Part shown: positions 1 to 58,625 of the stretch, piece after piece
Numbering within the stretch: position 1 is the stretch's first letter
Layout of the letters: each line of letters opens with the position of its first letter
Origin: an uncultured Hungatella sp.
GTDB taxonomy: Bacteria; Bacillota; Clostridia; Lachnospirales; Lachnospiraceae
Direction: 5' to 3'
Assembly: GCA_947089145.1 (NCBI GenBank)
Contig: CAMUJH010000027.1
Coordinates: 1 to 58,625 of the forward strand
Length of the DNA: 58,625 nt
Notes under the pieces: model-generated
The model's input: the letters and a program-made list of their open reading frames with translations, nothing else
What the model was told of the DNA's origin: nothing
Database searches by the model: none
Made by a program: the position numbers and the translations under genes

Positions 1-1
1 A

Positions 2-58
2 CAGGCAATTGCTGACCAGGCGATCCGCCGCGGCGGAAGACGGGCCTTGGAGCTGTAG
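2..58 (+). CDS. 3' end of an unidentified gene
   Basis: An open frame runs from the window edge to a TAG at 56-58, giving 18 residues rich in Arg, Ala and Gly. A good terminator hairpin starts three bases after the stop, which supports a real gene end. Too little is present to name the protein. Confidence 0.35.
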   Translation, partial: QAIADQAIRRGGRRALEL

Positions 59-60
59 GG

Positions 61-91
61 CCCGTGCCGGCAGTCCGCCGGACGGGTTTCT
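61..91 (+). terminator. Rho-independent terminator
   Basis: A 9-bp GC-rich stem with one bulge (61-70 against 78-86) is followed by TTTCT. It closes the partial gene ending at 58. Confidence 0.5.
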
Positions 92-109
92 GATCAAAAA
101 TACGCTCTA

Positions 110-269
110 GAGCGTGTTTGAAAATTCATTCCCGCCATCTGCACGCCCCACTTTGCGGGAGATCTGGCCCTCATTCGGTCAACGTAGCCCACTACGCCTC
201 CCTCATTCGGGCCAAATCTCCCGCAAACTGTGACGCACATCTGACGGAAAGCAATTTTCAAACATGCTC
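110..269. repeat. MITE-like element with terminal inverted repeats
   Basis: The ends GAGCGTGTTTGAAAATT (110-126) and AATTTTCAAACATGCTC (253-269) are inverted copies with one mismatch. Inside is a second inverted pair, GCGGGAGATCTGGCCC near 155-170 against GGGCCAAATCTCCCGC near 210-225, plus a direct repeat of CCCTCATTCGG. It has no coding capacity. The left edge sits in a perfect palindrome CGCTCTAGAGCG (103-114), as if two element ends abut. It lies immediately upstream of the AraC-type gene and could carry its promoter or add an RNA hairpin. A solitary copy of the same end lies at 4332-4358. Confidence 0.7.
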
Positions 270-290
270 TTGGACGGAGTGATGCGACCT

Positions 291-1127
291 ATGATTACCA
301 ACGAAACCGTAAATCAGGCAATTGATTATATACTGCTGCACGCAGAAGAGGGCATAAGCCTGGAGGATGTGGCAGAACACTGTCATTTTTCCAAATATTA
401 TTTCTGCCGGCTTTTTAAAGCGCAGACAGGGGAAAGCGTTTATGGGTTCATAAAAAGGGTCAGGATTGAGCAAAGCGCATTTCGGCTGAAAACGGAGAGC
501 GGGCGTCCCATAACGGAGATCAGCGCTGATTACGGGTACAGTTCTTCCAATTACAGTTCTGCATTTAAGGCGCATTACCATGTGAGTCCGGCTGCATTCA
601 GAAAAAGATGCCGCATTCTGTGTAAGGAACATCCGGTTTTTCACCACAAAAACTGGAGTACGGAAAGTTTTCAGGAGTGCAGAAAGAAAATCACAATGGA
701 GGATGTGAAGGATTACCACGTCATTTATGAGAGGCGGTTTGGAAGCTACGGAAAACTTTGCAGGGACTGGGGCCGTTTTTTGGAACAATACAGGGAGTAC
801 GTTTCCCAGGATACGAAATTTTTAGAGAGAACTTATGATGATCCAGGGGTAACGAAGGCAGAAAACTGCCTTTATGATATTTGCATGAGCGTGGACAAGA
901 GCTGTCCTCTGGAAAATACGGCTACCATACGCGGCGGCAGATGCGCTGTCTATCATTTTAAGGGGCATGTCACGGAAATTTATGGTGCATACCAGACGAT
1001 CTTTACGGTGTGGCTGCCCAGGGCATGCTATCAGGTGGACCCGGAGAGAAATCTGTTTGATATCTACCATAGGGCAGACTGCGCTGCCATGAATATGGAG
1101 CTGGATATATGCGTGCCGGTTAAGTAA
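291..1127 (+). CDS. AraC-family transcriptional regulator with GyrI-like C-terminal half
   Basis: A DNA-binding regulator of 278 aa. The N-terminal 100 residues form the double helix-turn-helix of the AraC/XylS family (SLEDVAEHCHFSKYYFCRLF, then the second helix pair around YGYSSSNYSSAFKAHY). The C-terminal half resembles the GyrI-like effector-binding domain seen in Rob/BmrR-type multidrug sensors. The ATG at 291 is preferred because GGAG at 276-279 is correctly spaced; earlier in-frame ATGs at 264 and 282 lie in or just after the repeat element and lack a ribosome site. The next gene, a MATE pump, follows after 86 bp, so this is probably its local activator and drug sensor (inference). Confidence 0.85.
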   Translation: MITNETVNQAIDYILLHAEEGISLEDVAEHCHFSKYYFCRLFKAQTGESVYGFIKRVRIEQSAFRLKTESGRPITEISADYGYSSSNYSSAFKAHYHVSPAAFRKRCRILCKEHPVFHHKNWSTESFQECRKKITMEDVKDYHVIYERRFGSYGKLCRDWGRFLEQYREYVSQDTKFLERTYDDPGVTKAENCLYDICMSVDKSCPLENTATIRGGRCAVYHFKGHVTEIYGAYQTIFTVWLPRACYQVDPERNLFDIYHRADCAAMNMELDICVPVK

Positions 1128-1170
1128 GCGCTGCATGGCAAGAATTCAGAAGTATATAATCTGCACCTTT

Positions 1171-1201
1171 CTTATAATGGACATGATCTATTCATTATAA
1201 G
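1171..1201 (+). promoter_or_regulatory. Inverted repeat over the MATE ribosome site
   Basis: Perfect 9-bp arms CTTATAATG (1171-1179) and CATTATAAG (1193-1201) flank 13 bases. The 3' arm runs into the AAGGAGG Shine-Dalgarno of the MATE gene. It could be an operator for the upstream AraC-type protein or an RNA stem that hides the ribosome site. Confidence 0.5.
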
Positions 1202-1213
1202 GAGGGTGCTTTT

Positions 1214-2545
1214 ATGAATTTAGAGGAGATCAGACAAAACACGGCAGAGAAGATCATGGAATTTTCGGTTCCGGCTATCATTGCCATGGTGCTGACAGCG
1301 CTTATTACGGTTGCAGACGGATTTTTCATGGGAAATTACGTGGGCAAGGAAGGCATTGCGGCGGTTAATTTGGGGCTGCCCATTGTGTATCTGTACCTGG
1401 CAGCAGGGCTGATGGTTTCCATCGGGGGAGCGGCCATGGCAGGCATGGCCCATGGGGCAGGTGACAGGGAGCAGTGCAGCCAGGTGTTTCGCCAGACCAT
1501 TGTTACCGCGGCCGCAGTTTCTTTGGTTATAAGCATTGCCATGGCATTTGGCCTTGAGCCAATGCTTTTTGTGCTGAGGGCAGACGGGCAGGTGGCGGAG
1601 CATTTCAAGGCATATTACCGGATTATGCTTTTGGAATATCCTGTTATGGTGATAAGCTCTTCTTTTGGGATGTTTATCCGGGGAGAGGGGAATCCGGAAT
1701 TTTATATGAAGGTGACAGTCTTAAACGTCTTGCTGAATGTGGCGCTGGATTACTGTTTTGCAGGGCGCCTGACGCTTGGGGCATCGGGGATTGCGCTGGC
1801 TTCGCTAATTTCCGGCGCGGTTTCCCTGGGGTGCATGTTCGGCTATTTTTTGAGAAGGGCAGAGATTTACCGTCTGGGAAGATTCCGCTTTTCTTGGGTG
1901 GTCTTCCTAAGAGGAATTCTAAACGGCAGTTCGGAGTTTATTGGGGAAATGTCTACAGGAATTGCAATGTTTGCCTATAATTTCGTGATTATGAGAAGGA
2001 TTGGGGCGGACGGCGTGACGGCTTTTACTGTTGTGGGATACATCTCTTATGTATTCAGCATGATTGTGGTCGGGTTCGGGCAGGGGGCAAGTCCTCTTAT
2101 AAGCTTTTGCTATGGGGCGGAGGAGAGAAGGCTGGCAGCGGATATCAGAAAAAAGACTAACCGATATGTATTTGCAGCAGGGGTGGGAGTATATTTGATC
2201 ATGACAGCAGTTTCTGACTGGTATGGGGGATGGTTTGTCAGAAGCGAATATGTGCGGGAAATGATAGGCGCTGGCATGGGGATTTTTATGGTTTCTTTTT
2301 TCTTCTCCGGGATAAATTCGATTACGTCCTTTTATTTTACGGCTACCGGAAGGGCTTTTGAGTCGGCGGTGATTTCCTTTTCCAGGGGATTGGTAATTCT
2401 TTTGATCTGTATTTTTTTGCTTCCCCCGCTATTTGGAATGACAGGGGTATGGATGGCGGCTCCAATGACAGAGGCGGTTACACTGGGGATCACAGGCGCC
2501 TTTTTGCTCAGGGAGAAAAGCAGGGCATGGCTCAGAGATACGTAA
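1214..2545 (+). CDS. MATE-family multidrug efflux transporter
   Basis: An integral membrane protein of 443 aa with about twelve hydrophobic segments, the normal length for MATE/NorM-DinF antiporters that export cationic drugs using a sodium or proton gradient. It keeps the internal two-fold layout, with glycine-rich loops around VADGFFMGNYVGKEGIAAVN and again near FSMIVVGFGQGASPLISF. The ATG follows AAGGAGG at good spacing. Its 3' end overlaps the convergent ArsR-type gene by 14 bp. Pairing with the upstream AraC/GyrI-type regulator suggests induced drug resistance. The substrate cannot be told from sequence. Confidence 0.9.
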   Translation: MNLEEIRQNTAEKIMEFSVPAIIAMVLTALITVADGFFMGNYVGKEGIAAVNLGLPIVYLYLAAGLMVSIGGAAMAGMAHGAGDREQCSQVFRQTIVTAAAVSLVISIAMAFGLEPMLFVLRADGQVAEHFKAYYRIMLLEYPVMVISSSFGMFIRGEGNPEFYMKVTVLNVLLNVALDYCFAGRLTLGASGIALASLISGAVSLGCMFGYFLRRAEIYRLGRFRFSWVVFLRGILNGSSEFIGEMSTGIAMFAYNFVIMRRIGADGVTAFTVVGYISYVFSMIVVGFGQGASPLISFCYGAEERRLAADIRKKTNRYVFAAGVGVYLIMTAVSDWYGGWFVRSEYVREMIGAGMGIFMVSFFFSGINSITSFYFTATGRAFESAVISFSRGLVILLICIFLLPPLFGMTGVWMAAPMTEAVTLGITGAFLLREKSRAWLRDT

Positions 2546-3506
2546 GATTCATGACAATGCCTTGGGGGTAATCGCCGTATTTTTCGCCGAAAAGGTTCAG
2601 CCCTCCTGCATATTCTGCATCCTCTTTGATTTGGATTGTTAGGGAAATATAGGGCTGGGCTTCAATGTTTAAGTCTTTTAACCCAATGGATGGATTGGCG
2701 GGCATTCCATCCAGAAAACTGCCTTTTTCCCGGACAGAAAAGGTTTTTAACAGGCCGTACTGGGTATTGCCGTTGGGCCAGGCAGGCGGGTTAAGCTTTC
2801 CCCTTCTGGCGCCGAAATCTCCTGGGGAGTGGAAGGTCCCTACTTCTGTCTGATTAATGGAAACCGTAATGTCAGAGGGCCAGTTTTCTAAAAATCCCGG
2901 GGCTTCCGAACAGATTTCCATAGAAAAGGAGATCTCGCACAAAGGGAGAAGGGGATTGTGAATATTGGGAAAACGGTATTCCAGACAGCCTTTGCTGAAC
3001 CAGATAAGCTGGGCTCTGGTTCTGGCAGGGGTGTAAAAGGACTGGATGGTGTCATAGGCGTCTATGGGGCCGTTTTCGTCGGCCAGGCCGCAGGTGGGGG
3101 AGATGGTGCAGTTCCAGTAGTTTCCAATGGGCATGTCCAGGGAAATGGTCTTGCTGGCAGAGTCAATATCTGCATCAAAGGTTTCCAGGTGAAAGGACTG
3201 AAGGCTGCACATACACACCCTCATGGAGCCGTGAAGGCCAGGCTGGCTTTCGGTGATGACCAGCTTTGCCGCTTCCAGGGTCTTGATGTGAAGGGCGGCG
3301 GAGGACAAGGGAATATTTAAGATGGAAGCGATTTCCTGGAGGGACCGGGGGGTGGTCTTGAGCATATCCAGGATCTCCAGGCGCACGGGGGAGGAGAGGG
3401 CTTTTCCGATTTTGGCAATTCGCTGGCGGTGGGAAGGGTTGCTTAGATGGAGATGGATATTGCGTTCGCCGATGATTTGAATGGTGCGTTTTTCTTTTCC
3501 AGCCAT
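2532..3506 (-). CDS. ArsR-type winged-helix regulator with large C-terminal domain
   Basis: A 324-aa protein with a winged helix at residues 30-100 (SPVRLEILDMLKTTPRSLQEIASILNIPLSSAA), typical of ArsR-like repressors, followed by about 220 residues without a recognised fold. ArsR proteins are normally near 100 aa, so this belongs to the long ArsR-like regulators of Clostridia, whose C-terminal domain probably senses a ligand. The usual metal-binding cysteine pair is absent. The gene converges on the MATE gene and is divergent from the Crp-type gene, sharing a 123-bp control region that holds an inverted repeat. Confidence 0.8.
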   Translation of the reverse strand: MAGKEKRTIQIIGERNIHLHLSNPSHRQRIAKIGKALSSPVRLEILDMLKTTPRSLQEIASILNIPLSSAALHIKTLEAAKLVITESQPGLHGSMRVCMCSLQSFHLETFDADIDSASKTISLDMPIGNYWNCTISPTCGLADENGPIDAYDTIQSFYTPARTRAQLIWFSKGCLEYRFPNIHNPLLPLCEISFSMEICSEAPGFLENWPSDITVSINQTEVGTFHSPGDFGARRGKLNPPAWPNGNTQYGLLKTFSVREKGSFLDGMPANPSIGLKDLNIEAQPYISLTIQIKEDAEYAGGLNLFGEKYGDYPQGIVMNLTYL

Positions 3507-3554
3507 AAGGAGCTCCTTTCTTACAGGAATTTCGTTTGTTTGTCTCTAATGATA

Positions 3555-3580
3555 TACTTTATTACATAAAAAGTAAAGTA
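3555..3580. promoter_or_regulatory. Inverted repeat in the ArsR/Crp divergent promoter
   Basis: TACTTTA (3555-3561) and TAAAGTA (3574-3580) are perfect 7-bp arms separated by 12 AT-rich bases. It sits 49 bp upstream of the ArsR-type start and is a candidate operator for that protein. Confidence 0.4.
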
Positions 3581-3629
3581 AAAGGCGGCAGTTTTGGAGA
3601 AATGTTTACGTTGGCAGGAGGGGAGATGC

Positions 3630-4292
3630 ATGGCAGGCAGGGTGCTTACTCAGGAGGAGGAGAAAATTCTCAGGGATACGGGAATTGTGTTTACGGTTCA
3701 GCCAGGTCATTTTATTTATATGAGAGGGGATTCGGCTGACAAGGTTTATTATATTTTAAAAGGCCGGGTAAGGATTTTCCAGAATCTGCCTTCTGGCCGG
3801 GAAATGACTTTGGATGTGGCGGAGGCGGGCCGGATTTTCGGAGAGTCGGCCTTTATGGGAAACGGTGTGCGGCCTGCGTCTGTCCAGGCGGTAAATAGGG
3901 TTACCCTGATCTCGTTCCGGATAGGGGATATTTTGCCGTACTTTCGAATGAGAGGGGAGCTGGCCCTTCATTTTCTGCAGCTTTGTTCCAATGCCATGGA
4001 TCATCTGACTGCCCGAATGGAGGAACAGTGTCTGCTGGACAGGTACGGAAAGGTGGCAAGCTATATTTTGGATAAAACAGAGCCGGATTCTGTGGAAAAA
4101 GGCGCTGCCGGAGGGGTGCTTCCCTATACGCATGAGGATTTGTCTATTTCCCTGGGGCTTAACCGGTCTACAGTTACCATGGTTTTGAAGGAGTTTGAAG
4201 AGGAGGGGTGGCTGGAGAGGGGATACCGGTACCTGAGGGTTCTGAACCGCAGAGGGCTTAAGGAAGTGGTGGAGCGGCAGAAGGGCGGATGA
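3630..4292 (+). CDS. Crp/Fnr-family transcriptional regulator
   Basis: A 220-aa protein with an N-terminal cyclic-nucleotide-binding-like beta barrel (residues 18-120; YILKGRVRIF, GRIFGESAFMG) and a C-terminal HTH_Crp winged helix (LSISLGLNRSTVTMVLKEF). Effector-contact residues are not all conserved and there is no Fnr-type cysteine cluster, so neither cAMP nor an iron-sulfur cluster is assured. The ATG at 3630 follows GGAGGGG at proper spacing; a longer in-frame TTG at 3594 lacks one. It is transcribed away from the ArsR-type gene, with a ZIP transporter downstream after a gap holding a repeat end. Confidence 0.85.
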   Translation: MAGRVLTQEEEKILRDTGIVFTVQPGHFIYMRGDSADKVYYILKGRVRIFQNLPSGREMTLDVAEAGRIFGESAFMGNGVRPASVQAVNRVTLISFRIGDILPYFRMRGELALHFLQLCSNAMDHLTARMEEQCLLDRYGKVASYILDKTEPDSVEKGAAGGVLPYTHEDLSISLGLNRSTVTMVLKEFEEEGWLERGYRYLRVLNRRGLKEVVERQKGG

Positions 4293-4331
4293 TTTTGGGT
4301 CGGGGATTTCCGGCAGGGGAATGGCGGAGCG

Positions 4332-4358
4332 GGGAATGAATTTTCAAACACGCTCTAG
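4332..4358. repeat. Solitary terminal repeat of the 110-269 element
   Basis: A 27-bp stretch beginning GGGAATGAATTTTCAAACAC is an exact inverted copy of positions 107-133. No second end was found nearby, so this is a remnant or a single-ended copy. Confidence 0.7.
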
Positions 4359-4501
4359 CAAGGGGAGCGAACCGCAACGGCAAAGAGGCATTGCCCATGT
4401 TTAAAGTGGAGAAACTGTGGGAAAGCTGTAGTATTATGAGAACAGAGAAAACCGGAGTTTAAATAATTCTCGTACATTCTGATGTTGGGAAGGGGTGCGT
4501 G

Positions 4502-5284
4502 ATGCAGGGAAAGGTTATATGGGGAATTCTGTTTCCCTTTTTAGGGACTGCTTTAGGGGCCGGATGTGTGGTATTTATGAAAGATCGGCTGAATATTATG
4601 GTGCAGCGGGCTCTCACCGGATTTGCCGCCGGGGTCATGGTGGCGGCCTCTGTCTGGAGCCTGCTGGTTCCGGCTATGGAATATGCACAGGGGATGGGGA
4701 AATGGGCCTTTGTGCCTGCGGCAGCCGGATTCTGGCTTGGCATTCTGTTTCTGCTTTTTCTGGATCGGACGATTCCTCATCTGCACATGAACAGCACCAG
4801 GGCCGAGGGGCCGGAGAGTGCGCTGCGGAGAACAACCATGCTGGTGCTTGCGGTGACCCTTCACAATTTGCCGGAGGGAATGGCAGTAGGCGTGGTCTAT
4901 GCAGGATGGCTTGCGGGGGATACGGGGATCACGGCCATGGCGGCGCTGGCCCTTTCTTTGGGTATTGCGATTCAGAATTTTCCGGAGGGCGCCATCATAT
5001 CCATGCCTTTGCGGGCGGAGGGGATGAGTAAAGTACAGGCGTTTTTTTACGGAACCCTTTCCGGGGCAGTGGAGCCTTTGGGGGCAGCTTTGACAATCAT
5101 GGCGGCGGGCCTGGTGGTGCCGGTTCTTCCCTATCTTTTAAGCTTTGCGGCGGGGGCCATGATTTATGTGGTAGTTGAGGAACTGATTCCGGAACTTTCC
5201 GAGGGGTTCCATTCCAATTTGGGAACGGTTTTCTTTGCAGCGGGATTTACGGTGATGATGGCGCTGGATGTGGCTTTGGGGTAG
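4502..5284 (+). CDS. ZIP-family divalent metal transporter
   Basis: A 260-aa membrane protein with about eight hydrophobic segments. The two signature metal-site helices are present: HNLPEGMAVGVV near residue 120 and NFPEGAIISMP near residue 160, both hallmarks of the GufA branch of ZIP proteins that import zinc, iron or manganese. The ATG at 4502 is preferred over the overlapping GTG at 4499, and AAGGGGTG lies just upstream. It stands alone and no metal-regulated operator was recognised. Metal specificity is unknown. Confidence 0.88.
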   Translation: MQGKVIWGILFPFLGTALGAGCVVFMKDRLNIMVQRALTGFAAGVMVAASVWSLLVPAMEYAQGMGKWAFVPAAAGFWLGILFLLFLDRTIPHLHMNSTRAEGPESALRRTTMLVLAVTLHNLPEGMAVGVVYAGWLAGDTGITAMAALALSLGIAIQNFPEGAIISMPLRAEGMSKVQAFFYGTLSGAVEPLGAALTIMAAGLVVPVLPYLLSFAAGAMIYVVVEELIPELSEGFHSNLGTVFFAAGFTVMMALDVALG

Positions 5285-5489
5285 AGGACGGGGAAGCAGT
5301 GAAGAAGCAGCAAGGAAGCAGCAATTCAAAAAACAGGTAAAATTTTCTGAAATGTTGCATAAACAACAATCTCTTTTTCTTTCTTATTTATAATAAAAAC
5401 AGATGGAAAGAAAAATTTAAAATTGTATCTGAGCTGTTGCCCATAAGAGTAAGAAGGCAGCAGGATTCGGATGCAGAATGGAGGAGAAG

Positions 5490-6329
5490 ATGAAGAGATT
5501 TGAGATGCTGCTTTACATACTGGCCGGGAACATGCTGCTGGCTTTTGCCGTGTGCGCATTTGTTGTTCCAAATGGGTTTATGCTGGGCGGATCTACAGGG
5601 ATCGCCCTGGTGATCCGGTCGTGGATTCCACTGCCTATTTCTGCAATCACGGCGGTTGTTAATGTGTCTCTGTTTGTGCTGGGGTATATTTTTCTGGGAA
5701 AGAAGTTTGCCATGACTTCTCTTATTTCAACGGTCATTTATCCGGTAATTTTGGGGGTATTTGAGCGGCTTCCAATGGGAACCTGGTTTTCCGGGGACAC
5801 GCTGCTTTGTGCTGTGTTTGCAGGGGTTCTGATGGGCGGCGGCATTGGGCTGGTTATCCGGGCAGGCGGTTCTACAGGAGGCATGGACATCCCGCCCTGC
5901 ATTCTGCAGAAATTAAAGGGGATTCCAGTGGGCAATTCCATGATGTGCTTTGACATTGTAATTCTTGGACTTCAGATTTTAAGAGGGGGATGGGACGGCA
6001 TTCTTTACGGAATCGTGGTGATTGTGCTTACATCAGGGATGATGAATCAGACCATTCTCTCCGGGGAGAAGAAGATCGAGCTGATTATTATTTCTCCCAA
6101 ATATGAGGAAATCTGCAAGGCTGTTTTAAACGATTTGGACAGCGGCATGACGTATTTGAATATTGAGACTGGGTACCGCAATGAGGCTCAGAAGGCGGTT
6201 TTCAGCGTGGTGTATGCCAAGCAGTATCCTGTGTTTCGGGATAAAGCACTGGGGATTGACCCCAATGCGTTTATTGTGGCCTCGCCGGTAATGAATGTGA
6301 ACGGACGGGGATATACGCTGTCACGGTAA
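5490..6329 (+). CDS. YitT-family membrane protein (DUF161/DUF2179)
   Basis: A 279-aa protein: five or so N-terminal membrane segments with the family's glycine-rich motif (GGSTGIALVIRSW, then GLVIRAGGSTGGMDI), and a C-terminal soluble DUF2179 domain from about residue 190 (KKIELIIISPKYEEICKAV). Family members are common in Firmicutes; function is poorly defined. The ATG at 5490 has GGAGG six bases upstream; the in-frame ATG at 5478 does not. Confidence 0.85.
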   Translation: MKRFEMLLYILAGNMLLAFAVCAFVVPNGFMLGGSTGIALVIRSWIPLPISAITAVVNVSLFVLGYIFLGKKFAMTSLISTVIYPVILGVFERLPMGTWFSGDTLLCAVFAGVLMGGGIGLVIRAGGSTGGMDIPPCILQKLKGIPVGNSMMCFDIVILGLQILRGGWDGILYGIVVIVLTSGMMNQTILSGEKKIELIIISPKYEEICKAVLNDLDSGMTYLNIETGYRNEAQKAVFSVVYAKQYPVFRDKALGIDPNAFIVASPVMNVNGRGYTLSR

Positions 6330-6333
6330 CCCT

Positions 6334-6580
6334 CATGCGCCCGGCAGGGGAGGCACCACCACCCGTGAAAGTCCGGGGGCGCATTTGGCATCCCCGAATG
6401 GGTGGAGCCTACTTGACGGGGGACTTTTATAGTATCCCCATGCGCCTGGTGGGGGAGGCACCACCAGGCATGAAAGCCAGGCGGGCGTATCTGGCGTCCC
6501 CAAATGCCGAATGGGTGCCGTCTACTCGTCGTCGGACTTTCATAGTACCCCCATGCCGCTTTTTCGGCATCACCATAAAT
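6334..6580. repeat. Structured two-and-a-part tandem repeat
   Basis: Units 6334-6438 and 6439-6551 are diverged copies, each starting CATGCGCC, carrying GGGGAGGCACCACCA and ending with GGACTTT(T/C)ATAGTA(T/C)CCCC. A third copy starts at 6552 and breaks off. Each unit can fold: in unit 2 CCTGGTGG pairs with CCACCAGG, and TGAAAG near the start pairs with CTTTCA at the end. No open frame in it looks like a protein. The following bases to 6757 show nothing recognisable. Confidence 0.55.
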
Positions 6581-6757
6581 GAAAGAGGGGGCTACTAACC
6601 CTTCTGGGGGATGCATACAAAATGCCAAGGGAGGGCATTTTGGCAAAGCCTGATGCTTTGGAGCAATGAGACGGAAAAGGCAGAATCCGGTTATTTGACA
6701 TGGAAGGTGAAAGGCATGTGCATCGGGAAAGGCACCGTAAATTTGTTGAGGAAATAA

Positions 6758-6786
6758 TTGTGCTGTGACGTGATTTCGGATATAAT
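6758..6786 (+). promoter_or_regulatory. Sigma-A type promoter for the Sel1 gene
   Basis: TTGTGC (6758-6763), a 17-bp spacer and a perfect TATAAT (6781-6786), about 100 bp upstream of the Sel1-repeat gene. Confidence 0.6.
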
Positions 6787-6887
6787 GGTGGTGAATAAAT
6801 CCATATGCTGCATATGTTTTGGCAGAAAAAGCATCAGAAGCATAGGCTGGCATTTTGGTTAGAAAAGCGGATACAAGGAGAAGCGAT

Positions 6888-8126
6888 ATGGGGAAATGTT
6901 TTAGTGATGTGGTGGAGCAGGCACTCCGGGATATTTACTATGATGTAAGGACAGGGCGGGGGCAGGAGAGTTTCCGGCGTTTGGAGCAGGCTTCGGCAGC
7001 AGGGGACGGAGATGCCTCCTGTATTTTGGCAAGGTGTCTGTGCGGGTACCAGTACACATGGGAGGGGCACGGATTTCCTGAGGATGACGACAGGGCGATT
7101 GCCCTTTATCACAGGTCGGTGGAGCAGGGAAGCGCTATCGGGGTGCTGGTGTCTCTAAGGTCCGGGGAACTGACGCCACAGGTAAGGGCCAGGATGCCGT
7201 TTGCCAGCCTGCAGGAGGCTTTTGACGTGGTTCTTCAAAAGGCGGAGATGGGGGACGCATTCTGTCAGTACACAATAGGAAACGCCTATTTCTGGTGGGA
7301 CTTTCTGGAGATACAGGGCAAAGGGAGGGAGTCATTTCCAAGCCCTCAGGCATTTAAAGCGTATTTAAGGGATAACATTTCCAAGTGCGAGGACTGGTTC
7401 TGGAAGGCGTTTCGGGGCGGAATGTACCATGCAGGCGGTAATTTGCGCCAATATTATGAAAAGGGAGATGAGGACATTATCCCGCCGCAGCCTCAGAAGG
7501 CTGAGGGGATATGGCGCATGGGGGCGGAGCTTGGATATCCGCTTCACCAGTATTTTTATGCGAGGGATTTGGACAAGGCCGGCAATAAGGCGGAAGCCTT
7601 CAGATGGCATGAAAAGGCAGCAGCAGGCGGGGAGAAGAACAGCTGGTTTTATGTGGGCCTGGCTTATGAGGAGGGGAAGATCGTTCCAAAGGATTCAAGC
7701 CGTGCGGCTCAGTGCTATGAGAAGGGAATGAAGCCGACAGGAAGCGTTGGGTGCTATAATCGGCTTGGCGCGTTGTATTTTAAAGGCGAGGGCGTTCCCC
7801 AGGATTATGAGAAAGGGGTAAAGCTCCTAATGAGAGCTTATGAGGAGGAGAATAACTGGGGATGCGTTTATCTGGGCAGAGCTTATCTGTATGGGCTTGG
7901 CGTGGCGCAGGATTACCGGAAAGCCAGGGAATTTTTGGAGAAGGTGACCTGGAACAATGAGGAGGCTTTTTATCTGCGGGGAGTTATTTACGCTCAGGGG
8001 CTAGGTGTTCCGGCGGATATTAAGAAGGGCGTGGAGTTCCTTCAGAAAGCGGGAAACCGGGCGGACGCTAAGGAAGAGCTTGGGAAGTACAAGAAGACTT
8101 TGTTTGGAAAATGGGTCCGCAGATAG
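6888..8126 (+). CDS. Sel1-like / TPR repeat protein
   Basis: A 412-aa soluble protein built from Sel1-type helical repeats, best seen from residue 225 on: AGNKAEAFRWHEKAAAGG, then GKIVPKDSSRAAQCYEKG, GEGVPQDYEKGVKLLMRA, GLGVAQDYRKAREFLEKV and GLGVPADIKKGVEFLQKA. Such solenoids mediate protein-protein contacts. No signal peptide or enzymatic domain is visible. The ATG at 6888 follows AAGGAG; a TTG at 6855 extends the frame without a ribosome site. It precedes guaA by 61 bp, but a palindrome lies between them and a functional link is not evident. Confidence 0.8.
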   Translation: MGKCFSDVVEQALRDIYYDVRTGRGQESFRRLEQASAAGDGDASCILARCLCGYQYTWEGHGFPEDDDRAIALYHRSVEQGSAIGVLVSLRSGELTPQVRARMPFASLQEAFDVVLQKAEMGDAFCQYTIGNAYFWWDFLEIQGKGRESFPSPQAFKAYLRDNISKCEDWFWKAFRGGMYHAGGNLRQYYEKGDEDIIPPQPQKAEGIWRMGAELGYPLHQYFYARDLDKAGNKAEAFRWHEKAAAGGEKNSWFYVGLAYEEGKIVPKDSSRAAQCYEKGMKPTGSVGCYNRLGALYFKGEGVPQDYEKGVKLLMRAYEEENNWGCVYLGRAYLYGLGVAQDYRKAREFLEKVTWNNEEAFYLRGVIYAQGLGVPADIKKGVEFLQKAGNRADAKEELGKYKKTLFGKWVRR

Positions 8127-8158
8127 GCGCAGGCGGGCAGGGACTTTGATGTTCAGCC

Positions 8159-8170
8159 ATGTAATTACAT
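8159..8170. promoter_or_regulatory. Palindrome upstream of guaA
   Basis: ATGTAATTACAT is a perfect 12-bp palindrome just before the guaA ribosome site. It is a possible operator; the binding protein is unknown. Confidence 0.35.
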
Positions 8171-8187
8171 AGAAGGAGACGATTAGC

Positions 8188-9480
8188 ATGAAGCAGGATA
8201 TGATTGTGATTCTGGATTTGGGAAGTACCAGGAATACGGAAATTGCCCGTCAGATCCGTGATATGGGGGTGTACAGTGAGATCCATCCCCACGACATTAC
8301 GCCTGGGGATCTAAAAGGGCTGGAGAATGTGAAAGGAATCGTGCTGAACGGCGGGGAGAACCGGATAGTGGACGGCGTGCCGGTGGATATTGATCCGGCG
8401 ATTTACGAATGCGGGTATCCTTTGCTTGCCATTGACCACCCTGCGGCAAAGTGCGGAAGGAATTTTAAGGAGCTTCCCAATGGGGATGTCTTGAGGGAGT
8501 TTGTGTTTGGTGTGTGCCAGGCACAGCCCAACTGGAACATGAAGAATTTTATTGCGGATCAGGTGGAACTTATCCGCAGGCAGGTGGGGGAGAGGAAAGT
8601 GCTTCTTGCCCTGTCCGGCGGTGTGGATTCTTCGGTGGTTGCGGCGATGCTGATTAAGGCTGTAGGAAAACAGCTTGTGTGCGTTCATGTGAACCATGGA
8701 CTGATGAGGAAGCATGAGTCGGAGAGTGTGATCCAGGTGTTTAAGAATCAGCTTCACGCCAATTTGATTTATGTGGACGCCACGGAGAGGTTTTTGGGGA
8801 AACTGGAGGGCGTGGCAGACCCGGAGCAGAAGAGGAAAATCATTGGCAGCGAGTTTATCAGGGTATTTGAGGAGGAGGCCAGGAAGCTGGAGGGCATCGA
8901 CTTTTTAGGCCAGGGAACCATTTACCCGGATATTATTGAAAGCGGAACCAAGACGGCCAAGATGGTCAAGTCCCACCACAATGTGGGCGGTCTGCCGGAA
9001 GATTTGAAGTTTGAACTGGTGGAGCCGCTGAAGCAATTGTTTAAGGACGAGGTGCGGGCCTGCGGAGTGGAACTGGGGCTGCCGGAGTCTATGGTGTACC
9101 GTCAGCCGTTTCCAGGGCCGGGACTGGGCGTAAGATGTTTAGGAGCGATTACCAAGGATAGGCTGGAGGCAGTGCGGGAGTCGGATGCTATCTTGAGAGA
9201 GGAATTTGCAAAGGCTGGTTTGGACAGGAAGGTGTGGCAGTATTTTACGGTGGTGCCGGACTTTAAGTCTGTGGGCGTGAAGAATAACGCCAGGTGCTTT
9301 GACTATATGGTGATTATCCGGGCTATCAATACGGTGGATGCTATGAGCGCCAGCGTTGAGAGGGTGGATTGGGATGTGCTGGAGAGGATTACGGATAGGA
9401 TTTTGAGCGAGGTGGGGAATGTGAATCGGGTTTGCTTTGATATGAGCCCGAAGCCGCCGGCGACGATTGAGTTCGAATAG
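8188..9480 (+). CDS. guaA: GMP synthase with eroded glutaminase domain
   Basis: GuaA converts XMP to GMP with ATP and ammonia. This protein has 430 aa against the usual 510-525. The C-terminal synthetase half is intact: PP-loop SGGVDSS at residues 143-149, QGTIYPDIIESG, the dimerisation part and the terminal SPKPPATIEFE. The N-terminal class-I glutaminase domain starts normally (VILDLGSTRNTEIARQIRD) but jumps from about residue 80 to the linker FVFGVCQAQPNW. The GICYG nucleophile-elbow cysteine and the HPE catalytic dyad are missing, so it should use free ammonia or a partner glutaminase. I recall similar short forms in related Clostridia, so this may be a lineage trait rather than damage. 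The ATG follows AGAAGGAG. The prophage starts right after its terminator. Confidence 0.9.
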   Translation: MKQDMIVILDLGSTRNTEIARQIRDMGVYSEIHPHDITPGDLKGLENVKGIVLNGGENRIVDGVPVDIDPAIYECGYPLLAIDHPAAKCGRNFKELPNGDVLREFVFGVCQAQPNWNMKNFIADQVELIRRQVGERKVLLALSGGVDSSVVAAMLIKAVGKQLVCVHVNHGLMRKHESESVIQVFKNQLHANLIYVDATERFLGKLEGVADPEQKRKIIGSEFIRVFEEEARKLEGIDFLGQGTIYPDIIESGTKTAKMVKSHHNVGGLPEDLKFELVEPLKQLFKDEVRACGVELGLPESMVYRQPFPGPGLGVRCLGAITKDRLEAVRESDAILREEFAKAGLDRKVWQYFTVVPDFKSVGVKNNARCFDYMVIIRAINTVDAMSASVERVDWDVLERITDRILSEVGNVNRVCFDMSPKPPATIEFE

Positions 9481-9491
9481 GGGACATTTCA

Positions 9492-9530
9492 GCCGGAAGT
9501 CTGATAAAACAAGGGCTTCCGGCATTTTTT
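9492..9530 (+). terminator. guaA terminator
   Basis: GCCGGAAG (9492-9499) pairs with CTTCCGGC (9516-9523), followed by a run of six T. It ends the guaA transcript and marks the last host sequence before the mobile DNA. Confidence 0.85.
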
Positions 9531-9539
9531 ATTTCTTCG

Positions 9540-9556
9540 TGACACTAACATGACAC
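9540..9556. repeat. Pair of TGACAC repeats, possible integrase arm sites
   Basis: TGACAC occurs at 9540-9545 and 9551-9556. The inverse form GTGTCA recurs at 44384-44389 and 44405-44410, near the other likely boundary. They may be arm-type binding sites of a tyrosine recombinase; no core att repeat could be identified. Confidence 0.25.
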
Positions 9557-9600
9557 TGAAAATATAGCCAGCTACTTTTCTTACTCCAAAATGGATGTGG

Positions 9601-9629
9601 TTGAAATCCCTGTCATATTGTGGTAGAAT
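9601..9629 (+). promoter_or_regulatory. Promoter of the type I toxin
   Basis: TTGAAA (9601-9606), exactly 17 bp, then TAGAAT (9624-9629). Predicted start near 9636, giving a leader of about 80 nt before the toxin. Confidence 0.65.
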
Positions 9630-9714
9630 CCATTCATGGAACCCATGACAGGGGTGGCAGCCTCCCGAGCCAATGACCGGTTTGCCGGAATACATAGGAA
9701 GGGAGGTGGCGCCA

Positions 9715-9840
9715 ATGACAGCTGCAGATATCATTTTGATATTCATAGGGGTGATCGGCTTGCTGATCGCTTTCGGTAGCTTTGTTATAGCGTTGCTTGC
9801 CTTTCTCGACAGAGACAAGGACCACAAGCGAAAAAAATAA
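9715..9840 (+). CDS. Holin-like type I toxin, 41 aa
   Basis: A small membrane peptide: a short N-terminus, one long hydrophobic helix of about 25 residues (IILIFIGVIGLLIAFGSFVI) and a charged tail DRDKDHKRKK. This is the layout of the putative holin-like/TxpA-type toxins of Firmicutes, which depolarise the host membrane when produced. The ATG is preceded by GGGAGGTGG. Its own promoter lies upstream, and a convergent antisense promoter and terminator lie downstream, as in txpA/ratA loci. It stands between guaA and the integrase, at the edge of the prophage, and so could stabilise the element. The assignment rests on layout and composition, not on a search. Confidence 0.7.
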   Translation: MTAADIILIFIGVIGLLIAFGSFVIALLAFLDRDKDHKRKK

Positions 9841-9963
9841 TGCCCACCCTGTTAGCACCAGGATGGGCGCCTCTCACTGAGAGGTAACTGCCTTTGCTTG
9901 GGAAACTCCACCTTTGGAGTGGGGCTCCTACGGGGCGTCTGTTACAGCAGGCGCCTCTCTTTA
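9831..9963 (-). ncRNA. Predicted antisense antitoxin RNA
   Basis: A convergent transcript of about 130 nt is predicted from the promoter at 9969-9997 down to a hairpin (9842-9851 against 9859-9868) whose minus strand is followed by ATTATTTTTTT. It is complementary to the last codons and 3' UTR of the toxin mRNA, the arrangement of RatA-like antitoxins. Confidence 0.6.
9934..9962 (+). terminator. Possible toxin mRNA terminator
   Basis: GGCGTCTG (9934-9941) pairs with CAGGCGCC (9948-9955), followed by TCTCTTTA. The T-run is weak. A second small hairpin lies at about 9906-9920. Confidence 0.4.
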
Positions 9964-9968
9964 TCTAA

Positions 9969-9997
9969 AGAATAGCACAATCCGTGAGAAAGTTCAA
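9969..9997 (-). promoter_or_regulatory. Antisense RNA promoter
   Basis: On the minus strand TTGAAC (9997-9992), 17 bp, TATTCT (9974-9969). Its -35 overlaps the stop codon of the integrase gene. Confidence 0.6.
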
Positions 9998-11100
9998 GGA
10001 TTTTCTTCTCCCGGCGCTGCCCTCCGGAACTGGTTGAGCCGGTCGGCCAGCTGCTGATCCTTGTCCGGGTAGAGATGGGAATAGGTGTCCAGCGTGGTCT
10101 TCACGGATTCATGCCCCAGCCGGTTCGCAATCTCCAAGGGGGCAAAGCCCATTTCAATCAGCATACTGGCGTGGGAGTGCCTCAGGTCGTGGACTCTTAT
10201 GGGCGGCAATCCGACTTTGGCGGCGATCCGCTTTATCTCCTTATCCAGGGCAGATTTCGTGAAATAGAAGATTCGGTCCCCCTTTTCAATCCCATAGAGT
10301 TTTGACACATATTCCCGGATATCATCATATAGGAAATCTGGTATGGATATGCACCGCTTGGCCTTGGGCGTCTTTGGCTCCAGGAATAATTCTTCCCCAT
10401 TCACTTTTGCATAGTTCTTATTGATATCAATCCGCTTTGAAGGGAGGATGTCTGCGGGGGTAAGGGCCAGCAGCTCCCCGGAGCGCATCCCGGTATAAAA
10501 CAGCACATCAAAGGCCAGCTTTACAGAGGATTTTTGTATGGCGACGGAGAATCGCTCATACTGCGCCTGCGTCCATATGTTCATTTCCTCGGCCCGGCTC
10601 TTCCCCATGCTACCGGCGGCCCGACATGGATTGGCAGAGAGCCGGTAGTGGGCTACGGCATAATTCATAATGGCGGACAGCTGATTATTGACAGTCTTGA
10701 GATATGTCTGGGAAAACGGATTCCCGGCTTCATCCCGATAGGATATCAATTCGTTCTGCCATTTTCGGACCTTGATGGTGTCAATATCGCATACCTTCAG
10801 ATTCCCGAAGTAGGGGAGCAGCTTTCCTTTTATGATGAACCGCTTATTTTCCATTGTGGTAGGCTTCAACCGGTGCGACATGTCCTCCAGATAGTTCTCC
10901 ACCAGGGAGGAAAAGAGGATATCGCTGGTATTGTTCTGTTGATCTAAGAATGAGTGTTCAAATTCTTTCGCTTCACGCTGGGTTTTGAAGCCACGTTTGC
11001 ATATCTGCTTTTTTGCGCCGGTCCAATCTGTCACATAGAATTTTGCTCGCCAGCGTGTGGTTTTTCCGTCTTTTAAGGTATACTTGTAGGCTGGCATCAT
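9994..11100 (-). CDS. int: Tyrosine-type phage integrase
   Basis: A site-specific recombinase of 368 aa. It has an N-terminal arm-binding beta domain (residues 1-50, KYTLKDGKTTRWRAKFYV), a SAM-like core-binding domain (about 60-155) and the catalytic domain with TGMRSGELLAL (first Arg), HDLRHSHASML (HxxR) and a C-terminal Tyr in TTLDTYSHLYPDK. All catalytic residues are present, so it may be active. AAGGAAGTG precedes the start; a second ATG follows directly. Its position beside guaA places the left end of the prophage between 9,530 and 9,994. Confidence 0.93.
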   Translation of the reverse strand: MMPAYKYTLKDGKTTRWRAKFYVTDWTGAKKQICKRGFKTQREAKEFEHSFLDQQNNTSDILFSSLVENYLEDMSHRLKPTTMENKRFIIKGKLLPYFGNLKVCDIDTIKVRKWQNELISYRDEAGNPFSQTYLKTVNNQLSAIMNYAVAHYRLSANPCRAAGSMGKSRAEEMNIWTQAQYERFSVAIQKSSVKLAFDVLFYTGMRSGELLALTPADILPSKRIDINKNYAKVNGEELFLEPKTPKAKRCISIPDFLYDDIREYVSKLYGIEKGDRIFYFTKSALDKEIKRIAAKVGLPPIRVHDLRHSHASMLIEMGFAPLEIANRLGHESVKTTLDTYSHLYPDKDQQLADRLNQFRRAAPGEENP

Positions 11101-11226
11101 GTGTCACTTCCTTTTTGGTAGTAATTCTGTTGTATTTTCATGGAAGCAGATAATCTTGAAAAATCTGGTACGCCGTTTTATAATACAGTCATATAATACA
11201 TTTTTGATTAAGAAAGGAGCAGGGCT

Positions 11227-11445
11227 ATGGCATATAAGACTAAGGAGCAGGCTGGGACAGAACTGTTGGCTGCCATTGACGCATATATTGATGCGGCGAT
11301 GGCAGAGCGGAATGAGGAAATACGTAGCAAGAGAACGGCGCGATTCCTCAAATATGTTGAAGAACACAAAAATGATACAATTCATATCCCTGAGGATGCA
11401 CAGGGGCCCTATGCGCAGTCCTTAAGAGAAAAGGTTGGTGTTTAG
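11227..11445 (+). CDS. Small hypothetical protein
   Basis: A 72-aa acidic, mostly helical protein with AAMAERNEEIRSKRTARFL in its middle. A good AAAGGAG precedes the ATG. Its 3' end overlaps the convergent gene by 4 bp. No family recognised. It lies in the lysogeny region beside the integrase. Confidence 0.55.
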   Translation: MAYKTKEQAGTELLAAIDAYIDAAMAERNEEIRSKRTARFLKYVEEHKNDTIHIPEDAQGPYAQSLREKVGV

Positions 11446-11723
11446 AAATCCGCTTCGTTTTCTTCTTCCTTTTCAATATCAAGTTCTGCTAACATATCTG
11501 CGAAGCACTCGAAGGTATATCCTATTACAGCCCGCAGGAGTTGGTCGGAGATATTTATAATCTTTCTATAAATTTCCGGCTGGATAATTCCTTCCAATTC
11601 CGCATAGGCTGCATCCAGCCTTTTTTCATACATGGCAATATTATTTCTGTCCTGCTTCAGCAGCAGTTGTTTATAATCGTCACTTTTTGTCTTTTGTAAA
11701 TCTTTTCGTAAATCAGGGTTCAT
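11442..11723 (-). CDS. Small hypothetical protein of the lysogeny region
   Basis: A 93-aa protein, helical with likely coiled-coil character (MYEKRLDAAYAELEGII) and a Glu-rich tail. It is co-directional with the repressor and integrase, so probably part of the lysogenic transcript. No family recognised. Confidence 0.6.
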   Translation of the reverse strand: MNPDLRKDLQKTKSDDYKQLLLKQDRNNIAMYEKRLDAAYAELEGIIQPEIYRKIINISDQLLRAVIGYTFECFADMLAELDIEKEEENEADF

Positions 11724-11781
11724 TTATGAATACTCCAAAGATATAATCATTATTTTCCCCTTCGGTACCACTCGAAGGGTA

Positions 11782-12159
11782 TTATTTTCCCGGTTTATCA
11801 GTTCCGGTCTTCTTCAACGAGGAATCTGCTGCAACGGACTCCTCATTGAGACGTTTTAGATAGCCTTTTAGCTCTCCCCTGAATTCATATTGGGCCTCTG
11901 GAGGAAGTTGGTGAATAAGTGATAGCCATTCCGCATCACTAGATGTGATAAAAGGATTTGGGTATTCTTTTCCGGTCAATAGAAATTCACATGAAACCCC
12001 CAAAAATTCACAAATTGGAATTATTAGCTTGGCAGGAGGATCAGTGCCACGATTTTTCCAATTTGTCATTGTGCTCGTATTTATTCCAATATATCTGCAC
12101 AAATCCGCTGCGACTAAAGATTTTTCATTTAATATTGTGAGAATTCGCTGTATTATCAT
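11782..12159 (-). CDS. CI-like XRE repressor
   Basis: A 125-aa protein with a Cro/CI-type HTH at residues 4-60 ([20 protein letters not shown]) and a short C-terminal helical part. It is the likely master repressor of the prophage: it sits between the integrase and a divergent early region. The ATG at 12159 is preferred, since GAGGG lies 5 bases upstream; a TTG at 12171 extends the frame by four codons. It lacks a LexA-like peptidase domain, so induction by RecA cleavage is unlikely for this protein alone. Confidence 0.8.
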
Positions 12160-12195
12160 AGAAACCCTCAAAATCCTAAAATGTGAATAAAAGCA

Positions 12196-12224
12196 TTGAT
12201 AAACTCACAAATGGGGATTATTAT
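12196..12224 (+). promoter_or_regulatory. Rightward promoter opposite the repressor
   Basis: TTGATA (12196-12201), 17 bp, TATTAT (12219-12224). The flanking half-sites TGTGA (around 12182) and TCACA (around 12206) form a spaced inverted repeat that the repressor could bind. Confidence 0.5.
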
Positions 12225-12700
12225 AAAGATACACAACAACAAGTTACACTATCAAAACAGCAGTAATGTGATCCAAATCAAAAAAGATGGTTTGAGAAGT
12301 CCTGCCGGTAGCTTGCTACTGCCGACAGGGACAACTCCCGAAATTTTTTTACCCTAACCTGCATTGTATGCCCATAAATCGTTCCGGTTCCATATAACCT
12401 GATTTCGGCATAGCTGCTTTTAAGCAAGATGAGCTATTGGTGTCAGGCAATGCCACTTATGCAGTTATGGTTCTGCCATGCAAATATTATGTACCCAATT
12501 AGTTGGCATAATCTAAGGCCGCGCCAATGCGTTTATTTGGAATCGTCTAGTTCCAAAACCTTATATAGGGAACAGGGTAGCTCAAAAACTTTTTTATGAG
12601 TTTCTTCAAGAGACCACCTTCTTTCATTGGTATTAATTTGCACAGAATTATAATAGCACATTACTGTAACTTTTTAAAGCAAAAAGTGTGAAAGGAGTGA
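12225..12700 (+). other. Non-coding early leader region
   Basis: About 475 bp without a credible gene. From 12301 two short hairpins (CCTG..CAGG enclosing GTAGCTTGCTAC, then GGGACAACTCCC) are followed by seven T at 12344-12350, so the promoter at 12196 may make a terminated RNA of about 120 nt. The rest to 12620 shows only weak repeats. Confidence 0.4.
12627..12654 (+). promoter_or_regulatory. Early promoter
   Basis: TTGGTA (12627-12632), 16 bp, perfect TATAAT (12649-12654), 50 bp before the first rightward HTH gene. Confidence 0.6.
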
Positions 12701-12704
12701 GGCA

Positions 12705-12908
12705 ATGAAAAGAGAATTATCATCATGGGGCAGGCAGTGTAAGGTTCAGATGATTGTTCTTGAAAAAACGCTTTCTGATCTAAGTCAGGAGACAAACTTA
12801 TCGAAAACTTACATTTCAGCCATCATAAACGGAAGGATGGTAGTGCCTGAGAAAACAATACAAACTATTAGCAAGGCTTTGGAGGTTGATGCTGCGCTTG
12901 CGCGATAA
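12705..12908 (+). CDS. Small Cro-like HTH protein
   Basis: A 67-aa single-domain XRE/Cro protein (LSDLSQETNLSKTYISAIIN is the helix-turn-helix). GAAAGGAGTGAG precedes the ATG. As the first gene of the rightward operon opposite the CI-like repressor it is the natural Cro candidate that would favour lytic growth (inference). Confidence 0.75.
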   Translation: MKRELSSWGRQCKVQMIVLEKTLSDLSQETNLSKTYISAIINGRMVVPEKTIQTISKALEVDAALAR

Positions 12909-12958
12909 GGTATTATAGTCTGCTAGTTCCATTATAAGAAGTGGAGGTAAAAATCAAA

Positions 12959-13435
12959 ATGTCAAACATAACAGCGAAGACAAGCTCCAACATATTTTAT
13001 AAGGCCCGCTGCGAGGCATCAGCACATAACGAACATCTGAGCAGCCGGGAAGGGGCAGCAGACATCATGTCCATAGACCGGGGCCGTCTTTATAGGATTG
13101 AGAGCGGGATAGCTAATCCATATCCGGAAGAGGTTCATATGATGGCAGATCTGTACAATGCGCCGGAGCTTCGGAATCACTACTGTAGGGAGGCATGCCC
13201 CCTGGGTCGGGATATGCCGGTGCTGGAACTGGAGGATCTGGACCGGATAACCGTGCGTGCTATGGCAAGTCTCCGCAAGGTGGCCCAGGCCAAAGAAAGC
13301 CTGCTGGATATCACCGCAGATGGCATTATTACTAAGGATGAAAAGCCAGAGCTAAGGAAGATCCTGGCTACACTTGATGAAATATCTGCCATTGCCCAGA
13401 GCCTGAAGGTATGGACAGAAAAAAATCTGGAGTAG
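12959..13435 (+). CDS. XRE-family regulator with helical tail
   Basis: A 158-aa protein. Residues 10-70 resemble an XRE HTH (SREGAADIMSIDRGRLYRIE), followed by CREACPLG and a long helical C-terminus. This type of phage regulator is widespread in Clostridia and of undefined role. ATG 12959 is chosen; GGAGG lies 12 bases upstream, a long but usable gap. It is the second gene in the early operon. Confidence 0.7.
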   Translation: MSNITAKTSSNIFYKARCEASAHNEHLSSREGAADIMSIDRGRLYRIESGIANPYPEEVHMMADLYNAPELRNHYCREACPLGRDMPVLELEDLDRITVRAMASLRKVAQAKESLLDITADGIITKDEKPELRKILATLDEISAIAQSLKVWTEKNLE

Positions 13436-13446
13436 GAGGTGACAAG

Positions 13447-13872
13447 TTGTATCTGGCACAAAATTTGAAATATCTGCGGGAGCAGAGAGGCCTGAAGCAG
13501 CAAGATCTGGCGGATATTCTAGGGGTAAAACAATCTACAGTTGGAAATTGGGAAGTTGGCAAAAGAGAACCAGAAATAAATATGCTGGTATGCATTGCAG
13601 AGTATTTTGGCATAACACTTGACGACTTGATTCTAAAAGATTTGCGACCACCGACTCCACTCTATGCCTTAAATCTTAGATTTCTGCGGAAAAGACATAA
13701 GATGACGCAAGAGGATATAGGGAATCTGCTTAATGTTACACAAAAGTGTGTGAGCAAATATGAAAGCTGAGCAGTTCAACTGAGCAATCAGTGGTTAATA
13801 AACGTATCAGAAATTTTCAACGTTACCATAGATGATTTACTGAAAAAAGATCTGTCAAAGGAGGGTGTGTGA
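13447..13872 (+). pseudogene. Two-domain XRE regulator interrupted by a stop codon
   Basis: A TTG start at 13447 follows a perfect AGGAGGTG. Residues 1-65 are a complete XRE HTH (LAQNLKYLREQRGLKQQDL, VKQSTVGNWEVGKREP). A linker LRPPTPLYALN leads into a second HTH copy (RFLRKRHKMTQEDIGNLLNV) that is cut by TGA at 13768-13770. The same frame continues without further stops to 13872 and encodes the rest of the second domain (WLINVSEIFNVTIDDLLKKD). One nonsense change thus splits a duplicated-HTH protein. The first domain may still work as a 107-aa product. Confidence 0.7.
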
Positions 13873-13874
13873 CC

Positions 13875-14240
13875 ATGGCAAAAGCATGGTTGGAAGATAA
13901 GGCAACATGGCTGTTCGACCTGGCGCATGACAATCTGGACGAGGACGCCATCGTAAAGGGGTTTTTGAAACATTATGTACTGCAAGGGCAGGGAATAGAT
14001 GATGTGCAGCGGGATATGCACTTTCGCACACACTACGGAGACTTTTACTTGAAAGCTGCCATGGCCTATCTGCGGAGAGCGCTGGAGGTGCAGATCGAGG
14101 CACCACCCCGCTCGGAGATGCGGACGCTGGATGAAGTGCAGGGGATTGTTGATGCCGTCTGCGCAGGCATCCGGGGCCAGGTTGATTACTATGATCCGGA
14201 GATTGATGATGATCCGTATGTTGTCCGAGCGGCATGGTAA
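13875..14240 (+). CDS. Hypothetical phage protein
   Basis: A 121-aa acidic protein with FLKHYVLQGQGIDDVQRDMH and an acidic tail DPEIDDDP. GGAGGG precedes the ATG. No family recognised; conserved position in the early phage operon suggests a DNA-related role, but nothing shows it. Confidence 0.6.
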   Translation: MAKAWLEDKATWLFDLAHDNLDEDAIVKGFLKHYVLQGQGIDDVQRDMHFRTHYGDFYLKAAMAYLRRALEVQIEAPPRSEMRTLDEVQGIVDAVCAGIRGQVDYYDPEIDDDPYVVRAAW

Positions 14241-14274
14241 GAGAGCCACGGCAGAAACTTGAAGGAGGGATTGC

Positions 14275-14529
14275 ATGGGAGCGTTGGCGACAGCGCCCGG
14301 GGTTTTAGGTGCGGCAATGACAACATATATCACGGTTGTGGACGTGATGACTCTGCTCGGGTGTAAGGAGAATAAAGCATACGAGACTATTAGGGCAATC
14401 AATAATTTGGCAAAAAAGAATGGACAATTCGCTTATGGCCAAGGCAAGGCGAGCAAGTATCTTTTTTCTGAAAAATACGGAATCCCTATGGATGTGGTCA
14501 ATGCAGTAATTGAAAGGAACGGGGGATAA
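14275..14529 (+). CDS. Small DNA-binding-like protein
   Basis: An 84-aa protein. After residue 15, YITVVDVMTLLGCKENKAYE is predicted as a helix-turn-helix of the DUF3173/excisionase-like kind, followed by basic residues and KYLFSEKYGI. GGAGGG stands before the ATG at 14275; an internal ATG (14317) would remove a low-complexity leader. It could be an excisionase or an early regulator. Confidence 0.6.
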   Translation: MGALATAPGVLGAAMTTYITVVDVMTLLGCKENKAYETIRAINNLAKKNGQFAYGQGKASKYLFSEKYGIPMDVVNAVIERNGG

Positions 14530-14569
14530 GGAAGGCGTGGGTAAAGAATAAGTCAAAGGAGATGCTGAC

Positions 14570-14740
14570 ATGCAGTATTGGACATGTCCGTTATGTGGCG
14601 CAAATCTTGATAGCGGAGAGAAATGCGATTGCAGGGAAGAAGAAAAAAGAAAACAGGAGCGGATAGAGCGGCTTTATAAACAGGAGGCGGGAAGCAATCA
14701 ACTTACGTTTAGCTGGCCTTCAGAAAGGTTAAAAGCGTGA
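14570..14740 (+). CDS. 56-aa zinc-ribbon protein
   Basis: A short frame with AAAGGAG eight bases before ATG. It starts MQYWTCPLCGAN and has CDC after 10 residues, a half zinc ribbon, then a strongly charged Glu/Lys helix. Such tiny zinc proteins are common in Clostridial phage early regions. Its stop overlaps the GTG of the next gene. Confidence 0.65.
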   Translation: MQYWTCPLCGANLDSGEKCDCREEEKRKQERIERLYKQEAGSNQLTFSWPSERLKA

Positions 14741-14910
14741 AATGGATAATAGAGAGAAAAGGATGGATCTGGATGAAAGCAGAGTGTGTGAAGTGTGGCT
14801 TATTGTGGAATATCAGTGCATTAAAGATCATTCCAAAATCAGGTTATGTATGTCCAAGATGCAGAAAGTTTGGTGCAAGAAGGGGAGGAGGTTATTTAAA
14901 AGGATTGTAA
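14737..14910 (+). CDS. 57-aa zinc-finger protein
   Basis: Read in the frame offset from the longer frame over the same bases. It starts GTG at 14737 overlapping the previous stop, or ATG at 14773. Two CxxC knuckles (ECVKCG and VCPRCRKFG) and a Gly/Arg-rich end are protein-like, whereas the competing frame has no such features here. The stop overlaps the next start as TAATG, implying coupled translation. Confidence 0.6.
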   Translation: MKWIIERKGWIWMKAECVKCGLLWNISALKIIPKSGYVCPRCRKFGARRGGGYLKGL

Positions 14911-15113
14911 TGCTCATGGCTACGGTTAGATTTAGGTTATTTGCTTCAGCAATATTAACCTATATCTATGCAGTATGGTCTGCGGAACAGGCTTTTCTCC
15001 AGAGAGGATATAAGGCCTATGGAGGGGAGTATCTTGCCATCCCATTTGTGTTCTGGGGGGCTTATAAAGGGCTGGAATGGATCACATGGACGCTGCACAG
15101 AGGAACTACATAA
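14910..15113 (+). CDS. Small membrane protein
   Basis: A 67-aa protein starting in the TAATG overlap at 14910 with AAAGG upstream. It has two hydrophobic segments (FRLFASAILTYIYAVW and YLAIPFVFWGAYKGLEW) and a short charged loop. The frame is open upstream to 14742, but that part is the shadow of the zinc-finger gene. Function unknown. Confidence 0.6.
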   Translation: MLMATVRFRLFASAILTYIYAVWSAEQAFLQRGYKAYGGEYLAIPFVFWGAYKGLEWITWTLHRGTT

Positions 15114-15208
15114 TGGAGGTTTGTGTTATTAGTGGTCGTTACGGTATGGAAAAAGAGCGTTCAGTCAAAGACCAGAGCGCCCTCGGGAATATCCATATTG
15201 TAACATGA
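15113..15208 (+). CDS. Possible 31-aa peptide
   Basis: An ATG overlapping the previous stop (TAATG) opens 31 codons ending TGA at 15206. AGAGGA lies upstream. It could be a coupled micro-gene; sequence alone does not prove it. Confidence 0.3.
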   Translation: MEVCVISGRYGMEKERSVKDQSALGNIHIVT

Positions 15209-15242
15209 AAACGAGAATAAATCAATATGGAGGAAAAGAAAG

Positions 15243-16388
15243 ATGGAAGAAAATTTACGAAATTTAACGATTCAAGACGTCCTTGCCCATAAGAATGATT
15301 ACAATTTGGCCGTCCCATTTGTGGCAACCCAGCAGATTAACCCGTTTTTCAAAATGAGTGTTTCTTTGCTTTATGTAGATATGAAAGAGGAAGCATCGCA
15401 GATATTCAAAATAGGTTCCCGGAATTTTGGTAATGACCAATGGAAAGATCTGTATGCTCTTAGCAAGCCTTTCCTGGAAAGGCTTGCTACCGAGGCCGGA
15501 GTTCAGTTTTGTCCCGGATCAATGGATATATCGAAAGTGGATGAAAATACGTGGAAAGCAAGCGCTTTCGGAGCTATCCGCTTACCGGACAATGGTGTGC
15601 GGACTAGTAGTAATACTAAGGTAATTGACCTGGCTACGGAAGAAAAGAAATATCGCCTGGCTTATGAGGAGAAAGCAAAAAGGGGTATTGCCGATTATAA
15701 GGCGGCGAAAGAAGCTGCTAAAAAGTATGCGGGAAAATGGGTAGACACCGGCAAAGTGAATGATAAAGGTTATCCTGTCAAATTATATATGGTTTTAGAG
15801 CAGGAACGGGAAAAATACATCGAAAACAGTTTACTTGATGCTATGACGCAATTACGGGCCAATGCCCCGCAGAAGGCAGCTACGGGGGCTAAACTGAGAG
15901 TGATAAGGGATCTTCTGGGGATTAAAGGAACCTATACGATTGAAGAATTAAAAAAGCCCTTTGCTGTGGCGAGAACATCATTTTCTCCGGACTATAACGA
16001 TCCTGTAGTTAAGCAAATGCTGTTGCAGCATGCTATGCAGAGCGTGGGAAATCTGTTTGGAAATGTGCAGCCGGTTGTGCAAACAATATCCATACCCAAA
16101 AGAGATGTGTATGACGAAGTGGATTTTGCATCAGAAGTAAGCGAAATGACAATATCCAAGGAAAACCGGGAAGCGCCGCAGGAAGGTAGCCAAAGGATGG
16201 ATAAAGACGTAGTGGAGGCAGGACAGGAGACGGAAATAGAGGATCGCTCCGTAGATTTCCGTTGTGATAAATGTGATTGCATGATTCAGGAAAAAGTATG
16301 GAATTATTCCGTAGAAAATTTTGGAAGGCCACTCTGCTATAAATGCCAGCGGATTGTAAAAAGGGGGCAGAAGGGAGGAAGGAGGTAA
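15243..16388 (+). CDS. Candidate single-strand annealing protein with zinc-finger tail
   Basis: A 381-aa soluble protein. The central region resembles the end part of phage annealing proteins: a Lys-rich helix (EEKAKRGIADYKAAKEAAKK), then ATGAKLRVIRDLLGIKGTY and KKPFAVARTSFSPD. The C-terminus carries a four-cysteine zinc site, CDKCDCMIQ and CYKCQR. It is the first gene of a block that continues with a DUF3846 protein and SbcD/SbcC nuclease subunits, the usual partners of annealases in phage recombination. The overall family is not recognised with certainty; a replication accessory role is the alternative. Its stop overlaps the next start (TAATG). Confidence 0.5.
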   Translation: MEENLRNLTIQDVLAHKNDYNLAVPFVATQQINPFFKMSVSLLYVDMKEEASQIFKIGSRNFGNDQWKDLYALSKPFLERLATEAGVQFCPGSMDISKVDENTWKASAFGAIRLPDNGVRTSSNTKVIDLATEEKKYRLAYEEKAKRGIADYKAAKEAAKKYAGKWVDTGKVNDKGYPVKLYMVLEQEREKYIENSLLDAMTQLRANAPQKAATGAKLRVIRDLLGIKGTYTIEELKKPFAVARTSFSPDYNDPVVKQMLLQHAMQSVGNLFGNVQPVVQTISIPKRDVYDEVDFASEVSEMTISKENREAPQEGSQRMDKDVVEAGQETEIEDRSVDFRCDKCDCMIQEKVWNYSVENFGRPLCYKCQRIVKRGQKGGRR

Positions 16389-16816
16389 TGCGGATCATCA
16401 GAATAAATACGAATAACGAGATTTCCGTACACGAATTTCCTGAAGGCTCCTATTCCCAACAGAACCGGATTCTGAGGGGACTAATCGGCCCGGAATGCGA
16501 ATTATATGAGTGTGTCATGCCGAAACGACTGTACACGGAACTTGGAGGCTCTAATAAGCTTAGCAAGAAAGCTGGAACCTGTGTCAGTATGCTGGTTGAT
16601 GAAGAGGGGATTTATCATGACCTTAAAGACAATCAGGTGGGCAGCTATTTATATGAGACGGATAAGCATGGATGCGTCATTGCAGGAAACATCCTGATTG
16701 TGGGAGAAAGGTGGAGCAGGGATGGGATTGATTTCTGCGGAATTGTAGAGGATCAGTTTAATAAACTATTTCCCAAATTAAAAGAACTGACAGAGAAAGT
16801 GAGGGATTACAGATGA
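16388..16816 (+). CDS. DUF3846-type phage protein
   Basis: A 142-aa protein. An N-terminal beta-rich segment (IRINTNNEISVHEFPEG) and the middle part KRLYTELGGSNKLS followed by CVIAGNILIVGER match the style of DUF3846 phage proteins of unknown role. The start at 16388 has AAGGAGGT just upstream. It overlaps the next gene by ATGA. Confidence 0.65.
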   Translation: MRIIRINTNNEISVHEFPEGSYSQQNRILRGLIGPECELYECVMPKRLYTELGGSNKLSKKAGTCVSMLVDEEGIYHDLKDNQVGSYLYETDKHGCVIAGNILIVGERWSRDGIDFCGIVEDQFNKLFPKLKELTEKVRDYR

Positions 16817-17853
16817 AAGTTTTTCATTCGGGTGACTGGCATATAGGTTCTTTTAAAGGACCGAAAAAAGAAGGGGTGAATCTTCGTTCCCTGGACACGA
16901 GGCGCTGCCTTGAATCTATGGCCGAACGTGCGGAACGGGAACATCCGGAACTTGTCCTGGTACCGGGGGATATTTTTCATGAGGGAAAGACGTGGAGCGA
17001 CCGTTGCTGTGAAGAAGTGGTACTCGCTATGGAAATTATTTCCCGTTTGGAAGTGGCAGCGGAGCAGGTTGTTGTCATGAGAGGGACGCCTAATCATGAC
17101 GGAAGCGGGCCTTTCAAAGTCCTTGCGGTACATTTTAAGAATCATCCGAAAGTGCATATTGTCACCATGCCGGACGTGATCCGGACAGAATATGCCGATA
17201 TTGCGGTCCTGCCAGGTTTCGACCGGGGCGTATACCGGGCAAAATTCCCCGGATTGGGAAAAGAGGATGAAAATGAAATGTTTTCACAGGAGCTTGGCAA
17301 AATTGTCATGGGGTTAAAGGCGACCTGCCGGACAGACCGGCCGACAATCCTTATGGCGCATTACACGGTTCCAGGGTGCGACACGGAAAGCGGGCAATCG
17401 CAGATCCTGACCAAGTTTGAACCGATCATCCCTTCGGAAGCTTTGTCAGCAGCCAGCTATGATCTGGTGGCGTTAGGCCACATTCACCGTCCCCAGCTGG
17501 TATCCGGGTTTGACAACGTATACTATTCAGGCTCCATCAATGCCAATAATTTTAATGACGAGGGGCAGGAGAAAGGCTTCTGGATTCACTATGCTGAACG
17601 GGGAGCTTTTGGGCGGGACGGAGTGGTGTTTACCGATTCGGAGCTGGTAAAGACGCCATACCGCAAATTCGTTACGTTCCGGTTTACAGATGACGACGTC
17701 TCTGCGATTATTAACAACCGCCTTGACGAAGTGGCCATGAACTATTGGCGGCTGAATGGGGCGGCGGCAGATAAGATTGTCAGGGTATTATATGAATGTT
17801 CCGCAGATAAGAAGAAGGCTTTCAGTACTGCCTTATTAGAAAGAGTTGTATAA
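16813..17853 (+). CDS. SbcD/Mre11-like nuclease subunit
   Basis: A metallophosphoesterase of 346 aa acting with the SbcC-like ATPase in end processing during recombination. Motifs in order: SGDWHIG (metal ligands), VPGDIFHEGK, a modified GNHD motif reading RGTPNHDG, MAHYTVPG and LGHIHRPQ. All the metal-binding residues appear present. It starts in an ATGA overlap with the DUF3846 gene. The C-terminus ends abruptly at ALLERVV, while the next frame continues with residues (YKDGAFWVAGV) that look like its natural extension. Confidence 0.85.
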   Translation: MKVFHSGDWHIGSFKGPKKEGVNLRSLDTRRCLESMAERAEREHPELVLVPGDIFHEGKTWSDRCCEEVVLAMEIISRLEVAAEQVVVMRGTPNHDGSGPFKVLAVHFKNHPKVHIVTMPDVIRTEYADIAVLPGFDRGVYRAKFPGLGKEDENEMFSQELGKIVMGLKATCRTDRPTILMAHYTVPGCDTESGQSQILTKFEPIIPSEALSAASYDLVALGHIHRPQLVSGFDNVYYSGSINANNFNDEGQEKGFWIHYAERGAFGRDGVVFTDSELVKTPYRKFVTFRFTDDDVSAIINNRLDEVAMNYWRLNGAAADKIVRVLYECSADKKKAFSTALLERVV

Positions 17854-20689
17854 GGACGGGGCTTTCTGGGTAGCGGGGGTTACGCAGGAAAAGATGCAAG
17901 AATCCCCAGACCGCACCGATTTGTCCAGGGAAACGGATCCGGAAGCAAATTTGAAGACATATCTGGAAAGGAAGGGGATGGGGAAGGAAGAAATTGAAAG
18001 GCTGCTGTTTAAAGCCAGGCCGATTATCGCTGAAGCCATGGCATCAGAGAACGGAGCCGCTTTTTGTGGGATGTTCGTGCCCATTGAGATCGAAGTGGAA
18101 AACTATCGTGCCTATGCAAAGGAAAAGTTTTCATTCGAGGATATTCAATTCTGCACTATCAATGGACAGAACGGAGCAGGTAAGTCATCCCTATTTATGG
18201 ACGCCATTATTGACTGCATTTATGAGGAATCACGGGAAGGAAAGGGGACGTCCGTAAAGGTCCCATGGCTGAGAAATGATGAAGGGGTTCGCTCTGGATA
18301 CATAACATTTACGTTTGCGATCGGGGATAAGATATACCGCATTACAAGGTCAAGGCAGAAATCTGGAAAGCCAACATTGAATTTGGCAGAGCTGGTGTAT
18401 GGGGAGTGGGAAAACCGAAGCCATGAGAAAACAAATGACACCCAGACGGAAATAGAAAATTTGATCGGCGTTGACAGCATGACGTTTAAAAGCTGTGCTC
18501 TTATTATGCAGGATCAGTATGGATTGTTCTTGCAGGCAAAAAAAGAAGAACGCATGGTCATCCTTTCTAATCTCCTGGGGCTGGGGATTTATGACAAGAT
18601 GGAAGAACTGGCAAAGGAACGGGCGTTAGGGTATAAGCGGAGCATTGCAGAGAAAAAGCAGACTATCGAGGTTCAGGCCGACAATATCCTTTCTTATGGC
18701 AGGCCATGGGAAGAGCTGCAGCAGGTCAAAGAAGAGCTGCAAGAAATAGATGAAAAAATGCGGATAAAGGAACTGGGATTGCGGAACGCCAACCTGCTTC
18801 TGGGAAACGCTAAGGCGGCAGTAGAGAGGCATCAGGGCCTTATGGGTGAAATCTCAAACGTGGAGAGCAAGATAAGCATTGCTCGAAAGAGCCGGGAGGC
18901 AGAAAAAATCACTATCCAGACGTGTGACTTGGCCCTGAAGGAAGAAACGGAAATAGTTGAAAATGCGGAAAGATACCGCAGCTTGACAGAGAAAGAAAAG
19001 CTTTTGATAGAGGGGACGGCCATATATGAAGCAAAAGCAGCGGAGCTGGAAAGGGTGCATGTGCAGATATCTGTCGCAGAACAGGAGGTTAAGGAGCATG
19101 AGCGGGCTCTTTTCGGATACCAGACCCGTCTGAAATCCATCGAGCACCAGGAGGACCGTGAGGAAGTCAGGAGGAAGGCGGATGAATATCAGGAAAAGAA
19201 ACGGCAGCTTGATGCGCTGTATGGCGTTTCCAGGAAAGCGGCGGAGCTGGATGATAAGAGGAGCCGCCGAATATACGGGTTTGACAGTAAAAAGGCATAT
19301 TTTAATGAACTGGAAAGGGCCCTGATGGCTGAACAGGCATCTTTAAAGAAACGTACGGAGTTATTGGAGGATGCAGGCTGCATGGATATCCGGCAGGCGT
19401 CATGCCGGTTCCTGGCGGATGCGGTACAGGCAAAAGCTGACTTGGAAGCGTTCCCGGGAAAGCTGGAGGCATTGGCAAAAGAGAGAGAAACGTCGCTGGC
19501 AGAGCTGATGAAAGCGGTTCATGAGACGGAGGATGAGATTCGGCAGCTTGGATTTTCCGAGGATCGGCTGGAAAGTTTGGGGAAAGAGTGCGCCGTCCTA
19601 GAGATTTATGTGGACAAGCTGCGGAAGCTGGAGCGGCAGGAAGGCGAAATCGGCTTAATAAAGGCCAGAATCGAGGATATGCAGTCAAATATAGCTAAAG
19701 CACAGAAAAGCCTTACAGAATTGAAATCCAGGGCACAGGAGATAGGTTTTGAGAAAGAGAAGTATGCGGAAAGCTATCTGGAACATGAGAAGGTCATGGA
19801 AGAGTTGGAGGAAGGAAAGGTCTGGCTCCGGAAAGAAAGTGAACTACCGGTTATCAGGGAAAGACGGGCAAATTCCAGCCGGAGAGAGAAAGAATTGTCA
19901 GAGGAAATTAAATTTCTTGAAACGGAATTGACTCGGAAACAGGCGGAGGCTGAAGCAGAAAGGGCAGCGGCGGCAGAGTATGAGGCGGCAGACAGGCAGG
20001 TAAAAGAATTGCAAGAGGAGCTTGACAGGCTCAATCGGGAGGCCAAGGAGATTCAGAAAAGGATTGGGGGATTTGAGCAGAAATGCCGGGAAATGCGCAG
20101 GATGAAGGAGAACATAGAAGCCATCCAGGAGGAATTGACGGAATTGGCCATGGATGAAGCGGATTATGATGCTCTCAAACTTTCTTTCAGCCAGGACGGT
20201 ATTCCCCACCAGATTGTCAGGACGATCCTGCCTAAGCTGTCTAATACGGCCAACAATATCTTGGGGCAGATGACCGGTGGCCAGATGGGGGTGGACTTTG
20301 TAACGGAAAAAGAAACTAGCAAAGGTAAAAACAAAAAGGAAGTCGTTACACTGGATATTTTCATTGAGGAGTATGGAAAATCGGCGCTGCCTTACCTGTC
20401 AAAGTCCGGTGGGGAAAAGGTCAAGGCATCCCTATCCGTGATCCTTGCCTTGGCAGAAATTAAGGCAACGACCGCAGGCATTCAGTTTGGTATGTTATTT
20501 ATTGACGAGGCTCCATTTTTAGATAGTGAAGGCGTACAAGCGTATGTAGATGCTCTTGAAACTATTCAACAGAGATATGTCGGAATCAAAGTTATGGCCA
20601 TAACACACGATCCGACATTCAAGGCAAGATTCCCGCAAAGCATAACAGTCATGAAAGATGATCAGGGAAGCCATGTGAGGTGGGATTGA
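17846..20689 (+). CDS. SbcC/Rad50-like ATPase
   Basis: A 947-aa SMC-type ATPase. Walker A NGQNGAGKSS lies near residues 106-115, long coiled coils fill about 250-760 with a cysteine pair AGCMDIRQASC near 508-518 at the hook position, and the C-terminal half has the signature LSKSGGEKVKAS and Walker B MLFIDEAPF. The first 75 residues are not SbcC-like and resemble an SbcD C-terminal tail; SbcC homology starts at MFVPIEIEVENY (ATG at 18071). The TTG at 17846 overlaps the SbcD end by 8 bp in the +1 frame. Either translation is coupled, or a base change split an SbcD-SbcC fusion. Confidence 0.85.
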   Translation: MYKDGAFWVAGVTQEKMQESPDRTDLSRETDPEANLKTYLERKGMGKEEIERLLFKARPIIAEAMASENGAAFCGMFVPIEIEVENYRAYAKEKFSFEDIQFCTINGQNGAGKSSLFMDAIIDCIYEESREGKGTSVKVPWLRNDEGVRSGYITFTFAIGDKIYRITRSRQKSGKPTLNLAELVYGEWENRSHEKTNDTQTEIENLIGVDSMTFKSCALIMQDQYGLFLQAKKEERMVILSNLLGLGIYDKMEELAKERALGYKRSIAEKKQTIEVQADNILSYGRPWEELQQVKEELQEIDEKMRIKELGLRNANLLLGNAKAAVERHQGLMGEISNVESKISIARKSREAEKITIQTCDLALKEETEIVENAERYRSLTEKEKLLIEGTAIYEAKAAELERVHVQISVAEQEVKEHERALFGYQTRLKSIEHQEDREEVRRKADEYQEKKRQLDALYGVSRKAAELDDKRSRRIYGFDSKKAYFNELERALMAEQASLKKRTELLEDAGCMDIRQASCRFLADAVQAKADLEAFPGKLEALAKERETSLAELMKAVHETEDEIRQLGFSEDRLESLGKECAVLEIYVDKLRKLERQEGEIGLIKARIEDMQSNIAKAQKSLTELKSRAQEIGFEKEKYAESYLEHEKVMEELEEGKVWLRKESELPVIRERRANSSRREKELSEEIKFLETELTRKQAEAEAERAAAAEYEAADRQVKELQEELDRLNREAKEIQKRIGGFEQKCREMRRMKENIEAIQEELTELAMDEADYDALKLSFSQDGIPHQIVRTILPKLSNTANNILGQMTGGQMGVDFVTEKETSKGKNKKEVVTLDIFIEEYGKSALPYLSKSGGEKVKASLSVILALAEIKATTAGIQFGMLFIDEAPFLDSEGVQAYVDALETIQQRYVGIKVMAITHDPTFKARFPQSITVMKDDQGSHVRWD

Positions 20690-21193
20690 TGGAAAGAAAA
20701 AATTATATCGGCAAGATATATGGAAGACTTACAGTCATAGGGGAAGCAAAAATGGCAGCAGGCTATAAGAGAAGGCTGATTTGCTGTTGCTCCTGCGGGA
20801 ATAAAGTTGTAGTTTTTGCATGTAATCTTGCCAGAGGACATACTACAAGCTGCGGATGCGCCAAAAAAGAAATTATTGAAGCTGGTGCCCATACTATCCA
20901 TGGCAAACGATACACCCGCATTTATGAAATTTGGAGAAGCATGAAACAAAGATGTAACAATCCAAACAAATCGAATTATGATCGGTATGGAGGAAGAGGA
21001 ATCTCTGTTTGTGAAGAATGGAATAACAGTTTCGAACCCTTTTATGAATGGGCTGTCTCTTCTGGATATGCATGATTTGAGTATAGACCGAATAAATAAC
21101 AACGGCAATTATTGTCCGGAAAATTGTAGATGGGCTACGCCAACAGAGCAGGCACATAATCGCAGAGTACCTGCAAAAAGGGGAACTTGTTAA
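20689..21193 (+). pseudogene. AP2/HNH-type homing endonuclease, frameshifted
   Basis: The ATG overlaps the SbcC stop. The first part has the AP2-like zinc domain (YGRLTVIGEA, CSCGN, TTSCGCAKKE) and the linker [25 protein letters not shown]. The frame stops at 21075, but the missing end, [26 protein letters not shown], follows in another frame to 21193. One extra base near 21070 (GCATGATTTG) explains it. Such genes are mobile within phages; here it sits exactly behind sbcC and is probably inactive. Confidence 0.8.
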
Positions 21194-21201
21194 AAAGATA
21201 T

Positions 21202-21225
21202 GCCGGGGGCCTGACGGCCTCCGGC
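21202..21225 (+). promoter_or_regulatory. GC-rich hairpin before the replisome organizer
   Basis: GCCGGGGGCC and GGCCTCCGGC form a 10-bp stem with a TGAC loop, ending 8 bp before the ribosome site AAGGGGTG. There is no T-run, so it may protect RNA or modulate translation rather than terminate. Confidence 0.45.
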
Positions 21226-21241
21226 GAAAAGGGGTGTTTGT

Positions 21242-22237
21242 TTGGCAAAGAAATATTACTGGATGAAACTGAGGGAAGATTTTTTCGATGATGATGCAAT
21301 CGAATGGCTGGAGGAACAGCCAAAAGGAAAAGAATATGCATTGTTTTATTTGAAACTCTGCTTAAAGTCTTTAAAGACCAATGGGCTGCTGATCCGTACG
21401 GTGGGCACGATCCTTGTTCCATACGACACTAAGAAGCTTGCGGATATAACTAAAACGGATTATGATACGGCGATTGTGGCCATGGAATTGCTTAAGAATA
21501 TCGGACTTGTAGAAATTATGGAGAGCGGTGAAATTTTTTTGCCTCGCATGGAGGAAATGATAGGCTCCGAAACGGATAAGGCTATCCTCATGAGAAAAAT
21601 CAGGGCGCAGAAGAATTTTATAGAGGGTAACAATGTTACCGTAATGTTACCGGAAGGTTACCTATGTGAGATGGGTAACAATGTTACCACAGAGTTACCG
21701 GAATGTTCCAAAAACGTTACACAGAGATTAGAGAATAGAGATCTAGAGATAGATAAAAACATAATTGTTGCACCTCCAGGCAACGCTGACTCTGAAAACA
21801 TGGACAGATATCCGGCTGGCGACTTTGAGTATCAGTGTGTTGATATGCTTATCCAATCCTGTATGGCTGTATTTCCAGGGGCAAAGGTGCCACAGACCCA
21901 GAGAGAAAAGCGGAAATGGGCAATGGAGATCGAACGGATGAAGCGGTTGGACAAAAGAAATGAGTCGGACATCATTGAGGCATTGACGTATGCAACTACG
22001 GACGGTTTCTGGAAATCCAATATCCGAAGCGCAAGAAAGTTCAGGGAAAAATTTGAAACGCTGATCATCCAAAGCCGGAGTAAAACGGCAAAGAATGACA
22101 AAGGGGCAAAGCCACAGCCCAACAGATTCCACAACTTTGAGCAGAGAAATACGGATTACAATGCCATGGTAATTCAGAGACTTAAAGAGCGGCTTGGGAG
22201 TGAAAGCAATACCCTGCCAGGCGAAGGAGGAAGTTGA
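21242..22237 (+). CDS. Phage replisome organizer (DnaD-like)
   Basis: A 331-aa replication initiator. It starts with the typical Phage_rep_org_N sequence MAKKYYWMKLREDFFDDDAI from a TTG codon with AAGGGGTG upstream. A winged-helix domain (residues 1-115) is followed by a low-conservation linker and a C-terminal DnaD-like helical part near 200-290 (YATTDGFWKSNIRSARKFREKF, shown here in two parts: YATTDGFWKSN and RKFREKF). The linker DNA (21626-21735) holds inverted repeats built on GGTAAC, which should be the origin it binds. It would load the helicase; no helicase gene is visible, so the host's is probably used. Confidence 0.88.
   Translation: MAKKYYWMKLREDFFDDDAIEWLEEQPKGKEYALFYLKLCLKSLKTNGLLIRTVGTILVPYDTKKLADITKTDYDTAIVAMELLKNIGLVEIMESGEIFLPRMEEMIGSETDKAILMRKIRAQKNFIEGNNVTVMLPEGYLCEMGNNVTTELPECSKNVTQRLENRDLEIDKNIIVAPPGNADSENMDRYPAGDFEYQCVDMLIQSCMAVFPGAKVPQTQREKRKWAMEIERMKRLDKRNESDIIEALTYATTDGFWKSNIRSARKFREKFETLIIQSRSKTAKNDKGAKPQPNRFHNFEQRNTDYNAMVIQRLKERLGSESNTLPGEGGS
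21626..21735. repeat. Predicted phage replication origin iterons
   Basis: GGTAACAATGTTACC occurs perfectly at 21626-21640 and 21674-21688, 48 bp apart, with half-sites GTTACCGG, GGTTACC, GTTACCGG and CGTTAC between and after them. They lie inside the initiator gene as in many phages. The downstream AGAGATTAGAGAATAGAGAT stretch may be the unwinding zone. Confidence 0.7.
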
Positions 22238-23083
22238 GTGAAAAATCCAAAGCGGAGAGAAACCATACAGGGTACCGAAAAAGAATTTCTGGATGTGTTC
22301 AATCAGCTCTGCTATTCCAGAAGCCCCTGGCAGGTATGGGCTGACTTGATAAGCGCAATCGCATGTACCCTGAGCAATGTGACAGACCGGACGCAGAAGC
22401 GTTTTGAAGCAAGGGAAAAGGAATATGCCCAATGCATAGAGAGGCTCGGATCGGTGGAGACACCGGCGCAGATACTCAATATCATCGTCATGGCGCTGGA
22501 AAATGAGCCGGAACAAGACTTCCTTGGAAAAATGTATATGAATCTGAATCTGGGAAACCACTGGAAAGGCCAGTTTTTTACACCATACAACATATGCAAA
22601 ATGATGTCGCAGATGACTGTGGGGAATGCTGACAGGCAGATTGAAGAACAGGGTTACATATCCATTTGCGATCCGGCCTGTGGTGCCGGGGCAACGCTGA
22701 TAGCGGCGGCAAATACCCTGAAAGGGTCTAAATATAATTTTCAGAACCATGTGCTTTTTGCGGGGCAGGATGTGGATCGGGTGGTGGCGCTGATGTGCTA
22801 TATCCAGCTTTCCCTCCTGGGATGCGCTGGTTATATCTGCGTAGGGGATACGTTTACCAATCCTTTGACCGGCCCGGTGCTATTCCCCAGGGAAACCGAG
22901 GGGCAGGAGATGTGGTATATGCCAATGTTCCAGTCGGATGTGTGGCAGTGGCGAAAGATATTTCATTCGCTGGGAAGTATGGGTGGAACCGTAACCACCG
23001 AAAAAACAGTGGAAAAAGAGCACTTTTATATGTTTTTCGATTTTGAAGAAAAGGAGGCGCAGTATGGGAATCAAAGGATTTGA
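22238..23083 (+). CDS. N6-adenine methyltransferase-like protein lacking NPPY
   Basis: A 281-aa protein with the AdoMet-binding motif I of N-6 DNA methylases (CDPACGAGATLIAAAN) and the adjoining GQFFTPYNICKMM and GQDVDRVVALMCYIQLSL. The expected catalytic (D/N)PP(Y/F) motif is absent; the chain runs through GDTFTNPLTGPVLFPRE to a short tail. It is probably a SAM-binding protein without methylation activity, or it uses a changed catalytic motif. GTG directly follows the previous stop, with GGAGGAAG upstream. Confidence 0.75.
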   Translation: MKNPKRRETIQGTEKEFLDVFNQLCYSRSPWQVWADLISAIACTLSNVTDRTQKRFEAREKEYAQCIERLGSVETPAQILNIIVMALENEPEQDFLGKMYMNLNLGNHWKGQFFTPYNICKMMSQMTVGNADRQIEEQGYISICDPACGAGATLIAAANTLKGSKYNFQNHVLFAGQDVDRVVALMCYIQLSLLGCAGYICVGDTFTNPLTGPVLFPRETEGQEMWYMPMFQSDVWQWRKIFHSLGSMGGTVTTEKTVEKEHFYMFFDFEEKEAQYGNQRI

Positions 23084-24155
23084 TGGGAATCTGTCGGAAG
23101 AGAGCAAAAAGGCTCTGCAGTCGGAAACATGGCAGAAAGTCAGGGATAGCATGAAAGAGAAAAAAGAGGTTAAGCACTTCACGGCTGAATGTACAGCGGA
23201 AAATGCCTATGGAGCGATCTGGAACCAGGTTGTAAATGAGTATCTGAAAAGCGGATATAATGCCGAGGATAAAAGTCCTGATATTGTCGTGATGGGCGAG
23301 ACGTACAAGACATTGAAGCGCCCGGAGGTAACAGTCTTTTATGACGCTGCCGGGGACACTCTCTTTGACGTGGCGAATGAGAGGCTTGAAAAGGAATATG
23401 AGTGGCTGATGAACAGCGGTGCCGGGGATACGGCGGAGAATATGAATACCAGGGAGGAAGATGATGCGGATGGGAAAGGCGATTTGGTTGTGGAACAGAC
23501 GGAGGAAGATCTGGAAGCTGGCAAGGCTCCACAGGCGGAGCGAACGGAGGATGAATCGGATAGTGAGCATAATGTGACCGTGGAGAACGCTGAAAGCGAA
23601 CAGGAGCCGCCTAAACCGGTGGAGGGCAAGAGTACCAGCGAACAGGACAGCATGTCGGCCAAACAGCGGGCCGTGGAAAAGCTGAAAAAGGAGCTGGCAG
23701 AGGTCAAAGATAAATCTTTTGCAGATTCGATTATCAGCTATCTTCTGAAGCGGTGTGAAGAGGATGAAGGGCTGGCCGAGGATGTGGTGCAGGAACATAA
23801 GACGTGGCAGAAATGCTTTGATTATATCTATAGTCAGGCAAGGAAACAGGCACAAGGGAATTGCGCCGCTGTCCGTGATGATGTGGTTTATGAATGGGCT
23901 GAGGATTATTACCACAAAGATGATAAGACTGAAGAAGCTGAAAAGGCCAAAAAAGCAGCGGAGGCAAAGAAGAAGGCGGCGGAACGGGCAGCCAAAGCGA
24001 AAGAAAATGCTGGCAATCGTAAAACTGAAAATAAGGCAGCACAGGGAACGGAAAAATCTCCTGCTCCTGCAGAAAAGGCAGAGGAAAAACGAACCCGAAG
24101 AAACAATAAAGATTTGGAAGGCCAGATGGATATGTTTTCCATGATGGGCATGTAA
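23064..24155 (+). CDS. PcfK-like protein
   Basis: A 363-aa protein with three parts: an N-terminal domain (residues 1-115), a low-complexity acidic linker (about 120-210) and a PcfK-like domain (SFADSIISYLLKRCEEDEG and YSQARKQAQGNCAAV), then an Ala/Lys/Glu-rich tail ending DLEGQMDMFSMMGM. PcfK was named on the conjugative plasmid pCF10, where its role is unclear. AAGGAGG precedes ATG 23064. The PcfJ-like gene follows, as on plasmids, so the two probably act together. Confidence 0.75.
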   Translation: MGIKGFDGNLSEESKKALQSETWQKVRDSMKEKKEVKHFTAECTAENAYGAIWNQVVNEYLKSGYNAEDKSPDIVVMGETYKTLKRPEVTVFYDAAGDTLFDVANERLEKEYEWLMNSGAGDTAENMNTREEDDADGKGDLVVEQTEEDLEAGKAPQAERTEDESDSEHNVTVENAESEQEPPKPVEGKSTSEQDSMSAKQRAVEKLKKELAEVKDKSFADSIISYLLKRCEEDEGLAEDVVQEHKTWQKCFDYIYSQARKQAQGNCAAVRDDVVYEWAEDYYHKDDKTEEAEKAKKAAEAKKKAAERAAKAKENAGNRKTENKAAQGTEKSPAPAEKAEEKRTRRNNKDLEGQMDMFSMMGM

Positions 24156-24168
24156 GAGGGCGGTTCGT

Positions 24169-26349
24169 ATGGAAAAACGGAAATTATCTGCAATCGCAAG
24201 AGAAAAAGCCAGTGAAGATATGATAGAGATTGCCGGACGGCTGAAAGGAATGCGCCATATTGTAACGGCACAAATGGTTGAGGATAACAAAATACTGATT
24301 TTGACTTTTTACAAGATTTCAGACCTTGCAAAAGGGAAGGAGGGAGCCGCTTTCAGAACATTTCTCTCTCACGAAGATTATATAACTCAGGATTTGAGAG
24401 TAGAAAAAGTCAAGTGGCTTACAGCGTCATTTTATATGATGAACGGTTTCAGTGTTTATGATTCAACATGGAGCAAAAAGAAAAATTGTTTTGAGCGGAG
24501 GGAGCTTATTTTCATTCGTTCCAACGAAGAACAGGAGCTTATCAAAACATTTTTTAAAAAGTATGCAAAACCGGATGATACATCGGTTCCGTGGAGTGCG
24601 GTTGACAGGTTCCAGGAGAAAGTAAAGGCTACAAGGCTGGCAGCAAAGCATAAAAAAGAAACTGATTTAATTGATGCGGTGATGGAAACAGTAAAACAGG
24701 AGCCAGAAGAATTCCGGTCATGGGCTTTTGATTCGGCCATGAGCTTTAGCAGATACCTTATTTACCAGGAGATTGAAAAAGGAATTGCACAATGTGAATG
24801 TACCCATTGCGGTAAAATTGGGCCGGTAAATAGGAAAGATATTCGTTTGAGAAATAATGAGAAAGGAATATGTCCTTTCTGTGGAAGCAAGGTCACCATA
24901 AAAGCCAAAGGAAAACTCCCTTGTCGCATTACGGATGAAAGATGGGTTGCATATGTAGATCCTACAAAAGAAGGATTTATCTGGCGGTATTTTCATGTTT
25001 ATCGTGAGATTCATAAATATCCAGAACAGACGATTAGACATAAGCGTGTTTCCCAGGGGATAAAGGAATATGCCAGACAGTTTTACTCCTTTCCGGATGG
25101 AAAGCCAAAGTGCGATCCGTATGAGTACGCAGTATTTAAGCAGTCTGGAAAAACGCGCTGGTGCCATGATGAAGGTAAAATTGCCTGTGCAGAATGTATT
25201 TTATATCCGGGGAATTTACCACAGGCATGGGAGCATACCCCTATGAAATATTCCGCCCTGGAAACGCTTTCTAAAAATATGCCGACCATATCACTTGTAT
25301 ATGAGCGCGGCATCCAGCGCTTCCTGGAGTTCCCGGAATTAGAATGGATCTGCAAGATGGGTCTTAACCAGCTGGCAAAGGGAATCATCAACGCTACATA
25401 TCATGGAGCTACCGGAAAAATCAATATGAAAGGTGGAACGATTTATAAAATTTTAGGTCTGAATAAGGTGAATACTAAAATTTTGCAGTCCATTGATGGC
25501 AACTATGATGAATTACGCTTGCTTCAGGTAGCCCAAACAATAGGCTTACAATTAAAACCGGATCAGCTGAGGGAATACTATGAAACTTTCGAGTACAATA
25601 CGGACTTACTGAAACAGACAAATCGAAAAGTGTCACTTCACAAATTGGTGAAATATATCGGAAAAGAAAGTGAACGGTATCCGCTGGGAGATAGCTTTGG
25701 ATGTGGCAATTATGCGTGTATGAGATACCGGGAACGTGAAGACCCCCGTGTTGAAAGAAAGCGCAACATGGCAAGGGACTGGCTGGAATATCTCGATTGG
25801 TGTAAGGCATTGAAATATGATTTGGATAACATGTTTATTTATATGCCTACCAACTTTAAAAAGGTTCATGACAGAACAGCAAAAGAATATCAGGCATTAC
25901 AGAATAAGAGAGCCGCTGCAGAAAGAAAAAGGCAGGAAAACCTTGCCAGGAAGCGGATGGAGCAAACTCAAAAGGCCATAGAAGAAATCTTTAAAAAGAA
26001 TGAGGGAACAGATGCTTTCTCCATAAAAGGAAAAGGATTGATTTTGGTGGTTCCTAGAAATGGGGATGAAATAAAAGCCGAAGGAGAAGCTCTGCACCAT
26101 TGTGTGGGCGGATATGTGAACCGGGTGGCAAGCGGGGAAACCAATATTTTTTTCATCAGAAAGGCGGAAGCTCCAGGAAAATCATATTTCACATTGGAGT
26201 ACAGGGATAATCGGGTTTTTCAGTGCAGAGGGCTTCATAATTGTGATATGCCGCCGGATGTAAAGGCTTTTGTGAAAGTATTTGAAAAGAAGATGCAGGA
26301 TTCTGTTCAGATGCAGGGGAAAGCCAGGAAGCATAGAAAGGCAGGGTGA
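24169..26349 (+). CDS. PcfJ-like protein
   Basis: A 726-aa protein. A four-cysteine zinc finger lies near residues 208-240 (CECTHCGKIG, CPFCGSK), the middle is helical, and the C-terminal PcfJ domain has EALHHCVGGYVNRVASGE with a conserved His-His-Cys and FIRKAEAPGKSYFTLEYR. PcfJ-like proteins occur on conjugative plasmids and in Firmicutes phages, with unknown biochemistry; the His/Cys cluster suggests metal binding or a nuclease. It follows the PcfK-like gene by 13 bp. Confidence 0.8.
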   Translation: MEKRKLSAIAREKASEDMIEIAGRLKGMRHIVTAQMVEDNKILILTFYKISDLAKGKEGAAFRTFLSHEDYITQDLRVEKVKWLTASFYMMNGFSVYDSTWSKKKNCFERRELIFIRSNEEQELIKTFFKKYAKPDDTSVPWSAVDRFQEKVKATRLAAKHKKETDLIDAVMETVKQEPEEFRSWAFDSAMSFSRYLIYQEIEKGIAQCECTHCGKIGPVNRKDIRLRNNEKGICPFCGSKVTIKAKGKLPCRITDERWVAYVDPTKEGFIWRYFHVYREIHKYPEQTIRHKRVSQGIKEYARQFYSFPDGKPKCDPYEYAVFKQSGKTRWCHDEGKIACAECILYPGNLPQAWEHTPMKYSALETLSKNMPTISLVYERGIQRFLEFPELEWICKMGLNQLAKGIINATYHGATGKINMKGGTIYKILGLNKVNTKILQSIDGNYDELRLLQVAQTIGLQLKPDQLREYYETFEYNTDLLKQTNRKVSLHKLVKYIGKESERYPLGDSFGCGNYACMRYREREDPRVERKRNMARDWLEYLDWCKALKYDLDNMFIYMPTNFKKVHDRTAKEYQALQNKRAAAERKRQENLARKRMEQTQKAIEEIFKKNEGTDAFSIKGKGLILVVPRNGDEIKAEGEALHHCVGGYVNRVASGETNIFFIRKAEAPGKSYFTLEYRDNRVFQCRGLHNCDMPPDVKAFVKVFEKKMQDSVQMQGKARKHRKAG

Positions 26350-26355
26350 CTTTAT

Positions 26356-26556
26356 ATGGCAAGACAAATGATTAGAAGCATAAGAAAAGGTTCTGTACAG
26401 TGGAATGAAGAAGACCGTCTGCAGATTGCGACACTTCTTTTAAAGTGCGGATATGCTGCCAAAATCACACACCGGGTAGTTCCTGAACAGGCTGGAAGGA
26501 GTAATGCACAGAAAGAATATGTCATTGAATACTGGGAGGAAGCCACAGATGGTTAA
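26356..26556 (+). CDS. Small hypothetical protein
   Basis: A 66-aa protein starting MARQMIRSIRKGSVQWNEED. It begins 7 bp after the PcfJ-like stop and overlaps the following zinc-ribbon gene by 8 bp, which supports expression as part of the operon. No family recognised. Confidence 0.55.
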   Translation: MARQMIRSIRKGSVQWNEEDRLQIATLLLKCGYAAKITHRVVPEQAGRSNAQKEYVIEYWEEATDG

Positions 26557-26812
26557 AAAGAAAAAGGCGAAAAAGCCAATTGCAAGGAAAATCACTTATT
26601 TGAAATATGGATTCGTCAGAACTGAATGTGAGAATTATCACTGCCCAAGGTGTAATCATGTTTTAAATGCCGGGCCAAATTATCAGCCGCAATATTGCGA
26701 TCAGTGCGGGCAGAAAGTCAGCTTCAAGGGAACTGAGTGGAAAGAAGAAAAGGAATTAGGATTTGTGGAAAGGAGCGGGGAGCATGAACAGGTCGAAGAT
26801 AGAGTGGTGTGA
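26549..26812 (+). CDS. Zinc-ribbon protein
   Basis: An 87-aa protein: a basic N-terminus (MVKKKKAKKPIARK) and a complete four-Cys ribbon, HCPRCNHVLNAG and YCDQCGQKV. The ATG at 26549 lies in the overlap with the previous gene. It resembles small rubredoxin-like phage proteins; partner unknown. Confidence 0.7.
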   Translation: MVKKKKAKKPIARKITYLKYGFVRTECENYHCPRCNHVLNAGPNYQPQYCDQCGQKVSFKGTEWKEEKELGFVERSGEHEQVEDRVV

Positions 26813-27848
26813 CCACACATTAAATCCCATTACGGGATGCCGGCATAATTGCGAATACTGCTATGCCCGGCGCATGGTTGCCCGGTTTTCCGGTGATGTA
26901 AGGCTTAATAAGATGGCAAAAAAGGATTACTCCCTGGTGCCGGCGGCTGATGGGGGAGAAGACTTATATGTGCTGGATGCTCCCATGCTGAATGAAACAG
27001 GAAATCCTCTGGTATATCCGTTTGGATTTGAGCCTACATATCACAGGTATCGCATGGATACGCTTGATAAGCTAAAAATGGGAAACAACATTTTTGTGGG
27101 AGCGATGGCGGATGTATTTGGTGCATGGGTGCCGGAATTATGGATTACGGATATTCTCGATGTATGTGTGAAACGGCCGCAGCATAATTATATGTTCCTT
27201 ACAAAGAATCCAGAAAGGTATTTTGAATTGCATGAATCCGAAAAGCTTCCAGAAGCAGATAATTTGTTTTATGGAGCGACCGTGACACAGAGTGTGCAGC
27301 TGGAAAGAGCCACTAAGGTATTTACGGATCTGCCGGATAGATTTCATACATTTTTTAGCATAGAGCCTATTTTAGAAGATATAGCAACAAGCGAAATCTG
27401 GAAGGATGCAGTTCTTCAAACGGATTGGATAATTGTTGGGGCGCAGACAGGCCGGAGAAAAGATAAAGTGGTTCCAGAGCTGGAGTGGATAAAGAGAATA
27501 GTCGTAAGCGCTGATACGGCATATGTACCTGTGTTTATGAAAGATAGTCTTATCCCGATTGTGAGAGAGGAGAACATGCGCAGGGATTTCCCAGAGGAAC
27601 TGCAGCGTAAGATGATTAGCAAGAAGATGCAGAAAAAACTTTACGCCGAGTGCTCCAAGTGCAAGGCTTATTTGAAAAAGAGTGACATGATAACGCTTTT
27701 AGCACGGTCAAAGAGAGGAGAGCAGCCAAAACAGTTTGGGTTTATGTGCAGGGACTGCTTTAAAAAATTCTGCGCGGAATCAGAGCTTAGTATTCCCGAA
27801 CTGAAAAACTGTATTCTGGAAGAGGATGAACAGGAGGAAGATTTATGA
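26784..27848 (+). CDS. DUF5131 (phage Gp37/Gp68) radical-SAM-like protein
   Basis: A 354-aa protein. CRHNCEYCYARR near residues 19-28 is a CxxxCxxC cluster motif; typical family parts are SKIEWCDHTLNPITGC and the later FFSIEPILEDI. DUF5131 proteins are frequent in phages and annotated as radical-SAM family members without a known substrate. The C-terminus adds a second four-Cys zinc site (CSKCKAYL, CRDCFKKFC). GGAG lies before ATG 26784. It overlaps its neighbours on both sides. Confidence 0.8.
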   Translation: MNRSKIEWCDHTLNPITGCRHNCEYCYARRMVARFSGDVRLNKMAKKDYSLVPAADGGEDLYVLDAPMLNETGNPLVYPFGFEPTYHRYRMDTLDKLKMGNNIFVGAMADVFGAWVPELWITDILDVCVKRPQHNYMFLTKNPERYFELHESEKLPEADNLFYGATVTQSVQLERATKVFTDLPDRFHTFFSIEPILEDIATSEIWKDAVLQTDWIIVGAQTGRRKDKVVPELEWIKRIVVSADTAYVPVFMKDSLIPIVREENMRRDFPEELQRKMISKKMQKKLYAECSKCKAYLKKSDMITLLARSKRGEQPKQFGFMCRDCFKKFCAESELSIPELKNCILEEDEQEEDL

Positions 27849-28147
27849 AGAACAGGATGAGCAGTTTTATTAACCTCAGTAATCGGATGATCGCGGAAGG
27901 AAGAACGGATAAGGCAGTAGAGATCATGCTGGATGGTTTCCGGTTTTACTCTGACCGGGTGATAAAAGCGCTATATCCCTATGCAAAATCAGATGCCGGT
28001 ATGCTGGTAATTGTGCTCAGACATATAGCTGATCAGATTGAAAAGAAAAATCCGGGTGCAAAAGAGTTCGCAGAGGAAATGTCGAAAATACTTGTATTCC
28101 CGGAACTGGAAGAGATCGAGAAGACGCAGAAAGCAAATCGGCACTAA
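27845..28147 (+). CDS. Hypothetical helical protein
   Basis: A 100-aa protein starting in an ATGA overlap with the DUF5131 gene. It is all-helical (MSSFINLSNRMIAEGRTDKA, LRHIADQIEKKNPGAKEF). No family recognised. Coupling suggests joint expression. Confidence 0.6.
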   Translation: MKNRMSSFINLSNRMIAEGRTDKAVEIMLDGFRFYSDRVIKALYPYAKSDAGMLVIVLRHIADQIEKKNPGAKEFAEEMSKILVFPELEEIEKTQKANRH

Positions 28148-28165
28148 ACGGAAAGGAAGCTGAAT

Positions 28166-28459
28166 ATGGCAAAGAAGAGAAGCTGCAGGCGTACAACAGA
28201 TGAAAATGTTATCCATGAAAAGGCCGTGAAAATGCGGAAAATGACTGACGAGCAGCTGGTGCATTACGTGGAGGAGCGGGTGGAGAAAGCCAGAAGCGAG
28301 GGTTTTAACCAGGGGAAGGCCCAGGCGCCTAAATACAGATCGATCAGCATTGAGAAGATTATCAATGAGATTGGGAATGTCCGAGGGATTGGAGCGGCTA
28401 AGCTGGCGGGTATCCAGGCAATCCTCGAAAGGCATCTGGAGGTATGGGCGAATGTCTGA
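28166..28459 (+). CDS. Small protein with HhH-like C-terminus
   Basis: A 97-aa basic protein. Its C-terminal segment NVRGIGAAKLAGIQAILE looks like a helix-hairpin-helix, a non-specific DNA-binding element. It directly precedes and overlaps the RecU-like gene by 8 bp, so it may assist that nuclease (inference). Confidence 0.6.
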   Translation: MAKKRSCRRTTDENVIHEKAVKMRKMTDEQLVHYVEERVEKARSEGFNQGKAQAPKYRSISIEKIINEIGNVRGIGAAKLAGIQAILERHLEVWANV

Positions 28460-29012
28460 TCCAAGGCGGCAGCTGATCGGGAGGCGGAGCAAAGCTGCCG
28501 GGGAAACCTTTGAACGCTGGATTACGGATGCCTGTGAATTTTATCTGCGGAATGGCTGGGCGCATATAGAAAAGACGCCGGAGCCGTTCCACATCACTGG
28601 CAAAGATGAAAAGGGAGTTGTCCGTGGTTATTATGAAAAGAAGGGGCAGCCGGATTATAAAGGCATTTTGTGTGATGGCAGCGGGATTATGTTTGAAGCC
28701 AAGCACACGGATTCCGATAGGATCAATCAGAATGTCGTTACGGATATCCAGTGGAAAAGCCTTGATATCTATGAGAAATTTGGAGCTCACTGCTATGTGA
28801 TGGTGTCCATAGGGCTGATGAAGTTTTATAGGGTTCCTTGGGATGTCTGGAAAAAGATGAAAGAGTTGTTCGGGCATAAGTTTATGACGGAACAGGAACT
28901 GGAGCGTTACCGGTTGCAAGAGAAGCAATGCACAATACTCATTTTGGAAGGAGTGAGATTGAAAGATGAAAATACAGAAAACCGTTCTGGCTCAGAAGCT
29001 AAACAAAATTAA
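28452..29012 (+). CDS. RecU-like Holliday junction resolvase
   Basis: A 186-aa nuclease-fold protein. RecU features: an N-terminal basic start (RRQLIGRRSKAAGETFERWI), KTPEPFHITG, the catalytic segment KKGQPDYKGILCDGSG with the acidic residue, FEAKHTDSDRI (E-x-K), and LDIYEKFGAHCYVMVSI. It would resolve branched DNA left by phage recombination. The ATG at 28452 has GGAGG nine bases upstream; an upstream in-frame ATG at 28350 lies inside the previous gene. It overlaps the clamp gene by 47 bp. Confidence 0.85.
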   Translation: MSDPRRQLIGRRSKAAGETFERWITDACEFYLRNGWAHIEKTPEPFHITGKDEKGVVRGYYEKKGQPDYKGILCDGSGIMFEAKHTDSDRINQNVVTDIQWKSLDIYEKFGAHCYVMVSIGLMKFYRVPWDVWKKMKELFGHKFMTEQELERYRLQEKQCTILILEGVRLKDENTENRSGSEAKQN

Positions 29013-30012
29013 GGGAGTGGTACCGAAGAAAACCACCATGCCGGTCTTACAGGGCATTTTGGTTCGGGATGGTTATTTAATCGCCAACAACATGGAAATG
29101 ACCGTTAAGGCGAAGATAGAGGGCACAGAGGGGGAATCTTTCATCATACCAGAAAGGGCATTTGACCTGATCAATACCCTGCCGGATGGGGAGATGGAGA
29201 TTTCTGTTGCGGCTGGCAATATCATCACGATTAAGGCCGACAAGATTAAGAATAAGTATCAGATGCTAGATCCGGCGCAGTTTCCTGCAACGGCTTCCCA
29301 GGATGAAGGGGGCGAACTGAGGATTAAAGCAGAAATGCTTTTGGAATCCATGAAACGTGTGTCCTATGCTGTGCCGGCGCAGAGTAGCAATATGGTAATG
29401 ACTGCCATGTGTCTGCAGGCGTCCGGCGGACAGCTGAACTTTGCCGGACTGGATGGCCATGTGCTGGCATGGGACAAGATAAACTATAACGGAGAATTTG
29501 AACTGCTGATACCGAAAAATACGGTTGATAAAATGAAGTCCCTCGGGCTGTCTGGGGAGGTGCAGATCCGCTACAACAAGACGGGCGCAGTATTTATCAC
29601 GGAGGATTTTGAAATATATACACGGCTGATCGAAGGAGAGTATTACAAGTATCAGACGCTATTCAAGGAACTTCCGTTACATACGGTCGTATCGAGGATT
29701 GCTCTGCTGGATGCTATGACAAGAGCGAAGATGTGTACCGAGGAAAGGTGTCCGGTCAGATTTGAACTGGATGGAGGTTATCTGAGTCTGAGCCTTAAAG
29801 ATAAGGCCACAGATTACCACGAGATGATAGAGCTTCAGGAGGACATTGCAGAGGCGCTGACGATAGGGTTTGATGCCCGGTTGGTACTGGAAACGCTGAA
29901 AGCATTTGACTGTGAGAATTTAGGGCTTTCTTTTGGAGGCTCGAAGATGCCTATGATTGTCGAGGCCGAGGACAGCGATTTCAAGACAATCGTTCTCCCA
30001 GTGGCAATATAG
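28966..30012 (+). CDS. dnaN: DNA polymerase III beta subunit-like sliding clamp
   Basis: A 348-aa protein of the three-domain clamp architecture: LAQKLNKIKGVVPKKTTMPV opens domain 1, FELLIPKNTVDKMKSL lies in domain 2, and the end FKTIVLPVAI matches the clamp C-terminus (DnaN ends with MPM/LPVR-like sequences). Phage clamps replace or compete with the host clamp to recruit polymerase. GAAGGAGTGAGA lies upstream of the ATG. No phage polymerase is visible, so it probably works with host Pol III. Confidence 0.82.
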   Translation: MKIQKTVLAQKLNKIKGVVPKKTTMPVLQGILVRDGYLIANNMEMTVKAKIEGTEGESFIIPERAFDLINTLPDGEMEISVAAGNIITIKADKIKNKYQMLDPAQFPATASQDEGGELRIKAEMLLESMKRVSYAVPAQSSNMVMTAMCLQASGGQLNFAGLDGHVLAWDKINYNGEFELLIPKNTVDKMKSLGLSGEVQIRYNKTGAVFITEDFEIYTRLIEGEYYKYQTLFKELPLHTVVSRIALLDAMTRAKMCTEERCPVRFELDGGYLSLSLKDKATDYHEMIELQEDIAEALTIGFDARLVLETLKAFDCENLGLSFGGSKMPMIVEAEDSDFKTIVLPVAI

Positions 30013-30070
30013 ATTAGCGCTACATACTCCGATTGGTCTCGGAAAGGAATGATATTACACAAATAAAGCA

Positions 30071-30091
30071 GGGCGGCGGGCGCTGCCGCCC
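30071..30091 (+). promoter_or_regulatory. GC-rich hairpin after the clamp gene
   Basis: GGGCGGC and GCCGCCC make a 7-bp stem with a 7-base loop, immediately before the ribosome site of the next gene. It has no T-run. It resembles in placement the hairpin at 21202-21225. Confidence 0.4.
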
Positions 30092-30106
30092 GGAAAGGGG
30101 TTCTGT

Positions 30107-30340
30107 ATGGTAGATGATGAAAAGATGAAAGAAATGGATCGCCATTGGAAAGAGGTAATGGATCTGGCTCAGCAGTATGGCTTTATCGGATATGCTTATG
30201 GGGGAACGGCCATACTGCTGACACACAAAAATCAGTTGAAGGAAGACGGCGAAGAAAAATATTTATTCCGACAGCGCTCTATGTTTGGGATAAATATGGG
30301 TAAAGATGATGAAAGCGATAGCGAAATATCCGGGGAGTAA
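30107..30340 (+). CDS. Small hypothetical phage protein
   Basis: A 77-aa protein beginning MVDDEKMKEMDRHWKEVMDL with AAAGGGG upstream. Its 3' end overlaps the Dam-type methylase by 35 bp. No family recognised. Confidence 0.6.
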   Translation: MVDDEKMKEMDRHWKEVMDLAQQYGFIGYAYGGTAILLTHKNQLKEDGEEKYLFRQRSMFGINMGKDDESDSEISGE

Positions 30341-31109
30341 ATGGGGCATCGCAGACTGGATCATCGGCCATTTCCCGAAGCATCACAGCTACTTGGAACC
30401 TTATTTTGGGTCGGGGGCTGTCCTGTTTAACAAGCCCAGGTCCAACATAGAGACGGTAAATGACCTGGACGGCAACGTGGTGAACCTGTTCGAGTGGATT
30501 AAGCATGACCCGGAACGCCTGGCCCATGAAATTTATTTCACGCCATACTCCCGGCAGGTCTATGAAGATGCCTTTGCGACGGTAGCAGAGGACAGCCTGC
30601 AGAAAGCAGTTAACTTTTACATACGGCTGCAGATGGGACATGGTTTCCGCACCAATGGAGAGAAAGTAGGCTGGAAAAATGACGTGCAAGGTCGGGAGCG
30701 GGCCTATGCGGCAAAGGACTGGTGCGGGCTTCCGGACAAGATTATGCAGGCGGCAGAACGGCTGCGGGGAGTGCAGATAGAGTGTCGGCCGGCGGTGGAG
30801 GTGATACGGCGCTTTAATTCTCCCAAAGTGCTTATTTATGCGGACCCGCCCTATGTCCTTAGCACCAGGCACGGGAAGCAGTACCGGTGTGAGATGGATG
30901 ACAAGGATCATCAGGGACTTTTGGATGTCCTGATGGATCATAAAGGGCCGGTGCTGCTTTCCGGGTATGATAACGCCCTGTACAATGACCGGCTGCAGGG
31001 GTGGAGCAGGGAAGAGACGGTAGGCTATTCTCAGGCGATATCCAGGAAAACGGAAGTCTTATGGATGAACTTTGAGCCGGAAGAGCAGATGAGGTTAGAT
31101 GGAGTTTGA
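30306..31109 (+). CDS. D12-class (Dam-like) DNA adenine methyltransferase
   Basis: A 267-aa enzyme expected to methylate N6 of adenine, often GATC. Motifs: IAKYPGSKWGIADWI (N-terminal AdoMet contact), LEPYFGSGAVLFNK (motif I) and the catalytic ADPPYVL near residues 179-184. Length fits the family. In a phage it would protect DNA from host restriction or tune transcription. It overlaps both neighbours. Specificity cannot be read from sequence. Confidence 0.88.
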   Translation: MMKAIAKYPGSKWGIADWIIGHFPKHHSYLEPYFGSGAVLFNKPRSNIETVNDLDGNVVNLFEWIKHDPERLAHEIYFTPYSRQVYEDAFATVAEDSLQKAVNFYIRLQMGHGFRTNGEKVGWKNDVQGRERAYAAKDWCGLPDKIMQAAERLRGVQIECRPAVEVIRRFNSPKVLIYADPPYVLSTRHGKQYRCEMDDKDHQGLLDVLMDHKGPVLLSGYDNALYNDRLQGWSREETVGYSQAISRKTEVLWMNFEPEEQMRLDGV

Positions 31110-31368
31110 GATGATTATGGATTTAAAACAGATGGTGAAAGTTGCAACAGAAATGAGAAAAAAGCACTCATTTATGCTGGATATTTCAGATATGGCAGAA
31201 TATGAAGCCGCTTTTATTACAATTCTTGTTAAAAATGATGGCATTTATAATTTCTTTGTCGAAGTGCAGGATATTCCGTTAGGCAAAATTTATGTTGCAT
31301 GTAAGTTTTTTGAATTCCAAGAGGAATTGAGAAAGATGGAGCGAAGACGGCATGAAAAAATTAGATAA
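31099..31368 (+). CDS. Hypothetical protein
   Basis: An 89-aa protein starting inside the methylase end; an internal ATG (MIMDLKQMVKVATEMRKKHS) could be used. Predicted alpha/beta. No family recognised. Confidence 0.5.
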   Translation: MEFEMIMDLKQMVKVATEMRKKHSFMLDISDMAEYEAAFITILVKNDGIYNFFVEVQDIPLGKIYVACKFFEFQEELRKMERRRHEKIR

Positions 31369-31504
31369 AGAGATAAAGTGTGAGGGATTTCTTCAAGCGA
31401 TTATTAAAAGGTATCCAACCCTTGCCCCTTGCTTAAACTGCCCACATTCAAATGGCGAGTGCGTTGAGTTTGCCCGGCAGGGAAAATGCAAGGCTTACGA
31501 TTAG
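31352..31504 (+). CDS. 50-aa cysteine-rich protein
   Basis: The ATG at 31352 lies in the end of the previous gene. Cysteines in APCLNCPHSNGEC and GKCKAYD form a C-x2-C-x6-C pattern plus one more, suited to bind zinc. Below common gene-finding cut-offs but in the middle of a tightly packed operon. Confidence 0.55.
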   Translation: MKKLDKEIKCEGFLQAIIKRYPTLAPCLNCPHSNGECVEFARQGKCKAYD

Positions 31505-31521
31505 TCTTTAGGAGGCAGACT

Positions 31522-31896
31522 ATGAAAGCGATAAAAAGAAAAGTATTTCGTTCTTTGACCAGCAGAAATAATGAGATAGGGATCAAAGAATTTGATGGAT
31601 TTGAGGTTGAGATAGGAGAAAGGACATACAACGTTTACAGGAATGGGTACAACACGGTACACATAGTTGACCCGGCAACCGGAAGATCCATCTTCAAATG
31701 CCATGCGACTGAAATATCGGAAATGAATGCCGCCAAGACCGCTGTGAAAGAATTTTACAGGTACGGCAATTCCCTAGACAGATTTCTGGAGATGACTAAG
31801 ACGGAAGAGTACAAAACCTTTGTGGACATTTTTGATGCGTTTGAACTTGCGTGGAAATTAGAGGAGGGCTTGAAAAAACAGTGGGGGTCAGAGTAG
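31522..31896 (+). CDS. Hypothetical protein
   Basis: A 124-aa protein with TAGGAGG just upstream of ATG 31522. A beta-rich middle (GERTYNVYRNGYNTVHIVDP) precedes a helical end. No family recognised; the next small gene overlaps its end. Confidence 0.6.
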   Translation: MKAIKRKVFRSLTSRNNEIGIKEFDGFEVEIGERTYNVYRNGYNTVHIVDPATGRSIFKCHATEISEMNAAKTAVKEFYRYGNSLDRFLEMTKTEEYKTFVDIFDAFELAWKLEEGLKKQWGSE

Positions 31897-32060
31897 GGAG
31901 GCATGTAGGGGGCATTACTTTAAATCCCCTGGAGTATCTCCTTGGCAGTGATGGTGAGCCGAAGATGTTTGAGACAGAGGAAAAGGCTAAAGAATTCTTA
32001 AGGGAATACGGCTGGACGGATGAAGAGATGTATTGGCTTGTGTTTGAACAGGCAGATTGA
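31881..32060 (+). CDS. Small conserved phage-type protein
   Basis: About 59 aa from GTG 31881, or 69 aa from a GTG at 31851. The body GGITLNPLEYLLGSDGEPK, then EKAKEFLREYGW, is of a type I recall from many Firmicutes phages, so the frame is real though the start is uncertain. GAGGAGGG lies upstream. Confidence 0.55.
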   Translation: MGVRVGRHVGGITLNPLEYLLGSDGEPKMFETEEKAKEFLREYGWTDEEMYWLVFEQAD

Positions 32061-32071
32061 GGAGGTTTAAG

Positions 32072-32224
32072 GTGGCGGAGATAAAGATTATGAAAGGTCA
32101 TGGCCTGTATTACGAATGCCCGGAATGCGAGGCTAAAGTGGAGCTGGGGCAGAACTACTGCCAGGATTGCGGGGAGCCGCTTAACTGGAAAGAGGATTAT
32201 GATGATTGGGGAGGCGGGGAATGA
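32072..32224 (+). CDS. 50-aa zinc-ribbon protein
   Basis: A GTG start after GGAGG at 32060. The sequence has YECPECEAKVELG and YCQDCGEPLNW, a full four-Cys ribbon, and an acidic tail. It ends in an ATGA overlap with the PAPS-reductase-like gene, so the two are probably translated together. Confidence 0.6.
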   Translation: MAEIKIMKGHGLYYECPECEAKVELGQNYCQDCGEPLNWKEDYDDWGGGE

Positions 32225-33210
32225 GCGCAAGCATAGAGAAGTTTTTGTACATAGGCATCGAGAAAACAAAGTCTACTCTGTTTGATGATGTGAGGCTGCC
32301 AATGGATTTGGAACATAAAGCTATAGAGCGGATAAAGATGGCATCAGAAATGAGCCTGCAGCACTACAAAAAGCCTTTGGTCTGTACTTACTCTGGTGGA
32401 AAGGATTCGGATGTGATGCTGGAACTTTTTAAGCGTTCGGGGGTCCAATTTGAGGTACATCATAGCCATACCACGGCGGATGCCCCGCAAACTGTTTACC
32501 ACATCCGGAAAGTATTTCGGGATCTGGAACTTATCGGGATAAAGTGTGATATTGATTATCATATACAGCCAAATGGGAAAGCAGTAACTATGTGGAATTT
32601 GATTCCACGGAAGTTAATTCCGCCAATGAGACGTAAACGCTATTGCTGTTCGGAGCTTAAAGAGAGCGGATGCAGAAACAGGATGATTGCAACAGGGGTT
32701 AGATGGGCAGAAAGCAATTCAAGAAAAGATAGAGAAACCTTTGAGGCTATTGGTCGTACCAAAAAAGAAGGGATTTTTGTCTCGTATGAAAAAATGTTAT
32801 TGTCTGATAATGACGATGCAAGGAGAATGTTCGAACGATGCCAAATGAAGGCAAGTACAGTGATAAATCCAATCATAGACTGGAAAGACAGCGACGTATA
32901 TGATTTTTACTGGCATGAATGCCCATCCCACAACCCTTTGTACAAAATGGGCTATACAAGGGTTGGATGCATTGGATGCCCTATGGCGTCAAAGAAGCGT
33001 TGGAAGGAATTTGCCGATTTTCCAAAATACAAAGCAGCCTATCTCTGGGCATTCGAAAAAATGCTGGAGGTACGCACTAAGAAAGGGTTAACGCATAAGT
33101 GGAAAACGGCAGAGGAGGTGTTTCTCTGGTGGATGGAGGATAAGAATATTCCTGGACAGTTTGAAATGGAGTTCGGGGATGGGGATGTAGTTGTAGGGAG
33201 GCGCAAATGA
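32221..33210 (+). CDS. PAPS-reductase-family PP-loop protein (first of three)
   Basis: A 329-aa member of the adenine-nucleotide alpha-hydrolase-like PP-loop family. TYSGGKDSDVML at residues 56-67 is the ATP pyrophosphate loop. Later come a CCSELKESG pair, SNSRKDRETFEA, INPIIDWKDSDVYDFYW and GCIGCPMASKKRW. The four cysteines could hold a metal or iron-sulfur centre, as in DndC-type proteins. In phages these proteins are linked to unknown DNA or RNA modification. It is co-translated with a zinc-ribbon protein and overlaps a cytosine-methylase-like gene. Confidence 0.85.
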   Translation: MSASIEKFLYIGIEKTKSTLFDDVRLPMDLEHKAIERIKMASEMSLQHYKKPLVCTYSGGKDSDVMLELFKRSGVQFEVHHSHTTADAPQTVYHIRKVFRDLELIGIKCDIDYHIQPNGKAVTMWNLIPRKLIPPMRRKRYCCSELKESGCRNRMIATGVRWAESNSRKDRETFEAIGRTKKEGIFVSYEKMLLSDNDDARRMFERCQMKASTVINPIIDWKDSDVYDFYWHECPSHNPLYKMGYTRVGCIGCPMASKKRWKEFADFPKYKAAYLWAFEKMLEVRTKKGLTHKWKTAEEVFLWWMEDKNIPGQFEMEFGDGDVVVGRRK

Positions 33211-33833
33211 AAATACTTGTAGCCTGCGAGGAATCCCAGGCGGTGACGAAGGAATTTCGAAGGCTGGGCCATGAGGCCTATTCCTGCGACATTGAGCCGT
33301 GTTCAGGCGGGCATCCGGAGTGGCATCTGCAGCAGGACGTGATTCCTCTGCTGTCAGAAAAATGGGATATGATTATTGCATTTCCGCCTTGCACGCATCT
33401 GGCCGTGTCGGGAGCCCGGTATTTTGAAGCCAAGAAAAAGGACGGGCGGCAACAGCAGGGCATCGAGTTCTTTATGAGATTTGTTAGTGTGGATTGTGAG
33501 AGGGTAGCTATAGAGAACCCGATAGGGATCATGTCAACCAGATATAGAAAACCGGATCAGATCATACAGCCTTATGAGTTCGGCCATGCGGAACGGAAAA
33601 GCACCTGCCTGTGGCTTAAGGGGCTTCCCAAACTGGTACCTACGGATATAGTCAAGCCAGAGCTGCATATTTGTGGGAATGGGGTTATTGACAGCAAATG
33701 GCATTACCATACATACAATCTCCCTGCCAAGGAACGGGCAAGGATGCGTAGCAAGACGTTTCCCGGCATTGCGAGGGCCATGGCGGAGCAATGGGGGAGG
33801 AAGGAGGGAATAGGGGAAAATGAGGTTGATTGA
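33207..33833 (+). CDS. Phage cytosine-methyltransferase-like protein
   Basis: A 208-aa protein starting in an ATGA overlap. MKILVACEESQAVTKEFRRL resembles the AdoMet-binding start of C5 methylases, and FPPCTHLAVSG holds the Pro-Cys of the catalytic motif. IENPIGIMSTRYRKPDQIIQ is split here as IENPIGIMS and RKPDQIIQPYEFG. The group is often called DNA cytosine methyltransferase in phage annotations, but it is short for an active enzyme and lacks a clear target-recognition domain. Confidence 0.7.
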   Translation: MKILVACEESQAVTKEFRRLGHEAYSCDIEPCSGGHPEWHLQQDVIPLLSEKWDMIIAFPPCTHLAVSGARYFEAKKKDGRQQQGIEFFMRFVSVDCERVAIENPIGIMSTRYRKPDQIIQPYEFGHAERKSTCLWLKGLPKLVPTDIVKPELHICGNGVIDSKWHYHTYNLPAKERARMRSKTFPGIARAMAEQWGRKEGIGENEVD

Positions 33834-34101
33834 CGCAGATAAATTTAAACAGCAGATTGCGGCAATAGTAATCAGAGATAATTTGGTTACGGGAAAGGGA
33901 ACTGCCTTGTGCGATTTGATTGACAGACAGCCTACCGCCTATGATGCGGATAAAGTTGTGAAACGGTTGGACGAATATGCTCATAGCGAAATATGTAATT
34001 CTCACAAAGGCTGTCCATACAAGGATAATAAGGACATGCATTGCGAGAACTGTGGTGCTATGGGAACATTGGAAATCGTAAAATCCGGCGGCATTGAATA
34101 A
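33820..34101 (+). CDS. Small protein of the MRLIDADK type
   Basis: A 93-aa protein starting MRLIDADKFKQQIAAIV, a start common to many Clostridial phage proteins of unknown role. The C-terminal part has four cysteines (CNSHKGCPYKD, HCENCGAMG), a probable zinc site. It overlaps the previous gene by 14 bp. Confidence 0.65.
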   Translation: MRLIDADKFKQQIAAIVIRDNLVTGKGTALCDLIDRQPTAYDADKVVKRLDEYAHSEICNSHKGCPYKDNKDMHCENCGAMGTLEIVKSGGIE

Positions 34102-34124
34102 TTAAGGTTGGATGGAGGTAAAAG

Positions 34125-34880
34125 ATGGAAATTTTTGAGCAAAAAATTGCGGATACGGTAAATAAAAAACTGAATGACGGCACAGTGGAGAAACTGGTTG
34201 AGCAGTACATAGAAAAGGGCGTATCGGATGCCCTGAGCAGCGTATTCTCTTATGGCGGGGAAGGGAAGAAGCTGATTGAGAAAAAATTAAGCGAAACGAT
34301 CATCCCGGCTATTGAACGCCATGACTTTAATCAGTATCTTACAAAGCTTGACACCGCGCTTACGGAAATCGTTAACATGACAAACCTGACAGAAAATGAG
34401 AAGATCCTGGAAAACTTTGCAGGGCTGATGAAAGAGCCGACAACAAAAGAGATTAAGCTGTCAGAGATATTTAAGCAGTATTGCAAACATGTTGCGGCCG
34501 AAGTGGATACGTATAATCTGGAGGCCTGCTGTGATGATACGGAACCGTATTATGAGCATGTGACTGCACAGATGGAGGTCGAGCATGAGGATAAGAGATG
34601 GCTTAAATCAAACTATGACGATTGCGTTGTAAAGTTTACTTGTGATGAGGATAAGGATCTGAACTGCCAGATTAAGTTGTACAAGTGCGTTGATAAAAAG
34701 AAGTGGAGGATACTAAGCCATGGTGATCGTGTGGATATAGCTTCTTTACGCAACTTAAGCGGATTTGAGATTTTTATTATGACTTTAAAAAGAGCCTTTG
34801 TAGAGATTGTGATGGATGAAGAGAGCGACTGTGATGATGATATTGAGCCGGATAAAAAGCCGGAGTGGTCGCTTGATTAG
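34125..34880 (+). CDS. Hypothetical phage protein, 251 aa
   Basis: An acidic, helical protein (MEIFEQKIADTVNKKLNDGT) with a beta-rich C-terminal half ending in an Asp/Glu run (DEESDCDDDIEPDK). GGAGGTAAAAG precedes the ATG. No family recognised. Confidence 0.65.
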   Translation: MEIFEQKIADTVNKKLNDGTVEKLVEQYIEKGVSDALSSVFSYGGEGKKLIEKKLSETIIPAIERHDFNQYLTKLDTALTEIVNMTNLTENEKILENFAGLMKEPTTKEIKLSEIFKQYCKHVAAEVDTYNLEACCDDTEPYYEHVTAQMEVEHEDKRWLKSNYDDCVVKFTCDEDKDLNCQIKLYKCVDKKKWRILSHGDRVDIASLRNLSGFEIFIMTLKRAFVEIVMDEESDCDDDIEPDKKPEWSLD

Positions 34881-34928
34881 GGAATGACGGGGTGATATAG
34901 AAATTTGGAGTAAAGGAGATGGATATAA

Positions 34929-35327
34929 ATGAATATCAAAGAATATGCAAAATCAATCAGCGGAAAAGAGTACGGTTATCCGCAGTTTACGAAAGAGGAA
35001 ATCGAGACAGCGGAAGAGAACGGCTTCATCATCGTCTATGGGGCCTCCGACGATCTTATGGAATTCGACGGGGGATTCTGTGGCGAAGGCGGGTGCTTTG
35101 ACGGCGGGGAAGTTTTCTTTAACAAACATGGAGTGTGTTATGATGACGAGAAAAGAGAAAGTTATCCTAACTGTATAAATGCGGTGTGGGATGGGGATAC
35201 GGACGAGAGTGGAAAACTTATTCCATGGACTTATGAAACCGACATCCCACACGAGACATTCATGATCTATGAGGGAGGGGAGCCTTATTGCCGTGGGATC
35301 GTGTTCAGATTGGAGGATGTGAGGTGA
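34929..35327 (+). CDS. Hypothetical phage protein
   Basis: A 132-aa protein starting MNIKEYAKSISGKEYGYPQF. The core ENGFIIVYGASDDLMEFDG, then GEGGCFDGGEV, suggests a small alpha/beta fold that recurs in Clostridial phages; function unknown. AAAGGAGATGG lies upstream. The next 200 bp hold only a 20-codon zinc-ribbon fragment (35381-35443). Confidence 0.6.
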   Translation: MNIKEYAKSISGKEYGYPQFTKEEIETAEENGFIIVYGASDDLMEFDGGFCGEGGCFDGGEVFFNKHGVCYDDEKRESYPNCINAVWDGDTDESGKLIPWTYETDIPHETFMIYEGGEPYCRGIVFRLEDVR

Positions 35328-35537
35328 AAATAACACCAAGAAAACCAACTGACCAGGGCCACTCCTGATCCGCCAGAGAAATGATGGAAATGGAAGAGAC
35401 TTTTCATCATGAAAGGAATTATTTTATATGTCCTGATTGTTAAGATGATTACCGCAGAATGTGTCTTGAGGATTAGCTTAGTATCCTGATGGAAGGCATA
35501 TCATAGTATTTTTATGTTACGCATGGTGGGAGGGAAT

Positions 35538-35879
35538 ATGTATAGGCAGATGAAAATATTTGATTTCATAGAGAAACCGCCAGAAAGTGAACGGAGGCTA
35601 CCCCGGACACAATTTGAGCAGCTGTTTGAAAAGGTAAGAGATCCGGTATGTCTATGTGCCAACTGTCTATGCGAGTTTTGTTTGAATAATGCGGAGCAAT
35701 CGCCGGGCAGAGTTAAGCCCGGGGAGATGCAGGAGCCGTGCTTCAACTGTGATGAATGCCGGGTATATGATGGAGATCGCCGGAAACAGAATCAGCAAAA
35801 GGAAGAATGCAAGGAATTTGTTATATCTGATTATGGAGTCAAAAGAAACAGAAAAGAGATAAGGATGGTGAAAAAGTAG
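35538..35879 (+). CDS. Cysteine-rich hypothetical protein
   Basis: A 113-aa protein with ATG 35538 after GGGAGGG. It starts MYRQMKIFDFIEKPP. It holds a dense cysteine cluster, CLCANCLCEFCLNN and CFNCDECRVYDG, likely binding two zinc ions. The sequence resembles small phage proteins beginning with MKIFDF; role unknown. Confidence 0.6.
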   Translation: MYRQMKIFDFIEKPPESERRLPRTQFEQLFEKVRDPVCLCANCLCEFCLNNAEQSPGRVKPGEMQEPCFNCDECRVYDGDRRKQNQQKEECKEFVISDYGVKRNRKEIRMVKK

Positions 35880-35972
35880 ATGGTGTCTACTGGAGTGCAT
35901 CATAAAAGCAGCCGTCTTTATGGAATGCGTACGTGAGAATTCAGTTAAAGGATTAAATTTGGAGGATATACT

Positions 35973-36383
35973 GTGGAGAAACAATATAGGCTAGAGGATT
36001 TTAAAAAGATTGCAGAGGGAGACAGCTTTAGAGGCCGTGATATAGATTTAATGTACTTTTCAATTAGCAAAGAGGAAGACTTTCCGAAAGCGATAAGGAA
36101 AAGAGTGAACTCTATGATAAGAGATACAATTTTCAAATATGAGAAGTCACATAGATGTAGTCTGGATGTTCATCAATTAGAGCTAGATATTAGGCTTTTG
36201 GTTTCCATGGCAAATGCAGAGCATAAGCCTGAAAGTACAATCGATATAACGCTTACAAGTTGTGAGACAGACAATAAGGAGATATTAATATATGATGAAT
36301 TTGTAGTGGGTTCTGACAATCCAATATATATGGTTTTCAAAAAATACTTTATGGAGCGATTGGGAAGGACACTATTTAGATAA
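35973..36383 (+). CDS. Hypothetical protein
   Basis: A 136-aa protein from a GTG start with GGAGG at 35961. Mixed alpha/beta with no recognised motif. Base composition is lower in GC than the flanking genes, which may indicate separate acquisition. Confidence 0.5.
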   Translation: MEKQYRLEDFKKIAEGDSFRGRDIDLMYFSISKEEDFPKAIRKRVNSMIRDTIFKYEKSHRCSLDVHQLELDIRLLVSMANAEHKPESTIDITLTSCETDNKEILIYDEFVVGSDNPIYMVFKKYFMERLGRTLFR

Positions 36384-36463
36384 TGGATATGGAAAAGAGT
36401 ATTATAAGTTTCATATTAATAGCATTGACAGGGTACTTGGAGCTGAGATAAAGGAGACTAAAC

Positions 36464-36775
36464 ATGGAAATTGATGAAATGATAGAAGAACTTCTCGGAA
36501 TGGACATTGTTAAAGCAGATAATAGGGTTGCCTTCTCAAAAGAGGCAAGACAGTTGATCCATAAGATTGCTGAGAAGTGCAACGCCATTCCGATTATGGA
36601 TGAAACTAGGGAACGGGCCAAGGAATATGCCAGAGGTCTGTCTGCTGAACAGGTGTATTCGGATATGCTTTATAAAATCGTAGAGGCACCTACCAGGCTC
36701 CACATGAGATTGTCGACAAGAATGTTGATACCAATTATTGACCTCAAGCTGCTAAGCATGGAAACGGAGGGATAA
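36464..36775 (+). CDS. Hypothetical helical protein
   Basis: A 103-aa protein starting MEIDEMIEELLGMDIVKADN, with AAAGGAG upstream. No family recognised; it may be a small regulator or partner of nearby zinc proteins. Confidence 0.55.
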   Translation: MEIDEMIEELLGMDIVKADNRVAFSKEARQLIHKIAEKCNAIPIMDETRERAKEYARGLSAEQVYSDMLYKIVEAPTRLHMRLSTRMLIPIIDLKLLSMETEG

Positions 36776-36777
36776 AT

Positions 36778-37005
36778 ATGGAAATGAGGATATGGCCAAG
36801 AGGACTAAAGGAAAAGGGCGGATACGCTATGATGCCTATGAGAAAGAACGTTCCGGCTGGACGGGATGGATGGGAGCTTACACAATGTCCGGCGTGTGGG
36901 CGTGAATGTTGGAAGACGCCGTTTCTTTCAGCAGTGCTTCAACAGGGAGCTACTGCCTTATGTACGGAATGCGCCCTGCGGAAAGGAATGGAGGTAAATG
37001 GCTAA
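36778..37005 (+). CDS. Small zinc-binding protein
   Basis: A 75-aa protein with CPACGREC and CTECALRKG, two knuckles of a probable zinc site. GGAGGG precedes the ATG, two bases after the previous stop. It overlaps the next small gene by 8 bp. Confidence 0.6.
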   Translation: MEMRIWPRGLKEKGGYAMMPMRKNVPAGRDGWELTQCPACGRECWKTPFLSAVLQQGATALCTECALRKGMEVNG

Positions 37006-37135
37006 GACAAAAAGCGTATCAAGACCTAAAGCGTGGGCAGATAAAGCTATTGTACATGAAATGAAGGGACCAGCGACGGTTTCAAAAGCCATACAACAGT
37101 ACATAAGGCGGCGTCTGGCGGAGGGAGGGCTATGA
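36998..37135 (+). CDS. 45-aa basic protein
   Basis: An ATG at 36998 with GGAGG upstream opens 45 codons (MAKTKSVSRPKAWADKA, IQQYIRRRLAEGGL). It overlaps the gene before by 8 bp and the gene after by ATGA. The overlaps argue for a real micro-gene. Role unknown. Confidence 0.5.
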   Translation: MAKTKSVSRPKAWADKAIVHEMKGPATVSKAIQQYIRRRLAEGGL

Positions 37136-37344
37136 AGTGTTCAATCTGCGGCAGAAAATTAAAGAACCCAAAGAGCCGGGAGCTGGGATATGGGCCGGTC
37201 TGCTATAAAAGGAAATTTGGCATTACCCCGCATGCAGGCCGCAGGGATGTCGATTTGCCGGTATCAGCAGTAGAAGAGGCCGATCACAATCTCCCAGGAC
37301 AGATATCTATGGAAGATTATCTGCAGATGCTTTTGGGGCAGTAA
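37132..37344 (+). CDS. DUF6011-type zinc protein
   Basis: A 70-aa protein starting MKCSICGRKLKNPKSRELGY, with GPVCYKRKFG completing a Cys cluster. This treble-clef-like start is typical of DUF6011 phage proteins. It ends a packed run of small genes before the regulator at 37435. Confidence 0.65.
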   Translation: MKCSICGRKLKNPKSRELGYGPVCYKRKFGITPHAGRRDVDLPVSAVEEADHNLPGQISMEDYLQMLLGQ

Positions 37345-37382
37345 AAAAGGAGAGTGCTTTCGCAACCCTCCAACAGACAGTT

Positions 37383-37399
37383 AGATTATAACATAATCT
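37383..37399. promoter_or_regulatory. Palindrome upstream of the late regulator
   Basis: AGATTAT and ATAATCT (7-bp arms, 3-base centre), 36 bp before the regulator gene. A candidate operator or promoter element. Confidence 0.4.
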
Positions 37400-37434
37400 G
37401 ATAGAATTTGAAATAGGATCAGGAGGGCGATTGC

Positions 37435-38187
37435 ATGAAAACGGACAACAAAAATATTGACACCGGGAAGGCGGCGGCACTCAGATCGGCCGGCTGGAAA
37501 AGTGAGAGGATTGCCGCAGAAATGGGAATTACACCTGAAGCAGTAGAAGAGGCTCTGCGTGCTCATGCGGAAAAGCCGGTCCGAGAACAAAAACGCAAAG
37601 CTGAGGAAGAAGCGAAACCAGAGAAGATTGTGTGTCTCTCATCCGCAGAACTGCGTGAAATATATGAAAAAGCAGCTGCGATTGGGGCGAGAGAGGCGCT
37701 CAGGACATTCGAGCAGGAGCGGAAGAAAGAGTACAGCCACCGGGCTGACAAGCGGCTTCGCAATACCAAACTTCTTCTGCGGAATTATCACATGCTGAAG
37801 GAGCACGCAGAAAATTCTGTTTTTGGCCGGACGCAGATGAAAGAGTCGGCGCTGGATATTCTGGAATCCATGATGTCCATCTATAATGACGAGGTTATCA
37901 TCCAGAGCATTAAGAACAGCGCCACCAGAACGGCTATCATCGTATCCCATATCGAAATTATGTTCGGATTGTATTATTCTTACTGCGATAGGTCCACTAA
38001 TAGGGAGATTGATCTGCGTCGGTATAATGTGGTATGGGATATGTATATGGCGGAGGATACGCTGTCGGCCAAGGAGATTGCGGAAAAGCAGAATATTTCC
38101 AAGGACAGCGTATATTCGGATCTCCGGGTAGGGATTGAGAGGCTGACGGCGCTCATTTTTGGGGTGGACGGATTGCACGTTCGATAA
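37435..38187 (+). CDS. ArpU-like phage late-gene regulator
   Basis: A 250-aa DNA-binding protein. The N-terminus has a first HTH (ALRSAGWKSERIAAEMGITP), followed by a charged coiled segment. The C-terminal half ends with LSAKEIAEKQNISKDSVYSD and RVGIERLTALIFGVDG, the sigma-region-4-like end seen in ArpU/late activator proteins of Firmicutes phages. In such phages the regulator switches on the packaging and structural operon that follows, here the symporter cassette and terS. Confidence 0.7.
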   Translation: MKTDNKNIDTGKAAALRSAGWKSERIAAEMGITPEAVEEALRAHAEKPVREQKRKAEEEAKPEKIVCLSSAELREIYEKAAAIGAREALRTFEQERKKEYSHRADKRLRNTKLLLRNYHMLKEHAENSVFGRTQMKESALDILESMMSIYNDEVIIQSIKNSATRTAIIVSHIEIMFGLYYSYCDRSTNREIDLRRYNVVWDMYMAEDTLSAKEIAEKQNISKDSVYSDLRVGIERLTALIFGVDGLHVR

Positions 38188-38272
38188 ATCCTCCGGCTCA
38201 AAAAACTTTCCATTGACATTACAATATAAAAGTGGGAAAATTGTACTCGTAAAATTCTAAATCGAACGTCGG

Positions 38273-38304
38273 GGAAGCCTGGTAGTATTTAGGGCTTCCT
38301 TTTT
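38273..38304 (+). terminator. Terminator after the late regulator
   Basis: GGAAGCC (38273-38279) pairs with GGCTTCC (38293-38299), followed by five T. A TTGACA (38213-38218) with an indistinct -10 lies between the regulator gene and this hairpin, so it may instead be a late promoter followed by an attenuator. Confidence 0.65.
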
Positions 38305-38385
38305 CGTGCAATTTTTCCGGGAAAGGAGAGGGAGCAGGAAGAGGATGGCATGAGGGCTCCTCCAAAAGAAAAAAGGAGGAATACC

Positions 38386-39771
38386 ATGAATTATACTTTG
38401 ATCGTGCTGTTGGCCTATGCGGTGGTAATGTTTGGGGCAACGGTGCTTATGACAAAAAAAGAGGGCAATGTCGAAAGGTTCAGTGTCGGGAATAGAGATA
38501 TCGGATGGGGCGTATCCGCGCTGAGCATAGCTGCCACATGGATATGGGCGCCGGCGCTGTTCACGTCAACCGAGAACGCATACACAAAGGGCTTTGCAGG
38601 GCTCTTCTGGTTCCTGGTACCGAATGTGCTTTGCCTGATACTGTTCATCCCTTTTGCAAAAAGGATAAGGGAAGAAATGCCGGAGGGGATCACTCTTTCC
38701 GGGTATATGCATGAAAAATACCGGTCCGGCTCCGTGAAGAACATTTACCTGCTTCAGCTCGGAGCGTTGTCGGTATTATCTACCGGGGTGCAGCTGCTGG
38801 CAGGCAGCAAGATTTTAAGTATGCTTACGGGGATCCCTTTTGCCACCATGACGGTGATCATGGCGGCGATTGCGTTTTCCTATTCCCAGTTTTCCGGGAT
38901 AAGGGCCTCGATACTGACAGATGCCATTCAGATGGTCTTCATGTTGGCCGCCAGCATAGGTTTTGTGGCTTTTGGTGTAAAGAATGGCGGAGGGCTGGAA
39001 ACGCTGCTTACGGGTTTAAGAGGAACCACAGGGGATGCCGGACGCCTGTTCTCGGCAAGTGGACTGGAAATTTTCCTCGGATTCGGGCTTCCGACCACAA
39101 TCGGACTTATATCCGGGCCGTTTGGGGATCAGTGCTTTTGGCAGAGGGCTTTCTGCGTGAAAAAGGACAGGATCGGCAGGGCATTTCTGGTAGGAGCTTT
39201 GCTGTTTGGCCTTGTGCCGTTGTCGATGGGGATTCTCGGATTTATCGGCGCCGGCATGGGATATGCCGCGGTGGATACCGGAGTGATCAATTTTGAATTG
39301 ATAAGCACATTATTTCCGGCCTGGGCGGTGATCCCGTTTTTGTTTATGATTATTTCCGGCCTGCTGTCCACGATTGACAGTAACCTGTGCGCAGTATCAT
39401 CCCTCACAACAGACATTTTTCAGAAAAATACAATGGGGAAAACAAAACTCTCCATGATTTTGCTGTTGGCCGCCGGTATTGCAATAGCGAATATCCCAGG
39501 GCTGACGATAACGCACCTTTTCCTGATGTACGGAACGCTTAGAGCCTCCACATTGTTGCCAACGGTTCTTACCCTTAAAGGCGTAAGGCTGGCGCCGCAG
39601 GGCATCGTGGCAGGAGTTATCTCTGCCATGCTGATCGGCCTGCCAGTGTTCGGGTATGGAAATATAAAGGGGATCGCCATTTGCAAGACTGCAGGGAGCC
39701 TTCTGACAGTCGCCCTCTCTGGAGCCGTGGCGCTGGCCGTGATCAGAAAGCGGGGTGAGAGCCATGGGTGA
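38386..39771 (+). CDS. Sodium:solute symporter (SSS) family transporter
   Basis: A 461-aa membrane protein with about thirteen hydrophobic segments, the LeuT-like SSS fold that co-imports a small solute with sodium. Recognisable parts are FSVGNRDIGWGVSALSIAA, ATWIWAPALFTSTENAYTKG at helix 1-2, QFSGIRASILTDAIQMVFM and SGLLSTIDSNLCAVSSLTTD, the sodium-site helix. AAAGGAGG precedes ATG 38386. A transporter of this size is very unusual in a phage. It overlaps the next PP-loop gene by 8 bp, so both are expressed together and the solute may be that enzyme's substrate (inference). The substrate could be urea, an amino acid or another small compound. Confidence 0.85.
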   Translation: MNYTLIVLLAYAVVMFGATVLMTKKEGNVERFSVGNRDIGWGVSALSIAATWIWAPALFTSTENAYTKGFAGLFWFLVPNVLCLILFIPFAKRIREEMPEGITLSGYMHEKYRSGSVKNIYLLQLGALSVLSTGVQLLAGSKILSMLTGIPFATMTVIMAAIAFSYSQFSGIRASILTDAIQMVFMLAASIGFVAFGVKNGGGLETLLTGLRGTTGDAGRLFSASGLEIFLGFGLPTTIGLISGPFGDQCFWQRAFCVKKDRIGRAFLVGALLFGLVPLSMGILGFIGAGMGYAAVDTGVINFELISTLFPAWAVIPFLFMIISGLLSTIDSNLCAVSSLTTDIFQKNTMGKTKLSMILLLAAGIAIANIPGLTITHLFLMYGTLRASTLLPTVLTLKGVRLAPQGIVAGVISAMLIGLPVFGYGNIKGIAICKTAGSLLTVALSGAVALAVIRKRGESHG

Positions 39772-40549
39772 TATACTCGGAAGAAAGCATCGGATCAAAA
39801 ATTCCGAATGGATTGAGGCATTTGCAAAGATCGAGCAGGTAGTGAGCCGGAAAGAGCTGGATCAACTGGTGGATAAAACCGTGAAGGAGATCAAAAAGAA
39901 AACCAAAGGCAAAAAAGCCGCATATGCGTGGAGCGGCGGAAAGGATTCCCTGGTCCTGGGGGAAATCTGCCGTATGGCAGGGATAGCCCCCTGTGTGCTC
40001 GTTATCTGCAATTTGGAGTACAAAGCGTTTATAGAATGGGTAGATGCTCATAAGCCTCCGGAATTGTCCATAATCAACACAGGACAGGACATGAAATGGC
40101 TGGCCGCCTATCCGCAGATGCTTTTCCCGCAGGACAGCAAATATGCGTCCATGTGGTTTCAAATCGTCCAGCATAGAGGGCAGGCGAAATATTACAAAGA
40201 GAACCAGCTGGACATGATGCTTCTGGGGCGCCGGCGGGCAGATGGGAACTATGTGGGAAGGGGAGACAATATCTATACCAACAGACAGGGCGTGACGAGA
40301 TACAGCCCGCTCTCCGACTGGACCCATGAGCAGATGCTGGCATACATCCACTATCACAATCTGGAGATGCCGCCGATCTATGACTGGAAAAACGGCTATC
40401 TCTGCGGCACCCATCCATGGCCGGCAAGGCAGTGGACCGGCAGCGTGGAGAATGCCTGGGAAGAGATTTATGAGATAGATGCTTCCATCGTAACAGAGGC
40501 GGCAGAGCATATCCAGAGCGCAAAAGACTTTCTGGATAGTCTGAAATAA
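39764..40549 (+). CDS. PP-loop / PAPS-reductase-like protein (second of three)
   Basis: A 261-aa enzyme of the PP-loop ATP pyrophosphatase family, which activates substrates by adenylation. AWSGGKDSLVLGEICRM (PP-loop at residues 57-62) is followed by LLGRRRADGNYVGRG and YSPLSDWTHEQMLAYIHYH, the usual C-terminal motif of PAPS reductases. The dedicated PAPS-reductase catalytic ECGLH cysteine is absent, so sulfate reduction is unlikely. It starts inside the end of the symporter gene and is the last gene before a spaced inverted repeat that may restart transcription. Confidence 0.8.
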   Translation: MGDILGRKHRIKNSEWIEAFAKIEQVVSRKELDQLVDKTVKEIKKKTKGKKAAYAWSGGKDSLVLGEICRMAGIAPCVLVICNLEYKAFIEWVDAHKPPELSIINTGQDMKWLAAYPQMLFPQDSKYASMWFQIVQHRGQAKYYKENQLDMMLLGRRRADGNYVGRGDNIYTNRQGVTRYSPLSDWTHEQMLAYIHYHNLEMPPIYDWKNGYLCGTHPWPARQWTGSVENAWEEIYEIDASIVTEAAEHIQSAKDFLDSLK

Positions 40550-40560
40550 AATGTTTCCAC

Positions 40561-40600
40561 TTGACAGCACTTGCAGGCAAATGTCCGCAATAGCTGTCAA
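40561..40600. promoter_or_regulatory. Inverted repeat between PP-loop and ParB genes
   Basis: TTGACAGC (40561-40568) and GCTGTCAA (40593-40600) are perfect arms with 24 bases between them. Each arm contains a consensus TTGACA -35 box, one on either strand. It may be an operator or a promoter that sets the ParB/DUF3440 genes apart from the transporter pair. Confidence 0.45.
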
Positions 40601-40674
40601 TTTTGCTATTTGCAGATGGCATATAGATCATACGTTGCATACGCTCCTACCAAATCAGTTTGGAGGATGCGGAC

Positions 40675-41301
40675 ATGAAAGTAATAAAAATGAAGCTGGC
40701 TGATCTGGCAAAGCCTGAAAAGAATGTCAGGATACACACAGAGCAGCAGATCAAAGAGTTTCGCCGGAGCGTGGAAATGTTCGGGCAGATCAGGCCGATT
40801 GTCGTGGATGAAAAGAATATCATTCTGGCAGGGAACGGCCTGTATGATACCCTCGTTGCTATGGGGAAGGATACGGCAGACGTGTACCAGTATAACAATC
40901 TCACTGAAAATCAGAAAAAGAAGCTGATGATCGCTGACAATAAGATTTTCAGCCTGGGGATTGAGAACTTGGAGACGTTGAACAGCTTTTTGGAGGACCT
41001 GCAGAGCGATCTGGATATTCCCGGATTTGATGAAGAAATACTGAAACAGATGGTGTCGGAGGCCGAGGATATCACAAGCAAGCTTTCTAAATATGGCACG
41101 CTTGACAAAGACGAGATTCAGAGTATTAAGGAAGCGGCAGAGAGAAAGGACCAGCAGATGCAGGCCGGCCAGGAAGAGCGGCAGGCGGAACAGGCTCCGG
41201 CTGCTATAGTGCAGCAGGAGCCTGTGACAGATAATGAAGATCCCACCGAGATAAGAAAATTTGTTGCCTGCCCGAAATGCGGGGAAAAGATATGGCTATA
41301 A
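40675..41301 (+). CDS. ParB/sulfiredoxin-fold protein with zinc-knuckle tail
   Basis: A 208-aa protein. The N-terminal 90 residues are ParB/Srx-like: KMKLADLAKPEKNVRIHTEQ, FGQIRPIVVDEKN, ILAGNGLYDTLVAMG (the G-x-x-R/H-like nucleotide site has changed to NGLY) and ENQKKKLMIADNK. Then follow a helical region, a Gln/Glu-rich linker and a terminal ACPKCGEKIWL zinc half-site. GGAGG precedes ATG 40675. Its end overlaps the DUF3440 gene, which suggests the two proteins form a pair, as in IbrB/IbrA. Confidence 0.75.
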   Translation: MKVIKMKLADLAKPEKNVRIHTEQQIKEFRRSVEMFGQIRPIVVDEKNIILAGNGLYDTLVAMGKDTADVYQYNNLTENQKKKLMIADNKIFSLGIENLETLNSFLEDLQSDLDIPGFDEEILKQMVSEAEDITSKLSKYGTLDKDEIQSIKEAAERKDQQMQAGQEERQAEQAPAAIVQQEPVTDNEDPTEIRKFVACPKCGEKIWL

Positions 41302-42440
41302 AAAGATGCCCGGCCAGTATCGACGTGGTAGAAGCTGCAACAATCAGGCTTCGGAATGTTTTCCGAAACAGTCTCCCGGTTTATATGTCTTTCAGCGGTG
41401 GGAAAGATAGCCTCTGTCTGGCTCAGCTGGTGATGAATCTGATACAGAGGGGCGAGATCAATCCGGCGCAGCTTATCGTACAATTCATTGATGAAGAAGC
41501 CATTTTCCCGTGCATGGAGGAAAAAGTAAGGGAATGGCGAAAGAAATTTATGTTAGTTGGAGCAAAGTTTGAGTGGTTCTGCCTTGAGGTGAAGCACTAC
41601 AACTGCTTTAATGAGCTGTCCAACGACGAAACCTTTATCTGCTGGGACAGATATAAAAAAGATGCCTGGGTAAGGCAGCCTCCGGCATTTGCAATCCGGA
41701 GCCACCCGCTTTTGCGATCCCGTGCGGATGTGTATCAAGATTTCCTGCCACGGATATCTACTGGAGGAATTACGATAACCGGAATACGAACGGCGGAATC
41801 GGTACAGCGCCTGCAGAATATTGCGGAGATGCTGAGAGCCGGTAAATCTATGACGAATAAGCGCCAGGTATTTCCAATCTACGACTGGACCAACAATGAC
41901 GTATGGCTCTATCTCCTACGGGAAAAAGTGGATATCCCGGAGATATACCTGTTTTTATGGCAGTCCGGGACAGGGAAGGGGCAGTTGCGGGTATCGCAGT
42001 TTTTCTCCATCGACACTGCTAAGAGCCTTGTGAAGATGAACGAGTATTATCCTGATCTCATGGAAAGAATCGTACGGCGGGAACCAAACGCTTATCTTGC
42101 AGCCTTGTACTGGGATAGCGAAATGTTTGGAAGAAGTACCGCTGCCAGAAAGCAGAACGAAAAGGGGAGTGGCGAAAAGGACTATAAATCGGCGCTGCTG
42201 GAGCTGTTTTCTGATATGGACGGCAATTTTCGGACGGAGCACAAACGGTATGTGGCGAGCAGGTACCGCAATTTTTTTATAAGCGTTTCTGCTATTGCGG
42301 ACAATAAGGACTGCAAGGCGATTTACGAGGGCCTTATATCGGGCGATCCGAAGCTGCGTTCGTTCCGGGCGCTATACCAAAGGATTTATGGGAAATACAT
42401 CACAGAAGCCAAGAAAAAGGAGGGGATGCCGAATGGATAA
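41292..42440 (+). CDS. IbrA-like (DUF3440) PP-loop protein (third of three)
   Basis: A 382-aa protein. SFSGGKDSLCLAQLV (PP-loop at residues 35-40) is followed by IVQFIDEEAIFP, CWDRYKKDAWVRQPP, ITGIRTAESVQR, FPIYDWTNNDVWLYL and a long helical C-terminus (KRYVASRYRNFFIS) of DUF3440 type. IbrA, encoded with the ParB-like IbrB in E. coli prophages, was described as a regulator of Ig-binding genes; its chemistry is unknown. The gene overlaps ParB-like genes on both sides (10 and 8 bp), a strong sign of a functional complex. Confidence 0.82.
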   Translation: MAIKRCPASIDVVEAATIRLRNVFRNSLPVYMSFSGGKDSLCLAQLVMNLIQRGEINPAQLIVQFIDEEAIFPCMEEKVREWRKKFMLVGAKFEWFCLEVKHYNCFNELSNDETFICWDRYKKDAWVRQPPAFAIRSHPLLRSRADVYQDFLPRISTGGITITGIRTAESVQRLQNIAEMLRAGKSMTNKRQVFPIYDWTNNDVWLYLLREKVDIPEIYLFLWQSGTGKGQLRVSQFFSIDTAKSLVKMNEYYPDLMERIVRREPNAYLAALYWDSEMFGRSTAARKQNEKGSGEKDYKSALLELFSDMDGNFRTEHKRYVASRYRNFFISVSAIADNKDCKAIYEGLISGDPKLRSFRALYQRIYGKYITEAKKKEGMPNG

Positions 42441-42954
42441 TAAGATAGCCGGCCCTCTGTCAACGCTCCGGTGGGTAGACAGGGGGAGTATAAAACCGAA
42501 TGACTACAACCCAAACAAAGTATCAAAACAGAACCTGGAACTGCTGAAACAATCCATACTTGCCAATGGATGGACCCTGCCGATTGTGGTAAGGCCGGAT
42601 TTTACGATCATTGACGGATTCCACAGATGGACAGTTGCCGGGGAAGAGCCTCTGGTTTCCATGCTGGACGGGAAAGTGCCGGTGGTAATTGTGGAGCATA
42701 AGGATAAGGCGGGGAACATCTACGGAACTGTTACCCATAACCGGGCAAGAGGTACGCATCTGCTGGGACCCATGAAGGCAATCGTTAAGGAACTGATGGC
42801 AGAAGGGAAATCCGTGGAAGAGATTGGGAAGCAGCTAGGCATGAGGCCGGAGGAAGTCTTCCGCCTTTCAGAGTTCTCTAAAGAGGATTTCCTGAGAATG
42901 ATGATTAAGCCGGATCGGGGATTTTCCAATGCGGAGTTTATAACGAAGATTTAA
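42433..42954 (+). CDS. IbrB-like ParB/Srx-fold protein
   Basis: A 173-aa protein. KPNDYNPNKVSKQNLELLKQ, NGWTLPIVVRPD, TIIDGFHRWTVAG (the DGxHR-type active or nucleotide site), THNRARGTHLLGPM and an HTH-like KSVEEIGKQLGMRPEEVF are the ParB/IbrB hallmarks. Unlike the first ParB protein it keeps the intact DGFHRW motif. The ATG at 42433 has GGAGGGG upstream and overlaps the DUF3440 gene. It sits directly before terS. Confidence 0.8.
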   Translation: MDNKIAGPLSTLRWVDRGSIKPNDYNPNKVSKQNLELLKQSILANGWTLPIVVRPDFTIIDGFHRWTVAGEEPLVSMLDGKVPVVIVEHKDKAGNIYGTVTHNRARGTHLLGPMKAIVKELMAEGKSVEEIGKQLGMRPEEVFRLSEFSKEDFLRMMIKPDRGFSNAEFITKI

Positions 42955-42989
42955 TGTTTTAACAAGCAATATTCGTATAGCAAAACAAA

Positions 42990-43015
42990 GGGAGTAACGC
43001 ACTCCCACAGTTTTT
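42990..43015 (+). terminator. Terminator before terS
   Basis: GGGAGT (42990-42995) and ACTCCC (43001-43006) form a short stem followed by ACAGTTTTT. It separates the ParB/PP-loop genes from the packaging genes. Confidence 0.5.
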
Positions 43016-43049
43016 ATGAAAACAAAAACGAATAGAGAGAGGTGGTGAT

Positions 43050-43838
43050 ATGCCAAGGGCGCCAAGCGACAAAAAAGCGGAAGCAGAAAAACTGTTCAAT
43101 AAAGGCATGAAACTTATTGATATAGCAAAGAAACTTGATGTCCCCGAGGGGACAATTCGTAGTTGGAAAAACAGGGGGAAATGGGGAGAAAAGTCTTCAA
43201 AAAAACCAAACGCAACGTTGCAAAAAAAAGATGATAGAGAAAATGCAACGTTGCATAAAAGGAAGCGGGGTGGGCAGCCAGGTAATCGAAATGCTGAGGG
43301 CTCAAAGGGCGGGGCTGCCCCTTTGCGGAATAAGAACGCAGAAACGCATGGTGCCTATTCTAAAGTGTACTGGGACGCCCTGGATGAAGACGAACTGGAT
43401 TTAATCGATAGTATGGACGGGGTGGAGGAACAACAGTTGATCATGCAGCTGCAGATGCTCTCTGTGCGGGAGCGCAGGCTGATGCGGAGCATTAAGAAGT
43501 ACAGGGAGCTGGAGGTTGAAAACCATGGACTTTCTGTGAAGGCAGTATCAAAAACAAAAAAAGTTGAGGATATGATAGATTTTGATGGCGAGAGCGTTGG
43601 TGCTGGAAAATATAAGAAAGTGACAGAAACCAGTGTTACACATACGGAAGCTGTCATGAATAGCATAATGGTTCTGGAATCGGAACTTACCAAGGTGCAG
43701 AAGGCAAAAACGAAAGCAATCGAAGTTTTATCAAAGATCCGTATTGAACGGATTAAAATGGAGGATGAAACATCTGGAAATGAAACGGTTGATGATTGGA
43801 TTGCCGCTGTTTTAGGAATTGATGCGGATGAAGAATAA
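43050..43838 (+). CDS. terS: Phage terminase small subunit
   Basis: A 262-aa DNA-recognition subunit of the packaging motor. The N-terminal HTH (MKLIDIAKKLDVPEGTIRSW) is typical of the YjcR/terS group; a basic Gly/Asn-rich linker (KRKRGGQPGNRNAEG, NAETHGAYSKVY) follows, then a long helical oligomerisation region. GAGGTGG precedes the ATG. Its 5' third contains two copies of the palindrome GCAACGTTGC (43212-43221, 43244-43255), possibly its own packaging-site target. Confidence 0.85.
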   Translation: MPRAPSDKKAEAEKLFNKGMKLIDIAKKLDVPEGTIRSWKNRGKWGEKSSKKPNATLQKKDDRENATLHKRKRGGQPGNRNAEGSKGGAAPLRNKNAETHGAYSKVYWDALDEDELDLIDSMDGVEEQQLIMQLQMLSVRERRLMRSIKKYRELEVENHGLSVKAVSKTKKVEDMIDFDGESVGAGKYKKVTETSVTHTEAVMNSIMVLESELTKVQKAKTKAIEVLSKIRIERIKMEDETSGNETVDDWIAAVLGIDADEE

Positions 43839-44316
43839 ATCAGCAATTTGCCGGAAGAATTTCTTTCAGAACAGGATTCCGGTATATCGCAGCAACCCGG
43901 TTGCATTTGCCAAAGAGGTATTATTATTTCAGCCAGACGAATGGCAGGCAGAGGCGCTGCAGGATCTAGCTGACGCACCAAAAGTAGCCATAAAGTCAGG
44001 ACAGGGCGTCGGAAAGACCGGAATGGAGGCGGTTGCGCTCTTGTGGTTTCTCTGTTGCTTTCCATATCCAAGAATCGTTGCAACGGCGCCAACGAAGCAG
44101 CAGCTCCATGATGTACTATGGTCTGAGGTCAGTAAGTGGATGGGAAAATCCCCGCTTCTGACCAAAATCCTAAAATGGACAAAGACCTATATCTACATGG
44201 TAGGTTATGAGAAACGCTGGTTTGCGGTTGCGAAAACGGCAACGAAACCGGAGAATATGCAAGGCTTCCACGAGGATAATATCATAGGAAAAGCCAGGGC
44301 TTATCAGGTCTTATAA
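43828..44316 (+). pseudogene. terL: Terminase large subunit, truncated
   Basis: Starts within the end of terS. The first 150 residues are normal TerL ATPase: FQPDEWQAEALQDLADAPKV, Walker A KSGQGVGKTGMEAV (57-64), RIVATAPTKQQLHDVLWSEV and KTATKPENMQGFHEDN. Right after EDN, where the Walker B and nuclease parts should follow, the sequence changes to unrelated residues and stops. About 300 residues are missing, so packaging cannot work. The break near 44278-44284 is the junction with the next mobile segment. Confidence 0.85.
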
Positions 44317-44659
44317 AGCCGCATAAAACGGCACTTTGTTTATATCTGGCTTTATCTGTTTTCATAGATAAGTGGGAAAAATGGTGTCAATTTTGGTGTA
44401 AATGGTGTCAAAAAAGTTTATGGGAAATGAAAAAAACACTTGACAAGGCAAAGTGTTGAAAGTTGTTAAAATATACTTTTTTATGGTGCTGTATACCCCT
44501 ATTTTGAGTTTATTTTATAAATCATGATATATGGTGCTTTTGAGTGACGGGAAGGTTGAAAATGTGGATTTGCTATAATGGTAATATCCTCTTTATCATG
44601 CTTTTATAGCAGATGGACGGTATGAGATAAAATAAAGAGATTGGAAGGAGTTACTGATT
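44317..44659 (+). other. Non-coding junction with possible recombinase arm sites
   Basis: No gene. GTGTCA/GTGTAA copies at 44384, 44396 and 44405 resemble arm-type sites. An extended -10 TGCTATAAT (44571-44579) with an overlapping inverted repeat (GCTATAA 44572-44578, TTATAGC 44604-44610) probably drives the excisionase-like gene. Otherwise AT-rich. Confidence 0.45.
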
Positions 44660-44884
44660 ATGCGTGCAAGGACAAGAGACGAGATGGTTGTGGTTTTGTC
44701 GGACAAGAGGCTTTTGAACATGGATGAATTCTGTATCTATGCAGGGCTTGGAGCTAATACGGCCAGGATTATAGCCGAAACGACAGGCGCCCTATTCAGG
44801 GTGGGACACCGTGTGCTGGTGGACAGGGTGAAATTTGATAAATACTGTGATGAGAACAATGAGATAGAAGCAGGGGCAAAGTAA
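44660..44884 (+). CDS. Excisionase-like HTH protein
   Basis: A 74-aa protein of the DUF6462/excisionase type: LLNMDEFCIYAGLGANTARI is the winged-helix start and RVGHRVLVDRVKFDKYCDEN the conserved end. In Tn916- and Tn1549-like elements such proteins direct excision and lie beside the integrase; here no integrase is adjacent. GGAAGGAG precedes the ATG. The C-terminal half of the protein at 57891-58283 is a relative. Confidence 0.75.
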   Translation: MRARTRDEMVVVLSDKRLLNMDEFCIYAGLGANTARIIAETTGALFRVGHRVLVDRVKFDKYCDENNEIEAGAK

Positions 44885-44926
44885 CGGCGGATCAGGAAGT
44901 TCCGTACGGAATAAAGGCGGGATGGC

Positions 44927-45340
44927 ATGGGAAGACGGAAAAAGCAGTATATTCCCAAACCTTTTGAAAGCACTGGAGAGGTGCGGGATACATCTGCCAA
45001 TATATACGAGAGCATGCTGTGCTCTGCCGCTTATCAGGATTTGACAAAGAACCAGAGGCTTCTGTATGTATACATGAAGGCGCAGTATTATGGCAAACGG
45101 AAACCGGGAAGAGATAATCCGGACATAGAAAGTCTACAGGGTGATGACCTGTTTTACTTTAACCTGGCACTGGCTGTCAAATATGGACTGTATGCAAGCG
45201 GAAGCCGCCAGCAGCTTTATGCGGACATAAAAGCGATTGAAGATCATGGCTTTATTAAATCTGTCAGTAAAGGCAGGGGCAATCATACACGATCCATTTA
45301 TCAGTTCACAGGGGACTGGAAGGCGTGGGGCAGTAGTTGA
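44927..45340 (+). CDS. Small winged-helix replication-type protein
   Basis: A 137-aa protein (CSAAYQDLTKNQRLLYVYMK, SRQQLYADIKAIEDHGFIKS) resembling the N-terminal winged helix of plasmid or ICE replication initiators and of DNA-binding helper proteins in Clostridial elements. A repeat array immediately downstream (45352-45492) may be its binding site. Alternative: a repressor of the downstream sigma factor. Confidence 0.6.
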   Translation: MGRRKKQYIPKPFESTGEVRDTSANIYESMLCSAAYQDLTKNQRLLYVYMKAQYYGKRKPGRDNPDIESLQGDDLFYFNLALAVKYGLYASGSRQQLYADIKAIEDHGFIKSVSKGRGNHTRSIYQFTGDWKAWGSS

Positions 45341-45351
45341 AATTAAAACCC

Positions 45352-45492
45352 TTGTATGACTTTTGCTACATTAAAAGCGGGGTTAATGTAGCAAATCTTC
45401 TACATTAGACGTAAGATTCATCATTCTAATGTAGTAAAAGTCATACAAGCGTATGAAATTTACTCTGTTTCTAATGTAGTAAAAGTCATACA
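45352..45492. repeat. Iteron-like array
   Basis: TTGTATGACTTTTGCTACAT (45352-45371 within a 22-mer) recurs inverted as TAATGTAGTAAAAGTCATAC at 45427-45446 and 45472-45491. Between them TAATGTAG (45384) and CTACATTA (45400) make a hairpin of the same half-site. The stretch after it is AT-rich. This is the layout of a replication origin or a multi-site operator. The following 175 bp to 45668 hold nothing recognisable. Confidence 0.7.
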
Positions 45493-45668
45493 GTTTATAT
45501 AAAGTTTACCATACCATATCTTTAAAAGGGGGGCAGGAAAACCGGAACTGATGGCTGGACAATTAGTTTTGCCTTCGGAAAGCCCCGTTGCTGTCACAGA
45601 GAGGCTTTCATGTAAAAGGCCTGGCAGTGCAGTGATGGCTGAATCCATTGTAAGGGAGTGGACAGGGG

Positions 45669-46529
45669 ATGTCAAATGAGGAGATTGTCGAGCAGATGCA
45701 GAAAGGCATAGAGGTCACTGCGAATCAGGAAAGGCTCTGGAAGAACAATGAGAGGTTTGTCCGGTGGGTGATCAGGAAATATATAGGGGACTGCTGCAAA
45801 GAGGATCAGGAGGATTTCATGCAGCAGGGCTTTATTGGGCTTATATCCGCTGCAGGGAGGTACCAGCCTGAGAACGGCGCAAAATTTCTGACTTATGCGG
45901 AGAACCATATCAAAACAGCGATATTCAGATACAACGGAAACAATACCTCCAGTGTACATATCCCGGAATATCTCAAAACGAGAATGCGAAAGCTGGCAGC
46001 GTTCAAACAGAGGTACAGAGAAGAATTTAACAAGGAGCCGGAACCGGAAGAAATACAGAGGGCTTTGTGCATTTCAGCCCGTTCCCTCTGCCATCTGGAG
46101 AAGATTCTGTTTAACATGAGAACCAGGAGCCTTGATGAATATATATCAGAGGACGGGGACGGCAGCCTTCTTGACTTGCTTTCAACAGACGAAAAGATTG
46201 ATGAATTAGCCTGTGGAAGCGAGTACCAGAGGGAGCTGCATAATGAGTTGGATGCGGCCCTCCGCATCCTGGATCATAAGACGGCGCTTATGATTCGCTG
46301 TACGTACTACCAGGGGAATGGCTATGCCGGTACCGCAAAGGTGTTCGGATGCAGCAGGCAGGCGGTTGACGAACGCATAAAGAAGGGCTTTTACAGGATA
46401 CTCCATTCAGAGCATCGGGAAAAGCTGGAAAGCTTCATGTGGGAGGGATACCATGTGGCACCTCAGCGCCTGAGTGACTATGCGGATATGGAGGAAATAG
46501 AGCATATGGGCAGCGGGCTTCTGCTCTGA
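45669..46529 (+). CDS. Sigma-70-family RNA polymerase sigma factor
   Basis: A 286-aa protein. Region 2 (EDFMQQGFIGLISAAGRYQP, GAKFLTYAENHIKTAI) and region 4 (GTAKVFGCSRQAVDERIKKG) are both clear, and region 3 lies between (YREEFNKEPEPEEIQRAL). Element-encoded sigma factors of this kind in Clostridia drive transcription of conjugation or phage late genes. Downstream lies another HTH regulator, so a small control cassette is formed. Confidence 0.85.
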   Translation: MSNEEIVEQMQKGIEVTANQERLWKNNERFVRWVIRKYIGDCCKEDQEDFMQQGFIGLISAAGRYQPENGAKFLTYAENHIKTAIFRYNGNNTSSVHIPEYLKTRMRKLAAFKQRYREEFNKEPEPEEIQRALCISARSLCHLEKILFNMRTRSLDEYISEDGDGSLLDLLSTDEKIDELACGSEYQRELHNELDAALRILDHKTALMIRCTYYQGNGYAGTAKVFGCSRQAVDERIKKGFYRILHSEHREKLESFMWEGYHVAPQRLSDYADMEEIEHMGSGLLL

Positions 46530-46545
46530 GGCAGGTGATGGAAGA

Positions 46546-47328
46546 ATGACATATTTTTATGATTATTTTGCGAGGCAGTACCGGGAGGGCAGAAACGGCA
46601 GCCTGATCACTGCCCCTGCTGCCATGTTCGGAAATATAGGGCCGGAGGATGTGCGGAGCTGCAGACTGGTTCTGAAAAATGCGTATGCCAACTATCGCAT
46701 GGGTAGGAATGTGGAAGAGTTGAGACGGTTGATCGGGGAGTACCGGGAATATGTTTCCTGCTGCCATGACGGACAGGCAAAGAACGGGTATAACGCTTTT
46801 ATCTATCGGTATATGCTGGAGATTCCGGTGGGCAGCAGGGCGATAGCCGCAAAATTGGGAGTGACAAAGGAAACGGTGTTCAATTATGTCAATAGGTGCT
46901 TTGATGAAATGCTGGTGCTTTGCATGGGGGTGCCTGCGGTGGGAAAGCCACCAGGGCATAGGGAGGATGCGGTTCGGATGCTGGTAGACGGCAGCACGCT
47001 TTTTTCTTCCATGGCAGGGGATTATGTCTTATGCCTCTTTCCAGGGAAAAGGGAGCGGGCGGCGGTGGAGCAGGGGAGGCGGGCTACCATACGAATTATG
47101 GGGCAGCTGGGCGAGGCGGTAGAGGCATATTCTGGATATTGTAATGACGGATATTCTTCCATTGATACCGATATTCGGAAAGCGGAGATATTACGGAAAT
47201 GTATTGCTGGTATCTCCCCTGCTGCCATCGCTGAAGAATACGGTTGCTGCCAAAGTACGGTTTATGCCGATATCCGGGAGAATGAAAAGAGGCTTGCGGC
47301 TATGCTGTTCAGCATAGGGGGAGAATAA
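46546..47328 (+). CDS. Two-HTH phage/ICE regulator
   Basis: A 260-aa protein with two HTH segments: GSRAIAAKLGVTKETVFNYV near residue 95 and SPAAIAEEYGCCQSTVYADI near residue 220. The C-terminal one, ending ENEKRLAAMLFSIGGE, parallels the end of the ArpU-like protein at 37435 (RVGIERLTALIFGVDG), so the two share a family. It follows the sigma factor by 16 bp and is probably co-transcribed. Confidence 0.7.
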   Translation: MTYFYDYFARQYREGRNGSLITAPAAMFGNIGPEDVRSCRLVLKNAYANYRMGRNVEELRRLIGEYREYVSCCHDGQAKNGYNAFIYRYMLEIPVGSRAIAAKLGVTKETVFNYVNRCFDEMLVLCMGVPAVGKPPGHREDAVRMLVDGSTLFSSMAGDYVLCLFPGKRERAAVEQGRRATIRIMGQLGEAVEAYSGYCNDGYSSIDTDIRKAEILRKCIAGISPAAIAEEYGCCQSTVYADIRENEKRLAAMLFSIGGE

Positions 47329-47440
47329 GGTGATTTGATTCGTCCTCTGCGTTTTGATGGTACAGGCATAAAAACTATTCCCACGCACGAAAAAGCTGGC
47401 AGAGGGGGAAACAGAAGGCAGAGAAAGGAGATTTTGAAGC

Positions 47441-48295
47441 ATGGAGCAGATGAAGCATGGCGCATACAGTGCAGTGTTTATAGACGGCACATACGAAGAG
47501 GGACAGCGGATTGTTCCGAGGACGGAAAGAGGCGGACGGGGACATCCAGCGCAAGCCGACAAAGAGGTTATTGCGGTGGATGCCGATATGCAGACGGTAT
47601 CAGCGAGGGAACTCCACGAAAAGCTTGAAGTCCGGTATGATTTCAGACGGTGGACGGAGTATAATTTCAAGGATTTTTCCGAGGGGATAGATTATTTTGG
47701 GGTTCACATAGATGTGAGCGGCAATCAGTACGGCGGGCAGCAGTCCGTTATTGATTACAGGCTTTCGGTAGATATGGCAAAGCATTTGTCTCTTATGAGC
47801 AAAACTGAAAAAGGAAAGCTATGCAGGGAATATCTCATTGCCATACAAAAAGCGTGGAACGCACCGGAGCAGGTCATGGCAAGGGCATTGAAGATAGCGG
47901 ATGAACAGATTAAAAGTCTCCGGAATATGAATAATGCCCTTACGGAGGATGTAAACCGTATGAAACCGAAAGAGGTATTTGCTGATGCGGTGTCTGCTTC
48001 CAGGAGTACGATCCTGATAGGAGAGCTTGCAAAACTCCTCCGGCAGAATGGGATCAATACCGGGGAAAAGCGTCTGTTTGGCTGGATGAGGCAGCAGGGC
48101 TTCCTGATCAGCAGGAGGGGAACGGATTACAATATGCCAACGCAGCGGAGCATGGAAATGGGCTTGTTCGAGGTAAAGGAGCGCACCATCAATAATCCAG
48201 ACGGCAGCGTAAGAATAACCAAAACCACAGTTGTGACCGGCAGAGGGCAGCAGTATTTCATAAACAGGTTTTTGCAGAAGCAGGAGGCAGGGTGA
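47441..48295 (+). CDS. AntA/KilAC-type phage antirepressor
   Basis: A 284-aa protein. An AntA/AntB-like N-terminal domain (SARELHEKLEVRYDFRRWTE, SEGIDYFGVHIDVSGNQ, YRLSVDMAKHLSLMSKTEKG) is followed by a KilAC DNA-binding domain (SRSTILIGELAKLLRQNGIN, RLFGWMRQQGFLISRRG, the latter ending in TDYNMPTQRSMEMGLFEV). Antirepressors inactivate phage repressors during induction. Normally a replication gene follows it; here only non-coding remnants do. Confidence 0.85.
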   Translation: MEQMKHGAYSAVFIDGTYEEGQRIVPRTERGGRGHPAQADKEVIAVDADMQTVSARELHEKLEVRYDFRRWTEYNFKDFSEGIDYFGVHIDVSGNQYGGQQSVIDYRLSVDMAKHLSLMSKTEKGKLCREYLIAIQKAWNAPEQVMARALKIADEQIKSLRNMNNALTEDVNRMKPKEVFADAVSASRSTILIGELAKLLRQNGINTGEKRLFGWMRQQGFLISRRGTDYNMPTQRSMEMGLFEVKERTINNPDGSVRITKTTVVTGRGQQYFINRFLQKQEAG

Positions 48296-48711
48296 TGTTT
48301 CCCCTGCTTTTGCTTTCTGGAATTTGTTACATTGTAACATGAAAGTAACATATGGGTAACGCTGCGGTAACATTGTTACCATTGCCATGCCTTATCTGCT
48401 GACACCTGTTGTCAATTGACAGCGGATTGCGTACAAATGTACGGCAGATGTACAGGAAAGGTTATCCGATTGTAAGTGTGTTGGAAACAGATTGGAGGAT
48501 TTCCAATGTACTATGGGACATTCGTCCCTAAAGATAGAGTATAGAGTAAGAGATAGAGAAAGAGAAAACCATCCCCCCGTACCCCCCTGAAGGGGGGACT
48601 GCGCTGCGCTAAAAGAATAGATATCTTCTAACAGTAAAAGTTATTTCCTAACAAAGCTGATTTCTCTTTCACGGTTCATGGCAGAATACAGTTGGAGACG
48701 AGGGCACTGCT
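48296..48711 (+). other. Non-coding remnant with phage origin repeats
   Basis: No gene. TGTTACATTGTAACA (48325-48339) and GGTAACATTGTTACC (48366-48380) are palindromes; the latter is the reverse complement of the origin iteron at 21626 and 21674. Further on, GATAGAGTATAGAGTAAGAG resembles the purine run after those iterons. This looks like the decayed linker of a second replisome organizer gene. C-runs and G-runs (48573-48599) may form a hairpin. Confidence 0.55.
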
Positions 48712-49062
48712 ATGGCCATAGAAGATTTTTTTGAGCAGAGGTGCAGTATCTATCATCTTGAAAAGATAGTTGTGGATATGGGCTATGGGATCACAAGCAC
48801 AAAGTATGGGTATCCTGAGGTTCCGAACATAGAGAATGTGCCGTGTCATTTCAATGTGGAGGCTTCTGCCGGTCTGAACCAGACGGAGGTTGCAAATGAA
48901 TATCTGTATACAGGAAAGCTGCAGCTGCCAGTTGGAACGGATGTCCGTGTAAATGATATGATTATTGAGAGCAGCACAGGGCTGGAATATTATGCCCAGG
49001 TGCCGAGGACAGTCAGGAACCACCATACTATTGTTATGGTGCAGAGGAAAGGGCTGACCTAG
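48712..49062 (+). CDS. Phage head-tail connector-like protein (YqbH/DUF3599 type)
   Basis: A 116-aa protein: MAIEDFFEQRCSIYHLEK, then NVPCHFNVEASAGLNQTE, LQLPVGTDVRVNDMIIESS and PRTVRNHHTIVMVQRKG. This matches the style of head-closure/connector proteins of Firmicutes siphophages. It is the only structural phage gene in the window and stands alone, so it is likely an orphan remnant. GAGGG lies upstream. Confidence 0.6.
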   Translation: MAIEDFFEQRCSIYHLEKIVVDMGYGITSTKYGYPEVPNIENVPCHFNVEASAGLNQTEVANEYLYTGKLQLPVGTDVRVNDMIIESSTGLEYYAQVPRTVRNHHTIVMVQRKGLT

Positions 49063-49612
49063 GCACCCATATAAGCAGTATCTTTCAATGAGGCATAAAT
49101 GGAGCAGTGTATTGGAAACGGATAGGGAGCGTTATGGAACGTTCCCTATTTTTGAGCAACAAAAAACGAATAGGGAGCGCCGGCGCCTGCTGGGAAAGCA
49201 AACGCTCGCTTTTTAGAAAAACAAAAACAAAACAAATGCAACGTTGCAATCCTCCACGGCTCAAAACAAATAGACGGACGAGAGGGAGCGGAAACCATAC
49301 AATACCGTATTTTGAGGGCTTTACAACTGCTGCCATCTGCTGGGATCAAAGCGAGCGTTCGCCTTTCCACGGAACGAAAACGAATGGAACGTTAATTGCA
49401 ACGTTGCAAAAGCCGGAGGGTAGTCTGTTGCACACGGAGAGGCGTCAGATTGACGATTTTGGAGCAGAGACGATTATTTTTATGTTGAGCATGGAAAGAG
49501 GGCAGCATGGGGCGATTAGAGGGCATGGGCAAGACTGTATCTGTAGATTTCTATTTTCTTTTTGGGCTTTTTACTGTATGATGGAATAAAAAGCGGAGGG
49601 GAGTGATTTTCC
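49063..49612 (+). other. Non-coding region with GCAACGTTGC palindromes
   Basis: No credible gene, although a frame is open. TGCAACGTTGCA (49237-49248) and TTGCAACGTTGCAA (49396-49409) match the two copies in the 5' part of terS, and AAAACGAATAG/GG phrases recur as just upstream of terS (43018). It probably derives from a lost terS or packaging-site region. Confidence 0.5.
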
Positions 49613-50194
49613 ATGAAAAGGGAGACTACACCGGTGGAAATTACAGACAGGATTATGGAGTTGTGCAACGGTGCGGTTCCGGGGACGATGCCGGTTTATG
49701 TCCCTGTTGAGGCAGCAGGGTGGGGCCTGATGAATGAATGTTTTCCAAATGTCCGCCGGATGATCCAGGAGCATGGCGGGCAGCAGGTCAACGGTTGGGC
49801 TGTCTGGCAGTGGGCGAATATCTCGGTAACGCTGGAGGCTCATGCTGTATGGGAAAGCCCGGAGGGGGAGTTGGTGGATATTACGCCCCATGATTGCGGA
49901 GAGAGGGAGATCCTTTTCCTGCGTGATGATAAGGTGGTATATTGTGGAAAGCCGATAGGGAGCATCAGGCAGCCGCTTACTGGTTCGCCGCTGGTGGCAG
50001 AGCTTATTGAACTGCTGAATGAGCGTGATTGGATTATGTGCGCCTCTGCTGATAAGACATATGTCCTCCCCAAAGAGATGTATCTGAGGATTATGCAGAT
50101 TCAGGAGATGCTGCATAAGGAAGTGGGCCGGAATGACCCCTGTCCTTGCCAGTCGGGATTGAAGTACAAGAAATGCTGTGGCCGGAGTTGGTAG
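49613..50194 (+). CDS. SEC-C motif protein
   Basis: A 193-aa protein. The C-terminus [19 protein letters not shown] is a perfect SEC-C zinc-binding motif, as found at the end of SecA and in many stand-alone proteins. The N-terminal 150 residues ([37 protein letters not shown] split here as [10 protein letters not shown] and LEAHAVW) contain a His/Trp-rich core of unknown role. AGGGGAG lies before the ATG. Confidence 0.7.
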
Positions 50195-50338
50195 GCAGCA
50201 GGGGAACGCATTGGGGGCTGTGACTTTCAGGTTGCCGTCAATTTGCTGTGAGTGCCATTTCTACCATTGAGAGGGTACTTATTTGGCTGACAGTATAAAA
50301 AGACAATAATATATTCTCATAAAGAGGAGGTCAGTGGC

Positions 50339-50962
50339 ATGAAAAAATATTGGAAAGAAATTTTGCTTGGGTTAATATTTGTATTATTTTTTATTCCTTT
50401 AAGTATTGCATTTTTGCTTAGATTTGATTTTATCATAACGGATACGTCCAGTGGATGGATTGGTTTTTGGGGGAGCTATTTAGGCGGGATCGTTGGAGGC
50501 TTGATTACTTTATATGTATTATTCAGGACATTAAAAGAAAATAGGGAGTTACAAAGGAAAGAACATAAGATTGCTTTCTGCAATGAAATATGTAAACTGT
50601 CAGGTGAGATTTGTGGGGCAATAAACAGGGAATGTATCTATATCCTGAAATTTGCAGATAAAAAGAATGGTGATGATAAGGAAGCTCTCTTTAATGCTTT
50701 GTTGGCAAAAAACAGAGCATCAGAATTACTGCATATATGTTCCGCGCAGTTGATTTCGAGAATCAAAGATGCGGAATATATTGGCGCAGAGAAACTTATG
50801 GACAGGATTGAGCAGTTGGGACAAATGGAAAATGAATTGGATATTAAATTTGTATATACTGCAGATGAAGAAGAGGTATTAAAAAGGACTTGCGATAGGA
50901 TTAAACCGATATTAGGAGAAATGAGGGAATGGATTGTTGAATTTTTGGAAAATAATGTATGA
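50339..50962 (+). CDS. Membrane protein of unknown function
   Basis: A 207-aa protein. Two N-terminal membrane segments (ILLGLIFVLFFIPLSIAFLL and FWGSYLGGIVGGLITLYVLF) precede a cytosolic, charged helical domain of about 130 residues. The SGWIGFWGSYLGGIVGG style recurs in small Firmicutes membrane proteins of mobile elements, some of them in abortive-infection contexts; that role is only a guess here. AAAGAGGAGG precedes the ATG. Confidence 0.6.
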   Translation: MKKYWKEILLGLIFVLFFIPLSIAFLLRFDFIITDTSSGWIGFWGSYLGGIVGGLITLYVLFRTLKENRELQRKEHKIAFCNEICKLSGEICGAINRECIYILKFADKKNGDDKEALFNALLAKNRASELLHICSAQLISRIKDAEYIGAEKLMDRIEQLGQMENELDIKFVYTADEEEVLKRTCDRIKPILGEMREWIVEFLENNV

Positions 50963-51002
50963 CAATGATTAAGTGCAATAGTTGGAATTTCATAGGCAGT
51001 AT

Positions 51003-51040
51003 AAAAGGCATATGCAGCAGCGCATACGCCTTTTCTTTTT
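51003..51040 (+). terminator. Terminator between membrane protein and hic genes
   Basis: AAAAGGCATATGC pairs with GCATACGCCTTTT, followed by CTTTTT. It ends the plus-strand gene. The next 190 bp to 51236 show only frame-broken fragments. Confidence 0.6.
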
Positions 51041-51236
51041 GACCATAACTCGAACAGATCAGCGTGGCAATTCCTCCGTCAGCTCGGCAAATAGAGCCTC
51101 TGTGCTTCCGGTGAATAAGGAACCGCCGCCGCTTTCCAGTTCCTCCATAGAGGATAGGGGTTTCTGTATTGGTTATTTCTTCTGTGGATATTTCTGCCGC
51201 ATGGTTATGCCCTCCTGTGGATTGGCTGAATCAGCC

Positions 51237-51644
51237 TTATCTTGCATGGCCGGCATTAAGCAGCTGCATAAGTCCATCCTGGAGAACCTGGGAGCAGTTT
51301 ACCCCACGCTTTTCTGCCAGGGTGGCCATCCATGCAGGAAGTGAGACATTTTTACGGACTGCCCTGGTGTCGGTTGCTGCTCGGTATGCGAACGTATCAA
51401 TGCGGATGATGGAGCAGGTGGCATTTTCTGGAATATCCAGCTTATGCTGGGGAGTGGGAGCCGGGATTTCGTTCCCTTCATCCTCTGCCACAACGAGCCA
51501 TCCGCTGGCGGCATCGGTAATCATTTCAATGGCATCATCAATACTGCTGCCGGTTGTAATGCATCCGGGAAGATCAGGCACTCTGCAGTAGTATTTGGTT
51601 CCGTCCTCATTAGGCACGAATGTTGCGGTATAGATATATTTCAT
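51237..51644 (-). CDS. HicB-family protein, distal copy
   Basis: A 135-aa protein. The partly degenerate RNase-H-like HicB domain (YTATFVPNEDGTKYYCRVPD, LPGCITTGSSIDDAIEMI) occupies residues 1-70 and a ribbon-helix-helix-like DNA-binding end follows (RKNVSLPAWMATLAEKRGVN). HicB neutralises HicA and represses the operon. This second copy may have diverged to bind other partners. AGGAGGCTGAACC precedes the ATG. Confidence 0.82.
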   Translation of the reverse strand: MKYIYTATFVPNEDGTKYYCRVPDLPGCITTGSSIDDAIEMITDAASGWLVVAEDEGNEIPAPTPQHKLDIPENATCSIIRIDTFAYRAATDTRAVRKNVSLPAWMATLAEKRGVNCSQVLQDGLMQLLNAGHAR

Positions 51645-51677
51645 GGTTCAGCCTCCTTTGCTGGTGGAAGGGAGGAT

Positions 51678-52091
51678 TTACCTCCCGCCCTGTTTTGGAA
51701 GCTGTAGGTAATCAATAAGTGCGGTCTCCAAAAGACGGGAGTAATTGACCTTCTGCTCCTCGGCGATTCGCTTGAGCCACGCTGGTATGGTAATGTTCGT
51801 CTTGATGCGTTCATTGTCTTTTTTCATGCGGAACAGGTCAGGGTGAATGGTTACTGGCATTATGACATTTCCTTCTGTATCCTCTCTTGCCAGTCTCATG
51901 GATGGCACCGGGATTTCCTCGTTGTCGCACTCCATGCTGTAAACATGGAGGCTTGCTGCCTCTGATGCCATGCGCAGCGCATCCTCCAGGTCATTCCCGA
52001 CGCTGACGCATCCAGGCAGATCAGGAAAGTAAATGCTATATGAGCCGTCCGTTGACGGTTCGAAAACAGCAAGATAAGTTAAATTCTGCAT
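51678..52091 (-). CDS. hicB: HicB antitoxin
   Basis: A 137-aa protein with the HicB fold (YLAVFEPSTDGSYSIYFPDL, PGCVSVGNDLEDALRMASEA) and an RHH-like C-terminus (IKTNITIPAWLKRIAEEQKV). It follows hicA by 39 bp in the same operon and is the direct antitoxin. AAAGGAGCG lies before the ATG. Confidence 0.88.
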   Translation of the reverse strand: MQNLTYLAVFEPSTDGSYSIYFPDLPGCVSVGNDLEDALRMASEAASLHVYSMECDNEEIPVPSMRLAREDTEGNVIMPVTIHPDLFRMKKDNERIKTNITIPAWLKRIAEEQKVNYSRLLETALIDYLQLPKQGGR

Positions 52092-52130
52092 GAGTTACGC
52101 TCCTTTCTATGAGAACCGCAGGCGGTAGGG

Positions 52131-52313
52131 CTATTTAAGCCCCGCCTGTTTGTAAATGCTGTTCAGAGTTCCCGGCCTTAAGTCTCCGTTGTGGTTTGGT
52201 ACTGTGACTTTCCCGGGTTTTGTTGGGTGTTTCAGGCTTATGTGAGAGCCTTCCTGATTGGTGGCGTACCATCCATCTTTCCGAAGCACCTTCAGTATTT
52301 CCCGAACTGTCAT
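52131..52313 (-). CDS. hicA: HicA toxin
   Basis: A 60-aa mRNA interferase with the dsRBD-like fold: MTVREILKVLRKDGWYATNQ, catalytic His in EGSHISLKHP, then KVTVPNHNGDLRPGTLNSI. All the family positions are intact. It is first in a three-gene operon with two HicB proteins and has an excellent promoter. Expected to cleave host mRNA when antitoxin is lost. Confidence 0.9.
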   Translation of the reverse strand: MTVREILKVLRKDGWYATNQEGSHISLKHPTKPGKVTVPNHNGDLRPGTLNSIYKQAGLK

Positions 52314-52336
52314 ATCGTGCCCTCCTTATATTACGT

Positions 52337-52431
52337 ATCATACGCCTTTTTTATGCGCATGTCAATGGAAATACTGATAAAATATGCGCATATATGCAAA
52401 AGTGAAATCATATTGGGGATAGTATGCGCAC
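52337..52431 (-). promoter_or_regulatory. hic promoter with three operator-like sites
   Basis: On the minus strand TTGACA (52365-52360), 17 bp, TATGAT (52342-52337). ATGCGCAT occurs at 52353-52360, inside ATATGCGCATAT at 52382-52393, and as ATGCGCAC at 52424-52431. The first overlaps the spacer, so HicB binding there would block RNA polymerase. Confidence 0.75.
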
Positions 52432-52482
52432 CTGCTGCCAGATGATATCATTGACAGCGGAATACAAACAGACGGCAGCAGG
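52431..52482. repeat. CCTGCTGCC / GGCAGCAGG inverted pair
   Basis: CCTGCTGCC (52431-52439) and GGCAGCAGG (52474-52482) are perfect 9-bp arms with a 34-base loop, between the hic promoter and the Uma2 genes. The same inverted pair occurs at 56841-56881. Confidence 0.6.
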
Positions 52483-52512
52483 AAACATTAGGGAGTCTGC
52501 TACTGATTAAAA

Positions 52513-53064
52513 TCACAACTGCAACTTGGAAAAACTAATTTCCAGATTGTCATAAATAATTACTTTGATTGTATCAGAAAAAGAGTAAATAGTAGGGGCT
52601 GCGGCCTGCTCCATATCATAGACCAAGATCGTCTGCTTCATCGGATCAACAATCCAGTATTCCCGTACGCCGGCCTTGCGGTATAGGGAAAGCTTTGTAT
52701 AGTAGTCCATGGCTCTGCTGCCAGGAGACACGATCTCAATGATCCAGTCTGGGGCACCTTTGCAGCCATGTTCATCCAGTTTGCTTTTATCACAGATCAC
52801 AGATATATCCGGTTCCAGGTATTTGGAATCATCTGCATATAGGAATACGGCAAAAGGAGCTGGAAAGACTTCGCAAGTCCCTCCCTTTGAGCGGATGTGA
52901 TTCCCTATTTCCAGATGCAAAAATGACAATATCCGCTGGTGTTTGGTGCTGGGTGGCGCCATATAGTAAATCTGACCGTCAATTAGTTCGGCCCTGCTGC
53001 CCTCTGGCAGGTTGTAGATATCGTCAATAGTATAGAGCTTTTCCTGTGCTAATGACTTGGACAT
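52513..53064 (-). CDS. Uma2-family endonuclease, copy 2
   Basis: A 183-aa protein of the PD-(D/E)xK-fold Uma2 family: YNLPEGSRAELIDGQIYYMA, EPDISVICDKSK (catalytic Asp), GAPDWIIEIVSPGSRAMDYY (E-x-V near the active site) and LYRKAGVREYWIVDP. Biological role unknown, though Uma2 genes are often expanded in cyanobacteria and in defence islands. ATG 53064 has AAAGGAGAACC upstream. It lies 48 bp after its paralogue. Confidence 0.85.
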   Translation of the reverse strand: MSKSLAQEKLYTIDDIYNLPEGSRAELIDGQIYYMAPPSTKHQRILSFLHLEIGNHIRSKGGTCEVFPAPFAVFLYADDSKYLEPDISVICDKSKLDEHGCKGAPDWIIEIVSPGSRAMDYYTKLSLYRKAGVREYWIVDPMKQTILVYDMEQAAAPTIYSFSDTIKVIIYDNLEISFSKLQL

Positions 53065-53111
53065 AAGGTTCTCCTTTCTGGGGGTGGTTATGGGATATTT
53101 ATTCAAGCAAA

Positions 53112-53654
53112 TTAAATATCTAGTTGGGACAGATTGATAGAAAACCCCTGATAAATACTTACTGGAATGTCGTCAGCAAAGGTATAATTTGAAGCGCTGT
53201 CATTTTGAAAATCATAAACAGTGACAAGGTTTCTTTCATGGTCCACGATCCAGTATTCACGAACACCAGCGGTTCGATATTTGAACAATTTTTTGTAATA
53301 ATCCATCGGGCGGCTGCTGGGGGACACAATTTCAATAATCCAGTCAGGAGCCCCGATGCAACCGTCATCATGAAGCTTGTGAGGATCGCAGATCACGCTG
53401 ATATCTGGTTCTACATAGTTTTTGTCATTTTCATTGAGAAACACAGCGAATGGAGCGATATAAGGCCGACAGGAACCGCCATTTGATTTGATAAATTCCC
53501 GTATGGTTCCGAAAAGTTCCCCGGCAATATCCTGATGCTTTCGGCTGGGAGGTGCCATGAAATAGATCTGTCCATCTATCAGCTCCGCCCGTTTCCCGTC
53601 AGGCAGAGCATAAATATCTGCAGTAGTATAGATTTTTTCTTGAACTAGTGCCAT
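53112..53654 (-). CDS. Uma2-family endonuclease, copy 1
   Basis: A 180-aa paralogue of the next gene, with the same layout: YALPDGKRAELIDGQIYFMA, EPDISVICDPHK, GAPDWIIEIVSPSSRPMDYY and YRTAGVREYWIVDHE. Identity between the two copies is high enough to suggest a tandem duplication. Its start lies inside the end of the upstream helical gene, so translation is coupled. Confidence 0.85.
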   Translation of the reverse strand: MALVQEKIYTTADIYALPDGKRAELIDGQIYFMAPPSRKHQDIAGELFGTIREFIKSNGGSCRPYIAPFAVFLNENDKNYVEPDISVICDPHKLHDDGCIGAPDWIIEIVSPSSRPMDYYKKLFKYRTAGVREYWIVDHERNLVTVYDFQNDSASNYTFADDIPVSIYQGFSINLSQLDI

Positions 53655-53898
53655 AGTAATGCTCCTTTTCGGCTATAAATTTTTTGGATACCTCTGCCAC
53701 TTTCTCAGCCACACCCGGCTTGTTATTCTCGATAAGGTCAAGCAGAGCTGCAATGTCCTCTTTCAGATGTTGGGCTAGGGTAGCACAGGAGGGTGTTCCG
53801 GGAATTTTGGTAAGTTCGTAGATATGCTCTCTCTCCAGATCGGTCAGGTAGTTGCGTATTTCGTCAAGCTCTATGCTGTAACGGTCTTTGATATCCAT
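53599..53898 (-). CDS. Helical hypothetical protein upstream of Uma2
   Basis: A 99-aa protein starting MDIKDRYSIELDEIRNYLTD with GGAGAAA upstream. It is helical and acidic (QHLKEDIAALLDLIENN) and overlaps the first Uma2 gene by 56 bp. It may be the regulatory partner of the nucleases; no family recognised. Confidence 0.6.
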   Translation of the reverse strand: MDIKDRYSIELDEIRNYLTDLEREHIYELTKIPGTPSCATLAQHLKEDIAALLDLIENNKPGVAEKVAEVSKKFIAEKEHYYGTSSRKNLYYCRYLCSA

Positions 53899-53941
53899 GG
53901 TATTTCTCCAATTCTTCGCTATTGGTAGCGTTTGACAAAGA

Positions 53942-54331
53942 TTATTTAAACTTTTCAAAAATCGGATCAGTGTCCTTTGTATGCCCAGTCCAGTCCGTGA
54001 ATTCGTCGCTGCCAAAGGTTACGCCCGCTCCCTCGTCAAGAACTACACCGGCATAGGTTTTATCAGAAAGGCTAAGGGTTAAGGCATTGCCATCAATGGT
54101 ATAAGTTCCGTGATAGCTTTTATAGCTTGTGTCAAGGCCTTGGAAAGTTCCATCATCATAGAATTTCAGGAAATCGAAATCTAGTGTCTTATCTAAAAAT
54201 GGGCTATTGTTCAGATAGATTTTATCCACAATCGGAATAGGGTTATCCTCTTCGGCTTGGGTACCGGATCCGCATCCTGTAACGGACAGCATTAGCACGA
54301 AAAAGAATATGGCAAATAATATTCTTTTTAT
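53942..54331 (-). CDS. Lipoprotein with apparent AUA start
   Basis: A 129-aa secreted protein. Lipobox LSVTGCGS follows a hydrophobic stretch, and the mature part is beta-rich (FYDDGTFQGLDTSYKSYHGT, TLSLSDKTYAGVVLDEGAG), like small META/DUF-type surface proteins. The signal peptide is only complete if translation starts at codon ATA (54331-54329), which has GGGGGAGGG seven bases upstream. A GTG at 54298 would cut the signal peptide in half. Either AUA is used as a rare start or an ATG has mutated. Confidence 0.65.
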   Translation of the reverse strand: MKRILFAIFFFVLMLSVTGCGSGTQAEEDNPIPIVDKIYLNNSPFLDKTLDFDFLKFYDDGTFQGLDTSYKSYHGTYTIDGNALTLSLSDKTYAGVVLDEGAGVTFGSDEFTDWTGHTKDTDPIFEKFK

Positions 54332-54347
54332 CTGTCAACCCTCCCCC

Positions 54348-54563
54348 TTACTGTTCGGCATTGGTAGCAGGAACATACTCAATAATATCGCCTGGTTGGC
54401 AATTAAGAGCACAACATATTTTATCAATAACATCCAAAGATACTGCCTTATGTGCTGATATTTTAGACATGGTTGCCGACGATATACCAATTTGCTGACG
54501 CAAATCCTCCTTTGTCATAGAGCGACGATTGAGAGTATCTAATAATTTATAATATTTAATCAT
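54348..54563 (-). CDS. XRE-family HTH regulator
   Basis: A 71-aa single-domain Cro/CI protein (MTKEDLRQQIGISSATMSKI, CCALNCQPGDIIEYVP). TATAAT on the minus strand (54603-54598) lies upstream. It stands just ahead of the lipoprotein, helical protein and Uma2 genes and probably controls them. The gene at 54894-55115 is a paralogue. Confidence 0.8.
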   Translation of the reverse strand: MIKYYKLLDTLNRRSMTKEDLRQQIGISSATMSKISAHKAVSLDVIDKICCALNCQPGDIIEYVPATNAEQ

Positions 54564-54893
54564 TACGTGCTACCTCGCTTTCCGGTTTGATATTTCTATT
54601 ATAGCACATTATGAAAAAAAGTAAATAAAATCTTTAAAAAGTTGAAGAAAAAGCATTGACAACTAAAGAAAAAGGTGTTAATATGCATTTAGAAAGTTAA
54701 AGAAAATGACAATAAATAAAAAGATTTTCTTTAACAATCAAAAACAAAACAGGTCAAGAGAAGGTATGCGGAAGTACCGAGAGCGAAACATTCAGCAATC
54801 AGTTTGGAGAATGGCTCCATGATATTTTCTGTTTATAGGAATCTGCCTTTTGTAGTAATTCGTGTAATGTTGGCATTGTATAGCTTCCTCCTG
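54564..54893 (+). promoter_or_regulatory. Control region with orphan plus-strand promoter
   Basis: TTGACA (54656-54661), 17 bp, TAATAT (54679-54684) is a strong plus-strand promoter, yet no gene follows on that strand for 630 bp. Around it the motif (G/A)(T/C)T(G/A)AAGAAAA occurs near 54640, 54663 and 54702, and inverted near 54725, suggesting several binding sites for the XRE proteins. It may make a regulatory RNA antisense to the next gene. Confidence 0.5.
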
Positions 54894-55115
54894 CTATTCT
54901 GTGCTGCCTGGATGGTTGGGAATATATTCCATTATATCACCTGGCTGGCAGTTGAAAGCCGTACATATTCGCTCTAAAACTTTTGGGGAAATTCCATCGC
55001 CTTTTCCCATAGCAGCTATTGTTGTTGGAGAAGCTTTGATTAAAATACGAAAATTTTCCTTGGTCATTTTTTTATCAATAAGTAATTTCCATAATTTGTC
55101 ATATGAAAAAGCCAT
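54894..55115 (-). CDS. XRE-family HTH regulator, paralogue
   Basis: A 73-aa protein (MTKENFRILIKASPTTIAAM, CTAFNCQPGDIMEYIP) closely similar in plan to the protein at 54348. ATG 55115 follows AGGATGGTGG; an upstream extension lacks support. It is divergent from the HIRAN gene and may repress that promoter. Confidence 0.78.
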   Translation of the reverse strand: MAFSYDKLWKLLIDKKMTKENFRILIKASPTTIAAMGKGDGISPKVLERICTAFNCQPGDIMEYIPNHPGSTE

Positions 55116-55211
55116 GTAACCACCATCCTTTCTGTAATTTATTATAATCGATTTTTCTATAGAATGCAATAATTAATCTACAAAATTATGTAGAAGATCT
55201 TTAAATAGGTA

Positions 55212-55240
55212 TTGACATAATATACATAATAGTATAGAAT
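55212..55240 (+). promoter_or_regulatory. HIRAN gene promoter
   Basis: TTGACA (55212-55217), 17 bp, TAGAAT (55235-55240), with an AT-rich direct repeat ATACATAA around it. It should drive the HIRAN gene and perhaps the whole run of small genes to its right. Confidence 0.7.
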
Positions 55241-55316
55241 AAATACATAAAAATAAAGAAAAAGGAGAGCAACTGGAAAGCCGAAAGGAAGAATCCAAAG
55301 AAAGGAGCGGTGCTAA

Positions 55317-55754
55317 ATGAAACAGATAACCAGAACCAGGAAAGCAGTATGTGCTATGGCCAACGAATTAAGGAAAGCCGGCTATTCTCTGTCCCAGGCA
55401 TTCAAAAAGGCATGGAGCCGTGTCAAGCTGTCTATGACGGTTCGGGCAGCAGGAACCACCTTTGAGAACCGTCAGGAGCGTTTAGGATTTCTGAAACAGT
55501 TTAGGCTGGAAGACTTAAGCGTGACGCTGGAAAAGGAGCCGGATAATAAGTTTGACAGCAACGCAATACGGATCGTGGTCCATATTCACCCGATTTCGAA
55601 AAAGACCGTCATTGGATACGTGCCGAACGTGCTTGCAAGAGAATTGTCAAAAGTGATGGATGTGGGGGTTAAGATCAGAGCCAAGATGTTGGGTGTCACT
55701 GGCGGCTACAGCTACAAGGAAACCTTGGGGATGCTGATTAATATTGCGATATAG
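55317..55754 (+). CDS. HIRAN-domain protein
   Basis: A 145-aa protein. Residues 40-140 match the HIRAN domain (VRAAGTTFENRQERLGFLKQ, LEKEPDNKFDSNAIRI, VIGYVPNVLARELSKV), a beta-barrel that binds 3' single-stranded DNA ends in repair proteins. The N-terminal 35 residues are basic and helical. AAAGGAGCGG precedes the ATG. As a stand-alone phage/ICE protein it may recognise damaged or replicating DNA. Confidence 0.82.
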   Translation: MKQITRTRKAVCAMANELRKAGYSLSQAFKKAWSRVKLSMTVRAAGTTFENRQERLGFLKQFRLEDLSVTLEKEPDNKFDSNAIRIVVHIHPISKKTVIGYVPNVLARELSKVMDVGVKIRAKMLGVTGGYSYKETLGMLINIAI

Positions 55755-55878
55755 AGAAAAAGCCCTTACCAGAGCGGCCACTCCGGCAGGGGCAAATAAC
55801 CCGCCAATCTGACAAATGGGGGATGCAGGCAGTATATCACGCCTGCTGCCCTCTGTAAAGGGAGGATGATAAACACAT

Positions 55879-56256
55879 ATGAAATTTATCACGGAGACAA
55901 ATTCTATAGCTTATGCCCAACTCCATGAAATTTTCATCTTGCGGAAGCAGAGAAGCGAACTTTTATCGCCAGGTATAGTGGATGCTATCAGGAAATGGAG
56001 TGGTGGTAGCGAAATAGCATGTATCAATTATGGGTGCCAATATGGGATTATTCAAGGCAAGAGATCAGAAAGAGCTAGGAGAAAGAGAGGATTTGAAAGA
56101 AATAACGAAAAAACATGGCAGGCGGCAGGGCTGACTTCCCTCCTGTCATTTGCAGAAAGAAAGGAGTGCGGAAGCATGGTAAAGGATTTATTGAATACCT
56201 TGAAAGCCCTGGCAGGCAAGCGCCGGGAGATTTCATTGATAGAGGTGAAAGTATGA
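55879..56256 (+). CDS. Hypothetical protein reading into the next gene
   Basis: A 125-aa frame. Residues 1-75 look protein-like (MKFITETNSIAYAQLHEIFI, SGGSEIACINYGCQYGIIQG, KRSERARRKRG). From residue 100 it continues without a stop into the likely next start (MVKDLLNTLKALAGK), which has its own AAGGAG. The natural stop seems lost by a frame change around 56100-56170, fusing two genes. Family not recognised. Confidence 0.45.
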   Translation: MKFITETNSIAYAQLHEIFILRKQRSELLSPGIVDAIRKWSGGSEIACINYGCQYGIIQGKRSERARRKRGFERNNEKTWQAAGLTSLLSFAERKECGSMVKDLLNTLKALAGKRREISLIEVKV

Positions 56257-56464
56257 TCCTGACTATGAAGAGGCTATGGACAAGGCTGTGGAGCTGAGGG
56301 ATCAATATGAGTCCATGGCACTTAAGCCGGAGGACAAAGAAACCATAGATTCTTTGCTGGATTCTTTGGACGAAGTGGAGGTAACACAGGTCAATCTTGC
56401 CTATGTGGCAGGGCTGGCAGATTGTCTCCTGATTCTGGAGCGTCTGGATCTCTTTCAGCTATGA
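56176..56464 (+). pseudogene. Small helical protein gene with a frameshift
   Basis: AAGGAGTGCGGAAGC precedes ATG 56176 (MVKDLLNTLKALAGKRREIS); this frame ends TGA at 56254. In another frame DPDYEEAMDKAVELRDQYES leads on to LDSLDEVEVTQVNLAYVAGL and ends at 56464. Joining the frames near 56250 gives a plausible single protein of about 95 aa. The second part could alternatively start at ATG 56276 on its own. Confidence 0.45.
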
Positions 56465-56556
56465 GGCAAGAAAGAACAGCAACATAACACATAAACCGGT
56501 CACCGCTGATCATGACATTTCAGTGGGCCGGCCGCAGGCGAAAGGAGAAGTGGAGC

Positions 56557-56817
56557 GTGGGACCGATCGAGATCATCTACAACGGATACATTGAGAAACG
56601 GGAGGGCATTGACACGACGGATAACCTTTTGGGGATGATAGGAAGCCTGCTGCCGAACAGCGATAAGATGCAGGACATCCTTGACATGGAATGCCTGCAT
56701 CTTGCGGAGCTTTCCCAGAAACAGGGGTTCATGGCGGGCTTTGCCTTTGCTATTGAAGTATTCGACCTGGGCCGTGTGGCCAGGCAGGGTAAGGAGGTTG
56801 AGGAAATTGCAGGCTAA
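56557..56817 (+). CDS. Small hypothetical protein
   Basis: An 86-aa protein from a GTG start with AAAGGAG nine bases upstream; an earlier ATG (56512) lacks a site. It contains SLLPNSDKMQDILDMECLHL and AFAIEVFDLGRVARQGKE. The helical pattern ending in AFAIEVF resembles the C-terminal parts of its neighbours (AFTEALESV.., GFTAAVNRI), so this run may be a diverged family. Confidence 0.55.
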   Translation: MGPIEIIYNGYIEKREGIDTTDNLLGMIGSLLPNSDKMQDILDMECLHLAELSQKQGFMAGFAFAIEVFDLGRVARQGKEVEEIAG

Positions 56818-57103
56818 GGGGACGGCTACGCACCATGCCCCCTGCTGCCAGATCATAGATATCCGGAGCAGGGGCAGCAGGGAGCATGGGAAACTGCAGG
56901 CGAAAGCCAGGGGGATTGATGAACGGTTCTATTCTCTGGATGAACGGAGCCAGAGAGCCATCCTTATCCAAATGATTGGATACCTGGAGGCATCCAAGGA
57001 TCTGATTTCATCCGGAAGGCAGGCGCGGCCTAATGAGATATCGAGGACATTCAGCGTCATGGAAGATATGATAAACGAGGCATGGAAGGGAGGAATGATA
57101 TAA
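56807..57103 (+). CDS. Small hypothetical protein
   Basis: A 98-aa protein from TTG 56807 with AAGGAGG nine bases upstream, overlapping the previous gene by 11 bp. Helical, with FYSLDERSQRAILIQMIGYL. Its 5' end contains the CCTGCTGCC/GGCAGCAGG inverted pair (56841-56881). No family recognised. Confidence 0.5.
   Translation: MQAKGTATHHAPCCQIIDIRSRGSREHGKLQAKARGIDERFYSLDERSQRAILIQMIGYLEASKDLISSGRQARPNEISRTFSVMEDMINEAWKGGMI
56841..56881. repeat. Second CCTGCTGCC / GGCAGCAGG inverted pair
   Basis: CCTGCTGCC (56841-56849) and GGCAGCAGG (56873-56881) form a perfect 9-bp stem with a 23-base loop, inside the 5' part of a small gene. Confidence 0.6.
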
Positions 57104-57104
57104 G

Positions 57105-57422
57105 ATGGAGCAGTATGAGGCATTTAAAAAGGTAAGGGAGGCCAAGGCAAAAGGTGATCTGATCGGCACCATCCATAATTCGGAGGTGTATGAGCTGCTG
57201 GGGTTCCATAAGGTGACAACCGAGGGGGAAAAGGAGTCATGGGAGGCTTTCACGGAGGCACTGGAAAGCGTGGCCGGAGATGTGCCTGACAATAAAAGAA
57301 ACGATGTGGAGGATCGGGTCCAGGACTTTGGGAATGAGAGGGAGGAAACAGGGTTCCGGATTGGTTTCCATATGGCCATGCGTCTTTGCATGGAAGGCAT
57401 GAATGGGGGTGTGATGATATGA
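57105..57422 (+). CDS. Small hypothetical protein
   Basis: A 105-aa protein starting MEQYEAFKKVREAKAKGDLI. It ends with GFRIGFHMAMRLCMEGMNGG. AAGGGAGGAATGATATAAG precedes the ATG. It overlaps the next gene by ATGA. The ending GFxxGFxxAM recalls neighbouring small proteins. No family recognised. Confidence 0.6.
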   Translation: MEQYEAFKKVREAKAKGDLIGTIHNSEVYELLGFHKVTTEGEKESWEAFTEALESVAGDVPDNKRNDVEDRVQDFGNEREETGFRIGFHMAMRLCMEGMNGGVMI

Positions 57423-57898
57423 GCGCCCTTATGAAGGAAATAGATACGATTCAGTCCGATATGGCATGCATGGAGGGAATGCTGGAGGCGCTGGCTAAAG
57501 GCGCCTATACTGGCATGAGGGTAGAATACATAGGGAACTCCCTGGAGATATTGAGGGATTATTTAGGGCAGAGGGCGGAGCGGCTTGATATGCTCTACTC
57601 CCCTATCCTGAAAATGTGGAGGGAAGGGGATGCCGCTGCAGGGAAGTCCCTTTCAGATAAATGTAGCGGATGGGATAGGTTTTCGGCGGATGCCGGGAGG
57701 ATGGCGCCGCAGAGCAGGGAGGTGGAGGTAGCGTATGGGCGCCTTTCCCCATATCTGGAAAAGCTGTCAGGGAAGCAGCAGGAAGCCTTGTGCCTTGTGA
57801 TTAGGGACATTGGAGTCGCATCCAGAAGGCAAGGCTTTGCTGAGGGATTCACGGCAGCAGTTAACCGGATACGTGGGGAGGAGGAGACGGATGGATAA
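57419..57898 (+). CDS. Hypothetical helical protein
   Basis: A 159-aa protein starting in an ATGA overlap. Helical throughout (MSALMKEIDTIQSDMACMEG, LEKLSGKQQEALCLVIRDIG), ending GFAEGFTAAVNRIRGEEETD. It overlaps the excisionase-like gene by 8 bp, so the last genes are translated as a unit. Confidence 0.6.
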   Translation: MSALMKEIDTIQSDMACMEGMLEALAKGAYTGMRVEYIGNSLEILRDYLGQRAERLDMLYSPILKMWREGDAAAGKSLSDKCSGWDRFSADAGRMAPQSREVEVAYGRLSPYLEKLSGKQQEALCLVIRDIGVASRRQGFAEGFTAAVNRIRGEEETDG

Positions 57899-58283
57899 GG
57901 TCATGTATAATGTGGGGGACATTGCGGAAGATCTCTCGATCCCGCAGGAAGAGGCGGAGAAGCTGCTTAAGGGTCTGTCTGCTCGGATGGAGAACGCTGG
58001 GCATCTGACCATACGGGGTATGGTGCCCAGGACATATTATGAGAAACAGAAGGAAGCCGGATTTCTTTTGGATAAACCGGAGGAGCCTGCTGCCAGGACT
58101 CCGCTGAATGAAAAGCGGCTGCTAAGCCTGGAGGAATTCTGTGAGTATGCCGGCGGCATTGGGATATGTACCGCAAGGAAACATATCCGAAAGATTGGCG
58201 CAGAGATACGGATCGGCGGCAGGTGCCTTGTGGATCGGGTGAAATTCGACCACTGGTGCGATAGTTGCCATTCGCAGAAGTAA
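57891..58283 (+). CDS. Two-domain HTH / excisionase-like protein
   Basis: A 130-aa protein. The N-terminal half is a MerR-like HTH (MYNVGDIAEDLSIPQEEAEK, RGMVPRTYYEKQKEAG). The C-terminal half (LLSLEEFCEYAGGIGICTAR, then GGRCLVDRVKFDHWCDSC) is the same domain as the protein at 44660. This looks like a fused regulator-excisionase. GGAGGAGGAG precedes ATG 57891. It is the last gene in the window. Confidence 0.7.
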   Translation: MDKVMYNVGDIAEDLSIPQEEAEKLLKGLSARMENAGHLTIRGMVPRTYYEKQKEAGFLLDKPEEPAARTPLNEKRLLSLEEFCEYAGGIGICTARKHIRKIGAEIRIGGRCLVDRVKFDHWCDSCHSQK

Positions 58284-58625
58284 GGAGATGGTGTTGAGAC
58301 TTTCAGATTGGCTCATATTTGGGCGGTAAGGAGAAAAAGGATTTTATCATTGAGAGGCCCAAAACGGCACGACGGGCAAATTAGAGGGCATAGGAGGTAG
58401 GATAATCAAAGGGAAAGCGGAGGCTCCCGCCATGCTGCAACATGGGGGAGCCGATAAGGAGCAAAGGTGCATGATAAGGCGCACCAAAGCATTTGTATTA
58501 TAACTGATTTCCGAGGCATTCACAATATAGATTAGACAGGCGGCCCCTGCTGCCATTTTGCATATTTTTGGAAAGCAATTTGGTGATATGTCAAGAGGAA
58601 AATGAAAAAGTTTTTCAGAGAAAAG
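58284..58625 (+). other. Non-coding end region with two strong hairpins
   Basis: No credible gene. GGCTCCC (58422-58428) pairs with GGGAGCC (58446-58452), enclosing an inner CATG/CATG stem; GGTGC (58466-58470) pairs with GCACC (58480-58484). Such paired stems precede transfer origins or form structured RNAs. A CCTGCTGCC lies at 58546. Confidence 0.45.

Follow-up and report, generated by a model that had tools for sequence, protein, structure and literature searches.

One of the described systems closest to the genes analyzed here is the IbrA/IbrB pair of Escherichia coli (YbdN/YbdM), which reportedly activates prophage eib genes and for which we know of no established mechanism. DndC, the enzyme of DNA phosphorothioation, belongs to the same PP-loop superfamily. 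Phage ParB-type DNA methyltransferases (phrog_498) include a ParB half, and their genes commonly occupy the slot preceding the terminase. Phage “cysH” genes are commonly read as genes of sulfur metabolism. In the Fusobacterium phage phiFN37, a CxxC-tailed relative of one of the ParB-type proteins described below adjoins genes for a queuine-transferase-like enzyme and a queuosine-precursor transporter, a set that we take to serve 7-deazaguanine modification, and the same phage additionally has a separate PP-loop/ParB pair.

The window, that is, the whole stretch of 58,625 nucleotides that was analyzed, contains a five-gene cassette that resembles each of these systems in part. Its last two products, PP2 and ParB2, are homologous to YbdN and YbdM and are encoded in the same order by overlapping genes; however, no annotated sodium:solute symporter (SSS), PP1, ParB1 or other transporter gene directly adjoins ybdNM in E. 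coli K-12. PP2 shares the ATP-type motif with DndC but falls far short of the DndC model (27.2 bits, cut-off 290.4). ParB1 is homologous to the ParB half of the phage methyltransferases but has no methyltransferase domain. phiFN37 differs in both components, the enzyme being a relative of queuine tRNA-ribosyltransferase and the transporter belonging to Vut_1 rather than to the SSS family.

Composition and conservation of the cassette

All five open reading frames lie on the forward strand, contain zero internal stops in the window sequence and begin at the starts conserved in relatives. They encode an SSS of 461 aa (38386..39771), a PAPS-reductase-family PP-loop protein with an ATP-type loop (PP1, 39764..40549), a protein composed of a ParB-like domain, a variable linker and an invariant C-terminal CxxCG tail (ParB1, 40675..41301), an IbrA/YbdN-like PP-loop protein (PP2, 41292..42440) and an IbrB/YbdM-like ParB protein (ParB2, 42433..42954). 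The overlaps of 8, 10 and 8 bp and the single 125-bp gap, between PP1 and ParB1, agree with the sequence-only reading, and its treatment of the five genes as one unit is borne out by the gene set and order conserved across phage loci. In scans that each covered the best 80 matches, ParB1, PP2 and ParB2 lie downstream in 88/88 PP1-anchored loci with room, and are found in 71 of the 73 SSS-anchored IMG/VR loci with room, among the matches listed; PP1 is missing from FP_Taranis and, among the matches listed, from 32 of 166 scorable loci. Named carriers are mostly Clostridia. The dN/dS values of 0.035-0.18, obtained in 17 of 20 planned comparisons (of the other three, two PP2 pairs were saturated and one ParB2 pair was left out), reveal purifying selection. 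The cassette genes are a conserved module found in many phages of gut bacteria.

The module precedes terminases of two types, phrog_2/5902 and phrog_15. In the window, its neighbors, outside the cassette and on the same strand, are the gene for the terminase small subunit (43050..43838; NF040601, 146 bits, cut-off 120) and a shortened gene for the N-terminal part of the large subunit (43819..44316; phrog_5902 and phrog_2); a 495-aa relative is represented in the window's genome by its residues 2-170 only. Both the position ahead of the terminase and the relationship of ParB1 to the ParB part of phage DNA methyltransferases are real.

PP-loop and ParB-type proteins

Both PP-loop proteins match PAPS_reduct (PF01507; PP1 46.7 and PP2 51.7 bits, gathering threshold 22.5). 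An SGGxDS-type motif is present in both, with S60, G62, K63, D64 and S65 of PP1 (26 aligned sequences) and S40, G42, K43, D44 and S45 of PP2 (25 aligned sequences) invariant. In PP1 and PP2 it reads SGGKDS, the corresponding motif of E. coli CysD is SIGKDS, and E. coli CysH lacks it; conversely, ECGLH, which holds the catalytic cysteine of CysH, is missing from PP1 and PP2. PP1 and PP2 were therefore rejected as ordinary PAPS reductases, and their scores are far under the cut-offs of the NCBIfam CysH and CysD models (for instance, PP1 scores 25.2 bits with the CysH model TIGR00434, cut-off 165.1). C110 of PP2 is invariant and C102 nearly so in the same 25 sequences. The previous description of PP2 as an IbrA-like DUF3440 protein holds as regards IbrA: PP2 is a YbdN relative (24% identity over 355 aligned residues) and matches phrog_2302 (E 1.5e-94), but DUF3440 was not matched, PF01507 being the only Pfam family reported at E ≤ 0.01 from a Pfam copy that may no longer include that model.

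ParB1 has no Pfam ParB_N match at E ≤ 0.01 and owes its family assignment to PHROGs (phrog_620, E 8e-49). The protein is 208-209 aa long, and its matches to methyltransferase models, including one of 53 bits in PADLOC to a type II methyltransferase model, span only the ParB part of these models. The feature earlier termed its zinc tail falls short of a full zinc ribbon and consists of one CxxCG knuckle at the C-terminus, which is invariant among the 28 sequences aligned. The GHxR residues are lost, GxGL standing where the phiFN37 relative has GHGR, so ParB1 may be a scaffold only. ParB2 narrowly exceeds the ParB_N gathering threshold (PF02195; 26.9 vs 26.3 bits), matches phrog_2159 (E 7e-72) and is 39% identical to YbdM. 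Its DGFHRW motif is intact, as noted before, with D64, G65, H67, R68 and W69 invariant and F66 nearly so among 26 aligned sequences. The second half of ParB2 looks helix-turn-helix-like by eye. Neither a methyltransferase nor a transglycosylase domain was found by Pfam and PHROGs in the five proteins.

The transporter slot and the leader

The symporter belongs to the SSF family (77 bits, gathering threshold 22.8), which it shares with PanF, PutP, DUR3 and SGLT, and its profile matches solved DUR3, choline, multivitamin, iodide and glucose transporters. Since it scores under the NCBIfam cut-off for all four models matched, the substrate is not readable from homology. S328 and T329 are invariant in 28 aligned sequences and may be equivalent to S340/T341 of PutP, Na+-site residues of the helix that follows the inverted repeat. 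The statement that phage-borne symporters are very rare proved wrong: there is a PHROGs family (phrog_20720, 750 bits), and one scan found relatives on 94 IMG/VR contigs, with a full-length relative in just one record among the 50,697 of the phage collection. Homologous phages do carry the symporter, which disposes of the worry that it might be absent from them and match the host closely; among 195 related genomes, close copies occur in the window's own, G015 (97%) and G054 (80%) only, and the remaining matches are at most 28% identical.

Among the matches listed, a transporter is encoded directly upstream of PP1 in 84/84 PP1-anchored loci with room, namely an SSS in 63, a membrane protein of ~331 aa, perhaps a diverged SSS, in 19, and an ABC permease with a binding protein in 2; it is likewise found in 53/53 scorable ParB2-anchored loci listed. 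The binding proteins that accompany the ABC permeases are NMT1-like, have SsuA_fam as their top-scoring model (116.5 and 82.4 bits, in each case under the curated value of 163.5) and, compared with solved structures, are most similar to an unnamed exported protein (3qsl) and then to SsuA (2x26); the one in locus L163 further matches pyrimidine- and nitrate-binding proteins. No ABC ATPase was recognized by eye among the open reading frames read adjoining the two permeases. In locus L397, the SSS is retained elsewhere in the gene order. The transporter has been exchanged more than once while the rest of the module stays, which suggests that the imported solute matters. The small-solute import proposed earlier gains from this, in that one of three gene types fills the slot in every scorable PP1-anchored locus. 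Around the ParB-ParB-PP-loop modules of phages PJN03 and Mwe-JY13, no transporter is annotated within ~5 kb, so that a related core can occur independently of import.

Upstream of the symporter, a gene of phrog_1558, a family of unknown function (37435..38187, forward strand; E 1e-49), has weak matches to HTH/sigma-70 region 4 at the C-terminus of its product. Of the 58 IMG/VR loci with 2 kb of upstream sequence (among the matches listed), 36 have a relative of this gene at most 2 kb ahead of the SSS, and in FP_Taranis a gene annotated as RinA-like occupies this position; the window gene is regulator-like and sits at the position of a late regulator. It is followed on the same strand by a promoter-like site (38213..38241; TTGACA-17-GAAAAT, with TG before the second hexamer) conserved in the alignment of 17 chosen leaders including that of the window. 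The promoter scan by itself shows nothing, since it returned 6 promoter-like sites vs 6.4 in shuffles. The leader alignment also reveals a conserved GTAAAATTCTAAATC (38249..38263, forward strand) 3' of this site, and a similar element is present in further leaders.

Between the promoter-like site and the first gene, a permissive stem finder places a hairpin resembling an intrinsic terminator (38271..38304, forward strand), which is not listed by a simple scan. This finder reports a stem of at least 6 pairs with a T run in 30/30 chosen leaders, with 30 different arm pairs, the picks in L023, L271 and L285 being doubtful. A second hairpin, TCCTCC/GGAGGA (38358..38380, forward strand), covers the symporter ribosome-binding site and is present in 29/30 chosen leaders. 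Folding of whole leaders yields z = -2.6 for the window and -3.8 for L003. Among 73 chosen sources, 24 SSS genes and 14 genes for the ~331-aa protein are preceded by a structured leader RNA that shows strong covariation. The leader of type 2 loci combines a conserved structure with an expression platform, as a riboswitch does, and includes a loop, CUCCUU, that on inspection is complementary to the ribosome-binding site; the leader of the window is simpler, without the type 2 hairpins. Three leaders, two of type 2 and that of the window, have no Rfam match at or above gathering thresholds. The leader RNA offers a handle for identifying the solute.

Proposed function and its alternatives

We tentatively favor, at a little less than an even chance, a module that imports a solute, activates it by ATP-pyrophosphatase enzymes and relies on ParB partners to guide or carry the reaction, most likely to phage DNA before packaging; its substrate, chemistry and target are those that we infer from the gene content. 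Expression of the module would probably coincide with that of the late genes. A single type of small solute may be taken in by the phage transporter, possibly by Na+-coupled import, and the two putative adenylating enzymes would activate either this solute or a nucleic-acid acceptor. The ParB-family partners would then guide or carry the reaction on DNA, with phage DNA shortly before packaging as the most likely target. For the solute, our guess is a small anion such as an organosulfur compound. Against this reading stand the lack of methyltransferase and transglycosylase domains, the lost GHxR residues of ParB1, the loci without PP1, the modules of PJN03 and Mwe-JY13 and the ybdNM pair with no annotated transporter nearby, the ABC permeases beside which no ATPase was recognized, and the pyrimidine- and nitrate-binding matches of the L163 protein. 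A more specific version, nutrient-dependent DNA hypermodification in which the phage's own importer is controlled by a ligand-sensing leader RNA, and ParB-directed adenylating PP-loop enzymes attach the building block, or the sulfur or nitrogen from it, to phage DNA that is about to be packaged, is doubtful.

The similarity of PP2 and ParB2 to YbdN and YbdM, the activity reported for IbrAB on prophage genes and the position of the cassette where the packaging genes begin would also fit a regulatory role, in which phage genes are co-activated in the manner of IbrA/IbrB and the transporter provides a nutrient input. This explanation appears unlikely, as it accounts neither for two conserved ATP-pyrophosphatase loops nor for the presence of a transporter wherever a PP1- or ParB2-anchored locus among the matches listed could be scored. 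The IbrA/IbrB pair gains a genomic context from the module.

An auxiliary metabolic role, with the cassette supplying host sulfur assimilation during infection, draws on the PF01507 matches of PP1 and PP2 and the SsuA-like binding protein of the ABC variant. A prophage survey classes the phrog_424 and phrog_2302 proteins under host metabolism (PMC11318856), an example of the annotation of phage PAPS-reductase-like genes as metabolic. But the ATP-type loops, the missing CysH tail and the low CysH and CysD scores speak against this role, which also leaves the ParB partners and the terminase-adjacent position without a function, and we consider it quite improbable. That the two PAPS-reductase-like genes belong with those for a transporter and a pair of ParB proteins speaks for something other than sulfate reduction, and this context provides a testable alternative to the metabolic annotation of such phage genes.

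Equally improbable in our estimate is defense or superinfection exclusion by a prophage, in which the ParB and PP-loop proteins would act on incoming DNA. PP-loop relatives do occur in Dnd and BREX, and PADLOC gives partial, low-scoring matches of PP2 to DndC (32 bits) and BrxP (31 bits) and of PP1 to BrxP (19 bits). These matches are, however, far under the family scores, no effector nuclease was recognized among the five proteins, and the regulator-like gene, promoter-like site and terminator-like hairpin suggest lytic rather than lysogenic expression. That the cassette is an ordinary moron, a set of unrelated genes co-inherited in one phage lineage, as the mostly clostridial carriers might suggest, is very hard to reconcile with the low dN/dS, the two terminase types, the exchange of the transporter with retention of the rest and the displaced SSS of L397.

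The favored reading, of import followed by ParB-guided modification, also draws on the enzyme and importer genes beside the ParB1 relative of phiFN37 and on SSS relatives outside the module, which adjoin Asn_synthase genes in three cases supported by Pfam. A viral system that keeps its enzymes but exchanges its importer would imply that phages take up a nutrient to serve a dedicated chemistry.

Architecture and conservation of the module

All five genes of the cassette on the plus strand of the window are intact according to analysis of open reading frames (ORFs) and searches against Pfam, PHROGs and NCBIfam. The sodium:solute symporter (SSS, 38386–39771) and the first PP-loop protein of the PAPS-reductase family (PP1, 39764–40549) are followed by ParB1 (40675–41301; assigned to its family by PHROGs alone), the second PP-loop protein (PP2, 41292–42440) and ParB2 (42433–42954). 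Adjacent genes overlap by 8, 10 and 8 bp except at a single 125-bp gap, as described in the sequence-only reading; the DGFHRW motif it claimed for ParB2 is likewise kept in the alignment. PP2 and ParB2 are homologous to YbdN (24%) and YbdM (39%), which are encoded by an overlapping gene pair in Escherichia coli K-12, in keeping with the proposed IbrA-like nature of PP2, although the Pfam search yielded no match of PP2 to DUF3440. Downstream of the cassette, the gene of the terminase large subunit (43819–44316) is cut short, and the whole assembly holds only residues 2–170 of a 495-aa relative; an ORF with weak similarity to excisionases lies further on at 44660, and the contig ends with the window. 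Either an inserted element or a rearranged prophage would account for the shortened gene. A third PAPS-reductase-family protein, resembling BREX BrxP (64.7 bits) and weakly DndC, is encoded outside the cassette at 32206–33210.

The earlier view that symporters carried by phages are very rare proved wrong, as a scan of IMG/VR revealed 94 relatives of the SSS. Among the best 80 of these 94 (54–94% identity), ParB1, PP2 and ParB2 are all present at 71 of the 73 loci with the required 4.2 kb downstream. The exceptions are L065 (9386–10422), where ParB1 and PP2 appear to have been deleted between PP1 and ParB2, and L067, with an interrupted SSS. Terminase genes related to those of the window occur at 51 of these 73 loci, and one of the other 22, L058, carries another terminase type according to PHROGs; overall, the module stands before two terminase types, phrog_2/5902 and phrog_15. 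The same scan of species genomes gave 101 relatives, and among the best 80 the three downstream genes are present at 53 of the 69 loci with room; the other 16 comprise 11 of an outgroup with 42–50% identity, three interrupted ones (L270, L277 and L306) and two incomplete ones (L300 and L301). Among the named carriers are Lachnospiraceae, Oscillospiraceae, other Clostridia and four Treponema bins; all five genes occur in prophages of Anaerotruncus colihominis DSM 17241 and Agathobaculum desmolans ATCC 43058. A general occurrence in bacteria was rejected, since PP1 matched at E ≤ 1e-20 in 2 of 391 class genomes, one of them being that of the window.

A second count, meant to be free of the bias of a symporter-based search, took PP1 or ParB2 as the anchor; its loci are close relatives, because only the best 80 matches per scan were taken. 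Among 96 distinct PP1-anchored loci, a transporter is present at all 84 whose upstream sequence extends over 1,200 bp or more, and ParB1, PP2 and ParB2 at all 88 with downstream room; the 72 distinct ParB2-anchored loci have a transporter at 53/53 scorable positions. When all loci are pooled (181 distinct), a transporter lies within 4.5 kb in 165 of 166 scorable cases, the only exception being Eubacterium plexicaudatum ASF492 (L270, 10474–14029), where an insertion of about 3.5 kb inside PP1 pushes the SSS further up. PP1 itself is missing from 32 of the 166 scorable loci; Faecalibacterium phage FP_Taranis, which has a transporter of about 331 aa, ParB1, PP2 and ParB2, lacks it. Purifying selection acts on each of the five genes (dN/dS of 0.035–0.18 in 17 of the 20 planned comparisons).

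The SSS is broken after residue 333 at three loci (L067, L277 and L306). On the contig of L067, the remainder of the SSS follows after about 15 kb together with the entire module, registered as L114 (the one split SSS among the 63 SSS loci of the PP1-anchored count). This arrangement would point to an insertion at a specific site of the transporter gene. At L397 (581–4852), the order is PP1-SSS-ParB1-PP2-ParB2, the transporter having been moved yet kept. No description of the five-gene module or of its leader RNA was found in the literature searched, most subscription papers lying outside its reach.

The transporter slot and its relatives

The 84 PP1-anchored transporter slots are occupied by an SSS (63), by a membrane protein of about 331 aa (19) or by an ABC permease together with an NMT1/SsuA-like binding protein (2). 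Nothing speaks more strongly for a need for the imported solute than this exchange of transporters while the rest of the module stays fixed. The ~331-aa protein is annotated as “transporter membrane protein” in FP_Taranis; it belongs to no Pfam, NCBIfam or PHROG family, with only sub-cut-off matches to SoxE_N in one case and a small accessory protein in another. It may be a diverged SSS, which is a lead only, given the weak profile comparison (E 5e-4, probability 32%). The SSS itself indicates no reliable substrate. Both ABC binding proteins are SsuA-like, which hints at a sulfonate-like solute; these matches fall under the curated cut-off, and other binding proteins match too.

The sequence-only reading had considered a close match of the symporter to the host chromosome. 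SSS matches occur in 82 of 195 related genomes, and close copies in three, namely the window's own, G015 (97%) and G054 (80%); recent capture from the host was rejected, since all the other matches show at most 28% identity. Spread by plasmids was set aside as well, the best match in PLSDB reaching 30%.

The outgroup SSS genes (42–50% identity) come from 12 loci, two of which are overlapping stretches of one contig. At three of them (L314, L317 and L322) the SSS, here outside the module, adjoins Asn_synthase-type PP-loop genes; less certain cases are L319, L323 and L324, where nearby ORFs without a Pfam match contain an SGGIDS-like motif recognized by eye, L323 having also a sub-threshold ATP_bind_3 match nearby. 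At the remaining outgroup loci no neighbor of either type was recognized. Near the SSS of L314 and L322, a zinc-knuckle-like protein is encoded that scores 27.7 and 22.9 bits, respectively, with the topoisomerase VI Toprim model (above and below the cut-off of 24.1).

PP-loop and ParB proteins and a possible mechanism

In the alignments, the S-x-G-K-D-S loop is kept in both PP1 and PP2. CysH of E. coli, aligned with PP1, PP2 and CysD, is devoid of such a loop and has ECGLH in its C-terminal tail, whereas PP1 and PP2 combine an ATP-type loop with the absence of this tail; hence, judging from these motifs, they are more likely to adenylate some substrate than to reduce PAPS. A thiol role is possible as well, in view of the conserved cysteines (one invariant and one nearly invariant in PP2, two nearly invariant in PP1). 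A simple relative of these enzymes may be present in phage lambda, since PMC10695390 places its NinC in the phosphoadenosine phosphosulfate reductase family. ParB1 ends, after a variable linker, in a knuckle that is invariant as CxxCG, not CPxCG, in 28/28 aligned sequences.

The most consistent mechanism, which is held tentatively and is possible rather than probable, is that the phage transporter would import a solute, the ATP-type PP1 and PP2 would carry out an adenylation step, and the phage DNA would be modified before packaging. The best parallel for the reading as DNA modification is Fusobacterium phage phiFN37, where a relative of ParB1 that has a CxxC tail is encoded next to a queuine-transferase-like gene and the gene of a queuosine-precursor transporter; this relative reads GHGR where ParB1 reads GxGL. 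The ParB-ParB-PP-loop modules of phages PJN03 and Mwe-JY13, with no annotated transporter near, count against this reading. The phiFN37 locus (L243) contains both an IbrA/IbrB-like pair and the separate ParB/queuine-transferase-like/transporter set, in stretches 4710–6498 and 9457–11766.

Gene regulation, defence and sulfur metabolism are rival roles for the cassette. Literal PAPS reduction or sulfur assimilation was set aside in view of the ATP-type loop and the missing CysH tail. The earlier interpretation is partly supported, in that the cassette is a phage module under selection that combines import with ATP-using enzymes, and the rarity of the phage SSS has to be dropped.

The leader RNA and the upstream region

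Besides hairpins of the kind seen in the window, the leaders of other carriers contain two more. P2 has a CUCCUU loop, whose sequence is complementary to that of the ribosome-binding site; the loop of P3 is CGCCA. In 24 chosen leaders, RNAalifold yielded 15 pairs, 14 of them with double changes, in the first hairpin and P2, not in P3. A covariance model, R1, was built from 7 leaders and applied to 73 sources (1.1 Mb) chosen after the motif had been seen, giving 38 hits at E ≤ 1 (36 distinct, 7 being the seed), 34 of them at E ≤ 0.01; the weaker ones are L351, L043, L057 and L334. The matches precede an SSS in 24 cases and the ~331-aa gene in 14, and, by an estimate from the alignment, 37 of the 38 have their end at most 10 nt away from the transporter start, the remaining one (L209) lying 103 nt upstream. 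R1 gave no match in 35 of the 73 sources: the window, both ABC loci and 6 outgroup, 18 SSS and 8 ~331-aa loci.

The R1 alignment is biased towards the model; in it, the proportion of pairing cells is 89.8% (70.0% in shuffles), double changes affect 19 of 22 pairs (a mean of 14.1 in shuffles), and covariation reaches a score of 0.491, compared with 0.188 in shuffles and at most 0.073 in slid controls; one helix 3 pair fails in 19 of 31 sequences. The same RNA before two transporter types would fit control by a common ligand; shared descent of the upstream region would give the same picture. Rfam gave nothing at gathering level in the three leaders scanned. R1 was found in 0 of 291 class genomes, none of them a known carrier, and this empty result is weak because the whole-genome search misses known carriers: 9 of 14 carrier genomes or records gave a match (10 hits), and among the five that gave none, those of L283 and L321 carry the motif according to the 73-source search. 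A second match in genome G581, a terminator-like hairpin between rnfB-like and dehydrogenase-like genes, sits elsewhere and was judged a chance hit.

Upstream of the window's cassette, a regulator-like gene comes first, followed by a promoter-like site and a conserved element; between these and the SSS there are a terminator-like hairpin and, over the ribosome-binding site, a second hairpin. Relatives of the regulator-like gene lie within 2 kb upstream at 36 of the 58 IMG/VR loci with room. Each of the 30 leaders examined has its own pair of arms in the terminator-like hairpin, and 29 of them have the hairpin over the ribosome-binding site. The late promoter of lambda, which is under the control of Q, is a promoter followed by a terminator, and the likeness of the window's upstream region to this arrangement points to probable late expression of the cassette.
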